A stretch of 64,000 bases of DNA from Aquincola tertiaricarbonis (GTDB lineage: Bacteria > Pseudomonadota > Gammaproteobacteria > Burkholderiales > Burkholderiaceae_C), in assembly GCF_023573145.1 (NCBI RefSeq), contig NZ_CP097635.1:806001-870000 (forward strand). Direction: 5' to 3'. A model generated the notes under the pieces. That model was not told the origin of the DNA and searched no databases. It worked only from the letters and a program-made list of their open reading frames with translations. Shown piece after piece: positions 1-64,000 of this stretch (within the stretch, counting starts at the first letter, position 1; the number at the start of each line of letters is the position of its first letter). The translations under genes and the position numbers were made by a program.

Positions 1-2328
<2,328 letters not shown>

Positions 2329-2344
2329 ACAAGGAGCTACAGCC

Positions 2345-2764
2345 ATGATGAACAAGAAACTGGGTTTGATCGCAATCGCCGCCGCCTTCACGCTGCCCGC
2401 CTGGTCGGCCGATGACCACAAGGGCCATGACCATGACGAGAAAGCAGGCGAGCACGCTCACGACGCCAAGCCGGCGCATGGGGGCGTAGTCAGCGTCGTC
2501 AAGGATGTCAACTACGAGCTTGTTGCGAAGGCGGACAGCCTGGCGCTGCACGTGGCCGACCACGGCAAGCCCGTGGACCTCAAGGGCGCGTCGGCGAAGC
2601 TGACGCTGTTGTCGGGCACGGCGAAATCCGAGGCGACGTTGGCGCCGAATGGCGATCGCCTCGAGGCCAAAGGCAAGTTCCCGGCCGGCCCGGGCACCAA
2701 AGTCGTGGCGGTCGTCACGCGTCCCGGCAGCGGGCCGGCGTCGGTGCGCTTCACGCTGAAGTAG
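2345..2764 (+). CDS. His-rich periplasmic metal-binding protein downstream of czcA
   Basis: A 139-residue exported protein. The ATG at 2345 is chosen because AAGGAG lies at 2331-2336 and a clean signal peptide follows (residues 1-21, cleaving near PAWSA-DD). The mature N-terminus is a His/Asp-rich metal-binding stretch (HKGHDHDEKAGEHAHDAKPAHGG), followed by a roughly 90-residue beta-rich domain ending RFTLK. I do not recognise a named family. Position right behind czcA, probably in the same transcript, suggests a periplasmic buffer or chaperone for the pump's substrate. No cysteine is present in the mature part, so binding would be by His and acidic residues. Confidence 0.75.
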   Translation: MMNKKLGLIAIAAAFTLPAWSADDHKGHDHDEKAGEHAHDAKPAHGGVVSVVKDVNYELVAKADSLALHVADHGKPVDLKGASAKLTLLSGTAKSEATLAPNGDRLEAKGKFPAGPGTKVVAVVTRPGSGPASVRFTLK

Positions 2765-2783
2765 TCGTCCCAGCTAGCAGTGC

Positions 2784-2814
2784 TTGACCCTGGAATTGCT
2801 CCGGGGTCTCCGAT
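2784..2814 (+). promoter_or_regulatory. Vestigial MerR-family promoter/operator
   Basis: TTGACC (2784-2789) and TCCGAT (2809-2814) are separated by 19 bp, the overlong spacer typical of MerR-family promoters. The spacer carries the dyad GACCCTGGA-N5-TCCGGGGTC (2786-2808; 8 of 9 arm positions pair), resembling ZntR/PbrR/CadR operators. It points at the ATPase remnant 207 bp downstream, and no MerR gene adjoins it. Probably the promoter of a deleted metal ATPase gene. Confidence 0.5.
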
Positions 2815-3020
2815 CGTCCCTCGGACATCGAAGTACAGACAACGTGCAGGCAACCTGCTGCCCGACGACCCGCTGAAGGTGGTCCAAAAGCCGGGCACCT
2901 TGGGACATGTGGGGACTGTGGCCAATGGCGTCAACGGTTCCCTGATCTGTGCTGCGGCCACCATCAGATTCTCGATGGTCCTGAACGGACTGACACAGCT
3001 AGCGAAGCAGTCGAATCCTC

Positions 3021-3251
3021 ATCATTGGCGACGACCTGCGCAGGGTGCGGATACGGTGGCGCCGTCCAAGCCGACATGCGCGTTGCTGTGGCAGAACATA
3101 CTGCTGGCCGTGGGCACTAAGGCGGTCCTCCTTGTCCTGGCGGTATTCGGCAGCGCCACAGTGTTGCTGGCCGTCTTCTTTGTCGACAAGGGCGCAAGCT
3201 CGCTTGGTGATGCTCATCGCAAGGCGCTTGTTGAGCGTGATCAAGACGTAG
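3021..3251 (+). pseudogene. Degraded C-terminus of a CadA/PbrA-type P-type ATPase
   Basis: Three short segments in two frames align in order with the end of the intact cadA product encoded at 9634-12183. IIGDDLRRV (from 3021) matches its IMNDDLRKV; a +1-frame segment CALLWQNILLAVGTKAV...LAVFGSATVLLAVF...DKGASS matches YAVLWQNIVLALGIKAI...LAVFGSATMWMAVFADMGAS; then LVMLIARRLL back in the first frame matches LVVFNGLRLL. At least two frameshifts are therefore needed, so no functional product is possible. With the MerR-type promoter at 2784 this looks like an ATPase gene whose body was deleted. The flanking stretches 2815-3020 and 3252-3502 hold nothing I recognise. Confidence 0.75.
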
Positions 3252-3515
3252 CTTGCTTGAGCGCGCGCCTTCCAGATCTGCGGGAGCAGGGCGGCACCCA
3301 ATTGCGGCGGCGTCCCGCCGGCCCACTTTATCGGCATTTGCCGGACAGTCTGCTGACACGGGGATAACAACAGCGTCATGTTGTCCCCGATGGGGATCTC
3401 CAGAATGACAGGCCCGCTGCAATGGCAATTCGCCAATGGATTGACGAACGGCAGCGCGGCGCCAGGCCTCCCTGGCTTGTTCGAGATCAACAAGTTACCC
3501 AAGCAGGAGAATCTA

Positions 3516-4511
3516 ATGAAGCAATTGCTCGTCGCGTCGATAGTCGCGGCAACCGGATCGATGGCATACGCTCAGTCGTCGGTCACCATCTTCGGCATCA
3601 TCGACACCAATGTCCGCTGGACAGACAACAATGGAACTCGTTTGACGGAGATGTCGAACAGCGGCCTGGCGACGAGTCGGCTGGGCTTCCGTGGCGTCGA
3701 GGATCTCGGCGGCGGCCTGAAGGCGGGTTTCTGGCTGGAATCGGCCGTCAACAGCGATGACGGCACTTCGAATGCCACTCGCTTCTGGCATCGCCGCGCT
3801 ACGGTCAGCCTGCTGGGCGATTTCGGTGAGATCCGCCTGGGCCGTGACCTGGTCCCCACTTTCAACGGGTGGCTTGACTTCGAAACGTTCGGTACCGTCG
3901 GCGTCGGCTCGCTGCTGAACCTGTACACCACGGTCGGCGCGCCAGTGGACACGCTGGTCCGGGCCGACAACATGGTGAGCTACTTCCTGCCGTCCAACCT
4001 GGGGGGCTTTTACGGGCAGCTCTCCGTGGCTGCCGGCGAAGGCACCGTGGGCAAGAAGTACATGGGTGCGCGGGGGGGTTACAAGACCCAGACCTTCAAC
4101 GTGGGCGGCTTCTACGGCGAGACCGAATCGACGGGCGACGACAAGTTCAAGACGGGTGGCATTGCAGCGAACTACGACTTCGGTCTCTTCACGTTGCAGG
4201 GCATCGTGTCGGAGAATAAGTTCAGGAGTGCCAAGGAACGGCACTACACCTTCAGCGGCTTCGCGCCTTTCGGCCAGGGGACGATCCGAGCCTCGTACAC
4301 CAAGGTGCAGGGTAAGGGCACGCTGGACGGCAACGACGCCGACCAGTTCGCCGTAGGCTACGTGCACAACCTGTCGAAGCGAACTGCGCTTTACGGCACC
4401 TACGCGCTGATCAAGAACGATGGCAATGCCGATTACCGCGTCGGTGGCCGCGCCTCGGCGTTGGGGGACGACTCTCAGGGTCTCGAAGTTGGCATCCGCC
4501 ATACCTTCTAA
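3516..4511 (+). CDS. Outer-membrane porin, Burkholderiales OmpC-like
   Basis: A 331-residue general diffusion porin. The ATG at 3516 follows CAGGAGA at 3503-3509 and starts a signal peptide cleaved after MAYAQ (residues 1-20). The mature protein opens with SSVTIFGIIDTNV, the usual first beta-strand of betaproteobacterial trimeric porins, contains the SRLGFRGVEDLGGGLKA block near residues 54-70, and ends in GLEVGIRHTF, the aromatic C-terminal strand signal read by the BAM machinery. Length is slightly short for the family (330-390). A perfect hairpin lies 12 bp downstream. A paralogous porin, interrupted by a group II intron, lies at the right end of the window and shares the LGxxxxGLExGIRHTF ending. 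Confidence 0.93.
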   Translation: MKQLLVASIVAATGSMAYAQSSVTIFGIIDTNVRWTDNNGTRLTEMSNSGLATSRLGFRGVEDLGGGLKAGFWLESAVNSDDGTSNATRFWHRRATVSLLGDFGEIRLGRDLVPTFNGWLDFETFGTVGVGSLLNLYTTVGAPVDTLVRADNMVSYFLPSNLGGFYGQLSVAAGEGTVGKKYMGARGGYKTQTFNVGGFYGETESTGDDKFKTGGIAANYDFGLFTLQGIVSENKFRSAKERHYTFSGFAPFGQGTIRASYTKVQGKGTLDGNDADQFAVGYVHNLSKRTALYGTYALIKNDGNADYRVGGRASALGDDSQGLEVGIRHTF

Positions 4512-4522
4512 GTGATCTCAAC

Positions 4523-4542
4523 GGGCCAGCTTGCGCTGGCCC
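4523..4542. terminator. Hairpin between convergent porin and eptA
   Basis: GGGCCAGC-TTGC-GCTGGCCC is a perfect 8-bp GC-rich stem with a 4-nt loop, placed between the ends of two convergent genes (stop codons at 4511 and 4550). No strong U-tract follows on either strand, so it may pause transcription or protect 3' ends as well as terminate. Confidence 0.65.
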
Positions 4543-4549
4543 GCATGTG

Positions 4550-6214
4550 TCACTTCGGCTTGCAAGCGGCGGTGATGTCCAGCGTCGCTTCGTACGCCTG
4601 GGTGTCGATCTCGAAGAGGCCGATGACCGAATGGAAGAGGTTGTCGTGCGCCCACGGCTTGCTCGTCTGGTGGGCCATGCAGCCGAGGTCGATCGCGGTG
4701 TCCTTGGCCAACTGCGGCGACAGCCACAGAATCATCGGCACCTGCGTCTGCTCGGACGGCGCGATCATCCAGGGCGCGCCATGCAGGTAGAGCCCTTTTT
4801 CGCCCAGCGATTCGCCGTGGTCGGAGACATAGAGCATGGCGGTGTCGTACGTGTTGGACGCCTTCTTCAAGTGCTCGACCACCGCGGCAAGGAAGTGGTC
4901 CGTGTAGAGGACCGCATTGTCGTAGGTGTTGACGATCGACGCCTCGGTACAGCTGCGCAACTCCTGCGTGTCGCAGGTCGGCGTGAACCGCCTGAAATCG
5001 GATGGGTAGCGCTTGTAGTAGGCGGGCCCATGGTTGCCCAACATGTGCAGCACGATCACGCGATCGCCAACGTTCTGCTCAATTAAGCGGTCGATGTCGT
5101 CTAACAGGATCTCGTCGTAGCAGCGGGATTCAGAGCACAGCGGGCCGCCGGCTGCGGCGTCGGTGCGCACCTGGGTCAAGCCACTGCAGACCCCTTTGCA
5201 GCCGGACTGGTTGTCTTTCCAGAGCACGTTGACTTTCGCCCGGTCCAAGACGTGCAGCAGCGACTCGGATGAACGGATCCGGGATTCGTCGTAGTCCCGG
5301 CGACCGATGGCCGAGAACATGCAGGGCAGCGAGACCTCGGTACTCGTGCCACAGGCTGTCACGTCGGAAAAGCTGAGGACGTCCAGCTTCGACAGCTTCG
5401 GTGTAGTTTGCCGACGGTATCCATTCAGACTTACGTTCTCAGCTCTGACGGTCTCGCCCACGACAAGCACCAGCAGCTTCGGCTTGCGCTCCACCAACGG
5501 ACGGCGCTGCTGCGCATCTGCACCGACCACGAACTTTGATGAAGGCGACTTCCCCGCCGACCCCACAGACAGTTTGGTGATGGAATAGATGTAGTTCGCC
5601 GGCGTGATGAGGTAGCGGATCTCGCGCTGGTTGCGCATCAAGGACGAGAAGTCTTGGAAAACGAGGAGTATCGAGCCGACCGTCGCCGTGATTGCCGCGA
5701 GCAGCACGACGAGGCGAATGGTGACCGCTCGCCACAGTAGGCGCTGCCGGATCTTCACGAGCGAGATCAGGGCGATTGGAACTGCGCAGTAGAGAATCAT
5801 CGAACCGAGTGCACCGGATGTGAACAGCTCGAGTGCCTCAGGCACGTCGGAGTTGAGCACGTTCGCCAACATGCCGGGGTCCAGATAGACTTGGTATTGA
5901 CGCATGAAGTGGCTGGCAACAGCAGTGCAGGCGACCACCATTACCAAGACGGGTCGCGATGCGCGCCCAATCGCCAGAACTCCCAGCAATACGATGTGCA
6001 GCGAGACGAGCATGACGAGCATTGCCGCAGCGAAGGCGAGCGTGCCGGGATCGGTCCAAGACCGCCCGCGCAAAGTTGCGGTCCAGAATGGCCCGTTGAA
6101 TACCAACGCACCGTAAAGACTCAGCAGTGCGATCAGCGTCTCGGGACTGATGCCTCTGCGGCTACGCGTTGCAGAGAGAGGCCCGACGGGAAAGGCGGCG
6201 TGTCGATGGTCCAA
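4550..6214 (-). CDS. eptA: Lipid A phosphoethanolamine transferase, EptA/MCR family
   Basis: A 554-residue inner-membrane enzyme that moves phosphoethanolamine from phosphatidylethanolamine onto lipid A, lowering surface charge and polymyxin binding. About five transmembrane helices occupy residues 25-190; the periplasmic alkaline-phosphatase-fold domain follows. Metal/catalytic motifs are intact: GETVRAEN (Glu254), the nucleophile block CGTSTEVSLPCMFS (Thr290), and SDHGESLGE with GLYLHG near the C-terminus. Paired cysteines (CKGVC, CSESRC, TCDTQELRSC) match the family's disulfides. The start at 6214 is TTG with no clear Shine-Dalgarno, so the first ~20 residues are uncertain. It converges on the porin and is followed upstream by the czcS/czcR genes in the same orientation, 161 bp away; that gap shows no clear promoter. 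Confidence 0.88.
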   Translation of the reverse strand: MDHRHAAFPVGPLSATRSRRGISPETLIALLSLYGALVFNGPFWTATLRGRSWTDPGTLAFAAAMLVMLVSLHIVLLGVLAIGRASRPVLVMVVACTAVASHFMRQYQVYLDPGMLANVLNSDVPEALELFTSGALGSMILYCAVPIALISLVKIRQRLLWRAVTIRLVVLLAAITATVGSILLVFQDFSSLMRNQREIRYLITPANYIYSITKLSVGSAGKSPSSKFVVGADAQQRRPLVERKPKLLVLVVGETVRAENVSLNGYRRQTTPKLSKLDVLSFSDVTACGTSTEVSLPCMFSAIGRRDYDESRIRSSESLLHVLDRAKVNVLWKDNQSGCKGVCSGLTQVRTDAAAGGPLCSESRCYDEILLDDIDRLIEQNVGDRVIVLHMLGNHGPAYYKRYPSDFRRFTPTCDTQELRSCTEASIVNTYDNAVLYTDHFLAAVVEHLKKASNTYDTAMLYVSDHGESLGEKGLYLHGAPWMIAPSEQTQVPMILWLSPQLAKDTAIDLGCMAHQTSKPWAHDNLFHSVIGLFEIDTQAYEATLDITAACKPK

Positions 6215-6375
6215 CGAGAATCAACTTCGAGCAGATCGGGGTCCGCACGCTAATTCTCCGGGGATGACAGAAACCGGACATTCGTATAACAGCGACGTCG
6301 TGGGGACGCTGGACACGATGAGGCCGTTTCACGCGATAGTGCGAGGGTACGTTCGGTTGAACAGGAGGTCTGACC

Positions 6376-7764
6376 TCATTGGACCTGGCGGGACGATCCC
6401 GTCAGGTCACTTTTTTGTTCATTCGCGGACTGCGCCTTGACCGTGAAGCCAATGGTCGTGTGGCCGCCATCGGACGTAGCGAAGGTCTTGCCGTCGTGCA
6501 TGCGGGCGATGGCCGCGACGATGGCGAGCCCCAGGCCATAGTGGTCCTTCCCGGCGGTCCTCGACCGTGCTGATTCTTCGCGGTAGAACCGGTCGAACAA
6601 GCGCGGCAGGATCTTCGGGTCGACGGGGGTGCCGATGTTGTGCACCTTGATGCTCACCTCGTCTGCCTTCTCGGTTGCGATGTCGACGCTGATCTCCGAT
6701 GAAGCATGTGCATACCGCGTCGCGTTCTCGACAAGGTTGGAGATCGCACGGCGCAGCAACCCGGCGTCGAATGCGAGCCGCGCGTCACCGTGCACGCCAA
6801 CGGTCAATTCCGACTCTTCGATGGCTGCCTCGTGGAACTCCAGCACCCGAACGACCTCTTCCGCCACGCTGGCTGCGTCGCCGCGCCGCGCCTTGATGCC
6901 GCGGTCCGCCCGCGACAGGAAGAGCATGTCGTTGACGATGGATGACAGCCGGTGCAAGTCCTCGAGGCTCGCGCCCATGCTGTCGCGCAGTTCTGCCGCA
7001 CTTCGGTCGGCCTGCAGGTCGAGCTCGGTGCGAGTGACGAGGGTGGCCAGCGGCGTTCTCAACTCGTGGGCGACATCGGCGTTGAATCCCTCCAACTGTT
7101 GGTAAGCGCCTTCCAGGCGAGACAACAGAAGGTTGAACTGGCGGATCCATGGCTGTAGCTCCCGCGCGTAGCCTTCGGTGCCGAGCCGTTGATCGAGCCG
7201 GTGGGCTTCGAGCTCGCGCGTCTCGCGAGCCAGTCGCCGCAGGGGCATCAGTGCTTGCCTCACCTGCCAGAAGCCACCGAACGACACTGCGGCCGCGCCG
7301 ATGATCGTGGCCGCCAGCAGCGTGGCCGCCAGCCCCTGCAACACAGCTTGGTTGTCCGAGGTATCCAGCTTGATGCGCAAGTGGACGGGTTCTTCGACAA
7401 CACTTCGCAGCCAGGTGGTCTGCAGTTCGGTCTGTCGAGACCGGCTGAAATCACTCGCAGGAACGTTTCGATAGACGGTTTGGCCGCCGGCGTCGACCAC
7501 GACGACCTCTAGGTCGCCGTGACCGGTCAGGATGTCATCGAGCTTATGGCGCAGGGCAGGGGTGTCCTTGCCGCCGGGGGCTTCCCGTACTACGTGGCGC
7601 AACAACTCCGCCTTGGCGCGAAGCTCTTCTGTTTCCCTTGCCGCGAGGATCAGAGACATCGCGACATAGATCGAGACGGACACGACGCCGAGTCCGATCA
7701 GCGTTTGTATCGCCAAGAGCCATGACAGCTTCTTGACAAGGCTCGGCGCCTGATGCGGCGTCAC
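6376..7764 (-). CDS. czcS: Heavy-metal sensor histidine kinase CzcS-like
   Basis: A 462-residue membrane sensor kinase. Helix 1 (about residues 13-40) and helix 2 (about 142-165) bracket a ~100-residue periplasmic sensor domain, followed by HAMP, then the dimerisation/phospho-acceptor motif [10 protein letters not shown] with His233, and an ATPase domain with the N box ([10 protein letters not shown]) and G box ([16 protein letters not shown]). GTG start at 7764 overlaps the regulator's stop by 4 bp (GTGA), so the two are translationally coupled. The pairing with czcR and the divergent czcE identifies it as the czc kinase rather than a PmrB/QseC type, but the metal bound by the sensor domain cannot be read from sequence. 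It would phosphorylate CzcR when periplasmic metal rises. Confidence 0.87.
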
Positions 7765-8447
7765 GACGACTCCCGGTCGTCCAGCACGTAACCCATGCCA
7801 CGAACGGTGTGCAGCAGCTTGGTGTCGAAGGGGTCGTCGAGCTTCCTACGCAGTCGCCGTACGGCCACTTCGATCACGTTGGAATCGCTGTCGAAGTTCA
7901 TGTCCCAGACGAGCTCCGCCAGCATCGTCCGCGACAGCACCTCGCCCCGGCGGCGCAACAGGAGCGCGAGCAGGTTGAACTCCTTGGCTGTCAGGCTCAG
8001 CCGCGTGCCCGCGCGCATGGCCCGCCGGCCGATCAGGTCGACCTCGAGGTCATGCAACACCAGGCGGCTGGGATTGACGACACGGTCAGCACCGCCGCGC
8101 CGCAGCAGGGCGTGCACACGCGCCATCAGTTCGGAGAACGCGAAGGGCTTAGCCAGGTAGTCGTCTGCCCCGCCTTCCAAGCCTCGCACGCGGTCTTCGA
8201 CGGAGTCTCTCGCCGTCAGCATCAGGACGGGAAGCTGTCGTGTCCGTCGCACGGTCTTCAGCACCTGGAAGCCGTCCATGCCCGGCAGCATGACGTCCAG
8301 AATCAAGAGGTCGTATACACCCTCGACCGCCAGATGGGCACCGTCGACACCATCCAAGCAGACGTCGACGACATGGCCGTGTTCCATCAGTCCTCGGCGA
8401 ATGCCATCGGCCAGCCGAACCTCGTCTTCGATCACCAAGATACGCAT
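7761..8447 (-). CDS. czcR: OmpR-family response regulator CzcR-like
   Basis: A 228-residue two-component regulator. The receiver domain has the acidic pocket (IEDE), phosphorylated Asp51 in [14 protein letters not shown], and Lys100 in [12 protein letters not shown]; the C-terminal winged helix (residues ~125-225) contains [23 protein letters not shown] and [16 protein letters not shown] start. Its last bases overlap czcS (GTGA). It is divergent from czcE with 159 bp between them, the expected place for its own binding sites; likely targets are czcE and the upstream czc efflux genes. Confidence 0.9.
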
Positions 8448-8606
8448 GGATCGATTGTGGGGCAGTTCCCCATCGCCAACATGACGCGCCTGTTAGGTTG
8501 CGGTCCGAATCCCGTGGGCTTCCGAGTTCTAGAGTTCAACCCGTGTGCTGCGTTGCATGCACGGCCCGACCGGGTCGCCGTTTTGTTATCACTTAGGAGT
8601 TGAACA
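8448..8606. promoter_or_regulatory. Divergent czcR/czcE promoter region
   Basis: This 159-bp gap separates the start codons of czcR (minus) and czcE (plus). It must hold both promoters. TAGGAG at 8594-8599 is the czcE ribosome-binding site. I see no convincing pair of direct repeats that would mark CzcR binding. Confidence 0.4.
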
Positions 8607-8963
8607 ATGTCTCTGGTTCGCACGCTGTTCGTCGTTGGCCTCTCGTCCTTTTCTGTGCTCGGCGCATCCGTTGCGTCGGCAGCTCCCTGGGGAACCGACA
8701 AGCTGATGAACGGCCGATCGGTCTACGGTTCGCCCGACAACGGCCAATACAGCGGCTATGTCGTCGACGTCCGGACGCAGAAGTACGCCAACATCCGCTG
8801 CGGGGATGTGGTCACCTTTGTCGACGGCGACAAGCGCTTCAGCTGGAAGTTTGCCGTCGTCGGCCATCGCGCTGTGGATCTTCAATCCATCGCGCCCAGT
8901 GGCTTCGGCGCGGGCAATCTCAAGGTCTACGTGGCCCCCAACGAGGCGGAACGCGAAGGCTGA
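8607..8963 (+). CDS. czcE: CzcE-like periplasmic metal-binding protein
   Basis: A 118-residue exported protein with a signal peptide of about 26 residues (cleaving after VASAA). The core, with ANIRCGDVVTFVDGDKRFSWKF, VDLQSIAP and KVYVAPNE, follows the CzcE pattern of Cupriavidus, a periplasmic Cu-binding beta-barrel dimer (family knowledge). A single mature cysteine (GDVV context, IRCGD) is unusual; classic CzcE binds copper through His residues and a methionine cluster. ATG at 8607 is preceded by TAGGAG. Divergent from czcR-czcS, exactly as in the Cupriavidus czc region, which supports the name and regulation by that pair. Confidence 0.78.
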   Translation: MSLVRTLFVVGLSSFSVLGASVASAAPWGTDKLMNGRSVYGSPDNGQYSGYVVDVRTQKYANIRCGDVVTFVDGDKRFSWKFAVVGHRAVDLQSIAPSGFGAGNLKVYVAPNEAEREG

Positions 8964-9043
8964 TCGCCGCAGCACCTTCGGCCGTTGGCGCGGCGACGGC
9001 TGACGTGTGCGATGAGGGCAGCGCCATAGTCTGCGCGCGGTGT

Positions 9044-9496
9044 TCAGTGACGATGTACGCCCCGTAGGTGACCCGTCGGCTGGGGAGCATCGCCGGGTTC
9101 CCGCGCCGCCTCGGAGAGCCCAGCCAGGATGCCGCATTGGTCGGCGCTCTGCTGGCTGCAGCACCGCTGCCGCAGGTCCTTCAGTTGCTTCTCGAGCGTT
9201 CGCAGTTCCTTGATGCGGGTCGAGACGTGGCCGATGTGTGCGTCCAGCAGCGAGTTCACGTCGCCGCAGTCCGCCGTCGGGTCGTCCTTGAACCGCAGAA
9301 GAACTCGCACTTCGTCGAGCGACATGTCCAGGCTGCGGCAGAAGCGTATGAACTGCAATCGTTCGAGATGCGGGGCTTCATAGGTGCGGAAGTTGCCCGA
9401 CGTCCGTGGTGGCGCTGGCAGCAGACCCTCCCGCTCGTAGAAGCGAATGGTCTCGATTTGCGTGGCCGAGGCCGCAGATAGCTCGCCGATCTTCAT
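9044..9496 (-). CDS. cadR: MerR-family regulator CadR/PbrR
   Basis: A 150-residue transcription activator. The N-terminal winged helix (residues 1-70: KIGELSAAS...IRFYEREGLLP...NFRTY) is followed by the dimerisation helix. Metal-binding cysteines Cys77 (ADCGD), Cys112 (QRCCSQ) and Cys121 (ADQCGIL) match the Cd/Pb-sensing CadR/PbrR arrangement; the C-terminal GHLRGVHRH tail resembles the His-rich end of CadR. It is divergent from cadA, and two CTGTAG-type dyads lie between them. It should twist the overlong cadA promoter when Cd(II), Pb(II) or Zn(II) is bound. Confidence 0.9.
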   Translation of the reverse strand: MKIGELSAASATQIETIRFYEREGLLPAPPRTSGNFRTYEAPHLERLQFIRFCRSLDMSLDEVRVLLRFKDDPTADCGDVNSLLDAHIGHVSTRIKELRTLEKQLKDLRQRCCSQQSADQCGILAGLSEAAREPGDAPQPTGHLRGVHRH

Positions 9497-9517
9497 GCCA
9501 GCCCCCGGAAGATGAGT

Positions 9518-9532
9518 CTGTAGTAGCTACAG
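9518..9532 (-). promoter_or_regulatory. CadR operator 1 (cadR-proximal)
   Basis: CTGTAGTAGCTACAG is an almost perfect inverted repeat (CTGTAG...CTACAG), 22 bp upstream of the cadR start. The flanking sequence reads as a poor minus-strand promoter (TACAAT, 19 bp, CATCTT), as expected for weak autoregulated cadR expression. Confidence 0.6.
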
Positions 9533-9579
9533 AATTGTACGTGGCAGCGCCCACGAAAGTCGCTGTCCACAGCAGGGCC

Positions 9580-9610
9580 TTGACTCTGTAGTGGGTACAG
9601 GTATTCAAAT
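9580..9610 (+). promoter_or_regulatory. MerR-type cadA promoter with operator 2
   Basis: TTGACT (9580-9585), 19-bp spacer, TCAAAT (9605-9610). The spacer begins with the dyad CTGTAGTGGGTACAG (9586-9600). Layout matches the pbrA/cadA promoters of Cupriavidus and Pseudomonas, where the regulator underwinds a 19-bp spacer. The transcript would start about 17 bp before the cadA ATG at 9634. Confidence 0.78.
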
Positions 9611-9633
9611 GCTGCGGCTACCGAGACGCTGCC

Positions 9634-12183
9634 ATGACGACCCCCATCACATTCCACCGTTCCAGGCCCCAGCCGCCCGTGCCTGCACCCGCGGCGGACA
9701 GTTGCTGCGCTTCTGGCGACTGTGAAGGCGGCAAATCCCCGCAGGCTCCGCAGCGCATCCTCGGGGTGCCCGCGATGTGCTGCGGCCATGAGGAACGACA
9801 GGTCCGCGCGGCCCTTGCGCAGGTGCATGGGGTCACCGATCTCAAGTTCGACATGGCCGGCTGTTCGGTAACGATGCGCGCGGAGGACGCAGCCTGGGAC
9901 GCAGCTCGCGCCGCCGTCAACAAAGCGGGTTTCCAAACGGACCCGCCTTTGCCGAAACAGGCCGAAGACGCCTGCTGCTCGGCCGGAAGCTGTGCAGCGC
10001 CTATCCCGCTTGCATCTCCGGCGTCCGGCATCGCGTCTGCGATGGCGCCTGCGCCGGCAGCGCCCAAGGGTTCTTTGCTGCTGCGCATTCCCCAGATGGA
10101 CTGCCCGGTCGAGGAAGGTCAGATTCGACAAGCGCTGGAGTCGTTCTCCGAAGTTCGTCGTCTGCGCTTCGACCTTCCTGCGCGAGCCCTGACCGTCGAG
10201 GCACCTGCCGAGTCGTGGGAACCGGTCATCGCCGCCATCAGGAAGCTGGGGTTCACGCCGGAACAGATTGCCGCTCCGCCGGCTGCAGAAGAGACAGCCA
10301 AGGCCCAGCGAACCGAGCTCGTTCGGCTCATCGCGGCGCTGGGCGTCGCGGTGGTCGCCGAAGTCTTCCACCTGGCCTTCCCGGACACGCTGCCGTGGCG
10401 GGTGGCAGGCATGGCCGTCGCCGCGGTCGCCATCGCGTTGTCGGGCCTGGCCGTGTTCAGGAAGGGGCTTTCCGCGCTGTCCCGTGGCCAGCTGAACATC
10501 AACGCCTTGATGAGCGTGGCGGTCATCGGCGCCTTCCTCATCGGCCAGTGGCCCGAAGCGGCCATGGTGATGGCGCTGTACTCCCTGGCCGAGCTCATTG
10601 TGGCACGGTCGGTCGAACGCGCCCGAAATGCAATTGCGGGGCTGCTGGCGCTTTCGCCCGCTCAAGCCGAAGTGAAGCAGGCCGATGGATCCTGGGCGTT
10701 GACCGATGCCAAGGCTGTTTCAGTCGGCGCGGTAGCGCGGGTGAAGCCGGGTGAGCGCTTCGCCCTGGACGGGAAGGTCTCGGCCGGACACGGTGCCGTC
10801 GACCAATCGCCCGTCACGGGGGAGAGCATCCCGGTCGACAAAGGGCCGGGTGACGACGTCTTCGCAGGCACCATCAACCAGAGCGGCTCGCTGGAGTTTC
10901 AGGTCACCAAGCCTGCCAGTGACACAGTCCTTGCTCGCACCATCCATGCAGTTGAGGAGGCGCAGGGACAACGTGCCCCCACGCAGCGCATCGTCGACAA
11001 GTTTGCCGCGGTGTACACGCCCGCTGTGTTCGCGCTCGCCGTAGCAGTTGCCGTCGGCTTCCCTTTGCTGGCCGGATGGCCGTGGTTGGAGGCGGTCTAC
11101 AAGGCGTTGGTCCTGCTGGTCATCGCCTGTCCATGCGCGCTCGTGATTTCCACGCCGGTCACCGTCGTCAGCGGCCTCGCGGCAGCAGCCAAGCGCGGCA
11201 TCCTGGTCAAAGGCGGCGTTTACCTGGAACAGGCGCGCAAGCTCACTGTCATCGGCGTGGACAAGACCGGCACGCTGACGGAAGGCAAGCCCAAACTGGT
11301 CGCCCATCAGGTGCTGAACGGCGATGCCGCCGGCGAGCCAGTCCTGCGTGTGGCACGAAGCCTTGCGACACGCTCCGACCACCCGGTGTCCAAGGCCGTT
11401 GCCGCAGGCCTCGAAGGTGCGACCGAGGAGGTGCAGCATTTCGGTGCCGAGCTCGGCAAGGGCGTGCACGGCAGCATCGGCGGGTACAAGTACATCTTGG
11501 GCAACCACCGTTGGCTTCATGAGCGCGGCCAGTGCTCGCCAGCGCTGGAAGCGCTGATGAAAGAGCACGAGGCCCAGGGCCGCACGCTCTCGGTCCTGGC
11601 CGACGACAGCCGAGCGCTCGTGCTCTTCGCCGTTGCCGACACGACCAAGGAGACCAGCAGGCACGCCGTGGCCGAGCTGAGGGCGATGGGTGTGCGCGCA
11701 GTGATGTTGACCGGCGACAACGCGACGACGGCTCAAGCCATCGCACAGCAGGTGGGTATCGACGAGGTACGTGCCGGTCTGTTGCCTGAAGACAAGCAAA
11801 AGGTGGTGGCCGAGCTGCAGGGCGCTGGCGAGCAGGTCGGCATGGTCGGTGACGGCGTCAACGACAGCCCATCTCTGGCGGCGGCGCAGATCGGGTTCTC
11901 GATGGGCGCGGCCGGCACCGACACCGCCAAGGAAGCGGCCGACGTTCTCATCATGAACGACGACCTGCGCAAGGTGGCCGAGACCATCCGGCTTTCGAAG
12001 AAGACCTACGCGGTGCTCTGGCAGAACATCGTCCTGGCGCTGGGGATCAAGGCCATCTTTTTCGTGCTGGCCGTGTTCGGCAGTGCCACGATGTGGATGG
12101 CGGTCTTCGCCGACATGGGGGCCAGTCTGCTGGTGGTGTTCAACGGCTTGCGACTGCTGCGTGGCGTGCACAAGGCATCCTGA
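9634..12183 (+). CDS. cadA: Cd/Zn/Pb-translocating P1B-type ATPase
   Basis: An 849-residue P1B-2 ATPase that pumps Cd(II), Zn(II) or Pb(II) out of the cytoplasm. The N-terminus carries a Cys-rich segment (CCASGDC, ~23-29), one HMA-like domain with a CC motif (AMCCGHEE, ~48), a second Cys-rich linker (CCSAGSC) and a second HMA-like domain with MDCPVEE (~155). Then come the actuator motif TGES, the membrane CPC motif (ACPCALVISTP, ~499), the phosphorylated Asp in DKTGTLT (~543), the HP motif (SDHPVSK) and GDGVND. ATG at 9634 sits directly behind the MerR-type promoter. The nearby fragment at 3021-3251 is a broken homologue of its C-terminus. Confidence 0.94.
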   Translation: MTTPITFHRSRPQPPVPAPAADSCCASGDCEGGKSPQAPQRILGVPAMCCGHEERQVRAALAQVHGVTDLKFDMAGCSVTMRAEDAAWDAARAAVNKAGFQTDPPLPKQAEDACCSAGSCAAPIPLASPASGIASAMAPAPAAPKGSLLLRIPQMDCPVEEGQIRQALESFSEVRRLRFDLPARALTVEAPAESWEPVIAAIRKLGFTPEQIAAPPAAEETAKAQRTELVRLIAALGVAVVAEVFHLAFPDTLPWRVAGMAVAAVAIALSGLAVFRKGLSALSRGQLNINALMSVAVIGAFLIGQWPEAAMVMALYSLAELIVARSVERARNAIAGLLALSPAQAEVKQADGSWALTDAKAVSVGAVARVKPGERFALDGKVSAGHGAVDQSPVTGESIPVDKGPGDDVFAGTINQSGSLEFQVTKPASDTVLARTIHAVEEAQGQRAPTQRIVDKFAAVYTPAVFALAVAVAVGFPLLAGWPWLEAVYKALVLLVIACPCALVISTPVTVVSGLAAAAKRGILVKGGVYLEQARKLTVIGVDKTGTLTEGKPKLVAHQVLNGDAAGEPVLRVARSLATRSDHPVSKAVAAGLEGATEEVQHFGAELGKGVHGSIGGYKYILGNHRWLHERGQCSPALEALMKEHEAQGRTLSVLADDSRALVLFAVADTTKETSRHAVAELRAMGVRAVMLTGDNATTAQAIAQQVGIDEVRAGLLPEDKQKVVAELQGAGEQVGMVGDGVNDSPSLAAAQIGFSMGAAGTDTAKEAADVLIMNDDLRKVAETIRLSKKTYAVLWQNIVLALGIKAIFFVLAVFGSATMWMAVFADMGASLLVVFNGLRLLRGVHKAS

Positions 12184-12361
12184 TGAACTCGTTCTGAAAA
12201 CGCAGGAAGCAGAGCTTCACGCTGCGGTGAGGCAAAGGACGGTCGGTCAGTGAGCTCAAAGCTTCCGGTACCCTGAGCGAGCGCACGTGCTCGAGCAACC
12301 AACTCGATAGCCGAATTGAAGAGCTGCTGCCTCATCGATGGCGGAAATAGGCGTACCGCTG

Positions 12362-13168
12362 CTACTGGTGCCGCCACACCTTCACCGCGGAGATGAGCAA
12401 GATGGCCGCAAGGGCGGGCAGCAGGATGCCAGACGGGACGACGCCCAGAAGCTGGCCTCCGATGGCCGCGCCAACGATGGAGCCTGCCGCCATTGCGATG
12501 ACGAACGACCTGTGCCCACGCAGGATGCTGAACGCCTGGTCCTGGCTGTAGCGTGCGAAGCCCACCATCATCGTCGGAAGGCTGATGGCCAACGAGAGCG
12601 AACCTGCCAGCTTGATGTCGACGCCGAACAGCAGCACCGGCGTCGGGATCAGCAGTTCGCCGCCGGCCACGCCCATGATGGAGGCGACCACGCCGATGCC
12701 GAAGCCGGCAACCACACCGGCCACGAGCTGGGCGGTGCCGGTAAGGATGGGGTCCTGCGTCGCGCGGTCGTGCCCCAGCATCAGCACCACGGCGATCACG
12801 ACGAGCAGGCCCGCGAGCACCTGGTACAGCGTTCGGCCCTTCATGCGTGAGGCCCAAGAGGCGCCAACCCATGCGCCCAGCAGGCTGCCGGCCAGCAGGT
12901 TCACGATGACAGGCCAGTGGCTCGCCACTTCTGCAAACGGGATGGTCGTACTGCGGAAGATCAGCGCGCTCGCCACCACCACCAAGCTCATCGCCTTGTT
13001 CAAGATGACCGCGTGCAAAGCGGCGAACCCGAAGAGGCCGATCAGCAGCGGCAGGCGGAACTCGGCACCGCCCAGGCCGATGAGCCCGCCCAGCGAGCCC
13101 ACGGCGCAGCCAGCCACAAGGGCGCGGATCAGTGAGGAACTGCCAGTTGCTCCGGTCGTGCTGGTCAT
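12362..13168 (-). CDS. TauE/SafE-family membrane transporter
   Basis: A 268-residue integral membrane protein with about eight helices arranged as two similar halves, each opening with a Gly-rich motif (GGLIGLGGAEFRLP near residue 27; ASIMGVAGGELLIP near 165), the signature of the TauE/SafE (DUF81) family. Members export or import sulfite, sulfoacetate and other organic or inorganic anions; substrate here is unknown. ATG start at 13168. It is divergent from a ModE-like regulator gene with a near-perfect dyad between, suggesting that regulator controls it; a role in oxyanion (sulfur, molybdate or arsenic-related) traffic is only inference. The 178-bp gap to the end of cadA shows nothing recognisable. 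Confidence 0.85.
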   Translation of the reverse strand: MTSTTGATGSSSLIRALVAGCAVGSLGGLIGLGGAEFRLPLLIGLFGFAALHAVILNKAMSLVVVASALIFRSTTIPFAEVASHWPVIVNLLAGSLLGAWVGASWASRMKGRTLYQVLAGLLVVIAVVLMLGHDRATQDPILTGTAQLVAGVVAGFGIGVVASIMGVAGGELLIPTPVLLFGVDIKLAGSLSLAISLPTMMVGFARYSQDQAFSILRGHRSFVIAMAAGSIVGAAIGGQLLGVVPSGILLPALAAILLISAVKVWRHQ

Positions 13169-13190
13169 GGTCAGGCTTCCAAAGCTCGAT

Positions 13191-13208
13191 ATCTAACTGA
13201 GTTTAGAT
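13191..13208. promoter_or_regulatory. Dyad operator between TauE and ModE-like genes
   Basis: ATCTAACTGAGTTTAGAT is an inverted repeat (ATCTAAC / GTTTAGAT, one mismatch) in the 82-bp divergent gap. ModE-like winged-helix dimers bind such AT-rich dyads, so it is the likely operator. Confidence 0.55.
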
Positions 13209-13250
13209 CGGGCGCCATGGCCTACGGCGACCGTTGGACAATGGCGTTCG

Positions 13251-13625
13251 ATGAAGCCCACGCTGCGCACCCAGGTGCATGACCAGAAGACGGGGTTCCG
13301 AGTGGAGCTGAAGCACGGCGTGGCCATCGGCCCCGGCAAGGCCGACATCCTGGAAGGCATCAAGGAGACGGGCTCGCTGGCGGAGACGGCCAGGCGTCTG
13401 GGCATGAGCTACCAGCGCGTGTGGACGCTGGTCAATGCGATGAACAAGGACTTCATCCAGCCGCTGGTGGAGACCCAGCGCGGTGGCGCCTCACGAGGTG
13501 GTGCGTACCTCACGGAGACGGGGCACCGGGTGCTGGACGTCTACCGCGATACCGAGCAGACGGCGCTCAAGGCCGTCAACAAGAAGTTGCCTGCGCTGCT
13601 AGCGCTTCTGAAGAACCCAGACTGA
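13251..13625 (+). CDS. Single-domain ModE-like transcription regulator
   Basis: A 124-residue protein consisting of only the N-terminal LysR-like winged helix of ModE: GPGKADILEGIKETGSLAETARRLGMSYQRVWTLVNAMN (about residues 28-65) is the helix-turn-helix, followed by the wing with TQRGGASRGGAYLTETGHRVLDVYR. The molybdate-binding MOP domains of full ModE are absent. Such short versions occur as stand-alone regulators of molybdate or other oxyanion genes. The ATG at 13251 has no strong Shine-Dalgarno. It is divergent from the TauE permease and shares a dyad with it. Confidence 0.8.
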   Translation: MKPTLRTQVHDQKTGFRVELKHGVAIGPGKADILEGIKETGSLAETARRLGMSYQRVWTLVNAMNKDFIQPLVETQRGGASRGGAYLTETGHRVLDVYRDTEQTALKAVNKKLPALLALLKNPD

Positions 13626-13762
13626 ACCTGCACGCGCTGCGGAGCTTTTCGCGTCCCAGACGCGCGGAGCCGGGCCGGTAGCAGCGCACGGAAGACTGCC
13701 CCGACGTTCAAGGTGGCGCACCGAAGGTCAGCTTCGGCGCGCGCGGGCCATCCTCTTCGTGA

Positions 13763-13800
13763 TGATAACGTTTCAACAATCGTTGTATTATAGATATATG
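13763..13800 (+). promoter_or_regulatory. arsR promoter with overlapping operator; leaderless start
   Basis: A good -10 box, TATTAT (13786-13791), lies only 6 bp before the arsR ATG (13798), so transcription should begin at or next to the A of the ATG. A weak -35 (TGATAA, 13763-13768) is 17 bp upstream. Between them CAACAATCGTTG (13774-13785) forms an imperfect dyad that suits an ArsR operator blocking RNA polymerase. Confidence 0.55.
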
Positions 13801-14121
13801 CAAGAAGCCGATGCCGTCCGTTCTCTCGCAGCGCTTGCGCAAGCGCTGCGCTTGCGCCTGTTCCGCGCCCTGGTCGTCGCAGGCCCTGATGGGCTAACGC
13901 CAGGCACGCTGGCCGAGGAGCTGGCGGTGGCCGGTAACACCCTGTCGTTTCACCTCAAGGAGCTGATGCATGCCGGCCTGGTGACGCAAGAGCGTCAGGG
14001 TCGCAACCTCGTCTACAGGGCGTCGTTCACGACGATGAACGAGCTGCTGGGCTACCTCACTGAGAACTGCTGCGAAGGCGCTACGTGCGCCACGACCGAC
14101 GCGGCGGCGTGCCGCTGCTGA
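13798..14121 (+). CDS. arsR: ArsR/SmtB-family repressor
   Basis: A 107-residue metalloregulator. The winged helix spans residues ~8-90 (ALAQALRLRLFRALV...TPGTLAEELAVAGNTLSFHLKELMHAGLV). As(III)-binding cysteines lie at the C-terminus (ENCCEGATC and AACRC), as in the ArsR subgroup that senses arsenite through C-terminal Cys clusters rather than the alpha-3 CVC motif. The ATG at 13798 is preferred over upstream in-frame codons because those lie upstream of the predicted transcription start. First gene of the ars operon; arsI follows after 10 bp. Confidence 0.9.
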   Translation: MQEADAVRSLAALAQALRLRLFRALVVAGPDGLTPGTLAEELAVAGNTLSFHLKELMHAGLVTQERQGRNLVYRASFTTMNELLGYLTENCCEGATCATTDAAACRC

Positions 14122-14131
14122 AGGAACCACG

Positions 14132-14614
14132 ATGAAGCGCTTTCACGTCCACCTGCACGTCAACGACCTCCACCAGAGCATCGCGTTCTATTCCAAGCTG
14201 TTCGCAGCAGAGCCGGCGCGCATCGAGAACGACTACGCCAAGTGGATGCTGGATGACCCTCGCCTGAACTTCGCCATCTCCACTCGCGGCGCCGCGCCCG
14301 GTGTGGATCACCTGGGCTTCCAGGTGGATGAGGCCGCCGAGCTGGTCGACCTCAAGGAACGCGCGCAGGCAGCCGACCTGGCGTTGATCGATGAGGGTCC
14401 GACGACCTGCTGCTATGCCCGCAGCGACAAGCACTGGATCACCGATCCGCAAGGCGTGGCCTGGGAGCACTTTCAGACGCTGGGCAGCGTGCCTGTGTTC
14501 GGCAAGCCTGCACCGACCCCGGCATTGGCATCAGCGCCAGCACCGGCGGGTGCCGCGATGTGCTGCGCGCTGTCCAACACGACTGTTAGGCAGGCGGCCA
14601 AGCGCTGCTGCTGA
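14132..14614 (+). CDS. arsI: ArsI/CadI-family metalloenzyme (C-As lyase-like)
   Basis: A 160-residue vicinal-oxygen-chelate (glyoxalase-fold) protein. His5/His7 (FHVHLHVNDL), the central GVDHLGFQV His and Glu in GVAWEHFQTL supply the non-haem iron site; the TTCCYARSDKHW block with a Cys pair binds trivalent organoarsenicals in characterised ArsI proteins. Family knowledge: ArsI cleaves the C-As bond of methylarsenite, releasing As(III). An extra Pro/Ala linker and a Cys-containing tail (AAMCCALS...AAKRCC) extend beyond the catalytic fold. Follows arsR by 10 bp and precedes arsC by 28 bp in the operon. Confidence 0.87.
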   Translation: MKRFHVHLHVNDLHQSIAFYSKLFAAEPARIENDYAKWMLDDPRLNFAISTRGAAPGVDHLGFQVDEAAELVDLKERAQAADLALIDEGPTTCCYARSDKHWITDPQGVAWEHFQTLGSVPVFGKPAPTPALASAPAPAGAAMCCALSNTTVRQAAKRCC

Positions 14615-14642
14615 TCGACTTCCCCACCGCTCCAGACACGCC

Positions 14643-15149
14643 ATGACCGCCCCATCGAAGCCGCTCAACGTCCTGTTTCTCTGCACCCACAACTCGGCCC
14701 GCAGCATCCTGGCCGAGTCCTTGCTGAACGCCATGGCCAGCGACCGGTTCCGCGGTTTTTCCGCCGGCAGCAGCCCGCGCGAGAACCAGCAGCCCAACCC
14801 CTATGCGCTGGAAGTGCTCAAACGCGCCGGTGTGCCCGTCGACGGCGTGCGCAGCAAGAGCTGGGACGAGTTTGCCCAGCCGGACTCGCCCCACATGGAC
14901 CTCATCATCACGGTCTGCGACAACGCCGCCGGTGAGGTGTGCCCGATCTGGCCCGGCCACCCCGCCACGGCGCATTGGGGCTATGCAGACCCCTCCGAGC
15001 TCAAGGGCACGCCCGAGGAGATGTTGGCAGCGTTCACCAAAACGCTGCTGGCCATTCGTCAGCGGCTGGAGCTGTTCATCAATCTGCCCGCGAGCGCCAT
15101 CGACAACCTGTCGCTCCAGCAATCAGCACGCGATCTGGCCAAGCGCTGA
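14643..15149 (+). CDS. arsC: Thioredoxin-coupled arsenate reductase (LMW-PTP type)
   Basis: A 168-residue cytoplasmic enzyme that reduces As(V) to As(III). The phosphatase-like P-loop CTHNSARS (Cys14) and the redox relay Cys92/Cys100 ([11 protein letters not shown]) are those of the low-molecular-weight phosphatase branch regenerated by thioredoxin. The ATG at 14643 starts the conserved fold; 28 bp separate it from arsI. A second, unrelated glutaredoxin-type arsenate reductase lies two genes downstream, so the operon carries both classes. Confidence 0.92.
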
Positions 15150-15204
15150 CCGTGGTCGCGGCCCGCGGGGCTGCCCCTTTTCCCCATCCAAGAGGCAACC
15201 CGCC

Positions 15205-16491
15205 ATGCTCGCGGCTATCCTGATATTTCTCTGCACGCTCGTCCTGGTCATCTGGCAGCCGCGAGGCCTGGGCATTGGCTGGAGCGCATCCTTTGGCGCT
15301 GTTCTGGCCCTGGTGTTCGGTGTGGTCCAGCTGGCCGACATTGCCGTGGTGTGGGGCATCGTGTGGAATGCGACAGCCACGTTCGTGGCGGTCATCATCA
15401 TCAGCCTGCTGCTGGACGAGGCCGGCTTTTTTGAGTGGGCCGCGTTGCACGTGGCCCGCTGGGGCGGGGGCGACGGACGCCGGCTGTTTGCCTTCATCGT
15501 GCTGCTGGGTGCGGCCGTGGCGACCCTGTTTGCCAACGACGGTGCAGCGCTGATCCTGACGCCCATCGTCATGGCCATGCTGGTCGCGCTGGGCTTCTCA
15601 CCTGCGGCGACGCTCGCCTTCGTGATGGCCGCCGGCTTCATCGCCGACACGGCCAGCCTGCCGCTGATCGTGTCCAACTTGGTCAACATCGTGTCGGCCG
15701 ATTTCTTCAACATCGGCTTCAACGCCTACGCCTCGGTGATGGTGCCGGTGAACATCGCCGCGGTGTTGGCCAGCCTGCTGGTGCTGCTGCTGTACTTCGG
15801 GCGGGGCGTGCCGGCGCGATACGACCTGGCGCAGCTCAAGACGCCGACGCAGGCCATTCGCGACCCGGCCACCTTCCGCGCGGGATGGGTGGTGCTGGTC
15901 CTGCTGCTGGTGGGGTTCTTCGCGCTGGAGCCGCTGGGAGTGCCTGTCAGTGCTGTTGCGGCGGTGGCTGCCGTGGTGCTGCTGGCCGTTGCAGCACGAG
16001 GCTCGGTCATCAGCACACGCAAGGTGCTGCACGGCGCGCCTTGGCAGATCGTGGTCTTCTCGCTGGGCATGTACCTCGTGGTCTACGGCCTGCGCAATGC
16101 CGGCCTGACCGACCGCATCGCCGCGCTGCTCGACGTGTTCGCACAAGGTGGCCTCTGGGGTGCAGCGCTCGGCACCGGCGTGCTCACGGCGTTGCTGTCG
16201 TCGGTGATGAACAACATGCCCACGGTGCTGATCGGCGCGTTGTCCATCGAAGCGTCGCAGGCCAGTGGAGTCGCCAAAGAGGCCATGGTCTATGCCAACG
16301 TCATCGGCTGCGACCTGGGACCAAAGATCACCCCCATCGGAAGCCTGGCCACGCTGCTGTGGCTGCACGTGCTTCAGAAGAAGGGCACCACCATCACCTG
16401 GGGCTACTACTTCAAGGTGGGCATCGTGCTGACGCTGCCGGTGCTGATAGTCACGCTGGCTGCCTTGGCGCTGCGCCTGAGCCTGGCCTGA
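15205..16491 (+). CDS. arsB: Arsenite efflux permease ArsB
   Basis: A 428-residue inner-membrane protein with about 12 helices, the usual ArsB size. Conserved elements include [15 protein letters not shown] (near residue 113), the helix-break region [20 protein letters not shown] and its mirror [12 protein letters not shown] / [20 protein letters not shown] in the second half. It exchanges arsenite (or antimonite) for protons, alone or with an ArsA ATPase; no arsA is present here. ATG at 15205 follows AAGAGG at 15190-15195. Fourth gene of the ars operon. Confidence 0.93.
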
Positions 16492-16522
16492 GCGCCCACG
16501 CCAACATCCCAAAGGCCTATTC

Positions 16523-16954
16523 ATGAGCGACATCACGATCTATCACAACCCTGCCTGCGGCACGTCGCGCAACGTGCTGGCGATGATCCGCAACTCGGGC
16601 GAGGAACCCGAGGTCATCGAGTACCTGAAGACACCACCCGACCGGCCGACGCTTGAACGGCTCATTGGCGCCATGGGCATCACCCCGCGTGCGCTGCTGC
16701 GGCAGAAGGGCACGCCCTACGACGCGCTCGGCTTGGCAAGCACCACCTGGACCGATGCGCAGCTGATCGACTTCATGCTGCAGGAACCCATCCTCATCAA
16801 CCGGCCGATCGTCGTCACGCCGTTGGGCACAGGGCTGTGCCGGCCTTCGGAAGCGGTGCTCGATCTGCTGCCGCGACCTCAGCAGGGTGCCTTCACCAAG
16901 GAAGACGGTGAGGCCGTCATCGACGAGAAGGGAGCACGCATTGCCAAGCCTTGA
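16523..16954 (+). CDS. arsC: Glutaredoxin-coupled arsenate reductase
   Basis: A 143-residue enzyme of the E. coli R773 ArsC type. The catalytic Cys12 lies in [11 protein letters not shown], and the arsenate-binding arginines are in the [18 protein letters not shown] block (about residues 93-110). It reduces arsenate using glutathione and glutaredoxin. Starts 31 bp after arsB; its end overlaps the arsH reading frame by 14 bp. Confidence 0.93.
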
Positions 16955-17305
16955 GCTCCCGAACGTCGATGCCGACAGCTTCCGCCGGCCCGACCTCGCG
17001 CGGCTGCTGCCGGCCGAGCGCGCGACGCACCCGCCTCGCATCCTGTTGCTGTACGGCTCGGTGCGCGAGCGCTCCTACAGCCGCCTGCTGACTGAAGAGG
17101 CTGCGCGGCTGCTGCGCGCGATGGGCGCCGAGCCCCGCATCTTCGATCCACGCGGCCTGCCGCAGCCCGATGGGGCGCCCGAAGGCCATCCCAAGGTGCT
17201 CGAGCTGCGCGAACTGGCGAAATGGTCCGAGGGCATGGTGTGGTGCTCGCCGGAGCGGCACGGGGCCATGACCGGCATCATGAAGTCGCAGATCGACTGC
17301 CCGGG
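16941..17305 (+). pseudogene. arsH: arsH, truncated by IS30 insertion
   Basis: A TTG start at 16941, 6 bp after GGAG (16931-16934) and overlapping the arsC stop, opens a frame clearly matching ArsH, the NADPH-dependent flavoprotein that oxidises trivalent organoarsenicals. The flavin-binding motif [15 protein letters not shown] (~residue 35) and [19 protein letters not shown] (~100-118) are intact. The frame then runs into the IS30 terminal repeat at 17306, losing roughly the second half including the remaining FMN-binding and tetramerisation parts. The missing half is not found elsewhere in the window, so the insertion was followed by deletion or rearrangement. Confidence 0.9.
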
Positions 17306-18739
17306 TTCAACCGGTCGTCGCAACACCGTTGAGGTGCGCGGACGATACCAAGCTCTCGAACATCTCGGCTGGCGTCCGCCAGCCCAGCACCTTGCGCGGT
17401 CTGTTGTTGAGGGCGTTTGCCACAGCTTGAAGCGCTGCCGCGGCGTATCGGCTCAGATCGGTACCTTTGGGGAAGTACTGGCGCAGCAGTCCGTTGGTGT
17501 TCTCGTTGGTTCCGCGCTGCCAGGGACTTCGCGGCTCGCAGAAGAACGTCCGGATGCCGGTCTCGTGACGCAGGCGTTGGTGCTGGGCCATTTCAGACCC
17601 TTGATCCCAGGTCAACGACTTGCGTAGCCTGCCCGGCAGTGGCATCAACGCTGACGTGATCGCCAGTCGTACAGCTTCGGCACCGCGCCCTGCCAGCGCG
17701 GGACCGTTCTTTAATGGTGCGCCACCGAACCCAGCTTGGCGAGGCAAGTGCATCAGCTTGGTGTACCGCGTCTTGCGCTCGACCAGAGTGCCGATGGCGG
17801 AGCTGTCCAAGCCGATGATCAAGTCGCCTTCCCAGTGTCCAGGCTCACCGCGCTGTTCCACGTTCGCTGGGCGCTGGTCGATGAGGTCCTGCGTGGTCAC
17901 GAACTGCTTCCCCCGAGCTCTGGCGCGGGCGCGAGGCACGCGTAGCGCCCTCCCTGTTCTGAGAGATGTGCAGAGTTCCCGCCGCAGGCCACCACGGTCT
18001 TTGATGTATAGCGCTTGGTAGATCGCCTCGTGCGAGATCCGCATGCTCGGGTCATCGGGGTAGTCGATGAGCAGACGATTGGCGATTTGCTGCGGGCTCT
18101 AGGCGAGAGACCAATGGCGATCCTGACGCGGTCCATGACGTCGCCCCGACCAAACAACATGGGGCCCGATGCGTTGGCCGTCGGCCGAGGTGACTGCGCC
18201 TTCGAGGCGCTCTTGTACATATGCCCTGAGGCGCGAGTCGGCCGCCAGCTTGGCGGTGCGGGGACGCCTGGCGCGGCGCTGCGCATGCCAATGCGCCACC
18301 GTCGCCCGGTACTCGACATACCCGCTGCGCGTGGCTGCGTTGCGACGCAATTCGCGTGAAATCGTGGACGCGTGGCGACCAGTGCGCCGGGCAATCTCTC
18401 GGACGCCGTGACCTTGCGCTCGCAGCAAGGCAATGTCCTCGCGCTCGGCGAGGCTGAGGAATCGATCGGAAGGCACGTCAAGGCAGACATCGGACATCCC
18501 GCCACCTTGCCTGAACAATCGCGCGCCGACGGCAGGTGAGACGCCAGCAAGCTCAGCAGCCTTCTCGCTGGACAGGCCAACCGCGATCTCACGCCAAAAT
18601 CGCTGCCGGACTTCCTTGGTGCCAACACCGGGCCTACCTATCGAGCCGAGCGCTGAGCGAACTCCACGCTTGCAACGTCCATGCTTCGCTTTTCCCATCT
18701 CAACTCCTTGGTGTGATGGTGTTGCGATGACCGATTGAA
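17306..18739 (-). mobile_element. IS30-family insertion sequence, 1,434 bp
   Basis: Both ends carry matching inverted repeats: TTCAACCGGTCGTCGCAACACC from 17306 inward, and, read from 18739 on the other strand, TTCAATCGGTCATCGCAACACC (two mismatches in 22). One transposase gene fills the element. It separates arsH (left) from an IS3 remnant (right), so its two flanks are unrelated and no target duplication is visible. Confidence 0.85.
17307..18698 (-). pseudogene. IS30 transposase with an in-frame amber codon
   Basis: Read on the minus strand, codons 1-199 (18698-18102) and the segment to 17307 are in the same frame, split only by TAG at 18099-18101. The N-terminal half has the IS30 helix-turn-helix (LSLAEREDIALLRAQGHGVREIARRTGRHASTISRELRRN); the C-terminal half has the DDE catalytic domain ([57 protein letters not shown]). 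After the TAG the family sequence continues without gap (SPQQIANRLLIDYPDDPSMRISHEAIYQALY). A single nonsense change inactivates it unless suppressed. The stop codon lies inside the left terminal repeat. Confidence 0.87.
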
Positions 18740-19084
18740 TTCGCCCAGTACCTGTCCATCCGCTACAGCGAGCGCTTGGCCGAGGCCGGCATTGAGCCCT
18801 CAGTGGGGTCCAAGGGCGACAGCTACGACAACGCCCTGGCCGAGACCATCAACGGGCTCTACAAGGCCGAGGTCATCCACCGGAGGGGGCCCTGGAAGAC
18901 CAAGCAAGCGGTGGAACTGGCGACGCTGGAATGGGTGGCTTGGTTCAACCACCATCGACTGATGGAGCCCATGGGCTACATCCCGCCGGCCGAGTTCGAG
19001 GCCAACTACCATCGACAACGCGCTGGTCAGGCCGCGACTGTCTGACTTAAACCAACGGGCCTCCGCGATACCCGGGGCGGTTCA
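18740..19084 (+). mobile_element. IS3-family remnant, 3' end with transposase C-terminus
   Basis: The frame from 18740 to 19045 encodes the last ~100 residues of an IS3-family OrfB integrase: YLSIRYSERLAEAGIEPSVGSKGDSYDNALAETINGLYK (catalytic Asp and Glu of DDE), then ELATLEWVAWFNHHRLMEPMGYIPPAEFEANY. It lacks its start and first catalytic Asp, removed by the IS30 element. The right terminal repeat is intact: on the minus strand the element begins TGAACCGCCCCGGG at 19084. It is inserted in an IS110-family gene, to which it contributes the stop codon TGA. Confidence 0.85.
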
Positions 19085-19993
19085 GCCAGCCTTGCTGATG
19101 CCCTGTTCGATATGGCTGTCACCGCTGGCGTACGGCGTCGGTGCCACACCAAGACACCCAGCAAGCTCACGCCGATTACTGAAGTGACGCCAACCGAAGA
19201 TCTCGTGCGCCAGAACGCAAGCACCTCTCTCGCCGACGCCGACAAGCTGCATGAGCCGTGCGACGGTGGGTTGTCGGCCATCATGAACCTCTGCCCTGCG
19301 CGTTGCCTCGATCTGGCGAACCTGTTGCTTGACCAGCTCGAGGCGCGCCAGTTCGCGCTCAATCTCTGCACGCAGCTTCTGCCCAAGCGCTTCACAATGG
19401 GCCGACCACCAGTTGCTCCAGTCGCGCCCGCCAATGCGTACGTTCGGACGCAGGTTGTGCAACACCAGCAGCGCTCCGATGCGATTGGTGTGTGACGTGC
19501 GCTCGTGAGTCAATCGCTCGAATTCACGATGCTCTCGCCGCTCGTCCTCTTGGCGGGGAGTTGGCTCACGCACCACCGACCACACATGTTCGCCCCGGTG
19601 GTGCCGGACAAGCATCGTCAGCAGCTTGTCGCCATCGAGCCTGTCTGTCTTGGCGCGCCGGGCGCGTCGGTTGACCTCGATGCTGGCTGCGTCAACGACG
19701 ATGTTGTCGACCCCAAGCTCGCCCAGCCATCGGTGTAGCCACCAGCCGTCGCGCCCTGCTTCGTAGCAGCTGTGCACCCTGGCGCGCGAGCTCGTCCGCA
19801 ACCGCTTGCCGGCACGAACGATCGCATCAGCGACACCTGCCTGGTCGCCTGCTGCTACCGTATGACGGCTGACGGAGGTGCCACCGTCGCCGGCGGTCAA
19901 CTTCCAGCTCTTGTCCGACAACTCAAAACTGATGAACAGGTCGCCTTGCTTGGCCGGTTCCTTGGACCGTTGGGTTGCTTGCGTCGTAGACAT
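19082..19993 (-). pseudogene. IS110-family transposase, C-terminus cut by IS3
   Basis: From the ATG at 19993 the product reads MSTTQATQRSKEPAK then an N-terminal RuvC-like DEDD domain (FISFELSDKSWKL; DAASIEVNRRARRAKTDRLDGDKLL) and the start of the transposase_20 domain (LVGVGERGACVLAHEIFGWRHFSNRRELAGCLGVAPTPYASG). It stops after GISKAG where the IS3 terminal repeat supplies TGA; the catalytic Ser region is lost. IS110 enzymes are RNA-guided recombinases whose guide RNA lies upstream of the gene in this group, but only ~55 bp of upstream element remain before IS66 sequence starts, so the guide region is gone too. Confidence 0.85.
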
Positions 19994-20049
19994 GGCGGGC
20001 TCCTTCGACAAGGTCAAGGCGCTGTTGTACGCCTTCCGACCCACATAGC

Positions 20050-20397
20050 ATCTACAGCCTGAACCGCTGGGTGGCGCTGACGCGCTTCCTGGATGACGGT
20101 GATCTGCCCATCGACAACAACTGGGTGGAGAACCGCATCCGGCCCATTGCGATAGGACGGCAAAACTGGCTGTTCGCCGGATCACTGCGCGCCGGCAAGC
20201 GTGCTGCTGCGGTCATGAGCCTGGTCCATTCGGCCAAGCTCAACGGGCTCGAACCGTACGCCTACATGCGTGACGTGCTCGAGCGGCTGCCAACACAACC
20301 GGCTAGCCGGATCACCGAACTGCTGCCGCATCACTGGCAGCCAATCACCTCGGCCTGAGCTCCGAACCCGTCGTCAAGACGGGTTCGCCGGACGTAC
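20050..20397 (+). pseudogene. IS66-family transposase C-terminal fragment
   Basis: The frame 20053-20358 encodes YSLNRWVALTRFLDDGDLPIDNNWVENRIRPIAIGRQNWLFAGS and AYMRDVLERLPTQPASRITELLPHHW, the end of IS66 TnpC (about 100 of ~510 residues). The element's terminal sequence follows up to about 20397. The 5' part was replaced by the IS110 remnant. Confidence 0.85.
20364..20386. terminator. Hairpin at IS66 right end
   Basis: GAACCCGTC-GTCAA-GACGGGTTC is a perfect 9-bp stem six bases after the TnpC stop, a usual feature near IS66 right ends that can block transcription into or out of the element. Confidence 0.5.
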
Positions 20398-20409
20398 ATG
20401 GACGCCCCC

Positions 20410-20666
20410 GGGCTTGCCAAGCTTCCAGCTCACTTCTGCACGAAGAAAAGATTGCACCCGTACATTCGGACTTCTGATGCGAGACGAGCTCGCTGTCCCT
20501 GATGGGTTCTGCTGGTCGGCGCCCAATCGCATACACGCACTCGAAGTGCCTCGTCCGGCGCGGGCTGTGCCAACCACGGTCTGACCTATCGTGCCATCAA
20601 CTTGCTGGTTGCCTGAGCAATCGGCGGTGGGGTTCTCCTGTTCGTGTAGATGTCGTCGATGTCTTG
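20410..20666 (-). ncRNA. Candidate bridge/seek RNA region of the IS1111-type element
   Basis: In IS1111-group elements the structured guide RNA that specifies donor and target DNA lies between the transposase stop and the right end (family knowledge). This 257-bp stretch occupies exactly that place, has no credible coding frame and lies on the expected strand. I have not derived its fold, so the assignment rests on position only. Confidence 0.35.
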
Positions 20667-21689
20667 CTACGCAGTGGCGTAGCCAGCCTCAAACTCTCGC
20701 CCGTGCGCCAGTAGCGCCCAGACAGTCCGGGCCGTTTTGTTTGCCATCGCGACGGCCGCAACGTTTTTGTTTCGGCGCGTCGTCAGCTTGACCAGCCAGC
20801 TGTCGGCATCGGCTCGCTGGGTGGCACGGTAGATGACGGAGCGAGCACCGTGAATCAGCATTGTGCGGAGGTACGCATCACCGCGCTTGCTCATGCCCAG
20901 CAGCGTTGGCTTGCCACCGCTGGAGTGCTGTCGTGGGACCACGCCCAGCCAAGCAGCGAACTGCCGGCCGTTGTCAAAGTTCTTCGCGTCGCCGACGCTG
21001 GCGACCAGGGCGCTCGCGGTCAGCGGCCCGATGCCGGGCACCTTCTCAATACGCTGGCTGGCCTCGCTGGCACGGTTTCATGCCTTGATCTGAACTTCGA
21101 TAGCGTCGACTTGCTCCTGCAGCGCCTTTAGGTGGTCGAGCAGACGCTGGATCAGCAGGCGGAAGGTGCCCGGCAACTCGTTCTGGGCATCTTCGACCAG
21201 CGAAGGCACGCGCTGGGCGATGTAGGCGATGCCCTGCGGCACCACCAGGCCGTACTCGCCGAGGAGGCCACGAATTTGGTTAGCTTGCGCCGTGCGTGCC
21301 CTTACGAAGCCTTGGCGCACGCGGTGCAGCGAGAGCACCGACTGCTGCTCGACGTTCTTGATCGGCACGAAGCGCATCGACGGCCTGCTGACCGCCTCGC
21401 AGATCGCCTCTGCGTCAGCGGCATCGTTCTTGTTGCTCTTGACGTACGGCTTGACGAACTGGGGCGCGATCAGCCGGACTGTGTGGCCCAGCGCCTGCAG
21501 CTTGCGGGCCCAGTGGTGCGCGCTGGCGCAGGCCTCGATGCCGACCAAGCAGGGAGGAAGGTTCGCGAAGAAGCAAGAAACCTGGTCGCGCTTGAGCTGC
21601 TTGCGCAGCACGGCCTTGCCGCGCTGGTTGACCCCGTGAACCTGGAACACGTTCTTGGCCAGATCGAGGCCGATCGTCGTAATCTCCAT
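20667..21689 (-). pseudogene. IS1111-type transposase with an in-frame TGA
   Basis: From the ATG at 21689: MEITTIGLDLAKNVFQVHGV (DEDD domain start), GIEACASAHHWARKL, VKPYVKSNKNDAADAEAICEA, then after an interruption PGIGPLTASALVASVGDAKNFDNGRQFAAWLGVVPRQHSSGGKPTLLGMSKRGDAYLRTMLIHGARSV, the transposase_20 domain with its catalytic Ser. Both parts share one frame, split by TGA at 21078-21080 (codon 204) at a place where homologues usually have Trp (IKAWHRASEASQRIE), so one TGG to TGA change broke a ~340-residue protein. Confidence 0.85.
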
Positions 21690-21771
21690 GGCGGACGCTC
21701 CTTCCGATCGAGTAGTTGCTGACACACCCACTTTGGCACTTCGATGCCGTCTACGGGTGGGGGCGTCCATC

Positions 21772-21978
21772 CCATTGCTTACGTCTCACATCGTGATCGA
21801 CGTGTTCACGCACTCGAGCGAGTACTACCCGTCGCCGGTGCTCTACCCAATCACCGACCGGGGATTCGATGGCATCGCCTGGCCCACGCCGTGGTTCATG
21901 GCGCTGAACTACGCGGCGCTCGCCATCGTGGGCCTGTGGCTGTGGCGCTCCTCCCGATGGCGCGACCGGCTGGAGTAA
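21772..21978 (+). pseudogene. 3' remnant of a membrane protein (YdjM/metal-dependent hydrolase-like)
   Basis: About 68 residues open directly from the IS end: LTSHIVIDVFTHSSEYYPSPVLYPITDRGFDGIAWPTPWFMALNYAALAIVGLWLWRSS. SHIVIDVFTH plus a final hydrophobic helix resembles the C-terminus of LexA-binding/inner-membrane metal-dependent hydrolases of the DUF457 type, but the match is from memory and short. The 5' part is missing, displaced by the IS1111-type element. Confidence 0.5.
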
Positions 21979-22460
21979 ACGACACTGCTTGCGGGCCCAC
22001 CGTTTCGTGATGCCGCGCAGGTGAGGTGGAACGCCGCGCCTTTGGGACCGCTGGTCCAGGTTAATGACCTACCACGCCGAAGCAGTGTATGGATCCGGCC
22101 AACTCACCTCGAATCCGTGGTGGTGACTGACAAGGACCTCATCGAAGGCAAGTGTGGCCCAAGCTTTCAATTGCCCACAGGTTCCCGATCAAGACTTAAT
22201 CGACGAACGATGTCGGTGATCACCAGTTCCAGCAACACCTCCTTCCGTTGCTGATCCCGGGAGGCTGAAGGCCGGGAACGCCCTCTGCCCGGCCACTGAT
22301 GTCGAGCGACATCCAGAACTGCCCCCTGGTCAGTATCTCGTGTCGCCTGACAACTGACCACGAATGTCTCCTACGCCCATCAACCCCGCTGTCTTACGAC
22401 CGCGAGATGCCTCTGGAATGAGGATCGTACGGGCCCGTCAACCCACTTGGAGAATCAAAC
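21979..22460. other. Non-coding spacer before the copper-storage gene
   Basis: About 480 bp without a credible gene on either strand. It contains one 8-bp inverted repeat (22327-22334/22353-22360) and must hold the promoter of the downstream csp gene; no CueR-type 19-bp-spacer promoter is evident. Confidence 0.5.
22327..22360. repeat. 8-bp inverted repeat upstream of csp
   Basis: TGGTCAGT (22327-22334) and ACTGACCA (22353-22360) are exact complements separated by 18 bp. Could be a regulator site or the foot of a weak stem; function unknown. Confidence 0.35.
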
Positions 22461-22790
22461 ATGCCCAGCCCAAACGAAGCAGCCTGCCTGCGCGCGTGCC
22501 ACGAATGCGCCGTCGCATGCCTGCAGTGCGCCACCGCCTGCCTGCGCGAGCCGGATCCCAAGCCGATGGCGCATTGCATCGCACTGGATCTGGAATGTGC
22601 CGACCTTTGCCAGCTTGCCGTCGCCTCGATCGCCCGGGGCGACGAGCAGGTGACCGCGATCTGCACGCTGTGCGCGCAGGCATGCAGCCGCTGCGCCGCG
22701 GAGTGCGGCAAGCACGACATGGATCACTGCAAGCGTTGCGCCGAGGCCTGCAAGCGTTGTGCGGACGCCTGCGGCGCCATGTCGAACTGA
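22461..22790 (+). CDS. csp: Cys-rich four-helix copper-storage protein (Csp3-like)
   Basis: A 109-residue protein with 19 cysteines in CxxxC and CxxC spacing along four predicted helices (Cys 9, 13, 16, 20, 23, 27, 39, 46, 50, 68, 71, 75, 78, 82, 90, 93, 97, 100, 104). This is the copper-storage (Csp, DUF326) pattern: Cys line the inside of a four-helix bundle and bind up to ~20 Cu(I) per monomer. There is no signal peptide, so it is the cytosolic Csp3 type that sequesters copper in the cytoplasm. ATG at 22461 follows GGAGAATCAAAC. A DUF305 exported protein follows after 26 bp, giving a cytosolic and a periplasmic copper binder in tandem. Confidence 0.9.
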   Translation: MPSPNEAACLRACHECAVACLQCATACLREPDPKPMAHCIALDLECADLCQLAVASIARGDEQVTAICTLCAQACSRCAAECGKHDMDHCKRCAEACKRCADACGAMSN

Positions 22791-22816
22791 ACACCAACAC
22801 TACCCAGGAGACCAGC

Positions 22817-23218
22817 ATGAGTTTCAAGTCGCTCCAACGCCTCAAGGCCCTGTCGCTGGTGCCGTTGACGGTCCTGTCGCTTGCAGCTGCCCCGGCGCAC
22901 GCGCAGACCGCCACCGGCACGGCCCCGGCGGCCAGCATGCCGATGAGACAGATGCACAAGGGTGCGGCCGGCGCGCATGACATGAAGGCGACGATGATGA
23001 TGGGCATGGACGAGATGCAGAAGATGCAGCCGTCCGGCGACGTCGACAAGGACTTCGCAAGGATGATGAAGATTCACCATCAGCAGGCCTTGAGCATGGC
23101 GGAGATGGAACTCGCGCATGGCAAGTCCGCGGAGATGAAGGCGATGGCCAAGAAGATCATCGCGGCGCAGAAGAAGGAGATTGCGCAGTTCGATCAGTGG
23201 CTGGCCAAGCACAAGTAA
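22817..23218 (+). CDS. DUF305 periplasmic metal-binding protein
   Basis: A 133-residue exported protein: signal peptide to about residue 29 (APAHAQ), a Met/His-rich linker (MPMRQMHKGAAGAHDMKATMMMGMDEMQKM) and a DUF305 ferritin-like helical core with DFARMMKIHHQQALSMAEMELAHG. DUF305 proteins such as CopM bind Cu(I)/Ag(I) in the periplasm through Met and His. ATG at 22817 follows CAGGAG (22805-22810). Shares an operon with the Csp3-like gene. Confidence 0.87.
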   Translation: MSFKSLQRLKALSLVPLTVLSLAAAPAHAQTATGTAPAASMPMRQMHKGAAGAHDMKATMMMGMDEMQKMQPSGDVDKDFARMMKIHHQQALSMAEMELAHGKSAEMKAMAKKIIAAQKKEIAQFDQWLAKHK

Positions 23219-23270
23219 GCCGTCCGCAGCATGAACCTCGGTGTTCGCAGCGGTGTAGCCAGCCGGGCGC

Positions 23271-24428
23271 TCACCGGAAGAACCACTGCAGCTGCAGCTG
23301 AACCGCGTTGGGCACCGCCGCGAACTCGCTGCCCTCGGTCCCGTTGTAGTGCTGCACGCCGACGGTTAGATCCATGGCGGGTCCGATCGACCACACGAGG
23401 CGGCTGTCGATCGCGCGGCTGCGGTCGTCGGCGTTGCGCACCGCATAGCTCACCCACTTCAGCAGCGGCGTGATCTCGTACGACGCGTACAGCCCCGTGT
23501 AGCGGGTCGCAAGGTTCACCGCCCGCCCGGAACGCAGCCCTGCCCTGTCGTAGCCAGCCGGATCGCGCGAGCCCGCACCGTTGTAGTACAGCTCCGCGCT
23601 CAACGTGAGCCCGTTCGCGAACGCATAGTCCCCACCGACCATCAGCCGGTTGAAGGCGGGGCCGCCGCGGGGGCGCAGGCGCGCCGCCTCTCCGCGAATG
23701 CCGGCGTCGCGGATCTGGGTGGCGAGGTCCATGCCGACGATGTCCAGACCCAGCAGCCGGCCGGCAACGAGCGACGCATCGACGCCCGCCGCATTACCGT
23801 GCCACTGCACCGCACTGCTGGTCGGGCCGCGGCCCGGCGCGGGGGCAACCACGAGCGACGCGCGCGACAGCGGTCCGAGCTGGGCCTCGAGCAATGCGGC
23901 ATCGACCCCGACACGCTCCTCGCGCTCCAGCGCCAGCGGGTTCACCGGATTCAGGATGTCCAGCGGGCTCCAGAAGCGGCCCGTGCCCCACGCGATGCGC
24001 TGGCGGCCGAGCTTCAGATCGACGTTGCCGCGGGTCAGGGTCACGGCCGCCCGGTACAGGCGATGGCGGCCGTACACCTCACCGCGTTCGACGTAGTTCG
24101 CGTCGGCCCGCCAGTACTGCGGCGGCGGGCGATCCTTGAGCGCGCGGAACTCCGCTGTGTCCAGGTAGCTGCCAAGCAGCACCTCGTTGTCGTACTGCAG
24201 GTCGACTGCGAGCCCCGGGGCGAGGTCGCCCTTCGCCTCGACACGCAGCCGGTTCAGGCTGAGCGCGAAGTCCTCGCCCGTTGAGGCCTTCGAACGCAGG
24301 TAGACGCTCTTCAGGCTCCCAGTCAGTTCCAACGGCTGCGGCTGCGCGATGGACGCGGTGGCACCAAACGCCAGGACGGCCACCAGCGCAGTCGCACCCG
24401 AGTAACAGATCCGGTCTCGATAGGCCAT
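23271..24428 (-). CDS. Outer-membrane beta-barrel protein of the ABC/Lol-like operon
   Basis: A 385-residue exported protein with a signal peptide of ~30 residues (ending TASIAQ) and alternating beta-strands typical of barrels: ELTGSLKSVYLRSKAS, LSLNRLRVEAKGDLAPGLAVDLQYDN, VDLKLGRQRIAWGTGRFWSPLDILNP, and a terminal QLQLQWFFR ending in the aromatic BAM signal. The RIAWGxGRFWSPLDxxNP stretch is like DUF1302-type or alginate-export-like barrels. Its ATG overlaps the permease stop (TGATG), so it is the last coupled gene of the long operon that also encodes an ABC transporter and a LolA-like protein. It may form the outer-membrane exit of that system. The cargo is unknown. Confidence 0.75.
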   Translation of the reverse strand: MAYRDRICYSGATALVAVLAFGATASIAQPQPLELTGSLKSVYLRSKASTGEDFALSLNRLRVEAKGDLAPGLAVDLQYDNEVLLGSYLDTAEFRALKDRPPPQYWRADANYVERGEVYGRHRLYRAAVTLTRGNVDLKLGRQRIAWGTGRFWSPLDILNPVNPLALEREERVGVDAALLEAQLGPLSRASLVVAPAPGRGPTSSAVQWHGNAAGVDASLVAGRLLGLDIVGMDLATQIRDAGIRGEAARLRPRGGPAFNRLMVGGDYAFANGLTLSAELYYNGAGSRDPAGYDRAGLRSGRAVNLATRYTGLYASYEITPLLKWVSYAVRNADDRSRAIDSRLVWSIGPAMDLTVGVQHYNGTEGSEFAAVPNAVQLQLQWFFR

Positions 24429-26929
24429 CACATGTGCCGGATCGCCGCAGTCGGGTCCAGCCTCGCGGCCCGCACGGCGGGGTACAGCGACACGGCCACG
24501 CTGGCGAGGAACAGGCCGACGCCCGGGCCAACGAGATTCGCTGCGACCAGCCTCGGATAGACAATGCCGGTCAGGCCGGGGATGGCGCTGTAGTCGCGGT
24601 AGAAGCCCGAGAGGTCCAGGCCGATGCTGCCGAACAGCGAGACGACCGCCGCGCCGACCGCGTAGCCGAGGACCGACGCGACGAGCATCAGCGCGACGGT
24701 CTCGTAGACCACCATGCGCACGATAGCGTCGGGCGGTGTGCCGAGCGCCATCATCACGCCGAACTCGCGCGTGCGCTCGGCCACCGCCATGAACACGGTG
24801 TTCATCACCGCCAGCGCGACAACGAGGAAGAAGACCGCGACGATGACCGTACGGATGGCGCGCACCAGGCCCAGCATGTCCGCCACCCGCGGCAGCAGGC
24901 GAGGCCAAGGCGATGCGACCAGACCGTCCTTCTCCAACAGGGGTGTCAGTTGGGCGGCGACGCCGTCGACCTCGGCACGGTCAGCCAGGCGCAAGTTGAC
25001 CGACGAGACGCGCTGACCGAGGCCAAGCATGCGCTGGGACGCCGGCAGCGTAACGAAGACCATTGCGCCATCGAACGAACTGCTCTCGGTCGCGAAGATG
25101 CCGCGGACGCGGAACGCCGACGTGCCAATTTCGCCGGCCGCGCCGGGCGCCATCACCACCAGCTTCTCGCCCAGGCGGATGCCGAGCTTCTCGGCCAGGC
25201 GCCGCCCGATCACGACGTCGCGGTCCGCGCCGGCCTCAAGCGCCGATCCTTCGACGAGGGTCCGGTGCAAGATCGTGAGCCCGCGTTCGAGTGCGGGGTC
25301 GACACCGTACAGAACGACCCCCAACGACTTCGTGGGACTGCTCACGAGTGCCTGCGCCTGCACCCGCGGCGCGGCAGCGATGATGCCGGGCTGGTCGCGG
25401 ACCGCGGCGAGCGCGGCTGTGGCATCGAAGGCCAGCTCCGGCGCGAGGTCGCGCCGCAGCCCTTCGCGCTCGATCTGCAGATGCCCGGTGACATAGCGTG
25501 TCGAGTTGTCCACGAGCTGCTCGCCGAAGCCGTCGAAGAAGCCGTAGAGGAACACGTAGGCAACGATGGCAAACGCCGCGCCGAACACCGTGATCGCGCT
25601 GCGCTTTCTGTTGCGCAGCAGGTTGCGGGTCGCGATCAAAGCGAACACGGGCAACGGTGTGCGCATCGCGCCGCGCGCACCGTGCCGGCCGCCCGAGGAC
25701 TTCTCGCCGATGCCGCGGATCGCCGCAACAGGTTCGAGGGTGGCCGCGCGGAACGCGGGGTACAGCGCCATGGCCAGCGCGATCAGGAACACCAGGGCAG
25801 AGATGGCCAGGCTGCGCTCGGCACGCACCACGGGGTAGATCACGTCGGCCAGGCCAGGCATCGCCCGCAACCCGTTCTCGAACGCGCCGAGATCGATGCC
25901 GACACGTCCGAAAGCCGCCGTCGCGCCGAGCCCGACCGCATTGCCCACCAGCAGCCCCGCGGCGCCGAGCACTGCAGCCTCGGCGACGACCAGCCGGAAC
26001 AGCATCGACTGGCCGGTGCCCAGCGCCAGCATGATGCCGAACTCGCGGGTGCGCTCGAGCACCGCCATCAGCACCGGGTTGGCCACGCCGGCGGCGACCA
26101 TCACGAAGAAGATCGTCAGCACTACGAAGCCCATCACCTCGTGGAAGCGGATGCTGATGGCCACCATGGGCAGCAGCACCGGCCAGCCCACCACCTCGTG
26201 GTCGGCACCCACGCGCGCGGACAGCGACGCGACCGCGGCGCCCAGCGCGGCACGGTCGCGCAGCCGCAGCGCGACGGCGGTGACGACCTCAGGCGCGGCG
26301 AGGAAGTCGCGCATCGCCGACATCGGCATCACGGCGACGTAACCGTCCAGGTCGTCGATCTTGGTGCGGAACACGCCGCGCACCGGCACGCGCGCGCTGG
26401 CTACCGAACCGTCGTAGGCCTGGCCCACCAGCACGAGATCGTCGCCGGCGCGCAGCGCCAGGGCCTCGGCCATGCCCTCGCCGATCAGGACCCCGGTGTC
26501 GTCGGCGCCACTGAAGCCGCGGCCATCGACCACCGCCTTGAACAGGTCCGTGACACGCGCCTCCTGCGCCGGGTCGACGCCGAAGGCCAGGATGCCGCGC
26601 GAGCGATCGGCGCGGCTCGCGAGCACGGTGGTCTCGAGGCGGACCGTCGCCGCGGCCACCGACGGATCGCCACGCACCGCCTCGAGCACGCGCGCGCCGG
26701 CCTCGATCGCCCGGTCCAGGCTCGGGTCGTCGTGGTAACCCTTGAGGTGCACCTGCGCGTCGGCTGCGAAGTAGCGCGTGGTGTTGTTGATCATCTGGCG
26801 GTTCATGCCGTCGATGAAACCCCAGAGGAAGGTCAGCGCCGCCAGGCCGACCGCGATCGACAGCACCGTGATGACGGAGCGGCGGCGGTTGCGCATCACG
26901 TTGCGCACCGCCAGCGTCCAGATCATCAC
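24428..26929 (-). CDS. ABC transporter permease, duplicated FtsX/MacB type
   Basis: An 833-residue inner-membrane protein made of two similar halves. Each begins with an RN..RN+RRS helix entry (AVRNVMRNRRRSVITVLSIAVG at ~7; ATRNLLRNRKRSAITVFGAAF at ~430), continues with a periplasmic MacB_PCD-like domain and ends in three FtsX helices (GIMLALGTGQSMLFRLVVAEA; GVMMALGTPPDAIVRMVVYET). Such duplicated permeases (LolE/MacB superfamily) work with a LolD-like ATPase to extract or push lipids, lipoproteins or hydrophobic compounds rather than to form a channel. Overlaps the ATPase gene by 4 bp and the barrel gene by 1 bp. Confidence 0.88.
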   Translation of the reverse strand: MMIWTLAVRNVMRNRRRSVITVLSIAVGLAALTFLWGFIDGMNRQMINNTTRYFAADAQVHLKGYHDDPSLDRAIEAGARVLEAVRGDPSVAAATVRLETTVLASRADRSRGILAFGVDPAQEARVTDLFKAVVDGRGFSGADDTGVLIGEGMAEALALRAGDDLVLVGQAYDGSVASARVPVRGVFRTKIDDLDGYVAVMPMSAMRDFLAAPEVVTAVALRLRDRAALGAAVASLSARVGADHEVVGWPVLLPMVAISIRFHEVMGFVVLTIFFVMVAAGVANPVLMAVLERTREFGIMLALGTGQSMLFRLVVAEAAVLGAAGLLVGNAVGLGATAAFGRVGIDLGAFENGLRAMPGLADVIYPVVRAERSLAISALVFLIALAMALYPAFRAATLEPVAAIRGIGEKSSGGRHGARGAMRTPLPVFALIATRNLLRNRKRSAITVFGAAFAIVAYVFLYGFFDGFGEQLVDNSTRYVTGHLQIEREGLRRDLAPELAFDATAALAAVRDQPGIIAAAPRVQAQALVSSPTKSLGVVLYGVDPALERGLTILHRTLVEGSALEAGADRDVVIGRRLAEKLGIRLGEKLVVMAPGAAGEIGTSAFRVRGIFATESSSFDGAMVFVTLPASQRMLGLGQRVSSVNLRLADRAEVDGVAAQLTPLLEKDGLVASPWPRLLPRVADMLGLVRAIRTVIVAVFFLVVALAVMNTVFMAVAERTREFGVMMALGTPPDAIVRMVVYETVALMLVASVLGYAVGAAVVSLFGSIGLDLSGFYRDYSAIPGLTGIVYPRLVAANLVGPGVGLFLASVAVSLYPAVRAARLDPTAAIRHM

Positions 26930-27636
26930 GCCGGCCTCCGTTCGTCGGCCTCGATGCGGCCGTCGCGCAGCCGGATCACGCGGCGCGCTCGCTCGACCAC
27001 CATCGGGTCGTGCGTCGAGAACACGAAGGTCGTGCCCTGCTCCTCGTTGAGGCGGCGCATCAGGTCCATCAGCGTCGCCCCCGACTGCGAGTCGAGGTTG
27101 GCGGTCGGTTCGTCGGGCAGCACGATCACCGGCTTGGCCGCGATCGCGCGCGCCACGGCCACACGCTGCTGCTGGCCGCCCGAGAGCTCGTTCGGCCGGC
27201 GGTGCTCCAGGCCCGCCAGGCCGAGCGATGCGAGCAGCCGCATGGCCTCGGCGCGGCGGGGCGCCTCTTCGACGCCCTGCAGCAGCATCACGTACTCGAC
27301 GTTCTCGAGCGCGGACAGCACCGGCACCAGGTTGTACTCCTGGAACACGAAGCCGATGTGGCGCAGCCGGACCTCGGCCAGCGCCTTGCGGCCGAGGGAC
27401 GTGATCTCCTGGTCGCCGACCCAGATGCGGCCACTGGTCGGCCGGTCGAGCCCGCCGATGAGGTTCAGCAGCGTCGTCTTGCCCGAGCCGGACGGACCGA
27501 CCAGCGCGACGAAATCTCCCGCCAGGATCTCGACGCTCGTCTCGTGCAGCGCGGGCACCGGGATGCTGTCGCGCTGGTAGACCTTGGTCGCCTTGTCGGC
27601 ACGGACGATGACGGAGGGCGTCGGCATGGTCGTCAC
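26926..27636 (-). CDS. ABC ATPase, LolD/MacB type
   Basis: A 236-residue nucleotide-binding subunit with Walker A GPSGSGKTTLLNL (~49), Q-loop, signature LSGGQQQRVAVARA and Walker B VIVLPDEPTANLD, plus H-loop FSTHDPMV. In this family Walker B normally reads ADEPTGNLD; here it is PDEPTANLD, still with the catalytic Glu. It energises the adjoining duplicated permease. Start overlaps the end of the phosphoketolase gene by 4 bp, and its end overlaps the permease start by 4 bp. Confidence 0.92.
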   Translation of the reverse strand: MTTMPTPSVIVRADKATKVYQRDSIPVPALHETSVEILAGDFVALVGPSGSGKTTLLNLIGGLDRPTSGRIWVGDQEITSLGRKALAEVRLRHIGFVFQEYNLVPVLSALENVEYVMLLQGVEEAPRRAEAMRLLASLGLAGLEHRRPNELSGGQQQRVAVARAIAAKPVIVLPDEPTANLDSQSGATLMDLMRRLNEEQGTTFVFSTHDPMVVERARRVIRLRDGRIEADERRPA

Positions 27637-30062
27637 TCGGCCGTCATCACGGTGCGCGGATCGCCCTGCCCCCGCACGGCGGCCAGCTCGTCCGCGCGCA
27701 GCACCTGTGCCGCATCGACGCCGAGCGCGGATGCCGCCTCCGCGGCCACGTGCGCCCAGGTGCAGCGGTTGGCGAACAGCATGCCGGCGACATCGAGCGT
27801 ACCCCCGCGGGCGATGTAGCCCAGCGCGCGGGTCCGCTGCGGCCCGGTGTCGATGCGGCGCAGCACGCCAAGCGTCGCCTCCGGCCGCATGTGGGAGACG
27901 AGCACGCGCGCCACGGCCGCCGTCGGGAACAGTCGCCCCAGCGCTTCGTCCGCGGCCACGAAGGCACGCTCGCGCTCGTCGCGCGGCGTCCGGAAGCGGC
28001 CGGGCTCGGCCACGCAGCTCACCGCGGTGCGGTGCCCGGCGGCGTCGAGGCGATCGGCCGCTAGCAGTGCCTGCGTCAGCTGGTACGCGCCGATCGCGAC
28101 CAGCAGCACCGCTGGGGCGTCGCAGGCCTTGACCACGCAGGCGCCTTCGTCGACCAAGCGCTGCGCCTGCTCGCCCGTCAGGCGGTTCGCCATCGGCCGC
28201 TTCGGCACGACGAGCGTCCAGAACTGGCCGTGCGTGCCGTAGGCGGCGCGCAGCGCGGCGGCGGCGCTGTTCGCGTCGACCGGGAACAGCACGCGCGCGG
28301 TGTCGGACATCTCGCCCAGCAGCGCCTCCGCCAGCGTCGGGTCCTGGTGCGACTGCTCGTTCTTGCCGTTCTCCCAGGTGTGCGAGGTGGCCACGGTGAC
28401 CACCGACAGCCAGCCCGGTGGCGTGCCAGCCTCCGCCTGGTGGCGCGCGAACAGGATCTCCTGGCGCAGCGCGCCGAGCATCTTGACGGCGAAGGCCTCG
28501 TAGGAGACGACCAGGTTGATGCCACCCTTGTTGCCGAGCGCCGCGCTGACCACCGCCTCCTCGTTGAGCGCGGTGATCACCGCGCCGTCCACCGCCTCCG
28601 CCAGGCCGGGCTCGGGCGCGAAGACACGGTGCTTCAGCAGGTCCAGGGTCTGGCCCATCCGGTTGCTGCGCAGCTCGTCAGGGTTGCCGACGCGCGGGCG
28701 CAACTGCGGGTTCGCCTGCACGATGGCGGCGAAGGCGGCGTCCAGCGCCCCCATCGGGGACACCTGGCCCGCGCCGACGGCGTGCCATGACGCCGCCGGC
28801 AGCGTGGGTGCATCGACCTGCCGGTGTGCCAGCGGGTGGTCGCGCTCCAGCGGGCGCCGCTGGTCCCGGTGGCGGCAGAGCGCGGCCAGCGCCTCGTCGA
28901 GTTCCGCGGGCGGCACGAACAGCGCGCGGGCGCCCTCGTTGAACTGCTGCCGCGCGCTCGGGTCGGTGTGCGGGTTGCCAGCCAGCGGCAGGTTGTGGGC
29001 CGCATTGGTCCCCGCCCCCGGAAAGCCGAAGCCCTTCGGCGCCTCGGCGATGGTGTAGTGCAGCGGCACCGGGTACTGGATGGTCCCGCCAGCGACCGCC
29101 GCCGCGCAGGCCGCGAGCCGTTCCTCCATGGCATGCACCGCCCAGGCAAAGGCGGCCGGGTCGGTGCCGTCGATCTCCATGGGGTCGAAGCCGTTCAGGC
29201 GCAGGTGCTGCTGGAACCACGCCAGGCCGCCCTGCTGCTGCATCGTGCTGCGCTGCTCGATGCGGCGCCCGTTGAGGATCATGAACGGCGCCACGAAGCC
29301 GCAGTCCTCGGCACGCCACCAGCGCGGCGCCCAGTCGCTGCCGCGCTGCTCCTCGAACGCACCGTCGCTGAGGAACACCACCAGGCGCTCGCCCGGCAGC
29401 GGCATGTGCACGTACTGCAGCTCCGCGAAGCCGAGGTAGCCGCCCTCGGACAGCCCGCCGGCGGTGTTGGGGCCCACGTGGCTGCCCAGCGGCGACGCCG
29501 GCCGCCCGGCCGCGTCGATCGCGTAGCTGTAGAAGTCGCGGGCGAAGCGCGTCAGCCCGTCCTCGCTGCGGTCGTAGCGCTCGGCGTGGCGCGGCGTCAT
29601 GTTGCCCGCCAGCAGGTTGCAGGCATCGATGCCCGCCACGCAATGGCCCTGCCCCATCAGCCAGCCGCGCGTCAGGCCGCTGAGCGCGTTCGCGGCCAGA
29701 TAGCCGACGTAGGCCGGCACGATGTTCAGCGAGCCGCCGGTGTGGCCTTCGGGCGTTCCCTTGAAGTCCCCGGCCGCCATCTCGCGCCCGTCGGGATAGA
29801 CCCGGTCGGCATAGGTCATGTGCACGGTCAGCCACATGCCGGCCGCGGCGAGGCGGTCCGCAGCCCACAGCGTGCGGTAGACGCTGGCCGCATCGCCGGC
29901 CTTCCCTCCGGCGACCAGCACCTGCGCGAGCTCGTGCACGCGCAACTGGGTCAGGTCCTGGTGCACGATGGGCCCGAAACCGCGCGCCCAGCGTGCGAAG
30001 TCGGCATCGCTGTCGCGGAACAGCCGCGCGCGCTCGGCGACCCAGGGAAGCTCGTGATTCAT
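27633..30062 (-). CDS. xfp: Divergent phosphoketolase-like ThDP enzyme
   Basis: An 809-residue protein of phosphoketolase length and order. Family blocks are recognisable but altered: EGHTGGSLNIVPAYVGYL for HWGT.PGLNF (~104), MGQGHCVAG for GPGHGGPA (~140), NTAGGLSEGGYLGFAEL for ETPGSIHEGGELGYSL (~200), SDGAFEEQRG...LNGRRI for the ThDP/Mg motif GDGEAETG...LNGYKI (~232-255), and SHTWENGKNEQSHQDP for SHTWRQDHNGFSHQDP. Phosphoketolases split xylulose 5-phosphate (or fructose 6-phosphate) into acetyl phosphate plus an aldose phosphate. An acetate kinase-PduL fusion encoded 12.6 kb away would use acetyl phosphate. The changes near the cofactor (Gly to Ser, Glu to Ala) leave the reaction open. Start follows a membrane-protein gene by 42 bp; the stop overlaps the ABC ATPase. 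Confidence 0.78.
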   Translation of the reverse strand: MNHELPWVAERARLFRDSDADFARWARGFGPIVHQDLTQLRVHELAQVLVAGGKAGDAASVYRTLWAADRLAAAGMWLTVHMTYADRVYPDGREMAAGDFKGTPEGHTGGSLNIVPAYVGYLAANALSGLTRGWLMGQGHCVAGIDACNLLAGNMTPRHAERYDRSEDGLTRFARDFYSYAIDAAGRPASPLGSHVGPNTAGGLSEGGYLGFAELQYVHMPLPGERLVVFLSDGAFEEQRGSDWAPRWWRAEDCGFVAPFMILNGRRIEQRSTMQQQGGLAWFQQHLRLNGFDPMEIDGTDPAAFAWAVHAMEERLAACAAAVAGGTIQYPVPLHYTIAEAPKGFGFPGAGTNAAHNLPLAGNPHTDPSARQQFNEGARALFVPPAELDEALAALCRHRDQRRPLERDHPLAHRQVDAPTLPAASWHAVGAGQVSPMGALDAAFAAIVQANPQLRPRVGNPDELRSNRMGQTLDLLKHRVFAPEPGLAEAVDGAVITALNEEAVVSAALGNKGGINLVVSYEAFAVKMLGALRQEILFARHQAEAGTPPGWLSVVTVATSHTWENGKNEQSHQDPTLAEALLGEMSDTARVLFPVDANSAAAALRAAYGTHGQFWTLVVPKRPMANRLTGEQAQRLVDEGACVVKACDAPAVLLVAIGAYQLTQALLAADRLDAAGHRTAVSCVAEPGRFRTPRDERERAFVAADEALGRLFPTAAVARVLVSHMRPEATLGVLRRIDTGPQRTRALGYIARGGTLDVAGMLFANRCTWAHVAAEAASALGVDAAQVLRADELAAVRGQGDPRTVMTAE

Positions 30063-30104
30063 GGTGTGTGTCGGTTGGGGTTGCAGGGCGCGAAACGATC
30101 CACG

Positions 30105-30590
30105 TCAGGCCTGGCGCGCGTACGCGATCACGGCCGCCGCCCAAAGCAGTGCCGGCAGCAGCAGCACCCAGCGGAAGTCCGAATGCAGCACGAAGTTCAT
30201 GGCGCTCATCAGCACGACCGTCGGCAGGCCCGCCAGCACGATGGCCCACCCGGTGCCAGGTGCCCGGTCCGGCACGGCGGTCCGCGCCACGAAGACGGTC
30301 AGCACGCCCGCGCCGGCCATGAAGCCACCCATCACCGTGAACACGATGCGCAGCCACCCTTCGAGGCCCGGCGCCGCCTCGCGCAGTTGCACCAGCGTCG
30401 ATCCGATGAACCGGGGATCCTCGGGCAGCAGCGCCGGCCGGACGAAGACGAAGTACGCGCCCAGGGCCACGAGCCAGACGCCGAGGGCCGTGAGGAGCCA
30501 CCTCGCGGCACGCGGGGGCGAGGTGGGATGGGTCAGGCTGGCGCTGGGTCGAAGGTCGGGCATGGCACGCGGTCGGAGTCGGGGTTTCAT
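30105..30590 (-). CDS. Four-helix inner-membrane protein, unknown
   Basis: A 161-residue protein with a basic cytoplasmic N-terminus (KPRLRPRAMPDLRPS) and four hydrophobic helices (starting near residues 28, 75, 108 and 137). The ATG at 30590 overlaps the stop of the LolA-like gene (ATGA); an internal ATG at 30563 is an alternative. I recognise no family. Being coupled to the LolA-like, FtsH and ABC genes, it may be an accessory membrane subunit. Confidence 0.7.
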   Translation of the reverse strand: MKPRLRPRAMPDLRPSASLTHPTSPPRAARWLLTALGVWLVALGAYFVFVRPALLPEDPRFIGSTLVQLREAAPGLEGWLRIVFTVMGGFMAGAGVLTVFVARTAVPDRAPGTGWAIVLAGLPTVVLMSAMNFVLHSDFRWVLLLPALLWAAAVIAYARQA

Positions 30591-31354
30591 CGCTTCTGCA
30601 GGTTGCGCTGGCTGAAGATCTCGTCGTGCACCGGGCGGTCGAACACCGCGTTCTTCAGCACCACCGTCGTCGAGTTGCCGGGCTTGGCGTCGGGTCGCAT
30701 CTCCCAGCGCGTCGGCAGGATCCGCCCGCCGACCTGGCGCACGTCGGAGAACGTCAGCACGCGCACGCGCTCGCCGCGCTCGCTGAAGAACTCCTGCTTC
30801 AGCGGCATGGCGTCGGCACGGCGCACCCAGTAGATGATGCGACCCCAGACCACCGCGGCGTCGGGCTTCGGCACGGCCTCGACCTGCACGACCGTCTCGC
30901 CGTCGAGCCGCACCGTGGCGATCACCTTGTGCGTGTAGTCGTCGAGGATGCTGCTCTCCTTGACGAGGTCGTCGTTCGTGAAGTCCGAGCCCATCCACGG
31001 CTGCAGCATCATCGACGGCGGAATCTTGACGATGCGCTCGACGTTGGGCAGGTAGTTCCACATCTCGGTGCCGATGCGCAGCGAGCCGATGCCCGCCTCC
31101 TTGGCCGGCGACAGGATGCGCACGAACGAGCGCCGCGGCCGGTCCATCCACAGGCGCAGGCCGAGCGTGCGCTGCCACCGCGGCGTGGCGATCGTCATCT
31201 CGTACTCGCCCTGCACGGTGCTGCCCCACAGCAGCTTCTCCACCCTGTCGAGGATGTCGCGTCCTTCGGACGGCTGCGCGCGAACCCCTGGGATGGCGAG
31301 CGCAGCGAGCGGGGCCGCGCCCGCGAGGCGAAGCAAGGCGCGGCGCGTGCTCAC
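30587..31354 (-). CDS. LolA-like outer-membrane lipoprotein-sorting protein
   Basis: A 255-residue periplasmic protein with an N-terminal signal ([26 protein letters not shown]; twin-Arg-like but short) and a LolA/VioE-fold domain (COG2834): YEMTIATPRWQRTLGLRLW, SFVRILSPAKEAGIGSLRIGTEMWNYLP, RIVKIPPSMM and LVKESSILDDY. Such proteins carry lipids or lipoproteins across the periplasm and commonly sit next to FtsX-type permeases or MMPL pumps. GTG start at 31354 overlaps the ftsH stop (GTGA); its stop overlaps the next gene (ATGA). It is the likely periplasmic carrier between the ABC permease and the barrel encoded downstream. Confidence 0.83.
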   Translation of the reverse strand: MSTRRALLRLAGAAPLAALAIPGVRAQPSEGRDILDRVEKLLWGSTVQGEYEMTIATPRWQRTLGLRLWMDRPRRSFVRILSPAKEAGIGSLRIGTEMWNYLPNVERIVKIPPSMMLQPWMGSDFTNDDLVKESSILDDYTHKVIATVRLDGETVVQVEAVPKPDAAVVWGRIIYWVRRADAMPLKQEFFSERGERVRVLTFSDVRQVGGRILPTRWEMRPDAKPGNSTTVVLKNAVFDRPVHDEIFSQRNLQKR

Positions 31355-33258
31355 GACGCACCATCCCCCGGCGGCAGCGCCACGGCGGCCACGCGCAGCT
31401 GGGCCGGCGCCGCTGTCTCCGCCATCAGGCTGTCCAGCATCGCCCGGTCCACGACCTCCTTCTCCAGCAGCAGTGCGGCCAGCGCTTCGAGCGTCTCGCG
31501 GTTCGTCCGCAGCGTCTGCGTCACGCGATCGCGCGCCTCGTCGAGCAGCCGCCGCACCTCGCCGTCGATCGCCTCGGCGGTGCGCTCGCTGAAGGTGCGC
31601 GGCTCGGGCAGCGTCGGGCCGTTCAGGAACAGCGGCGCGGGCCGCGCGTCGTAGGTCGCCAGGCCGAGCGCCTCGCTCATCCCGTAGTGGGTCACCATGT
31701 GGCGCGCCAGGTCGGTGGCGCGCTGCAGGTCGTTCTCGGCGCCGGTCGAGACGTCCTCGAACACCAGCTGCTCGGCCACGCGCCCGGCCAGCAGCACGTC
31801 GAGCCGGTCGAGCAGCTCGCTGCGGCGCATCAGGTAGCGGTCCTCGGTCGGCGACTGCTGGGTGTAGCCGAGCGCCGCGATGCCGCGCGGGATGATCGAC
31901 ACCTTCGTCACCCGGTCGGCATTCTTGCGCATCTCGGCGACCAGGGCGTGGCCGGCCTCGTGGAAGGCGACGAACTTGCGCTCGGTCGGGTTCATGACCC
32001 GGTTCTTCTTCTCGAGGCCCGCGACGATGCGGTCCAGCGCCTCCTCGAAGTCCTGCATGTCCACCGCGTCCTTGCCGCGCTTGGCGGCGCGCAGCGTCGC
32101 TTCGTTGACCAGGTTGGCCAGATCGGCGCCCGCGAAGCCCGGCGTGCGCGCCGCGAGCACGGCGAGGTCGACCGACGGCGCCAGCTTGACGTGCTTGACA
32201 TGCACTTCCAGGATCTGCCGCCGACCGATCAGGTCGGGCCGGTCGATCGCGATGTGGCGGTCGAAGCGTCCGGGCCGCAGCAGTGCAGGATCGAGCACCT
32301 CCGGCCGGTTCGTCGCGGCGAGGATGATCACGCCACGGTTGGTGTCGAAGCCGTCCATCTCGGCGAGCAACTGGTTCAGCGTCTGCTCGTGCTCCTCGTG
32401 GCCGCCCGACAGGCCCACGCCGCGCGCCTTGCCCAGCGCGTCGATCTCGTCGATGAAGACGATGCACGGCGCCTTGGCCGCGGCCTGCTCGAACAGGTCG
32501 CGCACGCGCGCCGCGCCGACGCCGACGAACATCTCGACGAACTCCGAGCCGCTCAGCGACAGGAAGGGCACGCCGGCCTCGCCGGCGACCGCCTTGGCCA
32601 GCAGCGTCTTGCCGGTGCCGGGCGCGCCGACGATCAGCACGCCCTTGGGGATCTTGCCGCCCAGGCGCTTGTAGCGATCCGGGTTCTTGAGGAACTCGAC
32701 GACCTCCATCAGTTCCTCGCGTGCCTCGTCGATGCCGGCCACGTCCTTGAAGGTCACGCCGGTCTCGGTCTGCATGTAGACCCGCGCCTTGCTCTTGCCG
32801 ATCTCCAGCATGCCGTGGCCCATCCCGCCGCCCATGCGCTTCATCAGGAACCACCAGATGCCGAAGAACACCAGCGCCGGCGCCACCCAGGAGATCAGCG
32901 CGCCGAGCCACTTGCTCTCGCGCACGCTGCCGTAGCGCACCTTGGCGGCATCGAGCTGGGCCACCAGGCCCGGGTCGTTGACCAGCACCGTCGCGAAGCC
33001 GTGCTCGCCGCCGGCGCGCTTGAGCACCTCGAGCTTCTCCTTCGGCAGGATCTGCTCCAGGCCTTCGGCGCGCAGCTTTCCAGTGGCGATGCCGTCGGCG
33101 ATCACCACGTCGTCGAGCTTGCCGGCCATGAGCGCCTGCTTGAACTCGCTGTAGGTCAGGGTCTGCGTGTGCCGTGGTGCGATGAGCTCCTGCATCAGGA
33201 TCATGCCCACCAGGGCGGCCAGCACGTACCACAGCGAGAACGTCTGTTTCTTGCCCAT
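31351..33258 (-). CDS. ftsH: FtsH-type membrane AAA+ metalloprotease (accessory copy)
   Basis: A 635-residue membrane protease. Two N-terminal helices (~8-25 and ~118-135) flank a small periplasmic domain; the AAA domain has Walker [13 protein letters not shown] (~217), Walker [13 protein letters not shown], the SRH region [20 protein letters not shown], and the zinc motif HEAGH (~433). FtsH degrades misfolded membrane and short-lived cytosolic proteins. ATG at 33258 follows GGAGGAGTGTTC. Its place inside a metal/envelope operon, not beside rlmE (ftsJ) or folP, marks it as an extra, stress-linked copy such as those in tolerance loci. Coupled by 4 bp to the LolA-like gene. Confidence 0.93.
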
Positions 33259-33281
33259 GAACACTCCTCCAAAGATCCGGG

Positions 33282-33500
33282 TCAGGTGCCGGGGCGTCGT
33301 CGTGATCGACGCTCGTCTAGCGCGACCTGGATCGCGCCCCAGATGATCAGCACCGGACACACCAGCAGCAAGGCGGCCGGCAGCGCGCTCCACCAGCTGA
33401 AGCCGAAGGACCACAGCACCGCCGCGGCGAGCACCACGGCGAGGATCGGACACAACCACATCCAGCGGTTGGCGAACTCGGGCCACGTCACGAATCTCAT
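33282..33500 (-). CDS. Small two-helix membrane protein
   Basis: A 72-residue protein: RFVTWPEFANRWMW, helix 1 (CPILAVVLAAAVLWSFGF), helix 2 (ALPAALLLVCPVLIIWGAI), then a basic tail (DERRSRRRPGT). ATG at 33500 is preferred because GGAGGT lies 7 bp upstream; an ATG at 33518 that overlaps the ATPase stop is possible. Lies between the P-type ATPase and ftsH. Unrecognised; small Trp-rich proteins of this kind often accompany copper ATPases. Confidence 0.72.
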   Translation of the reverse strand: MRFVTWPEFANRWMWLCPILAVVLAAAVLWSFGFSWWSALPAALLLVCPVLIIWGAIQVALDERRSRRRPGT

Positions 33501-33514
33501 GGCGACCTCCGTCG

Positions 33515-35920
33515 TCATTGCAGGCGTGCCCGCTTGAGCAGCGCCGAGTTGACGATCACCGACAGCGAGGACAGCGCCATCGCCGCGGCGGCAATGATCG
33601 GGTTGAGCAACCCGAAGGCCGCGATCGGCACGCCGACCGCGTTGTAGATGAAGGCCCAGAACAGGTTGCGCTTGATCGTGCGCATCGTCGCCCGCGAGAG
33701 CCGGATGCCGGTGACCACGTCGCGCACGTCGCTGCGCACGAGGATGATGCCGCCGGTCTCCTTGGCCACGTCCGAGCCCGACCCGATCGCGATGCCGATG
33801 TCGGCGGTGGCCAGCGCCGGCGCGTCGTTGACGCCGTCGCCGACCATCGCCACCACCTTGCCGGCCTGCTGCAGTTCCTTGATCACGCGCGCCTTGTCGG
33901 AGGGCAGCACGTCGGCGATCACCCGGTCGATCTCCAGCGCGCGGCCGATCGCCGCCGCGGTGCGGGCGTTGTCCCCCGTCAGCATCACGACCTCGACGCC
34001 TTCGGCACGCAGCGAGCGCACCGCCTCGAGCGCCTCCGGCTTGATCGTGTCGGCCACCGCGATCACGGCGGCGAGTTCGCCGTCGCAGGCAAGCAGCATC
34101 GCCGTCTTGCCGTCCGCCTGGTAGCGCTCCATGTCCGCGCCAACCTGGCCCACGTTCACGCCCTCGCGTTCCATCAGCCGGCGGTTGCCGAACAGCACGG
34201 TGCGCCCTTCGACCTGGCCGCGCACACCGTGGCCGGGCACGGCCTCGAAGCCCTGCACGGCGCACGGCGCGATGCCGGCCTCCTTGGCGCGGCGCAGGAT
34301 GGCCTCGGCCAGCGGGTGCTCCGACCCCGCTTCGAGGCTGGCGGCCAGGCGCAGCGCCTGGTCATGGTCGCAGTGCCCGCAGGGCTGCAGGTCAGTCAGG
34401 GCCGGCTCGCCGCGGGTCAGCGTACCGGTCTTGTCGAACACCACGGTGGTGAGCCGCTCGGCCTTCTCGAGGATCTCGCCGCCGCGGATGAGGATGCCGG
34501 CCTGTGCGCCCCGGCCCACGCCGACCATCAGCGCCGCGGGCGTCGCGATGCCGAGCGCGCAGGGGCAGGCGATGATCAGGACGGCGATGAAGGCCAGCAG
34601 GCCCTGCGGGAAGTTGCCGGCCAGCCACCAGAGCGCGAAGGCGAGGATCGCCGTGCCCACCACCGCCGGCACGAAGTAGCGTGTCACCTGGTCGGCGATG
34701 CGCTGGATCGGCGCGCTGCTGGTTTGCGCGTCCTCGACCATCTTGACGATCTGCGCGAGCGCCGTCTCGGCGCCGATGCGCGTGGCCTGGAAGCGGAAGC
34801 TGCCGGTGCGGTTCAACGTGCCGCCGATCACCGGCGAGCCGGCCTGCTTCTCGACCGGCATCGACTCGCCCGTCAGCATCGACTCGTCCACCGACGACGA
34901 GCCCTCGAGCATCAGGCCGTCGGTGGCGATGCGCTCGCCCGGCCGAACGACGACCGTCTCGCCGACCATGACCTGCTCGGCCGGGATCTCGGCCTCCTCG
35001 CCGCCGCGCATCACGTGCGCGGTCGCGGGTTTCAGGTCGAGCAGCTTGCGCACCGCCGCCGAGGAGTGCTTCTTGATGATCTCCTCCATGTACTTGCCAA
35101 GCAGCACGAAGGCGATGATCACCGCCGAGACCTCGAAGTAGACGTCGCGCTCCTCCACCTTCACCGGCAGCACCGACGGGAAGAACAGCACCGCGACGCT
35201 GTAGAAGTAGGCCACCGAGGTGCCGAGCGCGATCAGCAGGTCCATGTTGATGGACCGGTTGCGCAGCGCGTTGAAGGCGCCGACGTAGAAGCTCCAGCCG
35301 CCGATGAACTGCACCGGCGTCACCAGCAGGAACAGCCACACGCCCCAGGTGAACCAGGGCAGCGCCGGGATCGGCACCCAGGTCAGCAGCGTCGCGCCAG
35401 TGGCCAGCGCGAGGAAGGCGCCCGCCCGCATGATCGCCAGCGCGAGCACGCCGGTCAGCGCGATGGTGACCCGCGTGCGCATGGACTTGAGTTCGGCCTC
35501 GGGCGACTCGAAGGTGCGCTGGCAGCCCGCGCTGCAGAAGTAGTAGCTGCGCCCGGCCCGGTCGGTACGCAGCGCGGTGGCCTTGTCGACCACCATGCCG
35601 CACACCGGGTCCTTCGCCTGGCCCGACTCGTTGCGTCGCAGCACCGTCTGCAGAGGGCGGCCCGCCGCATGCATGTCCGCATCGACCGCAGACGTGGTGT
35701 TCGCAGGCGTGGCCTCGGATGTCCCCGCGCGAGCGCCGACATAGCGCACCGGATCGCGCTGGAACTCGCTCAGGCAGTGCCCCGAGCAGAACAGGTAGGT
35801 TTGCCCGCCATGTTCGGCGCGCCCCGCCGCCTTGGCTGGATCGACGGTCATCCCGCACACCGGGTCGACCGCGGCGGCGGCCGACGCGGCGGATCCCTCG
35901 TTGAGCACTGCCTGAGTCAT
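33515..35920 (-). CDS. copA: Cu-type P1B ATPase with two N-terminal YHS domains
   Basis: An 801-residue metal ATPase. Instead of HMA domains it has two YHS domains: [13 protein letters not shown]...[12 protein letters not shown] (~18-60) and [13 protein letters not shown]...[12 protein letters not shown] (~103-140). Then eight transmembrane helices, TGES, CPC in [13 protein letters not shown] (~450), [19 protein letters not shown] and GDGVNDAP. The CPC and Asn/Met-Ser features of the last helices ([15 protein letters not shown]) fit Cu(I)/Ag(I) transport (P1B-1). First visible gene of the long minus-strand operon; the small gene at 33500 follows within a few bases. YHS modules may receive metal or sense redox state. 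Confidence 0.92.
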
Positions 35921-35963
35921 GGCCTTCTCCTGATCGATGCGTCGGATGGGGGTGGGGCTGGCG

Positions 35964-37196
35964 TCACGGTGTGCGGCGCGCGGCGCCTTCCCATGCCGCC
36001 GCGCCGGCCGCGAGTGCGGTCAGCCCGCCCGCGATGAGGAACGGCAGCGGCGGTGCCAGCGCGAACAGGCTTCCCGTGGCCGCGGCACCGACAGCCTGTC
36101 CGAGGTTGGCCGCTGCGGCCTGCCGGCCCATGGCCCAGCCTTGTCGAGCGCCGGCCGCGCTCGAGATGCGCACGGCCAGCGACGGGATCAGCACGCCGAT
36201 GCCCGCGGCCGCCAGCACGAAAGCCGTGGCGGTCACGAAGCCCCCTCTCGAGAGGGCCAGCAGGCATAGACCTGCCGACAGCCCCCCAAGCGCGGCGACG
36301 ACGAGCCGCGGCTCGCCCAGCCTGCGTTCCAGGCGCGGCAGGGCCCAGAACTGCACCGCGATCATCACGCCGCTGCACAGCGCGAAGTACAGCGACACCG
36401 GCCCGGCGGCCGGCGCCCGTCGCGCCGCTAGGGTCACGCCAACCTCGGCCACCGTGATCGCCAGCACGACAACAGCCGTGAACAGCAGCGAGCGGACGAT
36501 GCGCCTCTCGTCGGCGGAGCGCGCACTGCCCGGCGATGGCGCGATGGAGCGGTTGGGCGGCAGGCCGAGCACGCCCACGGCCGCCAGCAGCCCGACGATG
36601 GCGACCACGTCCAGCGGCAACGAGGCGAGCCCGGAATCCCCGCCGGCCGAGGCGCGTGTCGGACCTGCCAGTCCGTCGCCAAGTGCCGGCCCGAGCAGGA
36701 AGCCCAGCGCGGTGGCCGACGCGATCCAGGCGAAGCGGCGCTGCAAGCGGGACGGCGCAGACGCGGTGACAACGTAGGCGAAGATCGCCGGAAGCACCGC
36801 CGCCGACGTCAGGCCAGCGATCGCACGCACCGCATAGAGCCCGCGCATTGAGAACGGCGCGGTCAAGGCCCACAGGGCCACGCTCGAGCCGGCCAGTCCC
36901 GCGGCGAGCACCCAGCGGCGGTCGATCCGATCCGCGAGCGCTCCCCAGGCGGGCGCGAACAGGAACAGCGCGAGCGTGTACACGCCGGTTATCCAACCCG
37001 TGTGGCTCTCCACGTCGGCTACCGAGCCAACCCCCGTGCGCTCCACCAGCCCGGGCAACAGTGGCAGCGTCACGCCATACGCCATCGACACCGCCATCCC
37101 GGCCGCGAGCAGGGCAGCGAAGGCGCCGGCCGACAGATCCGATCGCGAATCGCCCGGTACTGGCGAAGAAGGCGGCGGCCATGGTCGCTCACCCAC
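35964..37196 (-). CDS. MFS efflux transporter
   Basis: A 410-residue, 12-helix major-facilitator protein. Motif A-like sequence [17 protein letters not shown] lies between helices 2 and 3 (~75-91). Drug/H+ antiporters of this size have such a layout; the substrate is not deducible. GTG start at 37196 overlaps the end of the cfa gene by 8 bp and has a poor Shine-Dalgarno, so translation is probably coupled to cfa; the first helix begins near residue 24. The 43-bp gap to the ATPase gene holds no visible terminator. Confidence 0.85.
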
Positions 37197-38508
37197 GGTA
37201 GAGATCGCGGCGGGTCAGCGGGACCGGCCACGCTCCGCCGTCGCGCTTCGAGGCGACGATCTGGTACAGCCCGGTGCCCCCCGCCTCGAACTCGAGCGCA
37301 CAGGCCGCCATGTACAGGCGCCAGATGCGGTAGGTCACCTCGTCGACCTCCTGCAGCGCCTCGTCGCGGCGCGCCTCCAGCCGCTGCACCCAGTGCCGCA
37401 GCGTCAGCGCGTAGTGCGGCCGCAGGCCTTCGACATCGTGGATCTCGAAGCCGGCGCGCTCCATCCCGAGCTGGATGTTGCTGACGCAGTCGAGTTCACC
37501 GTCCGGGAACACGTAGCGATTGATGAACTCGGTTGCGACGGTTCGGTTCCAGCCCTCCTCGTCGTGGGTGATGCCATGGTTGAGGAACAGCCCGCCCGGC
37601 CGCAGCACGCGCTGGACCGCGGCGTAGTAGGCCGGCAGCTTCGCCAGGCCGACATGTTCGAACATGCCGACACTGGACACCTTGTCGTAGACCGCCGCGC
37701 CGTCGAGGTCGCGGTAATCCCGAAGTTCGACCGTGACGAGATCCTCCAGACCTTCGGTGCGGATGCGCTCACGCACGTACTCGAGCTGTCGCTGGCTGAG
37801 CGTGATGCCGTGCGCACGCACGCCGTACTCGCGTGCCGCCCAGCACACAAGCGCACCCCAGCCGCAGCCGATGTCCAGCAGCCGGTCGCCGGGTTGCAGC
37901 CGCAGCTTGCGGCAGATGTGCTCCAGCTTGTTGCGCTGGGCCTGCTCCAGCGAGTCCTCGGGCGTCTCGAAGTAAGCGCAGGAATAGACACGCTCGGCGT
38001 CCAGCCACAGGCCGTAGAACGCATTGGACACGTCGTAGTGGAACGAGATCGCCGCCCGGTCGGTCTGTCGCGAGTGGCGATGCCCGAAACGCCGGGCAAC
38101 GCGCGAGGCCAGCCCTCCCACGGGCTTCAAGCCGTCCTGCTCGGAGACCCGCAGCATCAACGCGTCGCGCAACAGTGCCAGCTTGTCGCGCCACGACAGC
38201 GACACCGCCTCGAAGTGGGCCTTCAGGCCCAGCGCGCTGTACAGATCTCCCTCGACATCGATGATGCCGCGGAAGTAGGCGTCGGCCAGCAGCAACGGAT
38301 CCGGCCGCAGCACAAGGCGACGCAGCAGTGCCGGGTCGCGAATCACGAGCGTGTACTCGGGATGGGACTCCAGTTCGTGCAGCAGCGCGTCGCCCAGCCT
38401 CAGAGCCGGTGGTCGCTCAATCCCGGCGAGCAAGCGGCGCAGGATGCGCAGTGCCGGAGCATGGAGGTCCGCGGGCGCGGGCCGGACGAGCGTTGTCGAG
38501 TGATCCAT
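37189..38508 (-). CDS. cfa: Cyclopropane-fatty-acyl-phospholipid synthase
   Basis: A 439-residue cytosolic, membrane-binding methyltransferase that adds a methylene from S-adenosylmethionine to unsaturated acyl chains. SAM motif I LDIGCGWGALVCWAA (~215), YSCAYFETPEDSLEQAQ, the bicarbonate/active-site segment SVGMFEHVG and TEFINRYVFPDGEL are all present. ATG at 38508 follows AGGGAGAAACCG. Cyclopropanation protects membranes against acid, solvents and stationary-phase stress, in line with neighbouring lipid enzymes (OhyA, FabI, Cls). Confidence 0.93.
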   Translation of the reverse strand: MDHSTTLVRPAPADLHAPALRILRRLLAGIERPPALRLGDALLHELESHPEYTLVIRDPALLRRLVLRPDPLLLADAYFRGIIDVEGDLYSALGLKAHFEAVSLSWRDKLALLRDALMLRVSEQDGLKPVGGLASRVARRFGHRHSRQTDRAAISFHYDVSNAFYGLWLDAERVYSCAYFETPEDSLEQAQRNKLEHICRKLRLQPGDRLLDIGCGWGALVCWAAREYGVRAHGITLSQRQLEYVRERIRTEGLEDLVTVELRDYRDLDGAAVYDKVSSVGMFEHVGLAKLPAYYAAVQRVLRPGGLFLNHGITHDEEGWNRTVATEFINRYVFPDGELDCVSNIQLGMERAGFEIHDVEGLRPHYALTLRHWVQRLEARRDEALQEVDEVTYRIWRLYMAACALEFEAGGTGLYQIVASKRDGGAWPVPLTRRDLYRG

Positions 38509-38520
38509 CGGTTTCTCCCT

Positions 38521-39687
38521 TCAGCCTTTCGAGTGCACGTCTTGTGGTTCGGTGACGGCCGCGGCCGGGTCGTCACCAACGGTGATCAGCGGCGCGCGTC
38601 GCAAGTCGCCCGCGACTGCCACAAGGCACTCCTGGCTCGCGGCGTGGACGGTGAACAGCGGTTGGCCCTGGTCAACGTGCTCGCCGAGCCGTGTGTGCAG
38701 CACGACGCCAGCGCCGGTCCCGCGCGGTGCACCGGCCAGCTCCGCGACGCGCTGCACATGTGCCCCGTCCAGCAACCTCACGTGGCCGGCTCGATCGGCG
38801 GCAATGGTGGCGGCGACCGGGGCCAGGACCGGCTCGCGCAGCCCGCCCTGCGCCTCGCACATCGCCTGGAAGCGCGTCCAGGCTGCACCGCTGTCAAGCA
38901 GACGCCACGCATCGAACTCACCGTGTCCGGGACGGCTTGAGGAACACAGCTCGAGCAACTGGCCGGCTTCGGCCAGCGCGCGCATGCGCAGATCGACCGG
39001 CGCAGACGCTGCGCCGCGCAGCACGGCCAGCACGTCCAGCGACTCAGGCGCCGGGCCGATGCCACGCCCCACGGGCTGCGACCCTGCCGAGCGGGCGATG
39101 CGGACCTGCACGCCTACGGCCGCGCCGACCGCAGTGAACATCGTCTTCAGGCGCTGGAAGCGTGCGTGGTCGGGCGCACTGGAACCCCGGCCGATGGCCA
39201 CGTTGACGAGCAGATAGCCCACGCCGGCCGCGACGCGGCGCGACAATGCCGACGCGACTAGGTGGGCGTCTTCCGCGCTGGGGCTCCAGGGCACATGAAC
39301 CCCCAGGCCCGCGGCCCCCGCCCGCGCGATGCAGACGCCCAGGCGCGAGGCGATGCCTGTCGCGGCCCCGCGATCCAGTTCCACCCCGGTGAGCGTCGCC
39401 ATCGTGTCGGCGGTGCTCCACGCCCCCGGGGCGGCCGGCAGCGAAAAGTGCGGCATCGTCGCGCCAGCCGCAGCCACAATCGTCGCAACGATCGGCGTCG
39501 TGCGGTGCCCGGGGATCCAGTCCAAACCGTGCCGGTCGACGATACGCGCCGCGTCCCAGACGAGGGCTGGCTTCGACTCGGCAGCCCAGGCGCGCACGAG
39601 TGCGATGGCACGCCGAACCGCTGCATCATGGTCTCGTTCGATCCCGCCCTCGGGAGCGCTCGCGCGGTGCTCTTCGCTCGTGCCCAT
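38521..39687 (-). CDS. Thymidine phosphorylase-like protein
   Basis: A 388-residue protein from the ATG at 39687 (chosen because an upstream start would overlap the ICMT gene). It keeps the order of the pyrimidine-nucleoside phosphorylase family: an N-terminal alpha region, the phosphate/alpha-beta domain with ALVWDAARIVDRHGLDWIPGHRTTPIVATIVAAAGA and TADTMATLTGVELD, and the C-terminal PYNP beta domain (GAGVVLHTRLGEHVDQGQPLFTVHA). It is shorter than AMP phosphorylases (~500) and several catalytic Lys/Ser positions of DeoA are not obvious, so activity is uncertain. Homologues of this short type occur in Burkholderiales stress loci. Confidence 0.72.
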   Translation of the reverse strand: MGTSEEHRASAPEGGIERDHDAAVRRAIALVRAWAAESKPALVWDAARIVDRHGLDWIPGHRTTPIVATIVAAAGATMPHFSLPAAPGAWSTADTMATLTGVELDRGAATGIASRLGVCIARAGAAGLGVHVPWSPSAEDAHLVASALSRRVAAGVGYLLVNVAIGRGSSAPDHARFQRLKTMFTAVGAAVGVQVRIARSAGSQPVGRGIGPAPESLDVLAVLRGAASAPVDLRMRALAEAGQLLELCSSSRPGHGEFDAWRLLDSGAAWTRFQAMCEAQGGLREPVLAPVAATIAADRAGHVRLLDGAHVQRVAELAGAPRGTGAGVVLHTRLGEHVDQGQPLFTVHAASQECLVAVAGDLRRAPLITVGDDPAAAVTEPQDVHSKG

Positions 39688-39691
39688 GGCG

Positions 39692-40357
39692 TCACGGCCC
39701 TCCAAGGCGGCCGCTGCTTCCGCCTCGCAGACGGGGTAAGAAGCGCGGCGTGCGCGCCGCATAGCGCGCCCATTCGCCGCCGAATTCCCGCTCGGCCTCG
39801 CGCTCCTCGGCGATCGCCAGGCGTACGTACATCCACACCAGCACCGGGAACATCGCCAGGGTCAGGATCGTCGGCCACTGGAGCAGGAACCCGAACAGGA
39901 TCGCGACGAAGCCGATGTATTGCGGGTGTCGCACTCGGGCATAGGGACCGCTGACCGCCAGCGTATGCCGGCGCTGGTTGCGGTACAGCACGCGCCATGC
40001 CGCAGACAGCAGCCAGAAGCCGCCACCGACGAAGAGGGCGCTGAGCAGGTGGAAGGGGCCGAAGTGCGGATTGGCACGCCAGCCGAACATCACCTCGCGC
40101 AGCTGGCCGGCGTCGTGCGACAGAAAGTCCACGCCGGGGAAGCGGCTGCCGAGCCAGCCCGACAGCAGGTAGATCGTCAGCGGAAAACCGTACATCTCGG
40201 TGAACAGCGCCACGAGGAACGCCGAGAACGCACCGAACGATCGCCAATCGCGCGCCGAACGCGGCCGCGCGAAGCTGAACGCGAACACGATGAAGACCAG
40301 CGAGTTGAGGACCACGAGGGTCCATAGTCCGTAGGCCGGGCCGGCGGCGTGATTCAT
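39692..40357 (-). CDS. Isoprenylcysteine methyltransferase-like membrane protein
   Basis: A 221-residue integral membrane protein with five or six helices. The C-terminal block GPYARVRHPQYIGFVAILFGFLLQWPTI...EEREAEREFGGEWARYAARTPRFLP is the SAM-binding signature of the ICMT/PEMT family (RHPxYxG and E-E-x(n)-Y). Bacterial members methylate lipids or unknown membrane substrates; phospholipid N-methylation is possible. ATG at 40357. Lies between oleate hydratase and the thymidine phosphorylase-like gene. Confidence 0.8.
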   Translation of the reverse strand: MNHAAGPAYGLWTLVVLNSLVFIVFAFSFARPRSARDWRSFGAFSAFLVALFTEMYGFPLTIYLLSGWLGSRFPGVDFLSHDAGQLREVMFGWRANPHFGPFHLLSALFVGGGFWLLSAAWRVLYRNQRRHTLAVSGPYARVRHPQYIGFVAILFGFLLQWPTILTLAMFPVLVWMYVRLAIAEEREAEREFGGEWARYAARTPRFLPRLRGGSSGRLGGP

Positions 40358-40395
40358 GTTGGCATCCCGAACAATGGGCGTCGATCCGCCCGCCC

Positions 40396-41982
40396 TCAGC
40401 CCATCAGCGTCCGCAGACTCGCCAGCGCGGCCGCCGGGTCGGCGATGCCGTGGTAGATCGGCGGGATCTCGTTGTCCAGGCCGAGCAGTCCGTACACCGC
40501 ATGCATGGCGCCGCGCACCGAGTACTCGACGGTGAAGACCACGTCCTCGGGAATCTCGACGTATTGCCCGAGCAGCGCGAAGTTGGTGGCGCCCTCCGGA
40601 ATCACCGGCGGGCGGTCGGCCTTCTCGCGCCGCTCGAACTCGCTGGTGATGTAGGGCATCATCACGGGGATCGTCGTGGTGGTCTTCTGCACCTCCTCAC
40701 GAATGTCGTCAAAGCGCAGGTGCTGCATCAGCTCGACCAAGATCTCGCGTCCGGTGGCCTGGGCCATGGTCTTGTCGATGTAGTCACCCTTGTTGTCGAT
40801 GAAGAGTCCGTAACCCCACAGCGTGAACACGTCGCTGGGCTGGCCGGCGAAGTGCGGCGGGCGCGGCACCACGATTGACATCAGCCAGTTGGAGTCCTTG
40901 AAGGTCATCAGCCCACCAGTGCCCGGCGCATTGCCGGTGAATTCCTCGATGCGACGGACGAGCGCGGGGCTGCGCATCGTCATCGTGAACGATTCCCACT
41001 TGCTCTCGTCGACGTTGCCGCAGAAGGCGTTCGGCCGCCCGAGGCCGGGCGTCTTGCGGGCCATCGATTCCCACAGCGTCCACGCGCCGTCACGTTTGTC
41101 GCGCACGAGCGCAGGCGCGTGGTCGTCGTCGCCGTAGGTGGCATCGGCCGTCATCGAGCCGATCGTGATCAACGCCAGATCCGAAGGGTCGACGCGGTAG
41201 GTGACCGGGTCGCCCCGGCGCAGTGCGTGCAGCGCACCGACACGGCGTTGCGCGCCCTGCTCGACGAAGTCGACGTCGACGACCCTGGTCTCCAGGTCGA
41301 ACACGACCCCTTGGTCGCGAAGCCAGCGCTCCATAGGCCGTACGATGGCGTCGTACTGGTTGAGCGACGTCCTGCGGACCCCGGCCAGGGTGTGAATGCG
41401 CGGGAACTCCTGCAGGAAGCGCAGCATGTAGCGCTTGAGCTCGATCGCGCTGTGCCAGTTCTGGAACGCGAACGTCGTGCGCCACATGGCCCAGAAGTTC
41501 GTTTCGAAGAAGTGGGGCGAGAAGCAGTCCTCGATGCGCCTCGTGTGCAGCACCCGCTCGGGCGTGGCGAGCAGCCGCATCATCTCCAGGCGGTCCTGGA
41601 GGTTGAATCCGAGATCGCTCGCGTCGAGGATGCGACGATCTCGATCGATCAGACGCGCCTTCGAATTCGAGCGCCATTCGTCATTGAATGCCCAGGTCTG
41701 CTGCTTGACCGATTTGCCGGAGTCGTCCAGCGACGGAATGCTGTCGAGCACGTTCCACAGACACACATAGGTCTCTTCGGTCAGCATCCGTCCGCCGCGC
41801 GAGACAAAGCCCTTGCCCGGATCGCCCGACCCGTCCAGTGCGCCGCCGGCAAGCGACAGCTCCTCGATGATGCGAATATTGCGTCCGTGGAAACCACCGT
41901 CCCGGATCAGCAGGACGGCGGCGGACAGCGAGCCGATGCCCCCTCCGACGAGGTAGGCCTGGCGCTCTTCATTGCGTTGCAT
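40396..41982 (-). CDS. ohyA: Oleate hydratase (MCRA family)
   Basis: A 528-residue FAD enzyme that adds water to the cis-9 double bond of oleic and related fatty acids. The Rossmann motif VGGGIGSLSAAVLLIRDG (~12-29), RGGRMLTEETYVCLWNVL, KARLIDRDRRI and the conserved C-terminal VPRPPHFAGQPSDVFTLWGYGLF are typical. ATG at 41982 follows AAGGAG. Hydratase activity detoxifies free unsaturated fatty acids; beside cfa and cls it fits membrane protection. A MerR-type regulator gene lies 47 bp upstream in the same direction. Confidence 0.92.
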   Translation of the reverse strand: MQRNEERQAYLVGGGIGSLSAAVLLIRDGGFHGRNIRIIEELSLAGGALDGSGDPGKGFVSRGGRMLTEETYVCLWNVLDSIPSLDDSGKSVKQQTWAFNDEWRSNSKARLIDRDRRILDASDLGFNLQDRLEMMRLLATPERVLHTRRIEDCFSPHFFETNFWAMWRTTFAFQNWHSAIELKRYMLRFLQEFPRIHTLAGVRRTSLNQYDAIVRPMERWLRDQGVVFDLETRVVDVDFVEQGAQRRVGALHALRRGDPVTYRVDPSDLALITIGSMTADATYGDDDHAPALVRDKRDGAWTLWESMARKTPGLGRPNAFCGNVDESKWESFTMTMRSPALVRRIEEFTGNAPGTGGLMTFKDSNWLMSIVVPRPPHFAGQPSDVFTLWGYGLFIDNKGDYIDKTMAQATGREILVELMQHLRFDDIREEVQKTTTTIPVMMPYITSEFERREKADRPPVIPEGATNFALLGQYVEIPEDVVFTVEYSVRGAMHAVYGLLGLDNEIPPIYHGIADPAAALASLRTLMG

Positions 41983-42029
41983 GGTGTCGCACTCCTTGTT
42001 GGGGCTGGAATTGATGTTCCCGGGATGGG

Positions 42030-42482
42030 TCAGGACTTGGCGGCGGCGCCGCGAAGCGGGCGCGTGACAAGTGGGGCGGGCGATGCGGAACCTTCGATCA
42101 GACTGCACACCGAATGGCCGTCGGGTACGCCATCGGGTCGCTGCTTCCAGTCGTTCACCGCCTCTTTCATGCGGCGGTGGAGGCGGACGGCTGCGTCCAG
42201 TTGCCGGCCCTGCTCCTCGAGCCGCGCGTCGAGCAGCGAACGCGCGCGCGGACACGGCGATGTGCCGCGCCGGCTCATCGCGACCAGTTCGCCGGCATCC
42301 TTGAGCGTGAACCCCAACGCCAGCGCGCCGCGGACAAAGCGCACCCGCGCCACGCTGCGCTCGGAGAACGTGCGGTAGCCGCTTGCCGTGCGTCCGTCGG
42401 CCTCGACCAGGCCCACACGCAGGTAATGTCGCAGCGTGTCGGCGGTCACGCCTGCCTGCCGCGCGCGGTCGATCAGTTGCAT
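42030..42482 (-). CDS. MerR-family transcription regulator
   Basis: A 150-residue regulator. ATG at 42482 starts a MerR winged helix (MQLIDRARQAGVTADTLRHYLRVGLVEADGRTASGYRTFSE) followed by the coiled dimer helix with EEQGRQLDAAVRLHRRMKEA. A Cys (SPCPRARSLLD) and a C-terminal Cys (HSVCSLIEG) could bind metal as in ZntR/CueR, though the spacing is not that of CadR. Just upstream of oleate hydratase; no 19-bp-spacer promoter is evident nearby, so its target is unclear. Confidence 0.8.
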   Translation of the reverse strand: MQLIDRARQAGVTADTLRHYLRVGLVEADGRTASGYRTFSERSVARVRFVRGALALGFTLKDAGELVAMSRRGTSPCPRARSLLDARLEEQGRQLDAAVRLHRRMKEAVNDWKQRPDGVPDGHSVCSLIEGSASPAPLVTRPLRGAAAKS

Positions 42483-42637
42483 TGCCGTTCTCCGTCGCCG
42501 CGGGAGCACATCGACCTCCGCGCTGCGAGTCTCGACCTGGGTGCTGCACACGGGTCAAGCGCCTGCGTGGTGCATCGCGAGTCGGTCGCGCCGCTCAGGA
42601 ACTCTTGCTTGGTTGCCATGCGTTGCTCCCGGTCCGG

Positions 42638-43978
42638 TCACGTGGCGAGGCACTTGGCCTGGTCTTCCTGGCCCGCCGCCGCACGGACGTGGGCGGCGCA
42701 GTCGCATCGCTGCAGCACGCCCTCCCCCGTCCCGCGCAGCCCTGCGGCGTTCGCTTCGTCGGTGTCGAGGTGAAGCTCCAGCACCACGCCGTCGTCGATG
42801 CGCAAGGCGACGTGGCGCAGCACCGTGCCGCGCGGCGTCTCCAGGGCCACCTCGATCTCGCCGCCCGCTGCCACGCCGAGCCGCTGAGCGTCCGTGGGCG
42901 TCAGGTGCAGGTGGCGGCGTGCCACGATCAGTCCCGTGGTGCGCAGCGTCCCCGCCGGCCCCGACAGCGTGACCTCGGGCGTGCCTGCGAGATCACCGGA
43001 CAGGCGCAGCGGCGCGTCGATGCCGAGCTGGATGGCCTCGGTGCGACTGACCTCGATCTGGTTCGCCGTGCGGCAGGGCCCGACGACGCGGACGCGCTCG
43101 AGCCGGCCACGCGCGCCGATCACGGAGACGGTTTCCTCGGCGGCAAAGAATCCGGGCTGACTCAACGGCTGCAGCACGCGCAGCGAGTGGCCGGCACCGA
43201 ATAGCGCCTCGACAGCCGCCTCGGTCAGGTGCACGTGGTGGGCCGAGATCGCCACCGGGATCGGCTGATCCTGACGTGGCACCGGCTGCATGGCGCGGCG
43301 CAACACCGTCGCAGTCTCGCGCGCGATGACCCACTGTTCACGCGCCCGCACGGCCAGCACCGCCACCTGCGACCGCGGCGCCTGCAGCTCTGCAACATCG
43401 AGAGACGTTCCGAAGGACTCGTTGCGATCCTCGTCGAGACGCACGCCGAGGAACTCCAGGCCCTCCAGGATGCGCCGACGCAATGCGGGCGAGTTCTCGC
43501 CTGCCCCGCCGGTGAACGCGACGGCATCGCAGCCGCCCATCGCCGCGGCGTAGGCTCCGATGTACTTGCGCACGCGGTAGGCGTGAACCTGTAGCGCCAG
43601 CAAGGCGCCGGCATGTCCTTGGCGTGCCCGGGCTTCGACCTCGCGCAGGTCCGAACCGATGCCCGACAGCGCCTTCAGTCCGCTGTCGTGGTGCAGCGCC
43701 GCTTCGACCTGCGCCAGATCGATGCCGAGCGTCCGTGCGACGAAGCCCGGTACGCCGGGGTCCAGGTCACCGCTGCGGGTTCCCATCACCAGCCCCTCCA
43801 AGGCCGTCATCCCCATTGAGGTGTCGATGGAGCGCCCACGGTCGATCGCGCAGACGCTTGCGCCATTGCCCAGGTGGCAGCTGACGATGCGCAGCTCGGC
43901 GGGAGCTCGATCCAGCACGGCGCTCACGGCCTCGAGCACATGCTGGTGCGACAGGCCGTGGAAGCCGTAGCGACGCAC
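42638..43978 (-). CDS. ackA-pduL: Acetate kinase C-terminal part fused to PduL phosphotransacylase
   Basis: Residues ~1-225 of this frame are the second half of acetate kinase: RRYGFHGLSHQHV, CHLGNGASVCAI, MGMTALEGLVMGTRSGDLDP, FTGGAGENSPALRRR. From ~240 a PduL (PTAC) domain follows in the same chain: AISAHHVHLTEAAVEALFG, LRVLQPLSQPGFFAAEETV, GPCRTANQIEVSRTEA, and VARRHLHLTPTDAQRLGV, with the zinc-binding His pairs of PduL. PduL swaps CoA for phosphate on acyl groups, so the fusion would join acetyl phosphate to both acetate/ATP and acetyl-CoA. The frame continues upstream, without a shift, into 43997-44407, separated only by a TAG codon; the start at 43978 is the first Met-like codon after that stop, so this part alone would lack the N-terminal kinase half. 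Confidence 0.85.
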   Translation of the reverse strand: MRRYGFHGLSHQHVLEAVSAVLDRAPAELRIVSCHLGNGASVCAIDRGRSIDTSMGMTALEGLVMGTRSGDLDPGVPGFVARTLGIDLAQVEAALHHDSGLKALSGIGSDLREVEARARQGHAGALLALQVHAYRVRKYIGAYAAAMGGCDAVAFTGGAGENSPALRRRILEGLEFLGVRLDEDRNESFGTSLDVAELQAPRSQVAVLAVRAREQWVIARETATVLRRAMQPVPRQDQPIPVAISAHHVHLTEAAVEALFGAGHSLRVLQPLSQPGFFAAEETVSVIGARGRLERVRVVGPCRTANQIEVSRTEAIQLGIDAPLRLSGDLAGTPEVTLSGPAGTLRTTGLIVARRHLHLTPTDAQRLGVAAGGEIEVALETPRGTVLRHVALRIDDGVVLELHLDTDEANAAGLRGTGEGVLQRCDCAAHVRAAAGQEDQAKCLAT

Positions 43979-43996
43979 GCCAGCGTCGCGCCATGC

Positions 43997-43999
43997 CTA
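43997..43999 (-). other. Internal amber codon in the ackA-pduL frame
   Basis: Codon 137 of the 590-codon frame reads TAG; the codons on both sides match acetate kinases without gap. It could be a sequencing error, a recent nonsense mutation or a suppressed codon. No frameshift accompanies it. Confidence 0.85.
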
Positions 44000-44407
44000 C
44001 GGCACGGCGTAGGCCGCGGCCTGCTCGGGCATGCCGGCGTGGAAGGCGGTATCGAACACCGCCACCTGTGGCAGACCCGGCCAGCGCTCGCGCGCCAGGC
44101 GGATGCCGACCAGCGCCACCGGGTTGTGCTGGGGGGCCAGTGCCGCTGCCCGCTCAATGTCGCGCTCGACGTTCACATCAATGCGCACCGATTCGCTCAG
44201 GCGAGGTCCCCCGTGCGCGACACGATGGCCGACGGCATCGATCGCCGTCACGCCCGCTTCACGCAGCCGGCGTTCGATCTCGTCGAACGCCGCCGCGTCG
44301 ACCGCGGGGTGGCCGATCGTCGCCTCCATCTGTGGCGTGGCCGAGGCCGGATCGAAGACGCCGAACTTGAGCGTCGCGCTGCCGGCATTGATCGAGAGGA
44401 TGTGCAT
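43997..44407 (-). CDS. ackA: Acetate kinase N-terminal part, ended by in-frame TAG
   Basis: A 136-residue frame from the ATG at 44407 encodes the first third of acetate kinase: ILSINAGSATLKFGVFD (phosphate-binding Asn-Ala-Gly-Ser), AVGHRVAHGGPRLSESV, NPVALVGIRLARERWPGLPQVAVFDTAFHAGMPEQAAAYAVP. It stops at TAG (43997-43999) exactly where homologues read on through tyrosine or another residue to GVRRYGFHG, which is present in the same frame right after. Restoring that codon would give one ~589-residue kinase-PduL enzyme. Gene begins 17 bp after fabI. Confidence 0.85.
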   Translation of the reverse strand: MHILSINAGSATLKFGVFDPASATPQMEATIGHPAVDAAAFDEIERRLREAGVTAIDAVGHRVAHGGPRLSESVRIDVNVERDIERAAALAPQHNPVALVGIRLARERWPGLPQVAVFDTAFHAGMPEQAAAYAVP

Positions 44408-44424
44408 GGCTCTGGCCCGGCCGG

Positions 44425-45204
44425 TCAGTGAAACACCATGCCTTCGACATGGAAGCCGGCGTCGACGTGCACCACCTCGCCGGTGATGGCCGACGCGTAG
44501 GGACTGGCGAGCAGCAGAGCCACGCGGCCGACCTCGCAGCCATCCACCGTGCGGCGCTGCGGCGAGCGGCGCGCGGCCTCGTCGAGCAGTTCGTCGAAGT
44601 GCGTAATGCCCGATGCGGCCCGGGTGCGCACCGGCCCCGCCGAGATGGCATTGACGCGTATGCCGGCCGGACCGAGCTCGTGGGCGAGATAGCGCACCGA
44701 GGCCTCCAGCGCGGCCTTCACGGGTCCCATCACGTTGTAGTGCTCGACCACCTTCTCGGCGCCGTAGTAGCTCACCGTGGTGAGACTCCCGCCATCGCGC
44801 ATCAGTGGCTCAGCCAAGTGCGCCATGCGGATCAGCGAGTGGCAGGACACCAGCATCGCCTCGGCGAAGCCGGCGCCGGAGCAGTCGGTGAGGCGGCCCC
44901 GCAGGTCTTCCTTGCGCGCCGACGCGATCGAATGGAAGACAAAGTCGAGCCGGCCCCAACGCTCGCGCAACGTTTCGAACACCGCTTCCAGCTGCCCCTC
45001 CTCCAGCACGTTGCAGGGCAGCAGCTGTGCCTGTACCTGCTCGGCCAGCGGCGCGACGAACGGCCGGGCCTTCTCGTTGTAGTAGGTCAGCGCCAGTTCG
45101 GCGCCGGCGTTGCGAAAGTGCCGCGCCGCGGACCAGGCCAGGCTGTCGGCGTTCGCCACGCCGACCACGAGGCCTCTGCGGCCGGTGAGATCGATGGTTT
45201 CCAA
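44425..45204 (-). CDS. fabI: Enoyl-ACP reductase FabI
   Basis: A 259-residue short-chain dehydrogenase-type enzyme, last step of fatty-acid elongation. The glycine motif is VVGVANADSLAWSAA (FabI form G-I/V-AN-x-SIAW), followed by CNV, FHSIASARKED and the catalytic Y-x6-K-like pair in SYYGAEKVVEHYNVMGPVKAALEASVRYLA. The C-terminus SGITHFDELL...RRTVDGCEVGRVALLLASPYASAITGEVVHVDAGFHVEGM is typical. The start is TTG at 45204 with AAGGCGA upstream. Likely an accessory copy, since it sits in a stress cluster rather than with fab genes. Confidence 0.92.
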   Translation of the reverse strand: METIDLTGRRGLVVGVANADSLAWSAARHFRNAGAELALTYYNEKARPFVAPLAEQVQAQLLPCNVLEEGQLEAVFETLRERWGRLDFVFHSIASARKEDLRGRLTDCSGAGFAEAMLVSCHSLIRMAHLAEPLMRDGGSLTTVSYYGAEKVVEHYNVMGPVKAALEASVRYLAHELGPAGIRVNAISAGPVRTRAASGITHFDELLDEAARRSPQRRTVDGCEVGRVALLLASPYASAITGEVVHVDAGFHVEGMVFH

Positions 45205-45248
45205 TGAGTCGCCTTGCTATGTTGTTGCGATGGGCTGCGGCCCGGCGT

Positions 45249-45470
45249 TCAGTTCGGGCCGCCTTTTCGGGCGCCATCACCATCGGATCGCACGAGGAGG
45301 TACAGGAGAACGATGCACAGCCCGAGCAGCGCGTGCAGCCACCAGCCGAGCGCATGCGCCCGGTGTTCCAGCAGCAGCAGCAGCAGCGCCACCGCCGCGA
45401 AGGTCCAGAGGATCCACTTGGGCCAGGCACGGCCCGATTCGGTGTCGGCGGGCTTCGTCGGTGCGGTCAT
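45249..45470 (-). CDS. Small two-helix membrane protein
   Basis: A 73-residue protein with a Lys/Trp entry (RAWPKWILWTFAAVALLLLLLEHRAHALG) and a second helix (WLHALLGLCIVLLYLLVRS); ATG at 45470 follows GGAGAGCGCC. It resembles DUF2933-like small proteins such as the one encoded at 48012-48317 (both have the WxLWxxxAxxxxxxxxEHRAH/RHNAH.G pattern). Function unknown; lies between fabI and an exported protein. Confidence 0.72.
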   Translation of the reverse strand: MTAPTKPADTESGRAWPKWILWTFAAVALLLLLLEHRAHALGWWLHALLGLCIVLLYLLVRSDGDGARKGGPN

Positions 45471-45480
45471 GGCGCTCTCC

Positions 45481-45969
45481 TCAGCGCTCGGAGCGATGCG
45501 GCGACCAGGCGTCGAACCTGAACTCGATCTCGTCGGTCCGCGCTGACGGCCGAACCCAGAGCCGGAACCGGTACGGTCCATCCTTGGCAACGCTGAAGAC
45601 CTGCCCGTAGCTGGCCTGGTCGTTGACCTTCATCGGCAGGAGGTACTTCGGCGGCTCGTCGGCGATGCCGATTTCGCTGAGTTGAGCGCGCACGACGGCG
45701 TCCTCGATGCGACGGCCGCTCGCGCTGTCATAAAGCGCCACGACCAAGTGGTGCACCTGGCCGCCACCTCTGGGCGGACCACCGTGGAGTTCGGCGAGCG
45801 CGTGCTTGTCCGCCACGACCGCCGCTGGCACGAGCCCCCAGTAGAGGGTGACGCCGGATCGTTCCGTGCGGCTCTGTGCCAGCGCTGGGCTCAGCATGGT
45901 GGCCAGCAGCAGCAACAGCCACGTCGTGGCCGCAAGTCGCCAGCAGGGCGCCAGTGGGATGGATCTCAT
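45481..45969 (-). CDS. Exported protein of unknown function
   Basis: A 162-residue protein with a signal peptide (RLAATTWLLLLLATMLSPALAQ, ~11-32). The mature part (GVTLYWGLVPAAVVADKHALAELHGG..., VHHLVVALYDSASGRRIEDAVVRAQLSEIG..., YGQVFSVAKDGPYRFRLWVRPS) looks like a beta-sandwich, of the type found in periplasmic iron/copper proteins that carry HHL motifs. I do not assign a family. ATG at 45969; 11 bp separate its stop from the small membrane gene's start. Confidence 0.7.
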   Translation of the reverse strand: MRSIPLAPCWRLAATTWLLLLLATMLSPALAQSRTERSGVTLYWGLVPAAVVADKHALAELHGGPPRGGGQVHHLVVALYDSASGRRIEDAVVRAQLSEIGIADEPPKYLLPMKVNDQASYGQVFSVAKDGPYRFRLWVRPSARTDEIEFRFDAWSPHRSER

Positions 45970-46004
45970 GATGGACTCCTCGTTGCGGTCGGTCGATCGA
46001 TCGG

Positions 46005-47681
46005 TCAACTGGCGTAGAGCTGCTGGAACACCACCTCGGCCCACAGGTCGCGGCTCGTGCGCCACGACTCCCAGGCCTGTGCACACGCGTCCGCCCCGAC
46101 GCGCTCCAGCTGGTACCAGGGGTTGGCGACCCGGTCCGGGTCGTGGGCGCCCCACTGATCGAGCCACTGCTGCGTCCACGGCAACCAGGCAAGCGCTGGC
46201 GTCACCTTGTCTGACCAGGCCTGCCGGCTGACCCGCATCGGATGCAGTTCGCGCAGCTGGCGCGCCGATTCCGGCGTGACCGCCATGCGGACCCACGGCG
46301 ACACCCACTGCGCGTAGGCACGTTCGCTGGCCTCCGACAACGCCTGAACCTTGTCGAATCCAGCCGGGTTGGCTTCGAAGGGCAGATCCTCGAGGCGGCG
46401 CGGTTCGAAGCGGGCGCCGGGGGCGATGTCGCCGCCGGCGCCATCCTCCAGGACCATCTCATAGAGACCAGGTGCGAGTTCCTGGATCGCTCCTGCGTGG
46501 TGCAGGATGGCACGGTGCTCGCGCCGCGCCACGCCCGCCGACACGAAGATGCCGAGGTGTCCCACCTGCTTGTGCAGCAGATAGACGACACGCTGGCCGG
46601 CAGCTACCAGATCCTCGGTCGTGGCGAAGACTTCCTTGAGCCAACCCAGCGCCTGGTGCGGCGGCGTGATGTTGTCGCCGTAAGAGCTGAAGATCACCAG
46701 CGGCGCGCCGATGCGCTTCAGGTCCGCACGGCAATGGCCGTCGACCACGACCTCGCCGTCCTCGAGCCGATTGCCGACAAACAGTTCCCCGGCGATCGCC
46801 AGCATCTCTTCGCCGGCCAACTGGTAGAAGCCGTTCCACCAGCGCTCGAACTCCAGGAAGCGGTCGTGCTCGGCCTCGGGCTGCGCAAAGAGCGTGTCGT
46901 ACTTCCTGAACACGCCCTCGGGCCGCAGCGCCTCGAAGTTCTGCACCAGCCAGGCGCCGTCGAAGCGGCCGTTGCCCAGGTCCGACATCCAGTGCGCCGG
47001 CCAGACGCCGCCGGTGAAGCCACCGAGCAGGCGCATCGGGTTGATGCCGCGTTCACCCGCCCAGTACGACAGCGGCGAGCCATTCAGTACCGCCATCGCC
47101 GCGCGATGCTCGCAATGCGACAGCGCCAGCGTGATCGCCCAGCCGCCCTGGCAGTTGCCGTAGACGATCGGCGCCTTGCCGCGATGGCGCTTGGCAACGA
47201 TGTCGATGAAGGCTGCCAGCGTCTGCACGACGGCCCCCATCGTCTGTCCCTCGACCGGCTCTGGGTCGAAGACGACGAAGTAGACCGGGTGGCCCTCGAG
47301 CAGTGCCATGCCGACTTCCGAATCGCGCTTGAAGCCGCCGATGCCGGGGCCATGCCCGGCGCGCGGGTCGACCACGATCACTGGTGCGGCGCCCTTGCGC
47401 ACGTGCTTCTCGAGCGCATCGGTGCCACAGCGCGTGACGCGCAGCAGCCGGTAGTTCGACGGCGGTTCGAGATCCCGGCCGTCGGCCACCGGTTCGGACT
47501 CGAAATGCAGCAGGGGCGGCATGCCCGCGGCCTCGTGTGCCTTCATGTTGGCTGCACGTTCACGCAGCGTGTCGGCCGCCGCAGTGGCGCGCCACAGTGC
47601 GTCCAGCCAGTAGCGGGCGACCAGGCGACCGGGCGTGAGGCGCGCAGACGCGGCCTCGGCGGCGGTGTTCGGTGTCGGCAT
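46005..47681 (-). CDS. DUF3141 protein, PhaC-like alpha/beta hydrolase
   Basis: A 558-residue protein with a helical N-terminus (VARYWLDALWRATAAADTLRERAAN, like PHA synthase and phasin-type regions) and an alpha/beta-hydrolase core with DPRAGHGPGIGGFKRDSEVGMAL, the lipase-like box YGNCQGGW (nucleophile Cys, as in PHA synthase), and FSSYGDNITPPHQALGWL with a catalytic Asp and later QVGHLGIFVS with His. Genuine PhaC makes polyhydroxyalkanoate; DUF3141 proteins are related but uncharacterised. Sits in the FNR-box-preceded cluster with ackA-pduL and fabI. Confidence 0.8.
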   Translation of the reverse strand: MPTPNTAAEAASARLTPGRLVARYWLDALWRATAAADTLRERAANMKAHEAAGMPPLLHFESEPVADGRDLEPPSNYRLLRVTRCGTDALEKHVRKGAAPVIVVDPRAGHGPGIGGFKRDSEVGMALLEGHPVYFVVFDPEPVEGQTMGAVVQTLAAFIDIVAKRHRGKAPIVYGNCQGGWAITLALSHCEHRAAMAVLNGSPLSYWAGERGINPMRLLGGFTGGVWPAHWMSDLGNGRFDGAWLVQNFEALRPEGVFRKYDTLFAQPEAEHDRFLEFERWWNGFYQLAGEEMLAIAGELFVGNRLEDGEVVVDGHCRADLKRIGAPLVIFSSYGDNITPPHQALGWLKEVFATTEDLVAAGQRVVYLLHKQVGHLGIFVSAGVARREHRAILHHAGAIQELAPGLYEMVLEDGAGGDIAPGARFEPRRLEDLPFEANPAGFDKVQALSEASERAYAQWVSPWVRMAVTPESARQLRELHPMRVSRQAWSDKVTPALAWLPWTQQWLDQWGAHDPDRVANPWYQLERVGADACAQAWESWRTSRDLWAEVVFQQLYAS

Positions 47682-47687
47682 GACGTC

Positions 47688-47993
47688 TCAACTGCAGCAG
47701 CAGCCGCCGCGGCCCTTGCCGGCCGCACCGGCACCCGCACCACACCCGCCGGCGGGGTGCTGATGCGCGGCCGGCGCGCCTGTCGCGGCGCCCGCCTCAT
47801 GGCCGGCCTCGCCGAGTGCGGCGACCAGCTCAGGCACCTGGTGCGCGGCGTGCTCCCCGTGGACACGCGCGATGCCGCTGCCGAGATCGACCTCGACGTC
47901 CTGCACGCCCGGCACGCGCTTGAGCGCCTTGGTGACCGACGCGACGCAGGACCCGCAGGTCATGCCGTCGACTTTGAGTTCAGTGGTTTGCAT
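47688..47993 (-). CDS. copZ: HMA-domain copper chaperone with Cys-rich tail
   Basis: A 101-residue protein: a single ferredoxin-like HMA domain (residues 1-65) with the metal-binding motif GMTCGSC, followed by an Ala/Gly/His linker and a C-terminal cluster GRGGCCCS. CopZ proteins deliver Cu(I) to ATPases such as the one at 33515-35920. The extra tail with three adjacent Cys is unusual for the family and may be a second metal site. ATG at 47993; stop lies 6 bp before the DUF3141 start. Confidence 0.85.
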   Translation of the reverse strand: MQTTELKVDGMTCGSCVASVTKALKRVPGVQDVEVDLGSGIARVHGEHAAHQVPELVAALGEAGHEAGAATGAPAAHQHPAGGCGAGAGAAGKGRGGCCCS

Positions 47994-48011
47994 ATCGGGA
48001 CTGCTTGGGTT

Positions 48012-48317
48012 TCAGTGCTGGTGGCCGCCCTGGCCACCGGGAGGAAGCTGGCGCGTGTCGTCCTTGGGCTTCGTGTCCGACCCGCCGCCATGTCCACCGT
48101 GGCCGCCATGCCCGCCGTGCCCGCCGTGCCCGAACAAGTGCATCAGCGGGCAGGCCAGCAGGATCAGGAATGGCAGCAGTTGCCCGAGGTGCGCGTTGTG
48201 GCGGAAGAACATCCAGGCCACTGCAGCAGCCAGACCGATCCACAGCACCCATTGGTTGATGCGGGACCAGTTCGGGCCGGACGGGCGACCGTTGCCGTGT
48301 TCATGGGAGTGGTTCAT
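48012..48317 (-). CDS. DUF2933-like small membrane protein with His-Gly repeat
   Basis: A 101-residue protein. The ATG at 48317 opens a His-rich leader (NHSHEHGNGRPSG), then two hydrophobic helices (INQWVLWIGLAAAVAWMFFRHNAHLGQLLPFLILLACPLMHLF), then four or more HGG repeats (GHGGHGGHGGHGGHGGG) and a short acidic/His end. DUF2933 proteins often accompany copper-resistance genes. The repeat would bind divalent metal at the membrane surface. Confidence 0.75.
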   Translation of the reverse strand: MNHSHEHGNGRPSGPNWSRINQWVLWIGLAAAVAWMFFRHNAHLGQLLPFLILLACPLMHLFGHGGHGGHGGHGGHGGGSDTKPKDDTRQLPPGGQGGHQH

Positions 48318-48348
48318 GGAGGATCTCCTGGCTGCCTTGATGCGTCGG

Positions 48349-48642
48349 TCACTGGTTCTTGTGGAACTTCGCGTGGTCGTGCACGGGCTTGGTCCTCGCC
48401 TTGGCCTTAGCGCTTGACGCCGCTTCGGCTGGTGCACAGGGCATGGACTTGGCCGAAGGCGCATTGCGCTCGGCACCGTGGTCATGGCGCTTCATCGCGC
48501 CGGCACTGCAGTCCATGGGCATCGGCATGGATGCCGCAGCAGCGACAGCCGGGGCGGCCGCAGGGCGCTCCTGCGCCGCCGCGCCGGCGACTCCGAGCGC
48601 GAGGACGACAAAGGACGACAGCAGAACGAGGGGGGTGCGCAT
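48349..48642 (-). CDS. Small exported His/Met-rich protein
   Basis: A 97-residue protein with a clear signal peptide (VLLSSFVVLALGVAGAAAQE) and a mature part carrying MPMPMDCSAG, KRHDHGAE and HDHAKFHKNQ metal-binding motifs. I do not recognise a family. Its gene lies 31 bp upstream of the DUF2933-like gene in the same direction. Probably a periplasmic copper binder. Confidence 0.65.
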   Translation of the reverse strand: MRTPLVLLSSFVVLALGVAGAAAQERPAAAPAVAAAASMPMPMDCSAGAMKRHDHGAERNAPSAKSMPCAPAEAASSAKAKARTKPVHDHAKFHKNQ

Positions 48643-48782
48643 GGCAAGACTCCTGATGAGGAAAGGACACGGAACGGAAACCCGAGCGGGGAATGCCGCC
48701 GCCTCACAGCGCCGCTGCGGGCGCGAGGGCGATCGGAAGACAGGACGCGGCGCGGATCAGATCCGCGCGGCGTCCGGGCGTG

Positions 48783-49199
48783 TCAAAGCGCGAGGCGCTG
48801 GAACGCGATGCGCGGCGGAGGCCCGCCGGGCAGGTTCGGCGAGTCGACCACCAGTTGATCGACTGAGTGCTCGGCCTGGCCGGCCGCCGAAAGTGTGTGG
48901 GACACTGGCAGCGCGAAACCGAGCGCGGCCAAGCCGTCGCCGACAACCTTCAACTGCGGGGCGCCGATCGACGACTTCTCGCAGAAGTCCAGGCAGTTGA
49001 TCTTGGCAAGGTCACCCTGCTCGTTGCCGTGTTCGTGCTTCTGAACAGCGTCGGCGGCAGGCGTCGTTGCCACTTCGGAGCGGTGATGCGCCGGCTCGCC
49101 AAGAGCGCAGGCGTTGGCCACACCCATCGCGAGGCCGAACAGCCACACGAGCAGCACCTGGGCTGCCCATCGGCGGAGACGTCGGCGATCGCTGAACAT
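48783..49199 (-). CDS. Small exported Cys/His protein, first gene after FNR box
   Basis: A 138-residue protein with a hydrophobic N-terminal segment (QVLLVWLFGLAMGVANACALG) and the motif KINCLDFCEKSS in the middle, HEHGNEQGD before it. A similar small protein with an SxCxxCC-like motif is encoded at 59307-59747. Family unknown; the pattern resembles proteins found with copper and stress genes. ATG at 49199 is preferred because it lies just downstream of a predicted start site (~49232); an upstream Met codon (49283) would fall before that site. No strong ribosome-binding site is seen. Confidence 0.6.
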   Translation of the reverse strand: MFSDRRRLRRWAAQVLLVWLFGLAMGVANACALGEPAHHRSEVATTPAADAVQKHEHGNEQGDLAKINCLDFCEKSSIGAPQLKVVGDGLAALGFALPVSHTLSAAGQAEHSVDQLVVDSPNLPGGPPPRIAFQRLAL

Positions 49200-49231
49200 G
49201 ATGACGCGCGGGCGAGGCAAGGCAGATTCGT

Positions 49232-49280
49232 TGAGTCGAGAATAGGCGCGGACTCGCCAACGCCGTTTGATCGGCATCAA
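49232..49280 (-). promoter_or_regulatory. FNR/Anr-type class II promoter
   Basis: TTGATCGGCATCAA (49267-49280) is a perfect FNR/Anr/Crp-Fnr consensus box (TTGAT-N4-ATCAA). On the minus strand the best -10, TATTCT at 49244-49239, would start transcription near 49232, putting the box centre (49273.5) at -41.5, the classic position for activation by FNR. It would drive the minus-strand cluster beginning at 49199. Confidence 0.7.
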
Positions 49281-49359
49281 CAATGCCTCCGTAGTCGACT
49301 ACGGACTCCGGTCCTGGTCGGCCGCTCACGCCGACGAGTCGCGGTACTGCCGTATTGCC

Positions 49360-50649
49360 CTACTGCTGCCGCTCCACCAGTGCACCGAGCAGCGCCAGCA
49401 CTCGCTCGGACATCGGCCGCCGGCGCCAGTCGAGCAGGTCGACGGACCTGCTGAGCGCAGCGTCGCGCTCGAAGTCCTCGCGCAGGCGCGCTGCCAGCGC
49501 GCGATCGGGCAGGGCCAGATTGAGTTCGTCGTTCAGGCCGAACGACCGGTTGTCGAAGTTGCTGGACCCGACGACGACCCACAGCTCGTCGACGAGCAGC
49601 ACCTTGCTGTGATTCATGCCGGGTTCGTACTCCAGCACCTCCACGCCGCCGCTGAGCAGGTCCCCATAGCGGCGCCGGCTCGCCCGCCGGGCGATCGGGT
49701 GGTTGTTGAGAGCGCCGGGCACGACGACCTGCACACGCACGCCGCGGCGCACCGCCTTTCGCAGTTCGGCCCGCATGCTGCGGTCCGGCAGAAAGTAGGG
49801 TGAGGTGATGCGGATCGACCGGCGGGCTCCGGCGATCAGCAACTGGAACAACATGCGTGCCCGCGTGGCCCGGCCCGCAGACGGCGTGCCCGTCACGACG
49901 ATCGCATCGGTGCCCACGGCGGGCTGGCTGCCGAGGGCGCGGCAGTGGGCGAACGATCCCGGATCGGTGAGCAGTTGGCCCGTACTTTCGAGCCAGTTCT
50001 CGGCGAAGGCGGCCTGCACCGATGTGACGATGGTTCCTTCGAGCCTCACCATGGTGTCGCGCCACGGCGGCTGCCCGGGCGGCCCGGTGTCCCACCAGGC
50101 CGCGAAGCCGGCGCCGCCGACGAACGCAACCTCGCCATCGACGACGATCAGTTCACGGTGCGTGCGGTTGTTGAACCGCTTCAGCGTGTGCCAGCGCACC
50201 GGCTGGTACCAGGCGACCTCGCCACCGGCCGCGCGCAGCCCGTCGAAGTACGCGGAGGGCGTTCGCCAGCTGCCGATCGCGTCGATGACCAGGCGCACGC
50301 GGACGCCGGCGTGCGCACGCTCGGTCAGCAGGTCGACGAGTTTGTCCGCCGCGGCGCTGACGTGGAAGACGTAGGCTTCCAGGTGCACGCTGCGACGGGC
50401 GCGTGCGATGGTGGCCAACTCCTCCGGATAGAACGCGACCCCGTTCGTCAGCACCTCGATGGAGGCTGCCTTCGTGACGGGCGCATCGACCAGCGCCGCG
50501 AGCAGGCCCATGAACTCGTGATCCTCCGGCGACGGGAGGTGGTCGTCGATATCGTAGGGCAGCCCGGGTTCGGCGAGTACAAGCACGAAGAGCAGACCCA
50601 GCAGCGAAGCGCTGGCCAGCAGGAACAGGTGCCACAGCTGGAAGGTCAA
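49360..50649 (-). CDS. cls: Phospholipase D-family protein, cardiolipin synthase-like
   Basis: A 429-residue protein with one N-terminal helix (LLASASLLGLLFVLVLA) and two HKD motifs, HRELIVVDGEVAFVGG (~172) and HSKVLLVDELWVVVGSSNFDNRSF (~345), the ClsA/ClsB pattern of cardiolipin synthases. It joins two phosphatidylglycerols (or PG and PE) to form cardiolipin. The start at 50649 is TTG and lacks a clear Shine-Dalgarno, so the true start could lie elsewhere; its gene begins 6 bp after the MgtC-like stop. The FNR box lies beyond its own stop, so it is probably transcribed separately. Confidence 0.85.
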   Translation of the reverse strand: MTFQLWHLFLLASASLLGLLFVLVLAEPGLPYDIDDHLPSPEDHEFMGLLAALVDAPVTKAASIEVLTNGVAFYPEELATIARARRSVHLEAYVFHVSAAADKLVDLLTERAHAGVRVRLVIDAIGSWRTPSAYFDGLRAAGGEVAWYQPVRWHTLKRFNNRTHRELIVVDGEVAFVGGAGFAAWWDTGPPGQPPWRDTMVRLEGTIVTSVQAAFAENWLESTGQLLTDPGSFAHCRALGSQPAVGTDAIVVTGTPSAGRATRARMLFQLLIAGARRSIRITSPYFLPDRSMRAELRKAVRRGVRVQVVVPGALNNHPIARRASRRRYGDLLSGGVEVLEYEPGMNHSKVLLVDELWVVVGSSNFDNRSFGLNDELNLALPDRALAARLREDFERDAALSRSVDLLDWRRRPMSERVLALLGALVERQQ

Positions 50650-50655
50650 CGCAAC

Positions 50656-51918
50656 TCAGCGCAATGCGAGCGCTGCTCCGACACCGACGAGTGCCATCGC
50701 CGCATAAGCCGGCAGCACCCTGAGCGCCAGCGATCGACTGTCGAGTACCCACAGCAGCCCGAGCTTGGTGACCTGGTTGACCGCGGCCGCGAGAAAGATG
50801 GCCAGGCCCGCGACCGACGCGCCCACGACCCCGTCGCCGACCATGCGGCCCACCGACAGTGTGATGGCATCGACGTCAACCAGGCCCGAGATCGCCGCCG
50901 TGACCAGCAATCCGGCGTCGCCGAACCGGTCCGCGAGGAATCGCCCGGCGAGCAGCACCGCGGCGAGGAACAGCGCGAACTGGACGGCCGCAGTCAGGTT
51001 CAGCGGATTCTGGGTCGACAGGTCCGGCAGGTCCCCCGCCTGCTCGCGCGTGGTCAGGTACGCACCGAACGCAGCGCCGGCGACGGCCATGGCGGCCAGG
51101 GTCCCGACGGTCGCCATGCCGAGAGCCGGCGCGGCGGCGCCGACAAGCACTGCCATGCGGCCGAACATGGCCGCGCACGCGAGCGTGGCACCTCCGGCAG
51201 CCAGTGGCCGCCATTGCGGGGCTTCCTTGGACCAGCGCGCCAGCGTCGCGGTAGTGGCCGTGCTGGACACCAATCCGCCCAGCAGTGCGGTAAGGGTCAG
51301 ACCGCGCCGCGCGCCAAGCCAGCGCATCAGGACGAATCCGATGAACGAGAGCAAGGCGAGCAACACGACCGCCCACCAGAGCTTGTAGGGATTCAGAGCC
51401 TCGAAGGGGCCGAACCCGCGATCGGGGAGGACCGGAAGGATGACGACGCTGATCAGCAGCAGTTGAATGCCGCTGGTCAACTCGCCTTCGGTGAGCTTGC
51501 CGATGCCGCTGTGCATCGGCCGCTTGAGTTGCAGCAGCGCGACCGTCACCACCGCGACGGCGGCGGCGAGCAATGTGCTGCCGTCCGCCGCCAGCACACC
51601 GACGAGGAACGTGGTGATGGCGGCCATCGCCGTGGTCAGGCCCATGACGCTGTGCATGCGGGCCGTCACGATGTAGCCGGCCAGGACCAGCAGCGCCACC
51701 GCGGCCAGCACGACGACCAGGAGGACCGCCCCCCATCGTTGCGCCAGCAGACCGCTCAGGCCGCCGAGCAAGCCGATCAGCGCAAACGTGCGCAGGCCGG
51801 CAACGCGGTGTCCGTCGGGCAGATCGCGCTGGTGCCAGCCGCGTTCCAAGCCGATGAGCAGGCCCGCCGCCAGCGCGATCCCGAGCCCCATCAGATCCGA
51901 CAGGGACACGCCGCTCAT
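50656..51918 (-). CDS. MgtC/SapB-family membrane protein with DUF4010
   Basis: A 420-residue integral membrane protein. The N-terminal MgtC-like segment GLGIALAAGLLIGLERGWHQRD and RTFALIGLLGGLSGLL (~12-55) is followed by ten or so helices forming the DUF4010 half. MgtC proteins adapt cells to low Mg2+ or modulate ATP synthase, but long versions with DUF4010 are uncharacterised. ATG at 51918 overlaps the preceding gene's stop by 4 bp (ATGA). Confidence 0.85.
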   Translation of the reverse strand: MSGVSLSDLMGLGIALAAGLLIGLERGWHQRDLPDGHRVAGLRTFALIGLLGGLSGLLAQRWGAVLLVVVLAAVALLVLAGYIVTARMHSVMGLTTAMAAITTFLVGVLAADGSTLLAAAVAVVTVALLQLKRPMHSGIGKLTEGELTSGIQLLLISVVILPVLPDRGFGPFEALNPYKLWWAVVLLALLSFIGFVLMRWLGARRGLTLTALLGGLVSSTATTATLARWSKEAPQWRPLAAGGATLACAAMFGRMAVLVGAAAPALGMATVGTLAAMAVAGAAFGAYLTTREQAGDLPDLSTQNPLNLTAAVQFALFLAAVLLAGRFLADRFGDAGLLVTAAISGLVDVDAITLSVGRMVGDGVVGASVAGLAIFLAAAVNQVTKLGLLWVLDSRSLALRVLPAYAAMALVGVGAALALR

Positions 51919-52787
51919 GGCTGCGATTCCGTGCCGAGTTCATTGGCAGGTACACATTGCTCGGGGGGGATCATCGGCGGCAGCTCCCCGACGCTCGACA
52001 GCCACTGCTCGATGTGTTGCAGGCACGCGTGGGGTGCTCGCAGCCAGGGATGGTGGTCCACGCCCTCGAGAACGCGCATCTCCCACATCGAGCGCGCGGT
52101 CGCCAGTGCCTGCGCCCCGTCCAAAGGCGCGGTCAGGTCCAAACTGCCGTGCAACATCAGGACTGGCAGGATCTGCGCCGTCGCCTCGGCCTCGACGCGC
52201 AAGTCATGGCGGTACAGCGCCTCCCACAAGGACGAGGTCGACGACACCATGTTGTGCGCAACGAGGTCTTCGGCGACTTCGCGCGGGATGTCGCGAAGAA
52301 GGCGCGGCAACAGGCGTCCGACGACCCGCCGCGTCAGGATGCATGCGAGCGCGGTCGCCCACATGTTCGTGTAGATCCAGCCGCCACGCTGCCGCGCAAA
52401 CCAGGCGACGGCTCCTTCGGCCCCGCCGAAGTTGGGAAGACTGATCAGTACGAGCCGCCTGACGACCGACGGATAGCGGGCGGCATAGGCAAGCGCCAGC
52501 GCGGCCCCGAGCGAGTGCCCGACCAGCGTCAAGGAGCGGTCCCCGGCCAGGCTCGCATGCAGCGCGGCGACGTGGCGCTCGACGCTGTAGCGCATCCAGG
52601 GCTTCGGCGACTCACCGAAGCCAAGCAGGTCGATCAGGACGGTGCGGTGCCCCGACAGTGCGAACGGCACCGGCCCGCAGGTCCAGTAGCGATGGGTCCC
52701 GCCCAGTCCGTGCAGCAGGACCGCGCAATGCTGACCGTGCCCCGCGTCAAAGCGCTTCAGCGGCAGTGTCTCGGTCCCCATGCGCAT
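51915..52787 (-). CDS. Alpha/beta hydrolase
   Basis: A ~290-residue protein. Hydrolase landmarks: oxyanion block VLLHGLGGTHRYW (~22), nucleophile elbow GHSLGAALALAYA (Ser), catalytic Asp in MLHGSLDLTAPLDGA and His in EGVDHHPWLRAP. ATG at 52787 (or 6 bp later at 52781) chosen because an earlier start would overlap the exported protein gene; GAGGT sits upstream. The substrate is unknown; similar proteins act as esterases or epoxide hydrolases. 4-bp overlap with the MgtC-like gene. Confidence 0.82.
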   Translation of the reverse strand: MRMGTETLPLKRFDAGHGQHCAVLLHGLGGTHRYWTCGPVPFALSGHRTVLIDLLGFGESPKPWMRYSVERHVAALHASLAGDRSLTLVGHSLGAALALAYAARYPSVVRRLVLISLPNFGGAEGAVAWFARQRGGWIYTNMWATALACILTRRVVGRLLPRLLRDIPREVAEDLVAHNMVSSTSSLWEALYRHDLRVEAEATAQILPVLMLHGSLDLTAPLDGAQALATARSMWEMRVLEGVDHHPWLRAPHACLQHIEQWLSSVGELPPMIPPEQCVPANELGTESQP

Positions 52788-52801
52788 CGGCCGCCACGAC
52801 C

Positions 52802-53188
52802 TCAGTTCTGGCGCTGGAGCCGAACATCGACTCGCGCGGGGCCCGACGACTTGTTGCTCCACATCCAGCAGTAGTCCTCGCGCACCGCAACCCGCAAGGT
52901 GTCCTGTCCGGAACTCACCTGAGCCTGTTTGGCCGGGAACTCAGCCTCCTTGCCCACGTGATAGTGAATGTTGAAGTCGACGGGTACCGACGCGGCGAAC
53001 TCCCAGCGAATGGAGTCCCCCGGCGCGAGCTTGCCGCAAAGCTCGACGAATCTGCCCGGTTCGACGTTGGCGCCGTGAGCGAATGCGCCGTCGCGACTCC
53101 AGGCGATCTCGACAATGTGGGAGGCCGCGAAGGCTTGGCTTGCCGTCACCAACGCAATGGCGGTCATAGCGAATCTGGCGGTCTGCAT
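52802..53188 (-). CDS. Small exported protein
   Basis: A 128-residue periplasmic protein with a signal peptide (TARFAMTAIALVTASQAFAA). The mature part has ELCGKLAPGDSIRWEFAASVPVDFNIHYHVGKE and ends with VREDYCWMWSNKSSGPARVDVRLQ; the paired Cys may form a disulfide. No family recognised. Starts 82 bp after the copper operon's last gene. Confidence 0.65.
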   Translation of the reverse strand: MQTARFAMTAIALVTASQAFAASHIVEIAWSRDGAFAHGANVEPGRFVELCGKLAPGDSIRWEFAASVPVDFNIHYHVGKEAEFPAKQAQVSSGQDTLRVAVREDYCWMWSNKSSGPARVDVRLQRQN

Positions 53189-53270
53189 GAACTTTGGTCC
53201 TTGTTGGGTCAGCATCATCCTCGACGCCGCACGGCGCTGCCTTGACGCGCGACACGTTCCCCACCCATCC

Positions 53271-53468
53271 TCATCGTCGCTTTCGGCGCTTTACCTTCCG
53301 AGGCTTCGGCTGTTGCGTCCGGCTCCCGTCGGCATTCCTGCGACGGTTCTTCCAGGCAAGGACCAGCGCCAGTCCGATGATGACCGCAGCGCTCGCCAAG
53401 CCGCCGACCAGCATGAGCCCCAACTCGCCGTGCGAAAGACTCGAGAGGTTCCTGAACTCGTGCGGCAT
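53271..53468 (-). CDS. Small single-helix membrane protein
   Basis: A 65-residue protein: short polar start, one helix (LGLMLVGGLASAAVIIGLALVLAW), and a strongly basic tail (KNRRRNADGSRTQQPKPRKVKRRKRR). Follows the cytochrome c gene by 4 bp. Function unknown; the tail would stay in the cytoplasm. Confidence 0.6.
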   Translation of the reverse strand: MPHEFRNLSSLSHGELGLMLVGGLASAAVIIGLALVLAWKNRRRNADGSRTQQPKPRKVKRRKRR

Positions 53469-53472
53469 CGGC

Positions 53473-53952
53473 TCAGCGTTGCTGCGACGAACTGCGGTTC
53501 ATCTCGTCGTGCTTGGCCCGGATGCTGATGGGCCACTGAGCCTTGATCCAGGAGAGCGCGGCCACGATCTCGGAATCGGTCAGCACGCCTTCGTACGCAG
53601 GCATCGAGGATTCGTACGACGCCAGGTTGGCAGCCTTGGCGACGCCGAACTTCGTGATTCGGAACAGCGTCTCGTCGGGGTGGTGCCACGTGTGTCCGGT
53701 GGCGTCGTGTGGCGGTGCTGGCAGGCGGCCTTGCGCGTCTCTCTGGCGCCAGTTGGGCTGGCCCTCGAGCTTCGCCCCGTGACAGGCGGCACAGTGCGTT
53801 CCGTAGACCTGCCGCCCCCGCGCCGTCACCTCGACATCGTCAGGTTTGAGCAGCCCGGTGCTTGCCAGCTTTGGCGCCAGGCGCGAGATGGCAACGAACA
53901 GAACCACCGCACCGATCACAGCGACAGCCAGGAGCAACCGGCTTCGTTTCAT
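53473..53952 (-). CDS. Membrane-anchored c-type cytochrome
   Basis: A 159-residue protein: one N-terminal helix (LLLAVAVIGAVVLFVAIS) as membrane anchor and a single cytochrome c domain with CAACH haem-binding motif in GTHCAACHGAKLEGQP; the axial Met is in SSMPAYEGVLTD. ATG at 53952 was chosen over upstream codons because the helix begins there. It could accept electrons from the multicopper oxidase or cupredoxin encoded in the same operon. Confidence 0.87.
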   Translation of the reverse strand: MKRSRLLLAVAVIGAVVLFVAISRLAPKLASTGLLKPDDVEVTARGRQVYGTHCAACHGAKLEGQPNWRQRDAQGRLPAPPHDATGHTWHHPDETLFRITKFGVAKAANLASYESSMPAYEGVLTDSEIVAALSWIKAQWPISIRAKHDEMNRSSSQQR

Positions 53953-53971
53953 GCGCTCGTCCTGATCGGCA

Positions 53972-54511
53972 TCACATCCTCGCGTCTGATCGAAGCAGAT
54001 CGCGCGCTTGCGTTCGGACCATCCGCCAGCTTGCAAGGGCCAGCCACGTCCCGATGCCTGCAGAGACCAGGCATGGGAGCAATTCCTGGTCGGGCCGCAA
54101 TGCCGCAAACGTCACCGCGATGCCGCCAGCAACGAAGGCCCAGAAGCGTGTTTCGGCCCAACGGGCCTGCCGGTCCAACTGAACAACGACCAGAAGGGCT
54201 GCAGCAACGGCGACCAATGCGAGTGTGGCGCGCGCATTGTGATGCCCCATCTGCCAGTAGCCCGCCAAGCCAGCCGCGATGATGGCGAACAGCGCAACGG
54301 CGAGCAGCAGCCCCAACAGACCCGCAAAGAGGCAGCGGACTCCTGCACGCCATGCATCCCATGGAGCGCCGTTGTCCATGCCCCAAAGGAACAGCCGATG
54401 CGCAGCAGCCGCGGAGGCCGCGAGCAACACGCACTCGTGCCACGCCAGACCCGCGGCACTCAGCGTCGCAACAATGCCGACGCTGAGCGCCTTCGCGACC
54501 GAGGAGCGCAT
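53972..54511 (-). CDS. Membrane protein, CopD-like
   Basis: A 179-residue protein with about five hydrophobic helices (KALSVGIVATLSAAGLAWHECVLLAA; VRCLFAGLLGLLLAVALFAIIAAGLAGYW; LALVAVAAALLVVVQLD; FWAFVAGGIAVTFAAL; LVSAGIGTWLALASWRM). The shape and place within a copper operon recall CopD-type copper-resistance membrane proteins, but I see no decisive motif. Confidence 0.55.
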   Translation of the reverse strand: MRSSVAKALSVGIVATLSAAGLAWHECVLLAASAAAAHRLFLWGMDNGAPWDAWRAGVRCLFAGLLGLLLAVALFAIIAAGLAGYWQMGHHNARATLALVAVAAALLVVVQLDRQARWAETRFWAFVAGGIAVTFAALRPDQELLPCLVSAGIGTWLALASWRMVRTQARDLLRSDARM

Positions 54512-54530
54512 CGCACCGTCCTCGCAGGAC

Positions 54531-54875
54531 CTAGCGAACCACCTTGAGGTCCGTGACCGTGAACTTGCCGGCCTCGTTGACGGCCTTGAACTTCACCTTG
54601 TCTCCGGCCTTGACCTGGCCCAGCATGGCCTTGTCGCGCACGTTGAACACCATGGTCATGGCCGGCATTTCAAGGCTCTTAATGTCGCCATGCTTCAACG
54701 TGATCTTGGCCGCGTCGAGGTCGACCTTTCGGACTTCCGCGTCGGTCATCTCGTCGGCCGTGGCCGTCGGACTGCTTGCGGCATGGTGACCTGCGTGCTC
54801 GTCAGCCTTCTGCTGTGCCCAGACGGGCGTGCTCAGGACGAGCGAGGTCATCAGGGCGGAGAGTGCATATTTCAT
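54531..54875 (-). CDS. CusF-like periplasmic copper-binding protein
   Basis: A 114-residue protein with signal peptide (LSALMTSLVLSTPVWAQ) and a CusF/YdeI-like OB fold: VRKVDLDAAKITLKHGDIKSLEMPAMTMVFNVRDKAMLG, where His and the two Met (HG...MPAMTM) are the Cu(I)/Ag(I) ligands seen in CusF. It hands copper to efflux pumps or oxidases. ATG at 54875. Confidence 0.85.
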   Translation of the reverse strand: MKYALSALMTSLVLSTPVWAQQKADEHAGHHAASSPTATADEMTDAEVRKVDLDAAKITLKHGDIKSLEMPAMTMVFNVRDKAMLGQVKAGDKVKFKAVNEAGKFTVTDLKVVR

Positions 54876-54892
54876 GACGTTCCATTCTTGGG

Positions 54893-55384
54893 TCAACGAT
54901 ATGAGTTGAAAACGCGCGTGCTGCCGTCCTTGGCGACGAGCAGCACGTCGAAGGGATCCCGCTGGTCGCCGTAGTCCGGGCCGTCCATGCCGGGAGAGCC
55001 GACGGGCATGCCGGGTACTGCCAGCCCCACGGCGTCGGGCGCCTCCTTGACCAGACGGAGCACGTCGGCCGCAGGCACATGACCTTCGATGGCGTAGCGG
55101 CCGACCACGGCCGTATGGCAGGAGCCGAGCTTGATCGGAACCTTCATGCGCTCGCGAGCGGCCGTGTTGCCGACGTCGTGCACCGTCACGCGGAATCCGT
55201 GTGACTCGACGTGCTTGATCCATTCCTTGCAGCAGCCGCACGAAGGGCTCTTCCACACTTCCATGTGGAGGGGCCGCGTTTGCGCACGCAGCAGGGCAGG
55301 CCCGAGCAGCGCAACGGCTCCCGAAGCCGTCAGCAGCGCTCGACGAGCCTTGCCGTGGCGCGCCGGGTCAATGCTTGTGCGCAT
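54893..55384 (-). CDS. DUF411 metal-binding protein (CopG-like)
   Basis: A 163-residue exported protein. The signal (ARRALLTASGAVALLGPALLRAQ) is followed by WKSPSCGCCKEWIKHVESHGF, the DUF411 metal-binding motif (CxCC), and conserved MKVPIKLGSCHTAVVGRYAIEGHVPA. CopG-type proteins of this family bind Cu(I) in a Cys/His cluster. The ATG at 55384 overlaps the end of the cupredoxin gene by 17 bp. Confidence 0.85.
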   Translation of the reverse strand: MRTSIDPARHGKARRALLTASGAVALLGPALLRAQTRPLHMEVWKSPSCGCCKEWIKHVESHGFRVTVHDVGNTAARERMKVPIKLGSCHTAVVGRYAIEGHVPAADVLRLVKEAPDAVGLAVPGMPVGSPGMDGPDYGDQRDPFDVLLVAKDGSTRVFNSYR

Positions 55385-55892
55385 GCCCGTCACCCTTGGC
55401 ACTCGACGCGGCAACCGTGATCTTGCCGACCATGCCGGCCTGGTAGTGGCCCGCAATCAAGCATGCGAAGTCGAAGTCGCCCGGCCGGTTGAAGGTCCAG
55501 ACAATCTCCCCGGTCTTGCCCGGTCCGACGTGGGCCATGTACGGCTCGTCGTGTTCCATGTTCGGGAACTTCACCATCAGTTCGGCATGCTTGTCGTTCT
55601 CGGCCTTCGTGCCGATCACGAACTCGTGCATGGTCTTGCCGGCATTGCGCACGACGAACTTGACGGTCTCTCCCTGGCGCACCTCGATCCGCTCCGGCGT
55701 GAAGCGCATGTTGTCGCCCATGCCGATTTCGATGGTTCGCTTGGCGGACTTGGCGTCCCCGGCGATCCCCCAGTCCTTCTGTTCCTTCTTGACCGGACCG
55801 GCCTTCTTGGCATGGTCCTCGTCGCCGTGCGCCATTGCGGAGGCGGAGATGGCCACGAGCGCAGCCGCGAGAAATGGCTTGAACTGCTTCAT
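55368..55892 (-). CDS. Cupredoxin (plastocyanin-like copper protein)
   Basis: A 174-residue periplasmic copper protein: signal peptide (KPFLAAALVAISASAMAH), then a His-rich stretch (GDEDHAKKAG) and a cupredoxin domain with MHEFVIG (first His ligand) and the C-terminal ligand loop CLIAGHYQAGM (Cys, His, Met). Such CopI-like cupredoxins confer copper tolerance in beta- and gammaproteobacteria. ATG at 55892 follows AAGGAAACCTG. Confidence 0.9.
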   Translation of the reverse strand: MKQFKPFLAAALVAISASAMAHGDEDHAKKAGPVKKEQKDWGIAGDAKSAKRTIEIGMGDNMRFTPERIEVRQGETVKFVVRNAGKTMHEFVIGTKAENDKHAELMVKFPNMEHDEPYMAHVGPGKTGEIVWTFNRPGDFDFACLIAGHYQAGMVGKITVAASSAKGDGHAHKH

Positions 55893-55944
55893 CAGGTTTC
55901 CTTCCTGTTACGGATTGGACAGATTGAGAGTCGGCTCGCGCCGC

Positions 55945-57363
55945 TCAGTTGTGGCCTGCATGCCCGCCGCCGGGTTTGCGCACCTTGACTTCGACCTCTT
56001 GGCCCGGTTTTGCGACCGAGGGCATCGAGCCGCTCCCTTCCGCCTTGAAGCGTGCCGGGTCCGGCAGTTGGCCGGTGAACTCGTAGGCCACCGTGCCGGG
56101 CGGGTGCTTGTACCAACCCGGGTCGCTGTAGTCGCCGCGCCTCTGTCCCTTGCGGACCTTCACGACGCTGAACATGCCGCCCATGCCGACCGAACCGAAC
56201 GGCCCCTGCCCCGTCATCATGGCCGCGGTGTTGTCGGGCAGCGGCATCTCCATCTCAGTCATGTCCTTCATGCCGCGCTCGCCCATCACCATGTACTCGG
56301 GCACGAGCTTGGTGATCTGCCGCGCGACACCGCGATGGTCCACGCCGATCATCGTCGGCACGTCGTGACCCATCGCGTTCATCGTGTGGTGGCTCTTGTG
56401 GCAATGGAAGGCCCAGTCGCCTTCCTCGTCGGCGAGGAACTCAACCTGCCGCATCTGCCCGACCGCGATGTCTTCGGTCACTTCGTACTTTCGCGTGCTC
56501 TTCGGCGTCGGCCCGCCGTCGGTGCCGGTGACCAGGAACTCGTGCCCGTGCAGGTGGATCGGGTGGTTCGTCATCGTCAGGTTGCCGATGCGGATGCGAA
56601 CCTTGTCCATATGGCTCACCACCAGCGGGTCGATGCCGGGGAAGATCCGGCTGTTCCAGCTCCACAGGTTGAAGTCCAGCATCGTCATGATCTTCGGCGT
56701 GTAGCTGCCCGGATCGATGTCATAGGCGTTGAGCAGGAAGCAGAAGTCGCGGTCCACCTCGTCGATCAGCGGATGCTTGTTCTTCGGATGCGTGATCCAG
56801 AAGCCCATCATCCCCATCGCCATCTGCACCATCTCGTCAGCGTGCGGGTGGTACATGAAGGTGCCGGGGCGGCGCGCGACGAACTCGTACACGTAGGTCT
56901 TGCCCGGTGGGATGCCAGGCTGGTTCAGCCCCGTTACGCCGTCCATGCCGTTGGGCAGGCGCTGGCCGTGCCAGTGGATGCTGGTCAACTCGCCAAGTTT
57001 GTTGGTGACGAAGATGCGCACGCGGTCACCTTCGACCACCTCGATCGTCGGCCCCGGGCTCTGGCCGTTGTAGCCCCACAGGTGAGCCTTGAAGCCAGGG
57101 CTCATCTCGCGCACCACCGGCTCGGCAACGAGGTGGAACTCCTTCACGCCGTTGTTCATGCGCCAGGGCAGCGTCCAGCCGTTGAGCGTGACGACCGGGT
57201 TGTAGGGCCGGCCGGTGTTGGGCACCAGCGGCGGCATCGTGTCGGGCTTGGTCTGGATGACCGGCTCGGGCAATGCCGCCATCGCGACCTTGCTGACCGC
57301 TGCGGCGCTCACCGCGGCGGTCACTGCGCCAGCGCCGCCGATGAAGTTGCGTCGGGAAACCAT
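55945..57363 (-). CDS. Multicopper oxidase (copper resistance)
   Basis: A 472-residue Tat-exported oxidase. SRRNFIGGAGAV is a twin-Arg signal. All four copper-binding blocks are present: SIHWHGQRLPNG (~118), YHPHADEMVQMAMGMMG (~168), NHPIHLHGHEFL (~270) and FHCHKSHHTMNAMGHD (~316). It is shorter than PcoA/CopA (~600), without the long Met-rich insert, and ends in a Gly/His tail (GGGHAGHN). It oxidises Cu(I) to less toxic Cu(II) in the periplasm. Between the TolC-like gene and the cupredoxin gene. Confidence 0.9.
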   Translation of the reverse strand: MVSRRNFIGGAGAVTAAVSAAAVSKVAMAALPEPVIQTKPDTMPPLVPNTGRPYNPVVTLNGWTLPWRMNNGVKEFHLVAEPVVREMSPGFKAHLWGYNGQSPGPTIEVVEGDRVRIFVTNKLGELTSIHWHGQRLPNGMDGVTGLNQPGIPPGKTYVYEFVARRPGTFMYHPHADEMVQMAMGMMGFWITHPKNKHPLIDEVDRDFCFLLNAYDIDPGSYTPKIMTMLDFNLWSWNSRIFPGIDPLVVSHMDKVRIRIGNLTMTNHPIHLHGHEFLVTGTDGGPTPKSTRKYEVTEDIAVGQMRQVEFLADEEGDWAFHCHKSHHTMNAMGHDVPTMIGVDHRGVARQITKLVPEYMVMGERGMKDMTEMEMPLPDNTAAMMTGQGPFGSVGMGGMFSVVKVRKGQRRGDYSDPGWYKHPPGTVAYEFTGQLPDPARFKAEGSGSMPSVAKPGQEVEVKVRKPGGGHAGHN

Positions 57364-57387
57364 GTTCGAGATCCTTGATTGAAGGGG

Positions 57388-58839
57388 TCAGTGGCCGGCG
57401 CCGCCGCCATCTACCGCTGCGGCGGCGGGGCCAGTGGGCGAGGCCATGGCCGCTTTGCCGATGAGTGCCATGTCGAGATCCGACTGGGCCAGCCAGAAGT
57501 CGCGCAGCGACTCGATGTATGCATTGACGCTCGTGATCTGGGAGCGTGCGTCGGCAAGGAGCTCGAAGACCCCGATGATCATTCCGTTGTAGCGCAGCCC
57601 CTGCTCTTCCGAGATCCGTTTCTTGAGCGGCACGCTCTCATCACGCTGGTGGCGCGCGATGTCGTAGGCGGACCGGTAGTTGCCATAGGCCTCGCGAACC
57701 TCCGAGCGGGCGTTGATCGCGGTCTCCGCCGCACGATGCAGCGCCTGCATGTAGATCGCTTCGGCGCGTGCCACCCGGGCGCCGCCCCAGTCGAAGAGGG
57801 GCAGCTCCAGGCCGATCTCCCAGCCCGTCTGACGCGGGGCCTCATTGGACGTGTTGCGCACCAGCCCGAGTTCCAGCACGTTGATGAAACGCGTCGTGCG
57901 GGTCAGACCCAGGTTCTTCGCGGTCTGCTCCGCGCCCAGCTTGGCGGCCTGCACGTCGAGTCGCTGGGACAGCGCGATCGCTTCGATGTCGGGCTGATTT
58001 CGCACCTCGGCCGGCAGGTCCGGCAGGCGCTCGGGCAACTGGAACTGGGTCTGATCGCCCCAGACGCCCAACAGGCGCGCCAGCCGCTCACGCGAAGCAC
58101 GCTGCGCCTGGTCGGCGCGAGCGAGGCCCAGGGCGGCGTCGGCGTAGAAGGCCTGCTCCCGCGCCCGCGCCAGCTTGCTGAAGTTGCCGACCTGCTCCAT
58201 GCGCCGAGCCAGCTCGGCGCTCGCTTCGGCCGTCTGCTTCACCTGCCGCATGTAGCGCACGGTCTCTTCGGCTGCGACGGCCTGGAAGTAGGCCTTGCGC
58301 GTCTCGGCCGCGCGCGACAGAACATCCATCGTGACTTCGCGCTTGACCTGCTCGAAGCGGCGCGCTTCCAGCCGCGAAACCATGGGCAGCGTCAACAGCC
58401 GTGCGAGGTTCAGGTGCAACCCGCGTTCCAGCTCGATCTCGTCGCCTTGCCGAAGGCGCCCGAACGTGAATCCGGGGTTCGGCAGGCGCCCGGCCTGCAC
58501 AACCTCGGCCTCGGTGATGCCGAGGTCCTGAAAACGAGCCTGCAGACCGCGGTTGTTGAGCAGGGCGATCTGAACCGCATCGTCAACGCTAAGCGGCTTG
58601 GCGAGCAACTCCTGGACGCGGCGATCGATGGCGTCGGCATCGGCATCACTGCGCGCCCAGCGGACGTCCTTGCCGAGCTTCTCCTTGGCCGCGGACTCGA
58701 TCGACGAGAACCCCGCGTCCGGCGAGAAGCTGGCGCAGCCCGCAAGCACTGCGGAAGCCAGGAGGACGACGAGCAGGCCCGAGCGCCGCACGCTCGGGCG
58801 GTCGGGCGCGACACGCCCGAGATGGGAAGGTGAATTCAT
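57388..58839 (-). CDS. Outer-membrane TolC-family lipoprotein
   Basis: A 483-residue outer-membrane efflux protein with a lipoprotein signal (VVLLASAVLAGCASF; lipobox Cys). The two OEP repeats are evident from the alternating coiled-coil helices (e.g. AAEETVRYMRQVKQTAEASAELARRMEQVGNFSKL and AEIYMQALHRAAETAINARSEVREAYGNYRSAYD). It forms the outer channel of RND or other efflux systems; no RND pump adjoins it here, so its partner may be the czc pump or lie elsewhere. The ATG at 58839 is 10 bp after the preceding small gene's stop. Confidence 0.88.
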   Translation of the reverse strand: MNSPSHLGRVAPDRPSVRRSGLLVVLLASAVLAGCASFSPDAGFSSIESAAKEKLGKDVRWARSDADADAIDRRVQELLAKPLSVDDAVQIALLNNRGLQARFQDLGITEAEVVQAGRLPNPGFTFGRLRQGDEIELERGLHLNLARLLTLPMVSRLEARRFEQVKREVTMDVLSRAAETRKAYFQAVAAEETVRYMRQVKQTAEASAELARRMEQVGNFSKLARAREQAFYADAALGLARADQAQRASRERLARLLGVWGDQTQFQLPERLPDLPAEVRNQPDIEAIALSQRLDVQAAKLGAEQTAKNLGLTRTTRFINVLELGLVRNTSNEAPRQTGWEIGLELPLFDWGGARVARAEAIYMQALHRAAETAINARSEVREAYGNYRSAYDIARHQRDESVPLKKRISEEQGLRYNGMIIGVFELLADARSQITSVNAYIESLRDFWLAQSDLDMALIGKAAMASPTGPAAAAVDGGGAGH

Positions 58840-58849
58840 CCGCTTGACC

Positions 58850-59200
58850 TCAGTTCATCTTGTGCCCGCCGTGCCCGGCGGGTGCGCTGGTCGGCGCCGG
58901 CGTTGCCGGCTTCGAAGGCGCGTTGTTCGTGGCGGGTGCGTCAGGCTGCCGAGCCTCGCGCGCATAGGCCCGCCAGCCTCCGACGCGGTTGACGGTCTCG
59001 TTGGCTTCGCGCCAGGATCCCACGGGCTGTTCGGCGTGACGCTGGTAGCCGCCAAGCGTCGACTGGAACACCAGGGGCGGAACGGCGGCCGAGGAATCGA
59101 GTGGATCGGCTCTCTTGCCGGCCGCGGTTTGGGCCAGGCTCGCAGAGCAGACCGCAACCAGGAATGCCGGCGCAAGCCAGCGGAACATGGCAATCTTCAT
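58850..59200 (-). CDS. Small exported protein at head of copper operon
   Basis: A 116-residue protein with signal peptide (FRWLAPAFLVAVCSASLAQ) and a mature core with VFQSTLGGYQRHAEQPVGSWREANETVNRVGGWRAYARE, followed by a Pro/Ala/His tail (APAGHGGHKMN). The core occurs in small proteins next to TolC-like genes of copper clusters; function unknown. ATG at 59200; the operon is probably transcribed from just upstream of it. Confidence 0.68.
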   Translation of the reverse strand: MKIAMFRWLAPAFLVAVCSASLAQTAAGKRADPLDSSAAVPPLVFQSTLGGYQRHAEQPVGSWREANETVNRVGGWRAYAREARQPDAPATNNAPSKPATPAPTSAPAGHGGHKMN

Positions 59201-59233
59201 GACATCCTCGCTTGAGTCGGTCCGGCTCACCAG

Positions 59234-59248
59234 GCCTGCTGAGCAGGC
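59234..59248. terminator. Short hairpin before the copper operon
   Basis: GCCTGC-TGA-GCAGGC forms a perfect 6-bp stem in the 106-bp gap between two minus-strand genes. It may end transcription from the upstream gene or be a regulator site; no U-tract follows. Confidence 0.35.
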
Positions 59249-59306
59249 GTTGGACCGGTTCACGATGCTGGTCGTATCGCCGCGGGGCGATCAACCAGGG
59301 TGGCAG

Positions 59307-59747
59307 TCAGGCGAGGATCAGGCGGGGAGGCCGGTGCGGCACGTCCGCAAAGACCGCTGGAAAGCGGATTTCCAGGAAGGCAACAGCAGTTGATGTCGAA
59401 TCCGCATGGGAAATGCTCACCCGCTCGAGCGCGGGCGCTGCGACGCTGCAGCACGGAGCGCAACTGCTGCACTTCATCTTCAGCTGCGCCGAATGTCCCG
59501 TCGAAGGATCCGACGCCGTCTGGAGAACTTCGTTCACGGCCTCGGTTGCGCTGACGGAGTCGTCGAACCGGAGATCCTCGCGCGCATCAGCGGAGTCGAC
59601 GTGCGTGGTGTGCTGAACGACCTCGCCAGACTGGCTGGGAGAGTGGTGTCCCGGCCCGCACCCACCCATGGTCACCGCTGCCAAGCCCTTCAGGGGGACG
59701 GCGGCAGCGATGAACCAGATGAGAAGGAGGCGAACCACACCCGACAT
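59307..59747 (-). CDS. Small exported Cys-rich protein
   Basis: A 146-residue protein with a signal peptide (LLLIWFIAAAVPLKGLAA), HH-containing linker (GGCGPGHHSPS), and the motif KCSSCAPCCSVAAPAL. Similar CxxCxxCC proteins (often annotated CopL-like or hypothetical) accompany copper-resistance operons. No firm family. 106 bp upstream of the copper operon's first gene, same strand. Confidence 0.6.
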   Translation of the reverse strand: MSGVVRLLLIWFIAAAVPLKGLAAVTMGGCGPGHHSPSQSGEVVQHTTHVDSADAREDLRFDDSVSATEAVNEVLQTASDPSTGHSAQLKMKCSSCAPCCSVAAPALERVSISHADSTSTAVAFLEIRFPAVFADVPHRPPRLILA

Positions 59748-59895
59748 ACCCGGAATTTTACCCTAGTGCATTGAGAAACATCATCCTGCGCCGCAGTCTA
59801 CGGATTGCCGTCCGACACGATCCGCTCAAGAGGCTTACGGATTCGTAATGTTCTCGAGACTTCTGACCGACGGCGGTGGTTGGTCTCCGCCGGTC

Positions 59896-60447
59896 TCATC
59901 CGACGTCGGCCACCATGCGAACGCGAAGGACACGATCCCTGCTCGCCTCGTCGCCGGGCTCGAACTCGTAGGTGCTTCCCCAAGCCCAAACCGAGCCGAC
60001 AAGTTCAAGGAATCGGATCTCGCCTGCGGCACCGCTGATGATCGCCTGGGCCTCTCCTCGTGCCCAGGTCGCCCGCAGGGCATGCTCACCGGGCGGCAGC
60101 CTCAAGCGGACAAAGGACTCTGGCACGGTTTCGGCCAGTGCACTTCCGTCGACGGTCAGCTTGACGAGGTTGGCGGAATCAGCCCACCGCTTGCGCACCA
60201 CGTACACCGTGAGCCTATCCGCCGAAACGGCGAAGCGCTTGGCCTCGGCCTCCACGGTGGGCGGCGGCACGGGCGCACGGGTGCAGGTCAGCTTGTAGCG
60301 TGGCGCCTTGCCGACACGGTGACACCACGTGCCATCGGCATTTGCCGGCCGAATGGGCTTGGACGCACACGCAGCGAGAAGCAGCGTGCCTGAGCCGAGC
60401 GCGATCAATGCGGCTCGGCGTCCCATCGGGGACTGAGTCTTTCGCAT
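59896..60447 (-). CDS. Putative lipoprotein, unknown
   Basis: A 183-residue protein with a lipoprotein signal (LIALGSGTLLLAACASKP; lipobox LAAC). The mature part contains YKLTCTRAPVPPPTVEAEAKRFAVSADRLTVYVVRKRWADSANLVKLTVDG and RLRLPPGEHALRATWARGEAQAI, a pattern close to DUF2846-type lipoproteins (beta-rich, with LPPGEHxL). ATG 60447 or 60426 are both possible. Confidence 0.65.
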   Translation of the reverse strand: MRKTQSPMGRRAALIALGSGTLLLAACASKPIRPANADGTWCHRVGKAPRYKLTCTRAPVPPPTVEAEAKRFAVSADRLTVYVVRKRWADSANLVKLTVDGSALAETVPESFVRLRLPPGEHALRATWARGEAQAIISGAAGEIRFLELVGSVWAWGSTYEFEPGDEASRDRVLRVRMVADVG

Positions 60448-60601
60448 CAGACCTCCGGGCGTTCGCCCCGTACAACCGAGATCGGCTGGCTGCACCAGCC
60501 GGCGCTTCATCAGAGGGCTGTCGGTAGCCCGACGATGGGCGGATGGACGACGCTACTGATTGGCCACGTCGTCTCGATGCCGCCCGCCCACCGCCGATGC
60601 A

Positions 60602-61087
60602 TCAGCGATGCATGTGCGAGGTGGCTGTCGCGCCGCTCTTGTGACCACTGCGGCTCAGCCCACCGGGGACGTTGACTGCGCCTGCCTGGGAAGGCTTGCC
60701 GGCGTTCGCAGCGTTGCGCGTGTCGCCCTGGACGCCGACGTAGACCGCCCCGGCTTCGCCACCGACATCGAGCCAGCCGTCGGCCGAAACCGGGTTACGC
60801 TTGGCTTCGATCGTCTCCGCGATGACCGACGCTCGCGTCTTGCTGGGGTTGTTCGTCCCGACGAAGACCCAGCCCGCCTCGCCCCCGACTTCGCGCCAAC
60901 CGTCGGCCGTGACCGGATTGCGCTTCCATGCCTCGAGTTCCTTGATGACGTCGGCGCGCGACTTTGCCGACGGCATCGCATGGGTCGTGAAGCCGGCTTC
61001 ACCCGGAACCGGGGTGATGCCGGAGGTTGCCAGCGCAGGCAGAGACACGGCACTCACCAGCGCGATCAGACTGAAACGGAACTTCAT
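60602..61087 (-). CDS. DUF4148 exported protein with tandem repeats
   Basis: A 161-residue protein with signal peptide (FSLIALVSAVSLPALA) and two near-identical blocks, RNPVTADGWREVGGEAGWVFVG (~57) and RNPVSADGWLDVGGEAGAVYVG (~96), each preceded by a charged helix (SRADVIKELEAWK / TRASVIAETIEAK). DUF4148 proteins are small, abundant Burkholderiales exports usually with one YpaA/xxxG unit; here duplicated. ATG at 61087. The 284 bp upstream to 61371 hold nothing recognised apart from the promoter expected for this gene. Confidence 0.8.
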   Translation of the reverse strand: MKFRFSLIALVSAVSLPALATSGITPVPGEAGFTTHAMPSAKSRADVIKELEAWKRNPVTADGWREVGGEAGWVFVGTNNPSKTRASVIAETIEAKRNPVSADGWLDVGGEAGAVYVGVQGDTRNAANAGKPSQAGAVNVPGGLSRSGHKSGATATSHMHR

Positions 61088-61371
61088 GATGGACTCCTGT
61101 GACGGGTGCACCTCTTGTGGGGGTTCACCGGTTGCGGTGCCTTCGTGCACCGTGGAGCCACTGTAGGAATCGCGCACCGACAGACTGCTTGCCGGTCCAT
61201 TACATCTTCGTCATACGGCGCCCCAACGACACCCGCCGACGGCTCGCATCGCTCGACTGCATGTTCTGTTCGGGCAGCGCGGACGGCGCCACTGGCACCG
61301 TCCGCAGCTGGTCGCCGCGGCACCTGCACCGGCCCGTCGAGGCCAGTGCGGGACGCCGCAGCGATCGCCCG

Positions 61372-61745
61372 TCAGAAGGTGTGGCGAATGCCGAACTCGA
61401 GACCGGACGACTTCTCGCCGCCCAGCATGGCTGCCGGCGGCGTGTAGAGGACGGAGCTGCGCGCAGCGCCCTTGTTCGTCACTTGACCGTAGGTCGTGTA
61501 CATCGCGGCGCGCTTCGAAAGGTCGTAGACATACCCGACACCCAGGCGGGTGCTGTCGTCGGCGTCGGAGAACCCGGAACCAGCGGGGCCGCCCGAGCGA
61601 TCCGCCCTGGTGTAGCCAACCTTCAATGCGCCCGGGCCGACGGGCACCGTGGCGCCGATCGACAGATCCTTAGTCTTGCGCGGGTTCCACTCCTTGACGT
61701 CGTACAGCGTGTGCAGGGTGGCAAAGCCGAACCTGTAGTTGTCGG
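61372..61745 (-). pseudogene. 3' exon of a porin gene, split by a group II intron
   Basis: About 124 residues of a Burkholderiales porin C-terminus: DNYRFGFATLHTLYDVKEW, ALKVGYTRADRSG, TRLGVGYVYDLSKRAAMYTTYGQ, LGGEKSSGLEFGIRHTF. The 5' exon is not in the window. The intron lies in the sense orientation, so splicing could restore the message; without splicing the gene is dead. It is paralogous to the porin at 3516-4511. Confidence 0.85.
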
Positions 61746-61781
61746 GTAGGGACAGTGCATTGCTGCGCCATCCCCCCCTAA

Positions 61782-61815
61782 GAACCCGGCGTGCGAGTTT
61801 CCCCGCACCGGGCTC
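61782..61815 (-). ncRNA. Group II intron domain V
   Basis: A 34-nt hairpin on the minus strand, opening GAGCCCGG with the catalytic AGC triad and closing CGCCGGGTTC, with the GAAA-type tip region. Length, triad and place 39 nt after the intron protein's stop are those of domain V, the catalytic heart of the ribozyme. Confidence 0.9.
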
Positions 61816-61853
61816 AAGCCTCGTCAAAGCCCCGTTTTACCGGAGCCGGCAGT

Positions 61854-63536
61854 TCACTTCTTACCGCGGCTATGGACTTGCCTGTGACAGTTTGGATGCA
61901 GCAGCACCAGGTTTCGCATTGCATCCGTTCCGCCTTGAGCCCTCGGAAGGACGTGGTGGACATGCCAACCTGTCTCCTTCGTGATGCGCTCGTTGCAGAC
62001 CGGGCATGCGCCCTCTTGTGCGTACCAAAGATGAAGCAGTTGGCCGCGACCCCTGAAGCTGTCTTTCATAGACAGGCCGAGCCTGTCTTCGAAGTATCGC
62101 TCCCACGCGGGATCGTATGGATGTGCCTCACCCTTGATCTTCGTATAGCGCTTGATTGAGGTGTCAGCGGCCTTCGCCAATGTCACCTTCCTCTCGCGGC
62201 CATCTTCATCCACTACCGTCGTGCTGAACACCCAGTCTCGAAGTCCTTCACGAATAAAGTAACGATCCTTTATCCAGTCAGACCTCTTGTTCGGATGCCT
62301 GCGGCATGACCAGCGCCAAAGCCATCGCCAGATGAGCGAGTCCACCCTGTTGAAGGTGTCCGTTGCCACCTGGTTCCGGTGATAGTTTGCCCACCCACGA
62401 ATGACCGGGTTGAGTTTCGCTATCACCGTCTCCTGCTTCGCTGTCTTGGCCTCATTGATCGTGCCCCGGACTTTCCGCAAGAACGCTTGCACGTTCTTCT
62501 TCGCAGGCTTGATGAGGAATTTCCCATCGTACTTGCGCACGTTCCATCCGAGGAAATCAAAGCCTTCCTCGATATGCACGACCTTGGTCTTCTCCGGCGA
62601 TAAGGTCAGACCTCGCACTGCCAGGAATTCCACGATCATCTGCTTCGCTTCGTCCAGCGTTTCTCTCGTCGCGCCTGTGACCACGAAGTCATCTGCATAC
62701 CGGATCAAGTGAACCTTGTTCTTCCAAGCCGCTCTGGTCTCGGGAGCGCCGAAGCGCTCCCGCAGAATTCGCTCGATTCCATCCAAGGTCATGTTCGCCA
62801 ACGTCGGGGAAATGATGCCTCCTTGCGGAGTTCCTGCCTCGGTTGGGAACAACTGGCCATTCCATACAAAGCCGGATTTCAGCCACTTCCTGAGCATCGC
62901 CTTGTCCATCGGGATGTTGGCGAGTAGCCAGTCATGGCTGATGTTGTCAAAGCAGCCGGTGATATCTGCATCCAAGACCCATTGCGCAGATCGCGTCTTC
63001 GCAAGTGCCATGTAGCACTGCAAAGCCGCATCTCTACTTGCTCGTTCCGGCCGGAAGCCGTAGGAGTTCGGATCAGCAGTGGACTCCGAGACTGGTTCCA
63101 GGGCAAGCAGGTGTAGCGCCTGCATGGCCCTGTCCTTCATCGTTGGAATCCCCAAAGGACGCATCTTTCCATTTGCCTTCGGAATGAATACCCGACTCAA
63201 GGGCTTGGGCTGGTAGCCCTTCCGCTTGAGCGACAACACAGCTTCAGCTTTCGACTCCGGCGTGCTCCAGGTTTGCCCATCGACACCGGGCGTCTTCTTG
63301 CCTTGGTTCTCAGTGACTCGCTTCACAGCAAGAGCTTTGCCATAAAACGAGTGCGTCAGGAGCCATTGCAGAGATTTCACCCTGCTCCAGCGTCCCTCTC
63401 TAACTGCCTTTGCAATACGCATCTGCAGCCTTCTGACCGTTTGGTGCGCGTCGGCCCAGTCGATGCTGTGCCACGCTACCTCGCAGCCGGAGGCTGCACC
63501 AACCACTTGCATGGTCGTCATTTGCTTTTCCTCCAT
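61854..63536 (-). CDS. ltrA: Group II intron reverse transcriptase/maturase
   Basis: A 560-residue intron-encoded protein. Reverse-transcriptase blocks: PLGIPTMKDRAMQALHLLAL, YGFRPERASRDAALQC, DADITGCFDNISHDWLL, GTPQGGIISPTLANM, the catalytic YADD (IRYADDFVVTG); then domain X (LNPVIRGWANYHRNQVA) and a C-terminal HNH endonuclease (CPVCNERI...HVHHVLPRAQGGTDAMRNLVLLHPNCH). It splices the intron and copies it into DNA targets. The ATG at 63536 (a second at 63521) is the first Met; the frame is complete and undamaged, so the intron may be active. Confidence 0.93.
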   Translation of the reverse strand: MEEKQMTTMQVVGAASGCEVAWHSIDWADAHQTVRRLQMRIAKAVREGRWSRVKSLQWLLTHSFYGKALAVKRVTENQGKKTPGVDGQTWSTPESKAEAVLSLKRKGYQPKPLSRVFIPKANGKMRPLGIPTMKDRAMQALHLLALEPVSESTADPNSYGFRPERASRDAALQCYMALAKTRSAQWVLDADITGCFDNISHDWLLANIPMDKAMLRKWLKSGFVWNGQLFPTEAGTPQGGIISPTLANMTLDGIERILRERFGAPETRAAWKNKVHLIRYADDFVVTGATRETLDEAKQMIVEFLAVRGLTLSPEKTKVVHIEEGFDFLGWNVRKYDGKFLIKPAKKNVQAFLRKVRGTINEAKTAKQETVIAKLNPVIRGWANYHRNQVATDTFNRVDSLIWRWLWRWSCRRHPNKRSDWIKDRYFIREGLRDWVFSTTVVDEDGRERKVTLAKAADTSIKRYTKIKGEAHPYDPAWERYFEDRLGLSMKDSFRGRGQLLHLWYAQEGACPVCNERITKETGWHVHHVLPRAQGGTDAMRNLVLLHPNCHRQVHSRGKK

Positions 63537-64000
63537 TAGGAAGGTTCATCAAACTCTCTTGCAAAGAGAGACCAGCCGAAAGTCTGCTCGCTTTCGCGCG
63601 GAGTGATGTTGGCTTGCGCCTCAACCCCTATCCGTCCCATTACAGAACGGCATTCGCTTTCTCCGGCATCCCATACCCGCATTCCCAACAGCTTTCCTTG
63701 CGGTCGGCCTGCCCGGTCGGGCGGGAGTACGGGCTTATCGTGTTCCGCGTAATTGACACTGGAAGGGTAGGTGTCGGCTATTTCCCGGTGAGCGCTTTTG
63801 TCCCCGCCTGACCACAATTCAACGTCAGGACCGCCCACGTCGCCTATTTGGCTCAAGCCTGTCAGCAATCTTTGGCTTGTTCAACGTAACGAGATTTATC
63901 GCCGATTCACATGAGTTCACCATACTTCCAAGCCTAGCTCCCTACCGCCTGATGCTGGCAGTTCCGCTTTCCTCTCGCGAGGTCGGCTTCACCCTTTCGG

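Follow-up and report, generated by a model that had tools for sequence, protein, structure and literature searches.

Results

Organization of the operon

The window, a stretch of 64,000 nt of the Aquincola tertiaricarbonis genome (NZ_CP097635.1, 806,001-870,000, forward strand), carries at 23271-35920 the nine coupled genes described in a sequence-only reading, all on the minus strand and with 0 internal stops by ORF reading (Table 1). The junctions, in the order of transcription from the Cu-ATPase gene to the barrel gene, are -4, +23, -4, -4, +42, -4, -4, and -1 bp, which agrees with the claim of 1-4-bp overlaps at most junctions (six of the eight). The edge of the operon had been drawn too short, since six more minus-strand genes lie upstream with gaps that never exceed 47 bp, and the transcription unit probably comprises 15 same-strand genes, from that of a MerR-family regulator (42482) to that of the barrel. 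The spacing of these genes suggests that they are co-transcribed; a promoter scan found no site, and a terminator scan gave 7 matches compared with 5.9 in shuffles. Pfam and NCBIfam name six of the nine genes, and the barrel, four-helix, and Trp-rich proteins are without a family at E <= 0.001. Locally, the G+C content is 0.70 vs 0.64 for positions 1-20000 of the window, transposase-like pieces are present at 17-22 kb, and the sole Rfam match is a group II intron at 61.7 kb, outside the operon. The operon looks like a composite of a transport core and stress genes that arrived later.

Table 1. Features of the operon and its upstream region (positions in the window).
Feature	Position	Strand	Evidence or remark
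Outer-membrane barrel, predicted OprD/Occ/AlgE-type porin fold; core	23271..24428	-	
Fused duplicated LolC/E-like permease, type VII ABC; core	24428..26929	-	
LolD/MacB-type ATPase; core	26926..27636	-	PF00005; Walker A GPSGSGKT, LSGGQ, Walker B PDE
Divergent phosphoketolase-like enzyme; probable inserted cassette	27633..30062	-	
Four-helix membrane protein	30105..30590	-	No Pfam; adjoins phosphoketolase
LolA-like periplasmic carrier; core	30587..31354	-	GTG start; PF17131 183 bits, cut-off 30
FtsH paralogue; accessory	31351..33258	-	TIGR01241 797.8 bits, cut-off 600; HEAGH, Walker A intact
78-aa Trp-rich membrane protein; accessory	33282..33518	-	No Pfam; paired with Cu-ATPase
Copper-type P1B ATPase, two YHS domains; accessory	33515..35920	-	TIGR01511 599 bits, cut-off 397
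MFS transporter	35964..37196	-	PF07690 91.9 bits
Cyclopropane fatty-acid (CFA) synthase family	37189..38508	-	PF02353 327.2 bits
Thymidine-phosphorylase-like protein	38521..39687	-	PF07831 32.1 bits only; start set by reading
ICMT/PEMT-like methyltransferase; recurrent core neighbour	39692..40357	-	PF04140, PF04191 over cut-offs
MCRA (oleate-hydratase) family	40396..41982	-	PF06100 648.7 bits
MerR-family regulator; probable first gene	42030..42482	-	PF13411, PF09278, PF00376 over cut-offs
CTTGACC-N15-GGTCGAG dyad upstream of merR; possible operator	42531..42559	-	Read from sequence

Proteins of the core module

The carrier has no canonical LolA Pfam family, its only family at E <= 0.001 being PF17131 (LolA_like), and its profile matches structure 9tp6 with an E of 3.5e-30. 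The best-scoring model for the ATPase was that of LolD (TIGR02211), with 207.7 bits under the cut-off of 307.75, and the permease scored 228.6 bits against TIGR02212, under the cut-off of 362.45. Among solved structures, LolF and LolE are the nearest to the permease profile, and the best full-length match to the predicted permease fold is YbbAP. The permease model has eight long helices and a linker (residues 407-424) that is predicted to be disordered, without a helix and with low pLDDT; in the C half, the only half compared, the region of the LolE hook looks about 5 residues shorter. The barrel is confidently predicted by structure modelling to be a porin of the OprD/Occ/AlgE type, and the fold matches listed for it are porins, with neither an Omp85 nor a LolB-like fold among them. 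It belongs to no Pfam family, with no match to the OprD, Occ, or AlgE families of Pfam up to an E of 5, and its profile gave only chance-level matches to the sequences of solved structures. The host genome has separate canonical LolC/E (476 bits) and LolB, both outside the operon.

Conservation of the core across genomes

A barrel-anchored survey gave 294 confirmed loci, and the best 80, to which the locus counts below refer, were from Burkholderiales, other Gammaproteobacteria, Zetaproteobacteria, KSB1, Rhodothermales, Elusimicrobia, and Gemmatimonadales. All four core gene types were present near the barrel in 68 of the 80 loci, with the order lolA-abc-fused permease-barrel in 46 and lolA-perm-perm-abc-barrel in 13; four loci had the permease and barrel only, and another four the ATPase and barrel only. 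Some loci with an incomplete set are cut by contig ends, three (L084, L122, and L129) are uncut, and L068 is without a lolA match. Because the apparent fused permease of L117 holds a stop, the loci with the order lolA-fused-abc-barrel (L117, L132, and L137) may have two permease genes in one frame.

The co-occurrence count was made in 299 genomes, 63 of which had a barrel match; the nine with less than 27 bits were left out, and a minimum of about 109 bits was applied to the LolA matches. A strong LolA was present in 51 of the 54 remaining barrel genomes, within 8 kb and on the same strand in 43 of these 51 and on different contigs in the other eight; the exceptions were three barrel genomes without a strong LolA and five LolA genomes without a barrel, many assemblies being incomplete. 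As 47 of the 54 barrel genomes are from one family, this count represents far fewer than 54 independent observations. The distances of the four core proteins were correlated, with r of 0.87-0.95 over 65 loci. The module is rare in the order, given that a barrel match was found in only five of 200 genomes, including that of the window, and it was not found in the one other genome of the genus. It occurs in named Marinobacter and Piscinibacter strains, and on plasmids there were only two, distant barrel matches (Vibrio and Persicobacter), each with the full lolA-perm-perm-abc-barrel set. A lack of co-occurrence had been named as evidence that would speak against the operon as a machine; the neighbourhood check indicated that the core genes do co-occur. 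Thus, the four core genes recur as one unit across several phyla, and not by chance. Of the machine originally envisaged, the unit of carrier, ABC pair, and barrel is retained as widely conserved, and the extension to all nine genes is not.

Genes accompanying the core

The genome gives four M41 peptidase matches, including the FtsH of the operon, for which the quality-control role suggested from the sequence is putative. Its gene is directly upstream of lolA in nine of the 80 loci, all Burkholderiales, and three loci with a barrel identity of 51-76% (L066, L073, and L079) retain it together with the Cu-ATPase pair. The gene for the Trp-rich protein adjoins that for the Cu-ATPase in these three loci and in L064, L065, and L083. 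The ATPase has two YHS stretches by Pfam and the motifs CPC, N-x6-YN, and MxxSS, which we take to be those of Cu(I) P1B ATPases. FtsH and the Cu-ATPase pair are Burkholderiales partners of the core.

The phosphoketolase-like enzyme scored 134.4 bits for PF03894 (XFP; cut-off 22) and 32.5 bits for PF09364 (XFP_N; cut-off 23.7), and its best score against the NCBIfam phosphoketolase subfamilies was 105.7 bits, far under the cut-off of 962. It is directly upstream of the ATPase gene in seven of the 80 loci, all Burkholderiales, and the four-helix gene is found in one, also of Burkholderiales, with a 62% homologue in Roseateles (L069). One of the plasmid stress islands with this gene is on the Acidovorax plasmid p1-T1, where homologues of the phosphoketolase-like enzyme (87% identical), four-helix protein (70%), CFA synthase (87%), and acetate kinase (81%) are present together with a MerR protein that is alike by eye, the four-helix homologue being encoded directly before the phosphoketolase (17475-17888 of L005); in contrast to the operon, its 38-kb stretch has no LolA, ABC, permease, or barrel match. 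None of the five phosphoketolase-bearing plasmid stretches inspected had a lolA, FtsX-permease, or barrel match. As the gene is found on plasmids with other stress genes and without the core, the best reading is that it was inserted here, and the phosphoketolase and four-helix genes look like a passenger cassette known from plasmid stress islands. This gives a reading to the central-carbon enzyme in mid-operon, previously regarded as unexplained. In a Marinobacter locus (L143), a 59% phosphoketolase homologue was also observed downstream, at about 4.5 kb from the barrel, and the enzyme may be associated with the module outside Burkholderiales.

The enrichment of neighbours was evaluated in 47 of the 80 loci, picked for longer flanks and fewer near-duplicates, with expected counts based on rounded genome sizes and relatives treated as independent. 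A P1B ATPase was near the module in 17 of the 47 loci (2.1 expected), an ICMT-like gene in 12 (0.2 expected), and a CusA/CzcA-type pump, counted by ORF clustering and verified as to family in one case, in 11 (1.2 expected). The enrichment of metal genes and ICMT/PEMT-like genes was chiefly in Burkholderiales and Marinobacter, with the pump in only two of 15 Burkholderiales/beta loci. A Cu-ATPase or pump was nearby in one of eight gamma MAGs and two of 13 loci from other phyla, a Cu-ATPase alone in none and two of these, respectively, and an ICMT-like gene in none of the 13. The metal link of the sequence-only reading, therefore, holds in these two lineages and is weak or absent elsewhere, which makes metal stress unlikely as the ancestral function. 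The lipid-modifying genes of the operon are those of the CFA synthase, MCRA, and ICMT/PEMT-like proteins; in L088 and L093 a CFA gene lies just 3' of that for the barrel, and at >=150 bits it is near the module in only four of the 80 loci.

Discussion

Proposed mechanism and alternatives

The reading that we prefer, to which we assign nearly an even chance, is that the four-gene core exports a lipid or lipid-bearing cargo and has been recruited for metal stress, with the other genes as partners or passengers. The LolD-like ATPase and fused LolC/E-like permease would pull a hydrophobic or lipid-bearing cargo from the inner membrane and pass it on to the LolA-like carrier in the periplasm. The carrier would deliver this cargo to the dedicated OprD/AlgE-type barrel, which would accept or release it. 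The direction is presumably export, a lipid or other hydrophobe appears a more likely cargo than a lipoprotein, and the carrier may contact the barrel, with the system possibly being induced by metal stress. It counts against this proposal that a barrel of the porin type hardly suggests itself as a lipid acceptor and that, with the apparently shorter hook in the C half of the permease, carrier docking in the E. coli style is putative. We more tentatively raise the possibility, which we consider distinctly less probable, that the module represents a type VII ABC system of a class not yet described, a Lol-like extractor and LolA-like carrier with a porin-type exit barrel of their own. In several phyla, such a system would export a modified lipid of the membrane, or another hydrophobe, as far as the outer membrane or across it, and copper-resistance islands of two or more lineages would have acquired it for envelope repair or remodelling under metal stress.

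The same components could be a specialised paralogue for lipoprotein sorting, in which the barrel replaces LolB or surface-exposes particular lipoproteins, as the likeness of the permease to LolF/LolE, of the ATPase to LolD, and of the carrier to the LolA superfamily would suggest. We regard this as rather unlikely, because the LolC/E and LolD equivalog cut-offs are missed, the fold matches listed for the barrel are porins, and none of the 15 products of this operon, the only one scanned, has a lipobox-like start. Lower still is the probability that we give to efflux of a soluble or amphipathic small molecule or metal chelate in the manner of MacAB-TolC, with the barrel as the exit channel. 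The enrichment of metal efflux genes near the module and the barrel fold matches to substrate channels and an alginate exporter are consistent with efflux, but neither an HlyD-type adaptor nor a TolC-type protein is among the operon products, a hydrophobic ligand would be in keeping with a LolA-like carrier, and the ATPase is separate from the permease, unlike in the fused MacB.

A single machine made of all nine gene products, in which FtsH and phosphoketolase would be functional components, is very improbable. The short overlaps between the genes, the nine loci with FtsH directly upstream of lolA, and the three in which it accompanies the Cu-ATPase pair are in its favour, but FtsH and phosphoketolase are not beside the core in most of the best 80 of the 294 loci, and the latter is directly upstream of the ATPase in so few of them and occurs without the core on the five plasmid stretches inspected. 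The single nine-gene machine was rejected because the core is without the other genes adjoining in most of these loci. At the other extreme, a stress-gene island of unrelated genes that are merely stacked, core included, would fit the high local G+C, the transposase-like pieces, and the group II intron; it is scarcely credible in view of the conservation of the core in a fixed order across phyla, and a chance cluster was rejected for the core on account of this order and the co-occurrence in genomes.

Comparison with known systems

The route by which lipids and other hydrophobes reach the outer membrane from the inner one is understood only in part, and a compact four-gene unit with a carrier, a motor, and its own barrel is directly testable. 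The linkage of this unit to genes for metal resistance points to a possible role of envelope lipid traffic in copper tolerance, a role not described among the matches listed in the open-licence PMC literature. Among those matches there was likewise no described system with this gene make-up, in line with what had been claimed from the sequence.

The resemblance to LolABCDE of E. coli consists of the LolA-superfamily carrier, LolD-like ATPase, and LolC/E-like permease halves, whereas here the scores are below the equivalog cut-offs, the permeases are fused, a porin-type barrel is part of the unit, there is no LolB in the operon, and the host has canonical LolC/E and LolB elsewhere in the genome. 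The barrel has a predicted fold in common with the OprD/Occ and AlgE porins at an identity of 8-15% and without Pfam membership. The duplicated single-chain permease and separate ATPase are shared with YbbAP-TesA of E. coli, for which the extraction of hydrophobes is reported (PMC12646458). YbbP has ten TM helices, with TM5/6 as the link, as opposed to the eight long helices and disordered link predicted here, and in place of a TesA-like enzyme, absent among the operon products, there are a carrier and a barrel. The Borrelia BBJ23-29 cluster is also reported to combine a LolA-like protein, a MacB-like (type VII) ABC transporter, and an outer-membrane barrel, but its barrel is of the Omp85 type and accompanied by two TPR proteins (PMC13078400), whereas the barrel here is predicted to be of the OprD/AlgE type and no TPR protein was found among the operon products scanned. 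Finally, the iron-regulated MMPL/LolA-like operons of Porphyromonas and Prevotella likewise have a LolA-like protein, inner-membrane transporters, and metal-dependent expression, and differ in using an MMPL transporter and a TetR-type regulator, with iron/hemin as the metal there vs copper here (PMC10434189, PMC10470040).

Conservation of the core module

The barrel search gave matches in 63 of 299 genomes of the phylum, and in most of the loci retrieved around them the genes for the LolA-like carrier (lolA), the permease or permeases (perm), the ATPase (abc) and the barrel, which form the core module, were adjacent; they also stood together at two large-plasmid loci, from Vibrio and Persicobacter. 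A strong LolA (about 109 bits or more) was present in 51 of the 54 genomes with barrel matches of at least 27 bits, 47 of which belong to one single family. The two genes were on the same strand and no more than 8 kb apart in 43 of these 51 genomes and on separate contigs in the other 8, and five genomes of the sample had LolA without the barrel. Scanning one genome per species with the barrel alignment yielded 334 pattern stretches, of which 294 were confirmed and the best 80 kept, originating from Burkholderiales, Marinobacter and other gammaproteobacteria, Mariprofundaceae/Zetaproteobacteria, candidate division KSB1, Rhodothermales, Elusimicrobia, one Gemmatimonadales MAG and one MAG labelled Rhodopirellula. 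Among these best 80 of 294, the order was lolA-abc-fused permease-barrel in 46 and lolA-perm-perm-abc-barrel in 13, with full sets in other orders in 9 and incomplete sets in 12. Thus, the gene-neighbourhood survey proposed in the sequence-only reading indicated that the carrier, permease and barrel genes co-occur. Pairwise distances of the core proteins correlated at 0.87-0.95 over 65 loci, to which common descent contributes.

The core module is distinct from the house-keeping Lol system of the host. Elsewhere in the genome, canonical LolC/E has a single match above the cut-off, at 476 bits, and LolB a single copy; the window permease and ATPase fell below the Lol equivalog cut-offs in the profile search, and the window's LolA_like was the sole one of the host genome over its cut-off.

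Operon layout and accessory genes

The nine genes were confirmed by their coordinates to be all on the minus strand, and the described 1-4-bp overlaps at most junctions were found at 6 of 8. The same-strand run extends upstream to 15 genes in total, with the largest gap not exceeding 47 bp. The MFS score is far under the TetA-type cut-off and, therefore, no resistance is implied. A dyad, CTTGACC-N15-GGTCGAG, located 5' of merR looks like a candidate operator. The G+C content was 0.70 in the operon region versus 0.64 over window positions 1-20000. Genes for LemA, TPM-domain, AarF/UbiB and DUF6629 proteins were recurrent near the module (loci L070, L073, L075 and L085) and on the island of the Acidovorax plasmid p1-T1, which also carries an acetate kinase homologue without interruption.

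Features in and around the operon (window positions)
Feature	Position	Strand	Remark
Integrase-core protein	17307-18044	-	
Transposase-like gene pieces	19082-21770	-	read from gene listing
DUF305 protein gene	22364-23218	+	convergent with barrel gene
Upstream extension, in order: MFS, CFA synthase, thymidine-phosphorylase-like, ICMT/PEMT-like methyltransferase, MCRA (oleate-hydratase family), MerR regulator		-	
MFS transporter	35964-37196	-	weak TetA-type pump likeness, 70.7 bits (cut-off 475)
Acetate kinase fused to PduL-type (PTAC) domain	42638-44407	-	in-frame stop at 43997-43999
FabI-like reductase, DUF3141, PLD-domain (cardiolipin-synthase-like), MgtC/DUF4010 protein, alpha/beta hydrolase	44425-52862	one strand	set partly recurs on plasmid stress islands
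Multicopper oxidase, outer-membrane efflux protein	55945-58839	-	
Group II intron	61741-63536	-	reverse transcriptase and HNH domain

FtsH was encoded immediately upstream of lolA in 9 of the best 80 loci (L064, L065, L066, L069, L070, L071, L073, L079 and L081), and this pairing persists at barrel identity as low as 51%; FtsH is therefore an old partner of the module in Burkholderiales. A phosphoketolase-like gene was immediately upstream of the ATPase gene in 7 of the 80 (L064, L065 and L067-L071), lying between lolA and the ATPase gene in 6 of them, and it is missing from the otherwise matching clusters of L066, L073 and L079. Relatives were found by tblastn on 51 plasmid records; on p1-T1 the gene (87%) follows homologues of the four-helix gene (70%) and CFA synthase (87%). 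Its neighbours in five plasmid stretches include a Cu-type ATPase, MFS, FtsH, the thymidine-phosphorylase family and cardiolipin synthase, and lolA, permease and barrel had no match in any of the five. Because clusters without phosphoketolase and plasmid copies without the core exist, the four-helix and phosphoketolase-like genes are read as a putative inserted cassette. The phosphoketolase-like protein is very divergent; it can be aligned with solved phosphoketolases at PDE..SNR, SYE.F and SH.W....N..SHQDP and, therefore, may be enzymatically active.

Linkage to metal and methyltransferase genes

In a 47-locus subset of the 80 for which the genomes were also searched, a P1B ATPase was present within the retrieved stretch in 17 loci versus 2.1 expected from genome counts (Burkholderiales/beta 12/15, Marinobacter/Halomonas 3/11, gamma MAGs 0/8, other phyla 2/13). 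CusA/CzcA-type pumps were near the module in 11 versus 1.2 expected, 7 of them in Marinobacter/Halomonas and only 2 in Burkholderiales/beta; one pump matched TIGR00914 with a score of 1269.8 bits, and one adaptor was CusB-like with a score under the CusB cut-off. An ICMT-like methyltransferase was nearby in 12 versus 0.2 expected (6/15, 4/11, 2/8 and 0/13 in the same groups). Although the tests count loci as independent, which makes the p-values too small, these data show metal-gene enrichment in two lineages. The metal linkage is hardly present in other phyla and, therefore, the association with copper was more likely acquired than part of the module's ancestral role. The multicopper oxidase and efflux protein add further copper-type genes to the window.

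Possible cargo and comparison with known systems

The most likely reading, at a chance only just short of even, is that the module moves a lipid or other hydrophobe, which would be extracted from the inner membrane and then brought by the LolA-like carrier to the barrel. The closest sequence relatives of the module are Lol proteins, which counts against a lipid and in favor of lipoproteins as the cargo. Lipoprotein cargo is nevertheless unlikely, since the operon contains lipid-modifying genes (CFA, MCRA and ICMT/PEMT-like), none of its 15 products has a lipobox-like start, and YbbAP (PMC12646458) provides a precedent for lipid or hydrophobe cargo. The CFA gene is also directly downstream of the barrel gene in loci L088 and L093.

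The earlier view that no described system has this make-up held in open-licence PMC, where none of the matches listed dealt with the combination. Iron-regulated MMPL/LolA-like operons are described for Porphyromonas and Prevotella in PMC10434189 and PMC10470040. The BBJ23-29 cluster of Borrelia, according to PMC13078400, has the same kind of parts as the module, but with features of its own, an Omp85 barrel and TPR proteins.
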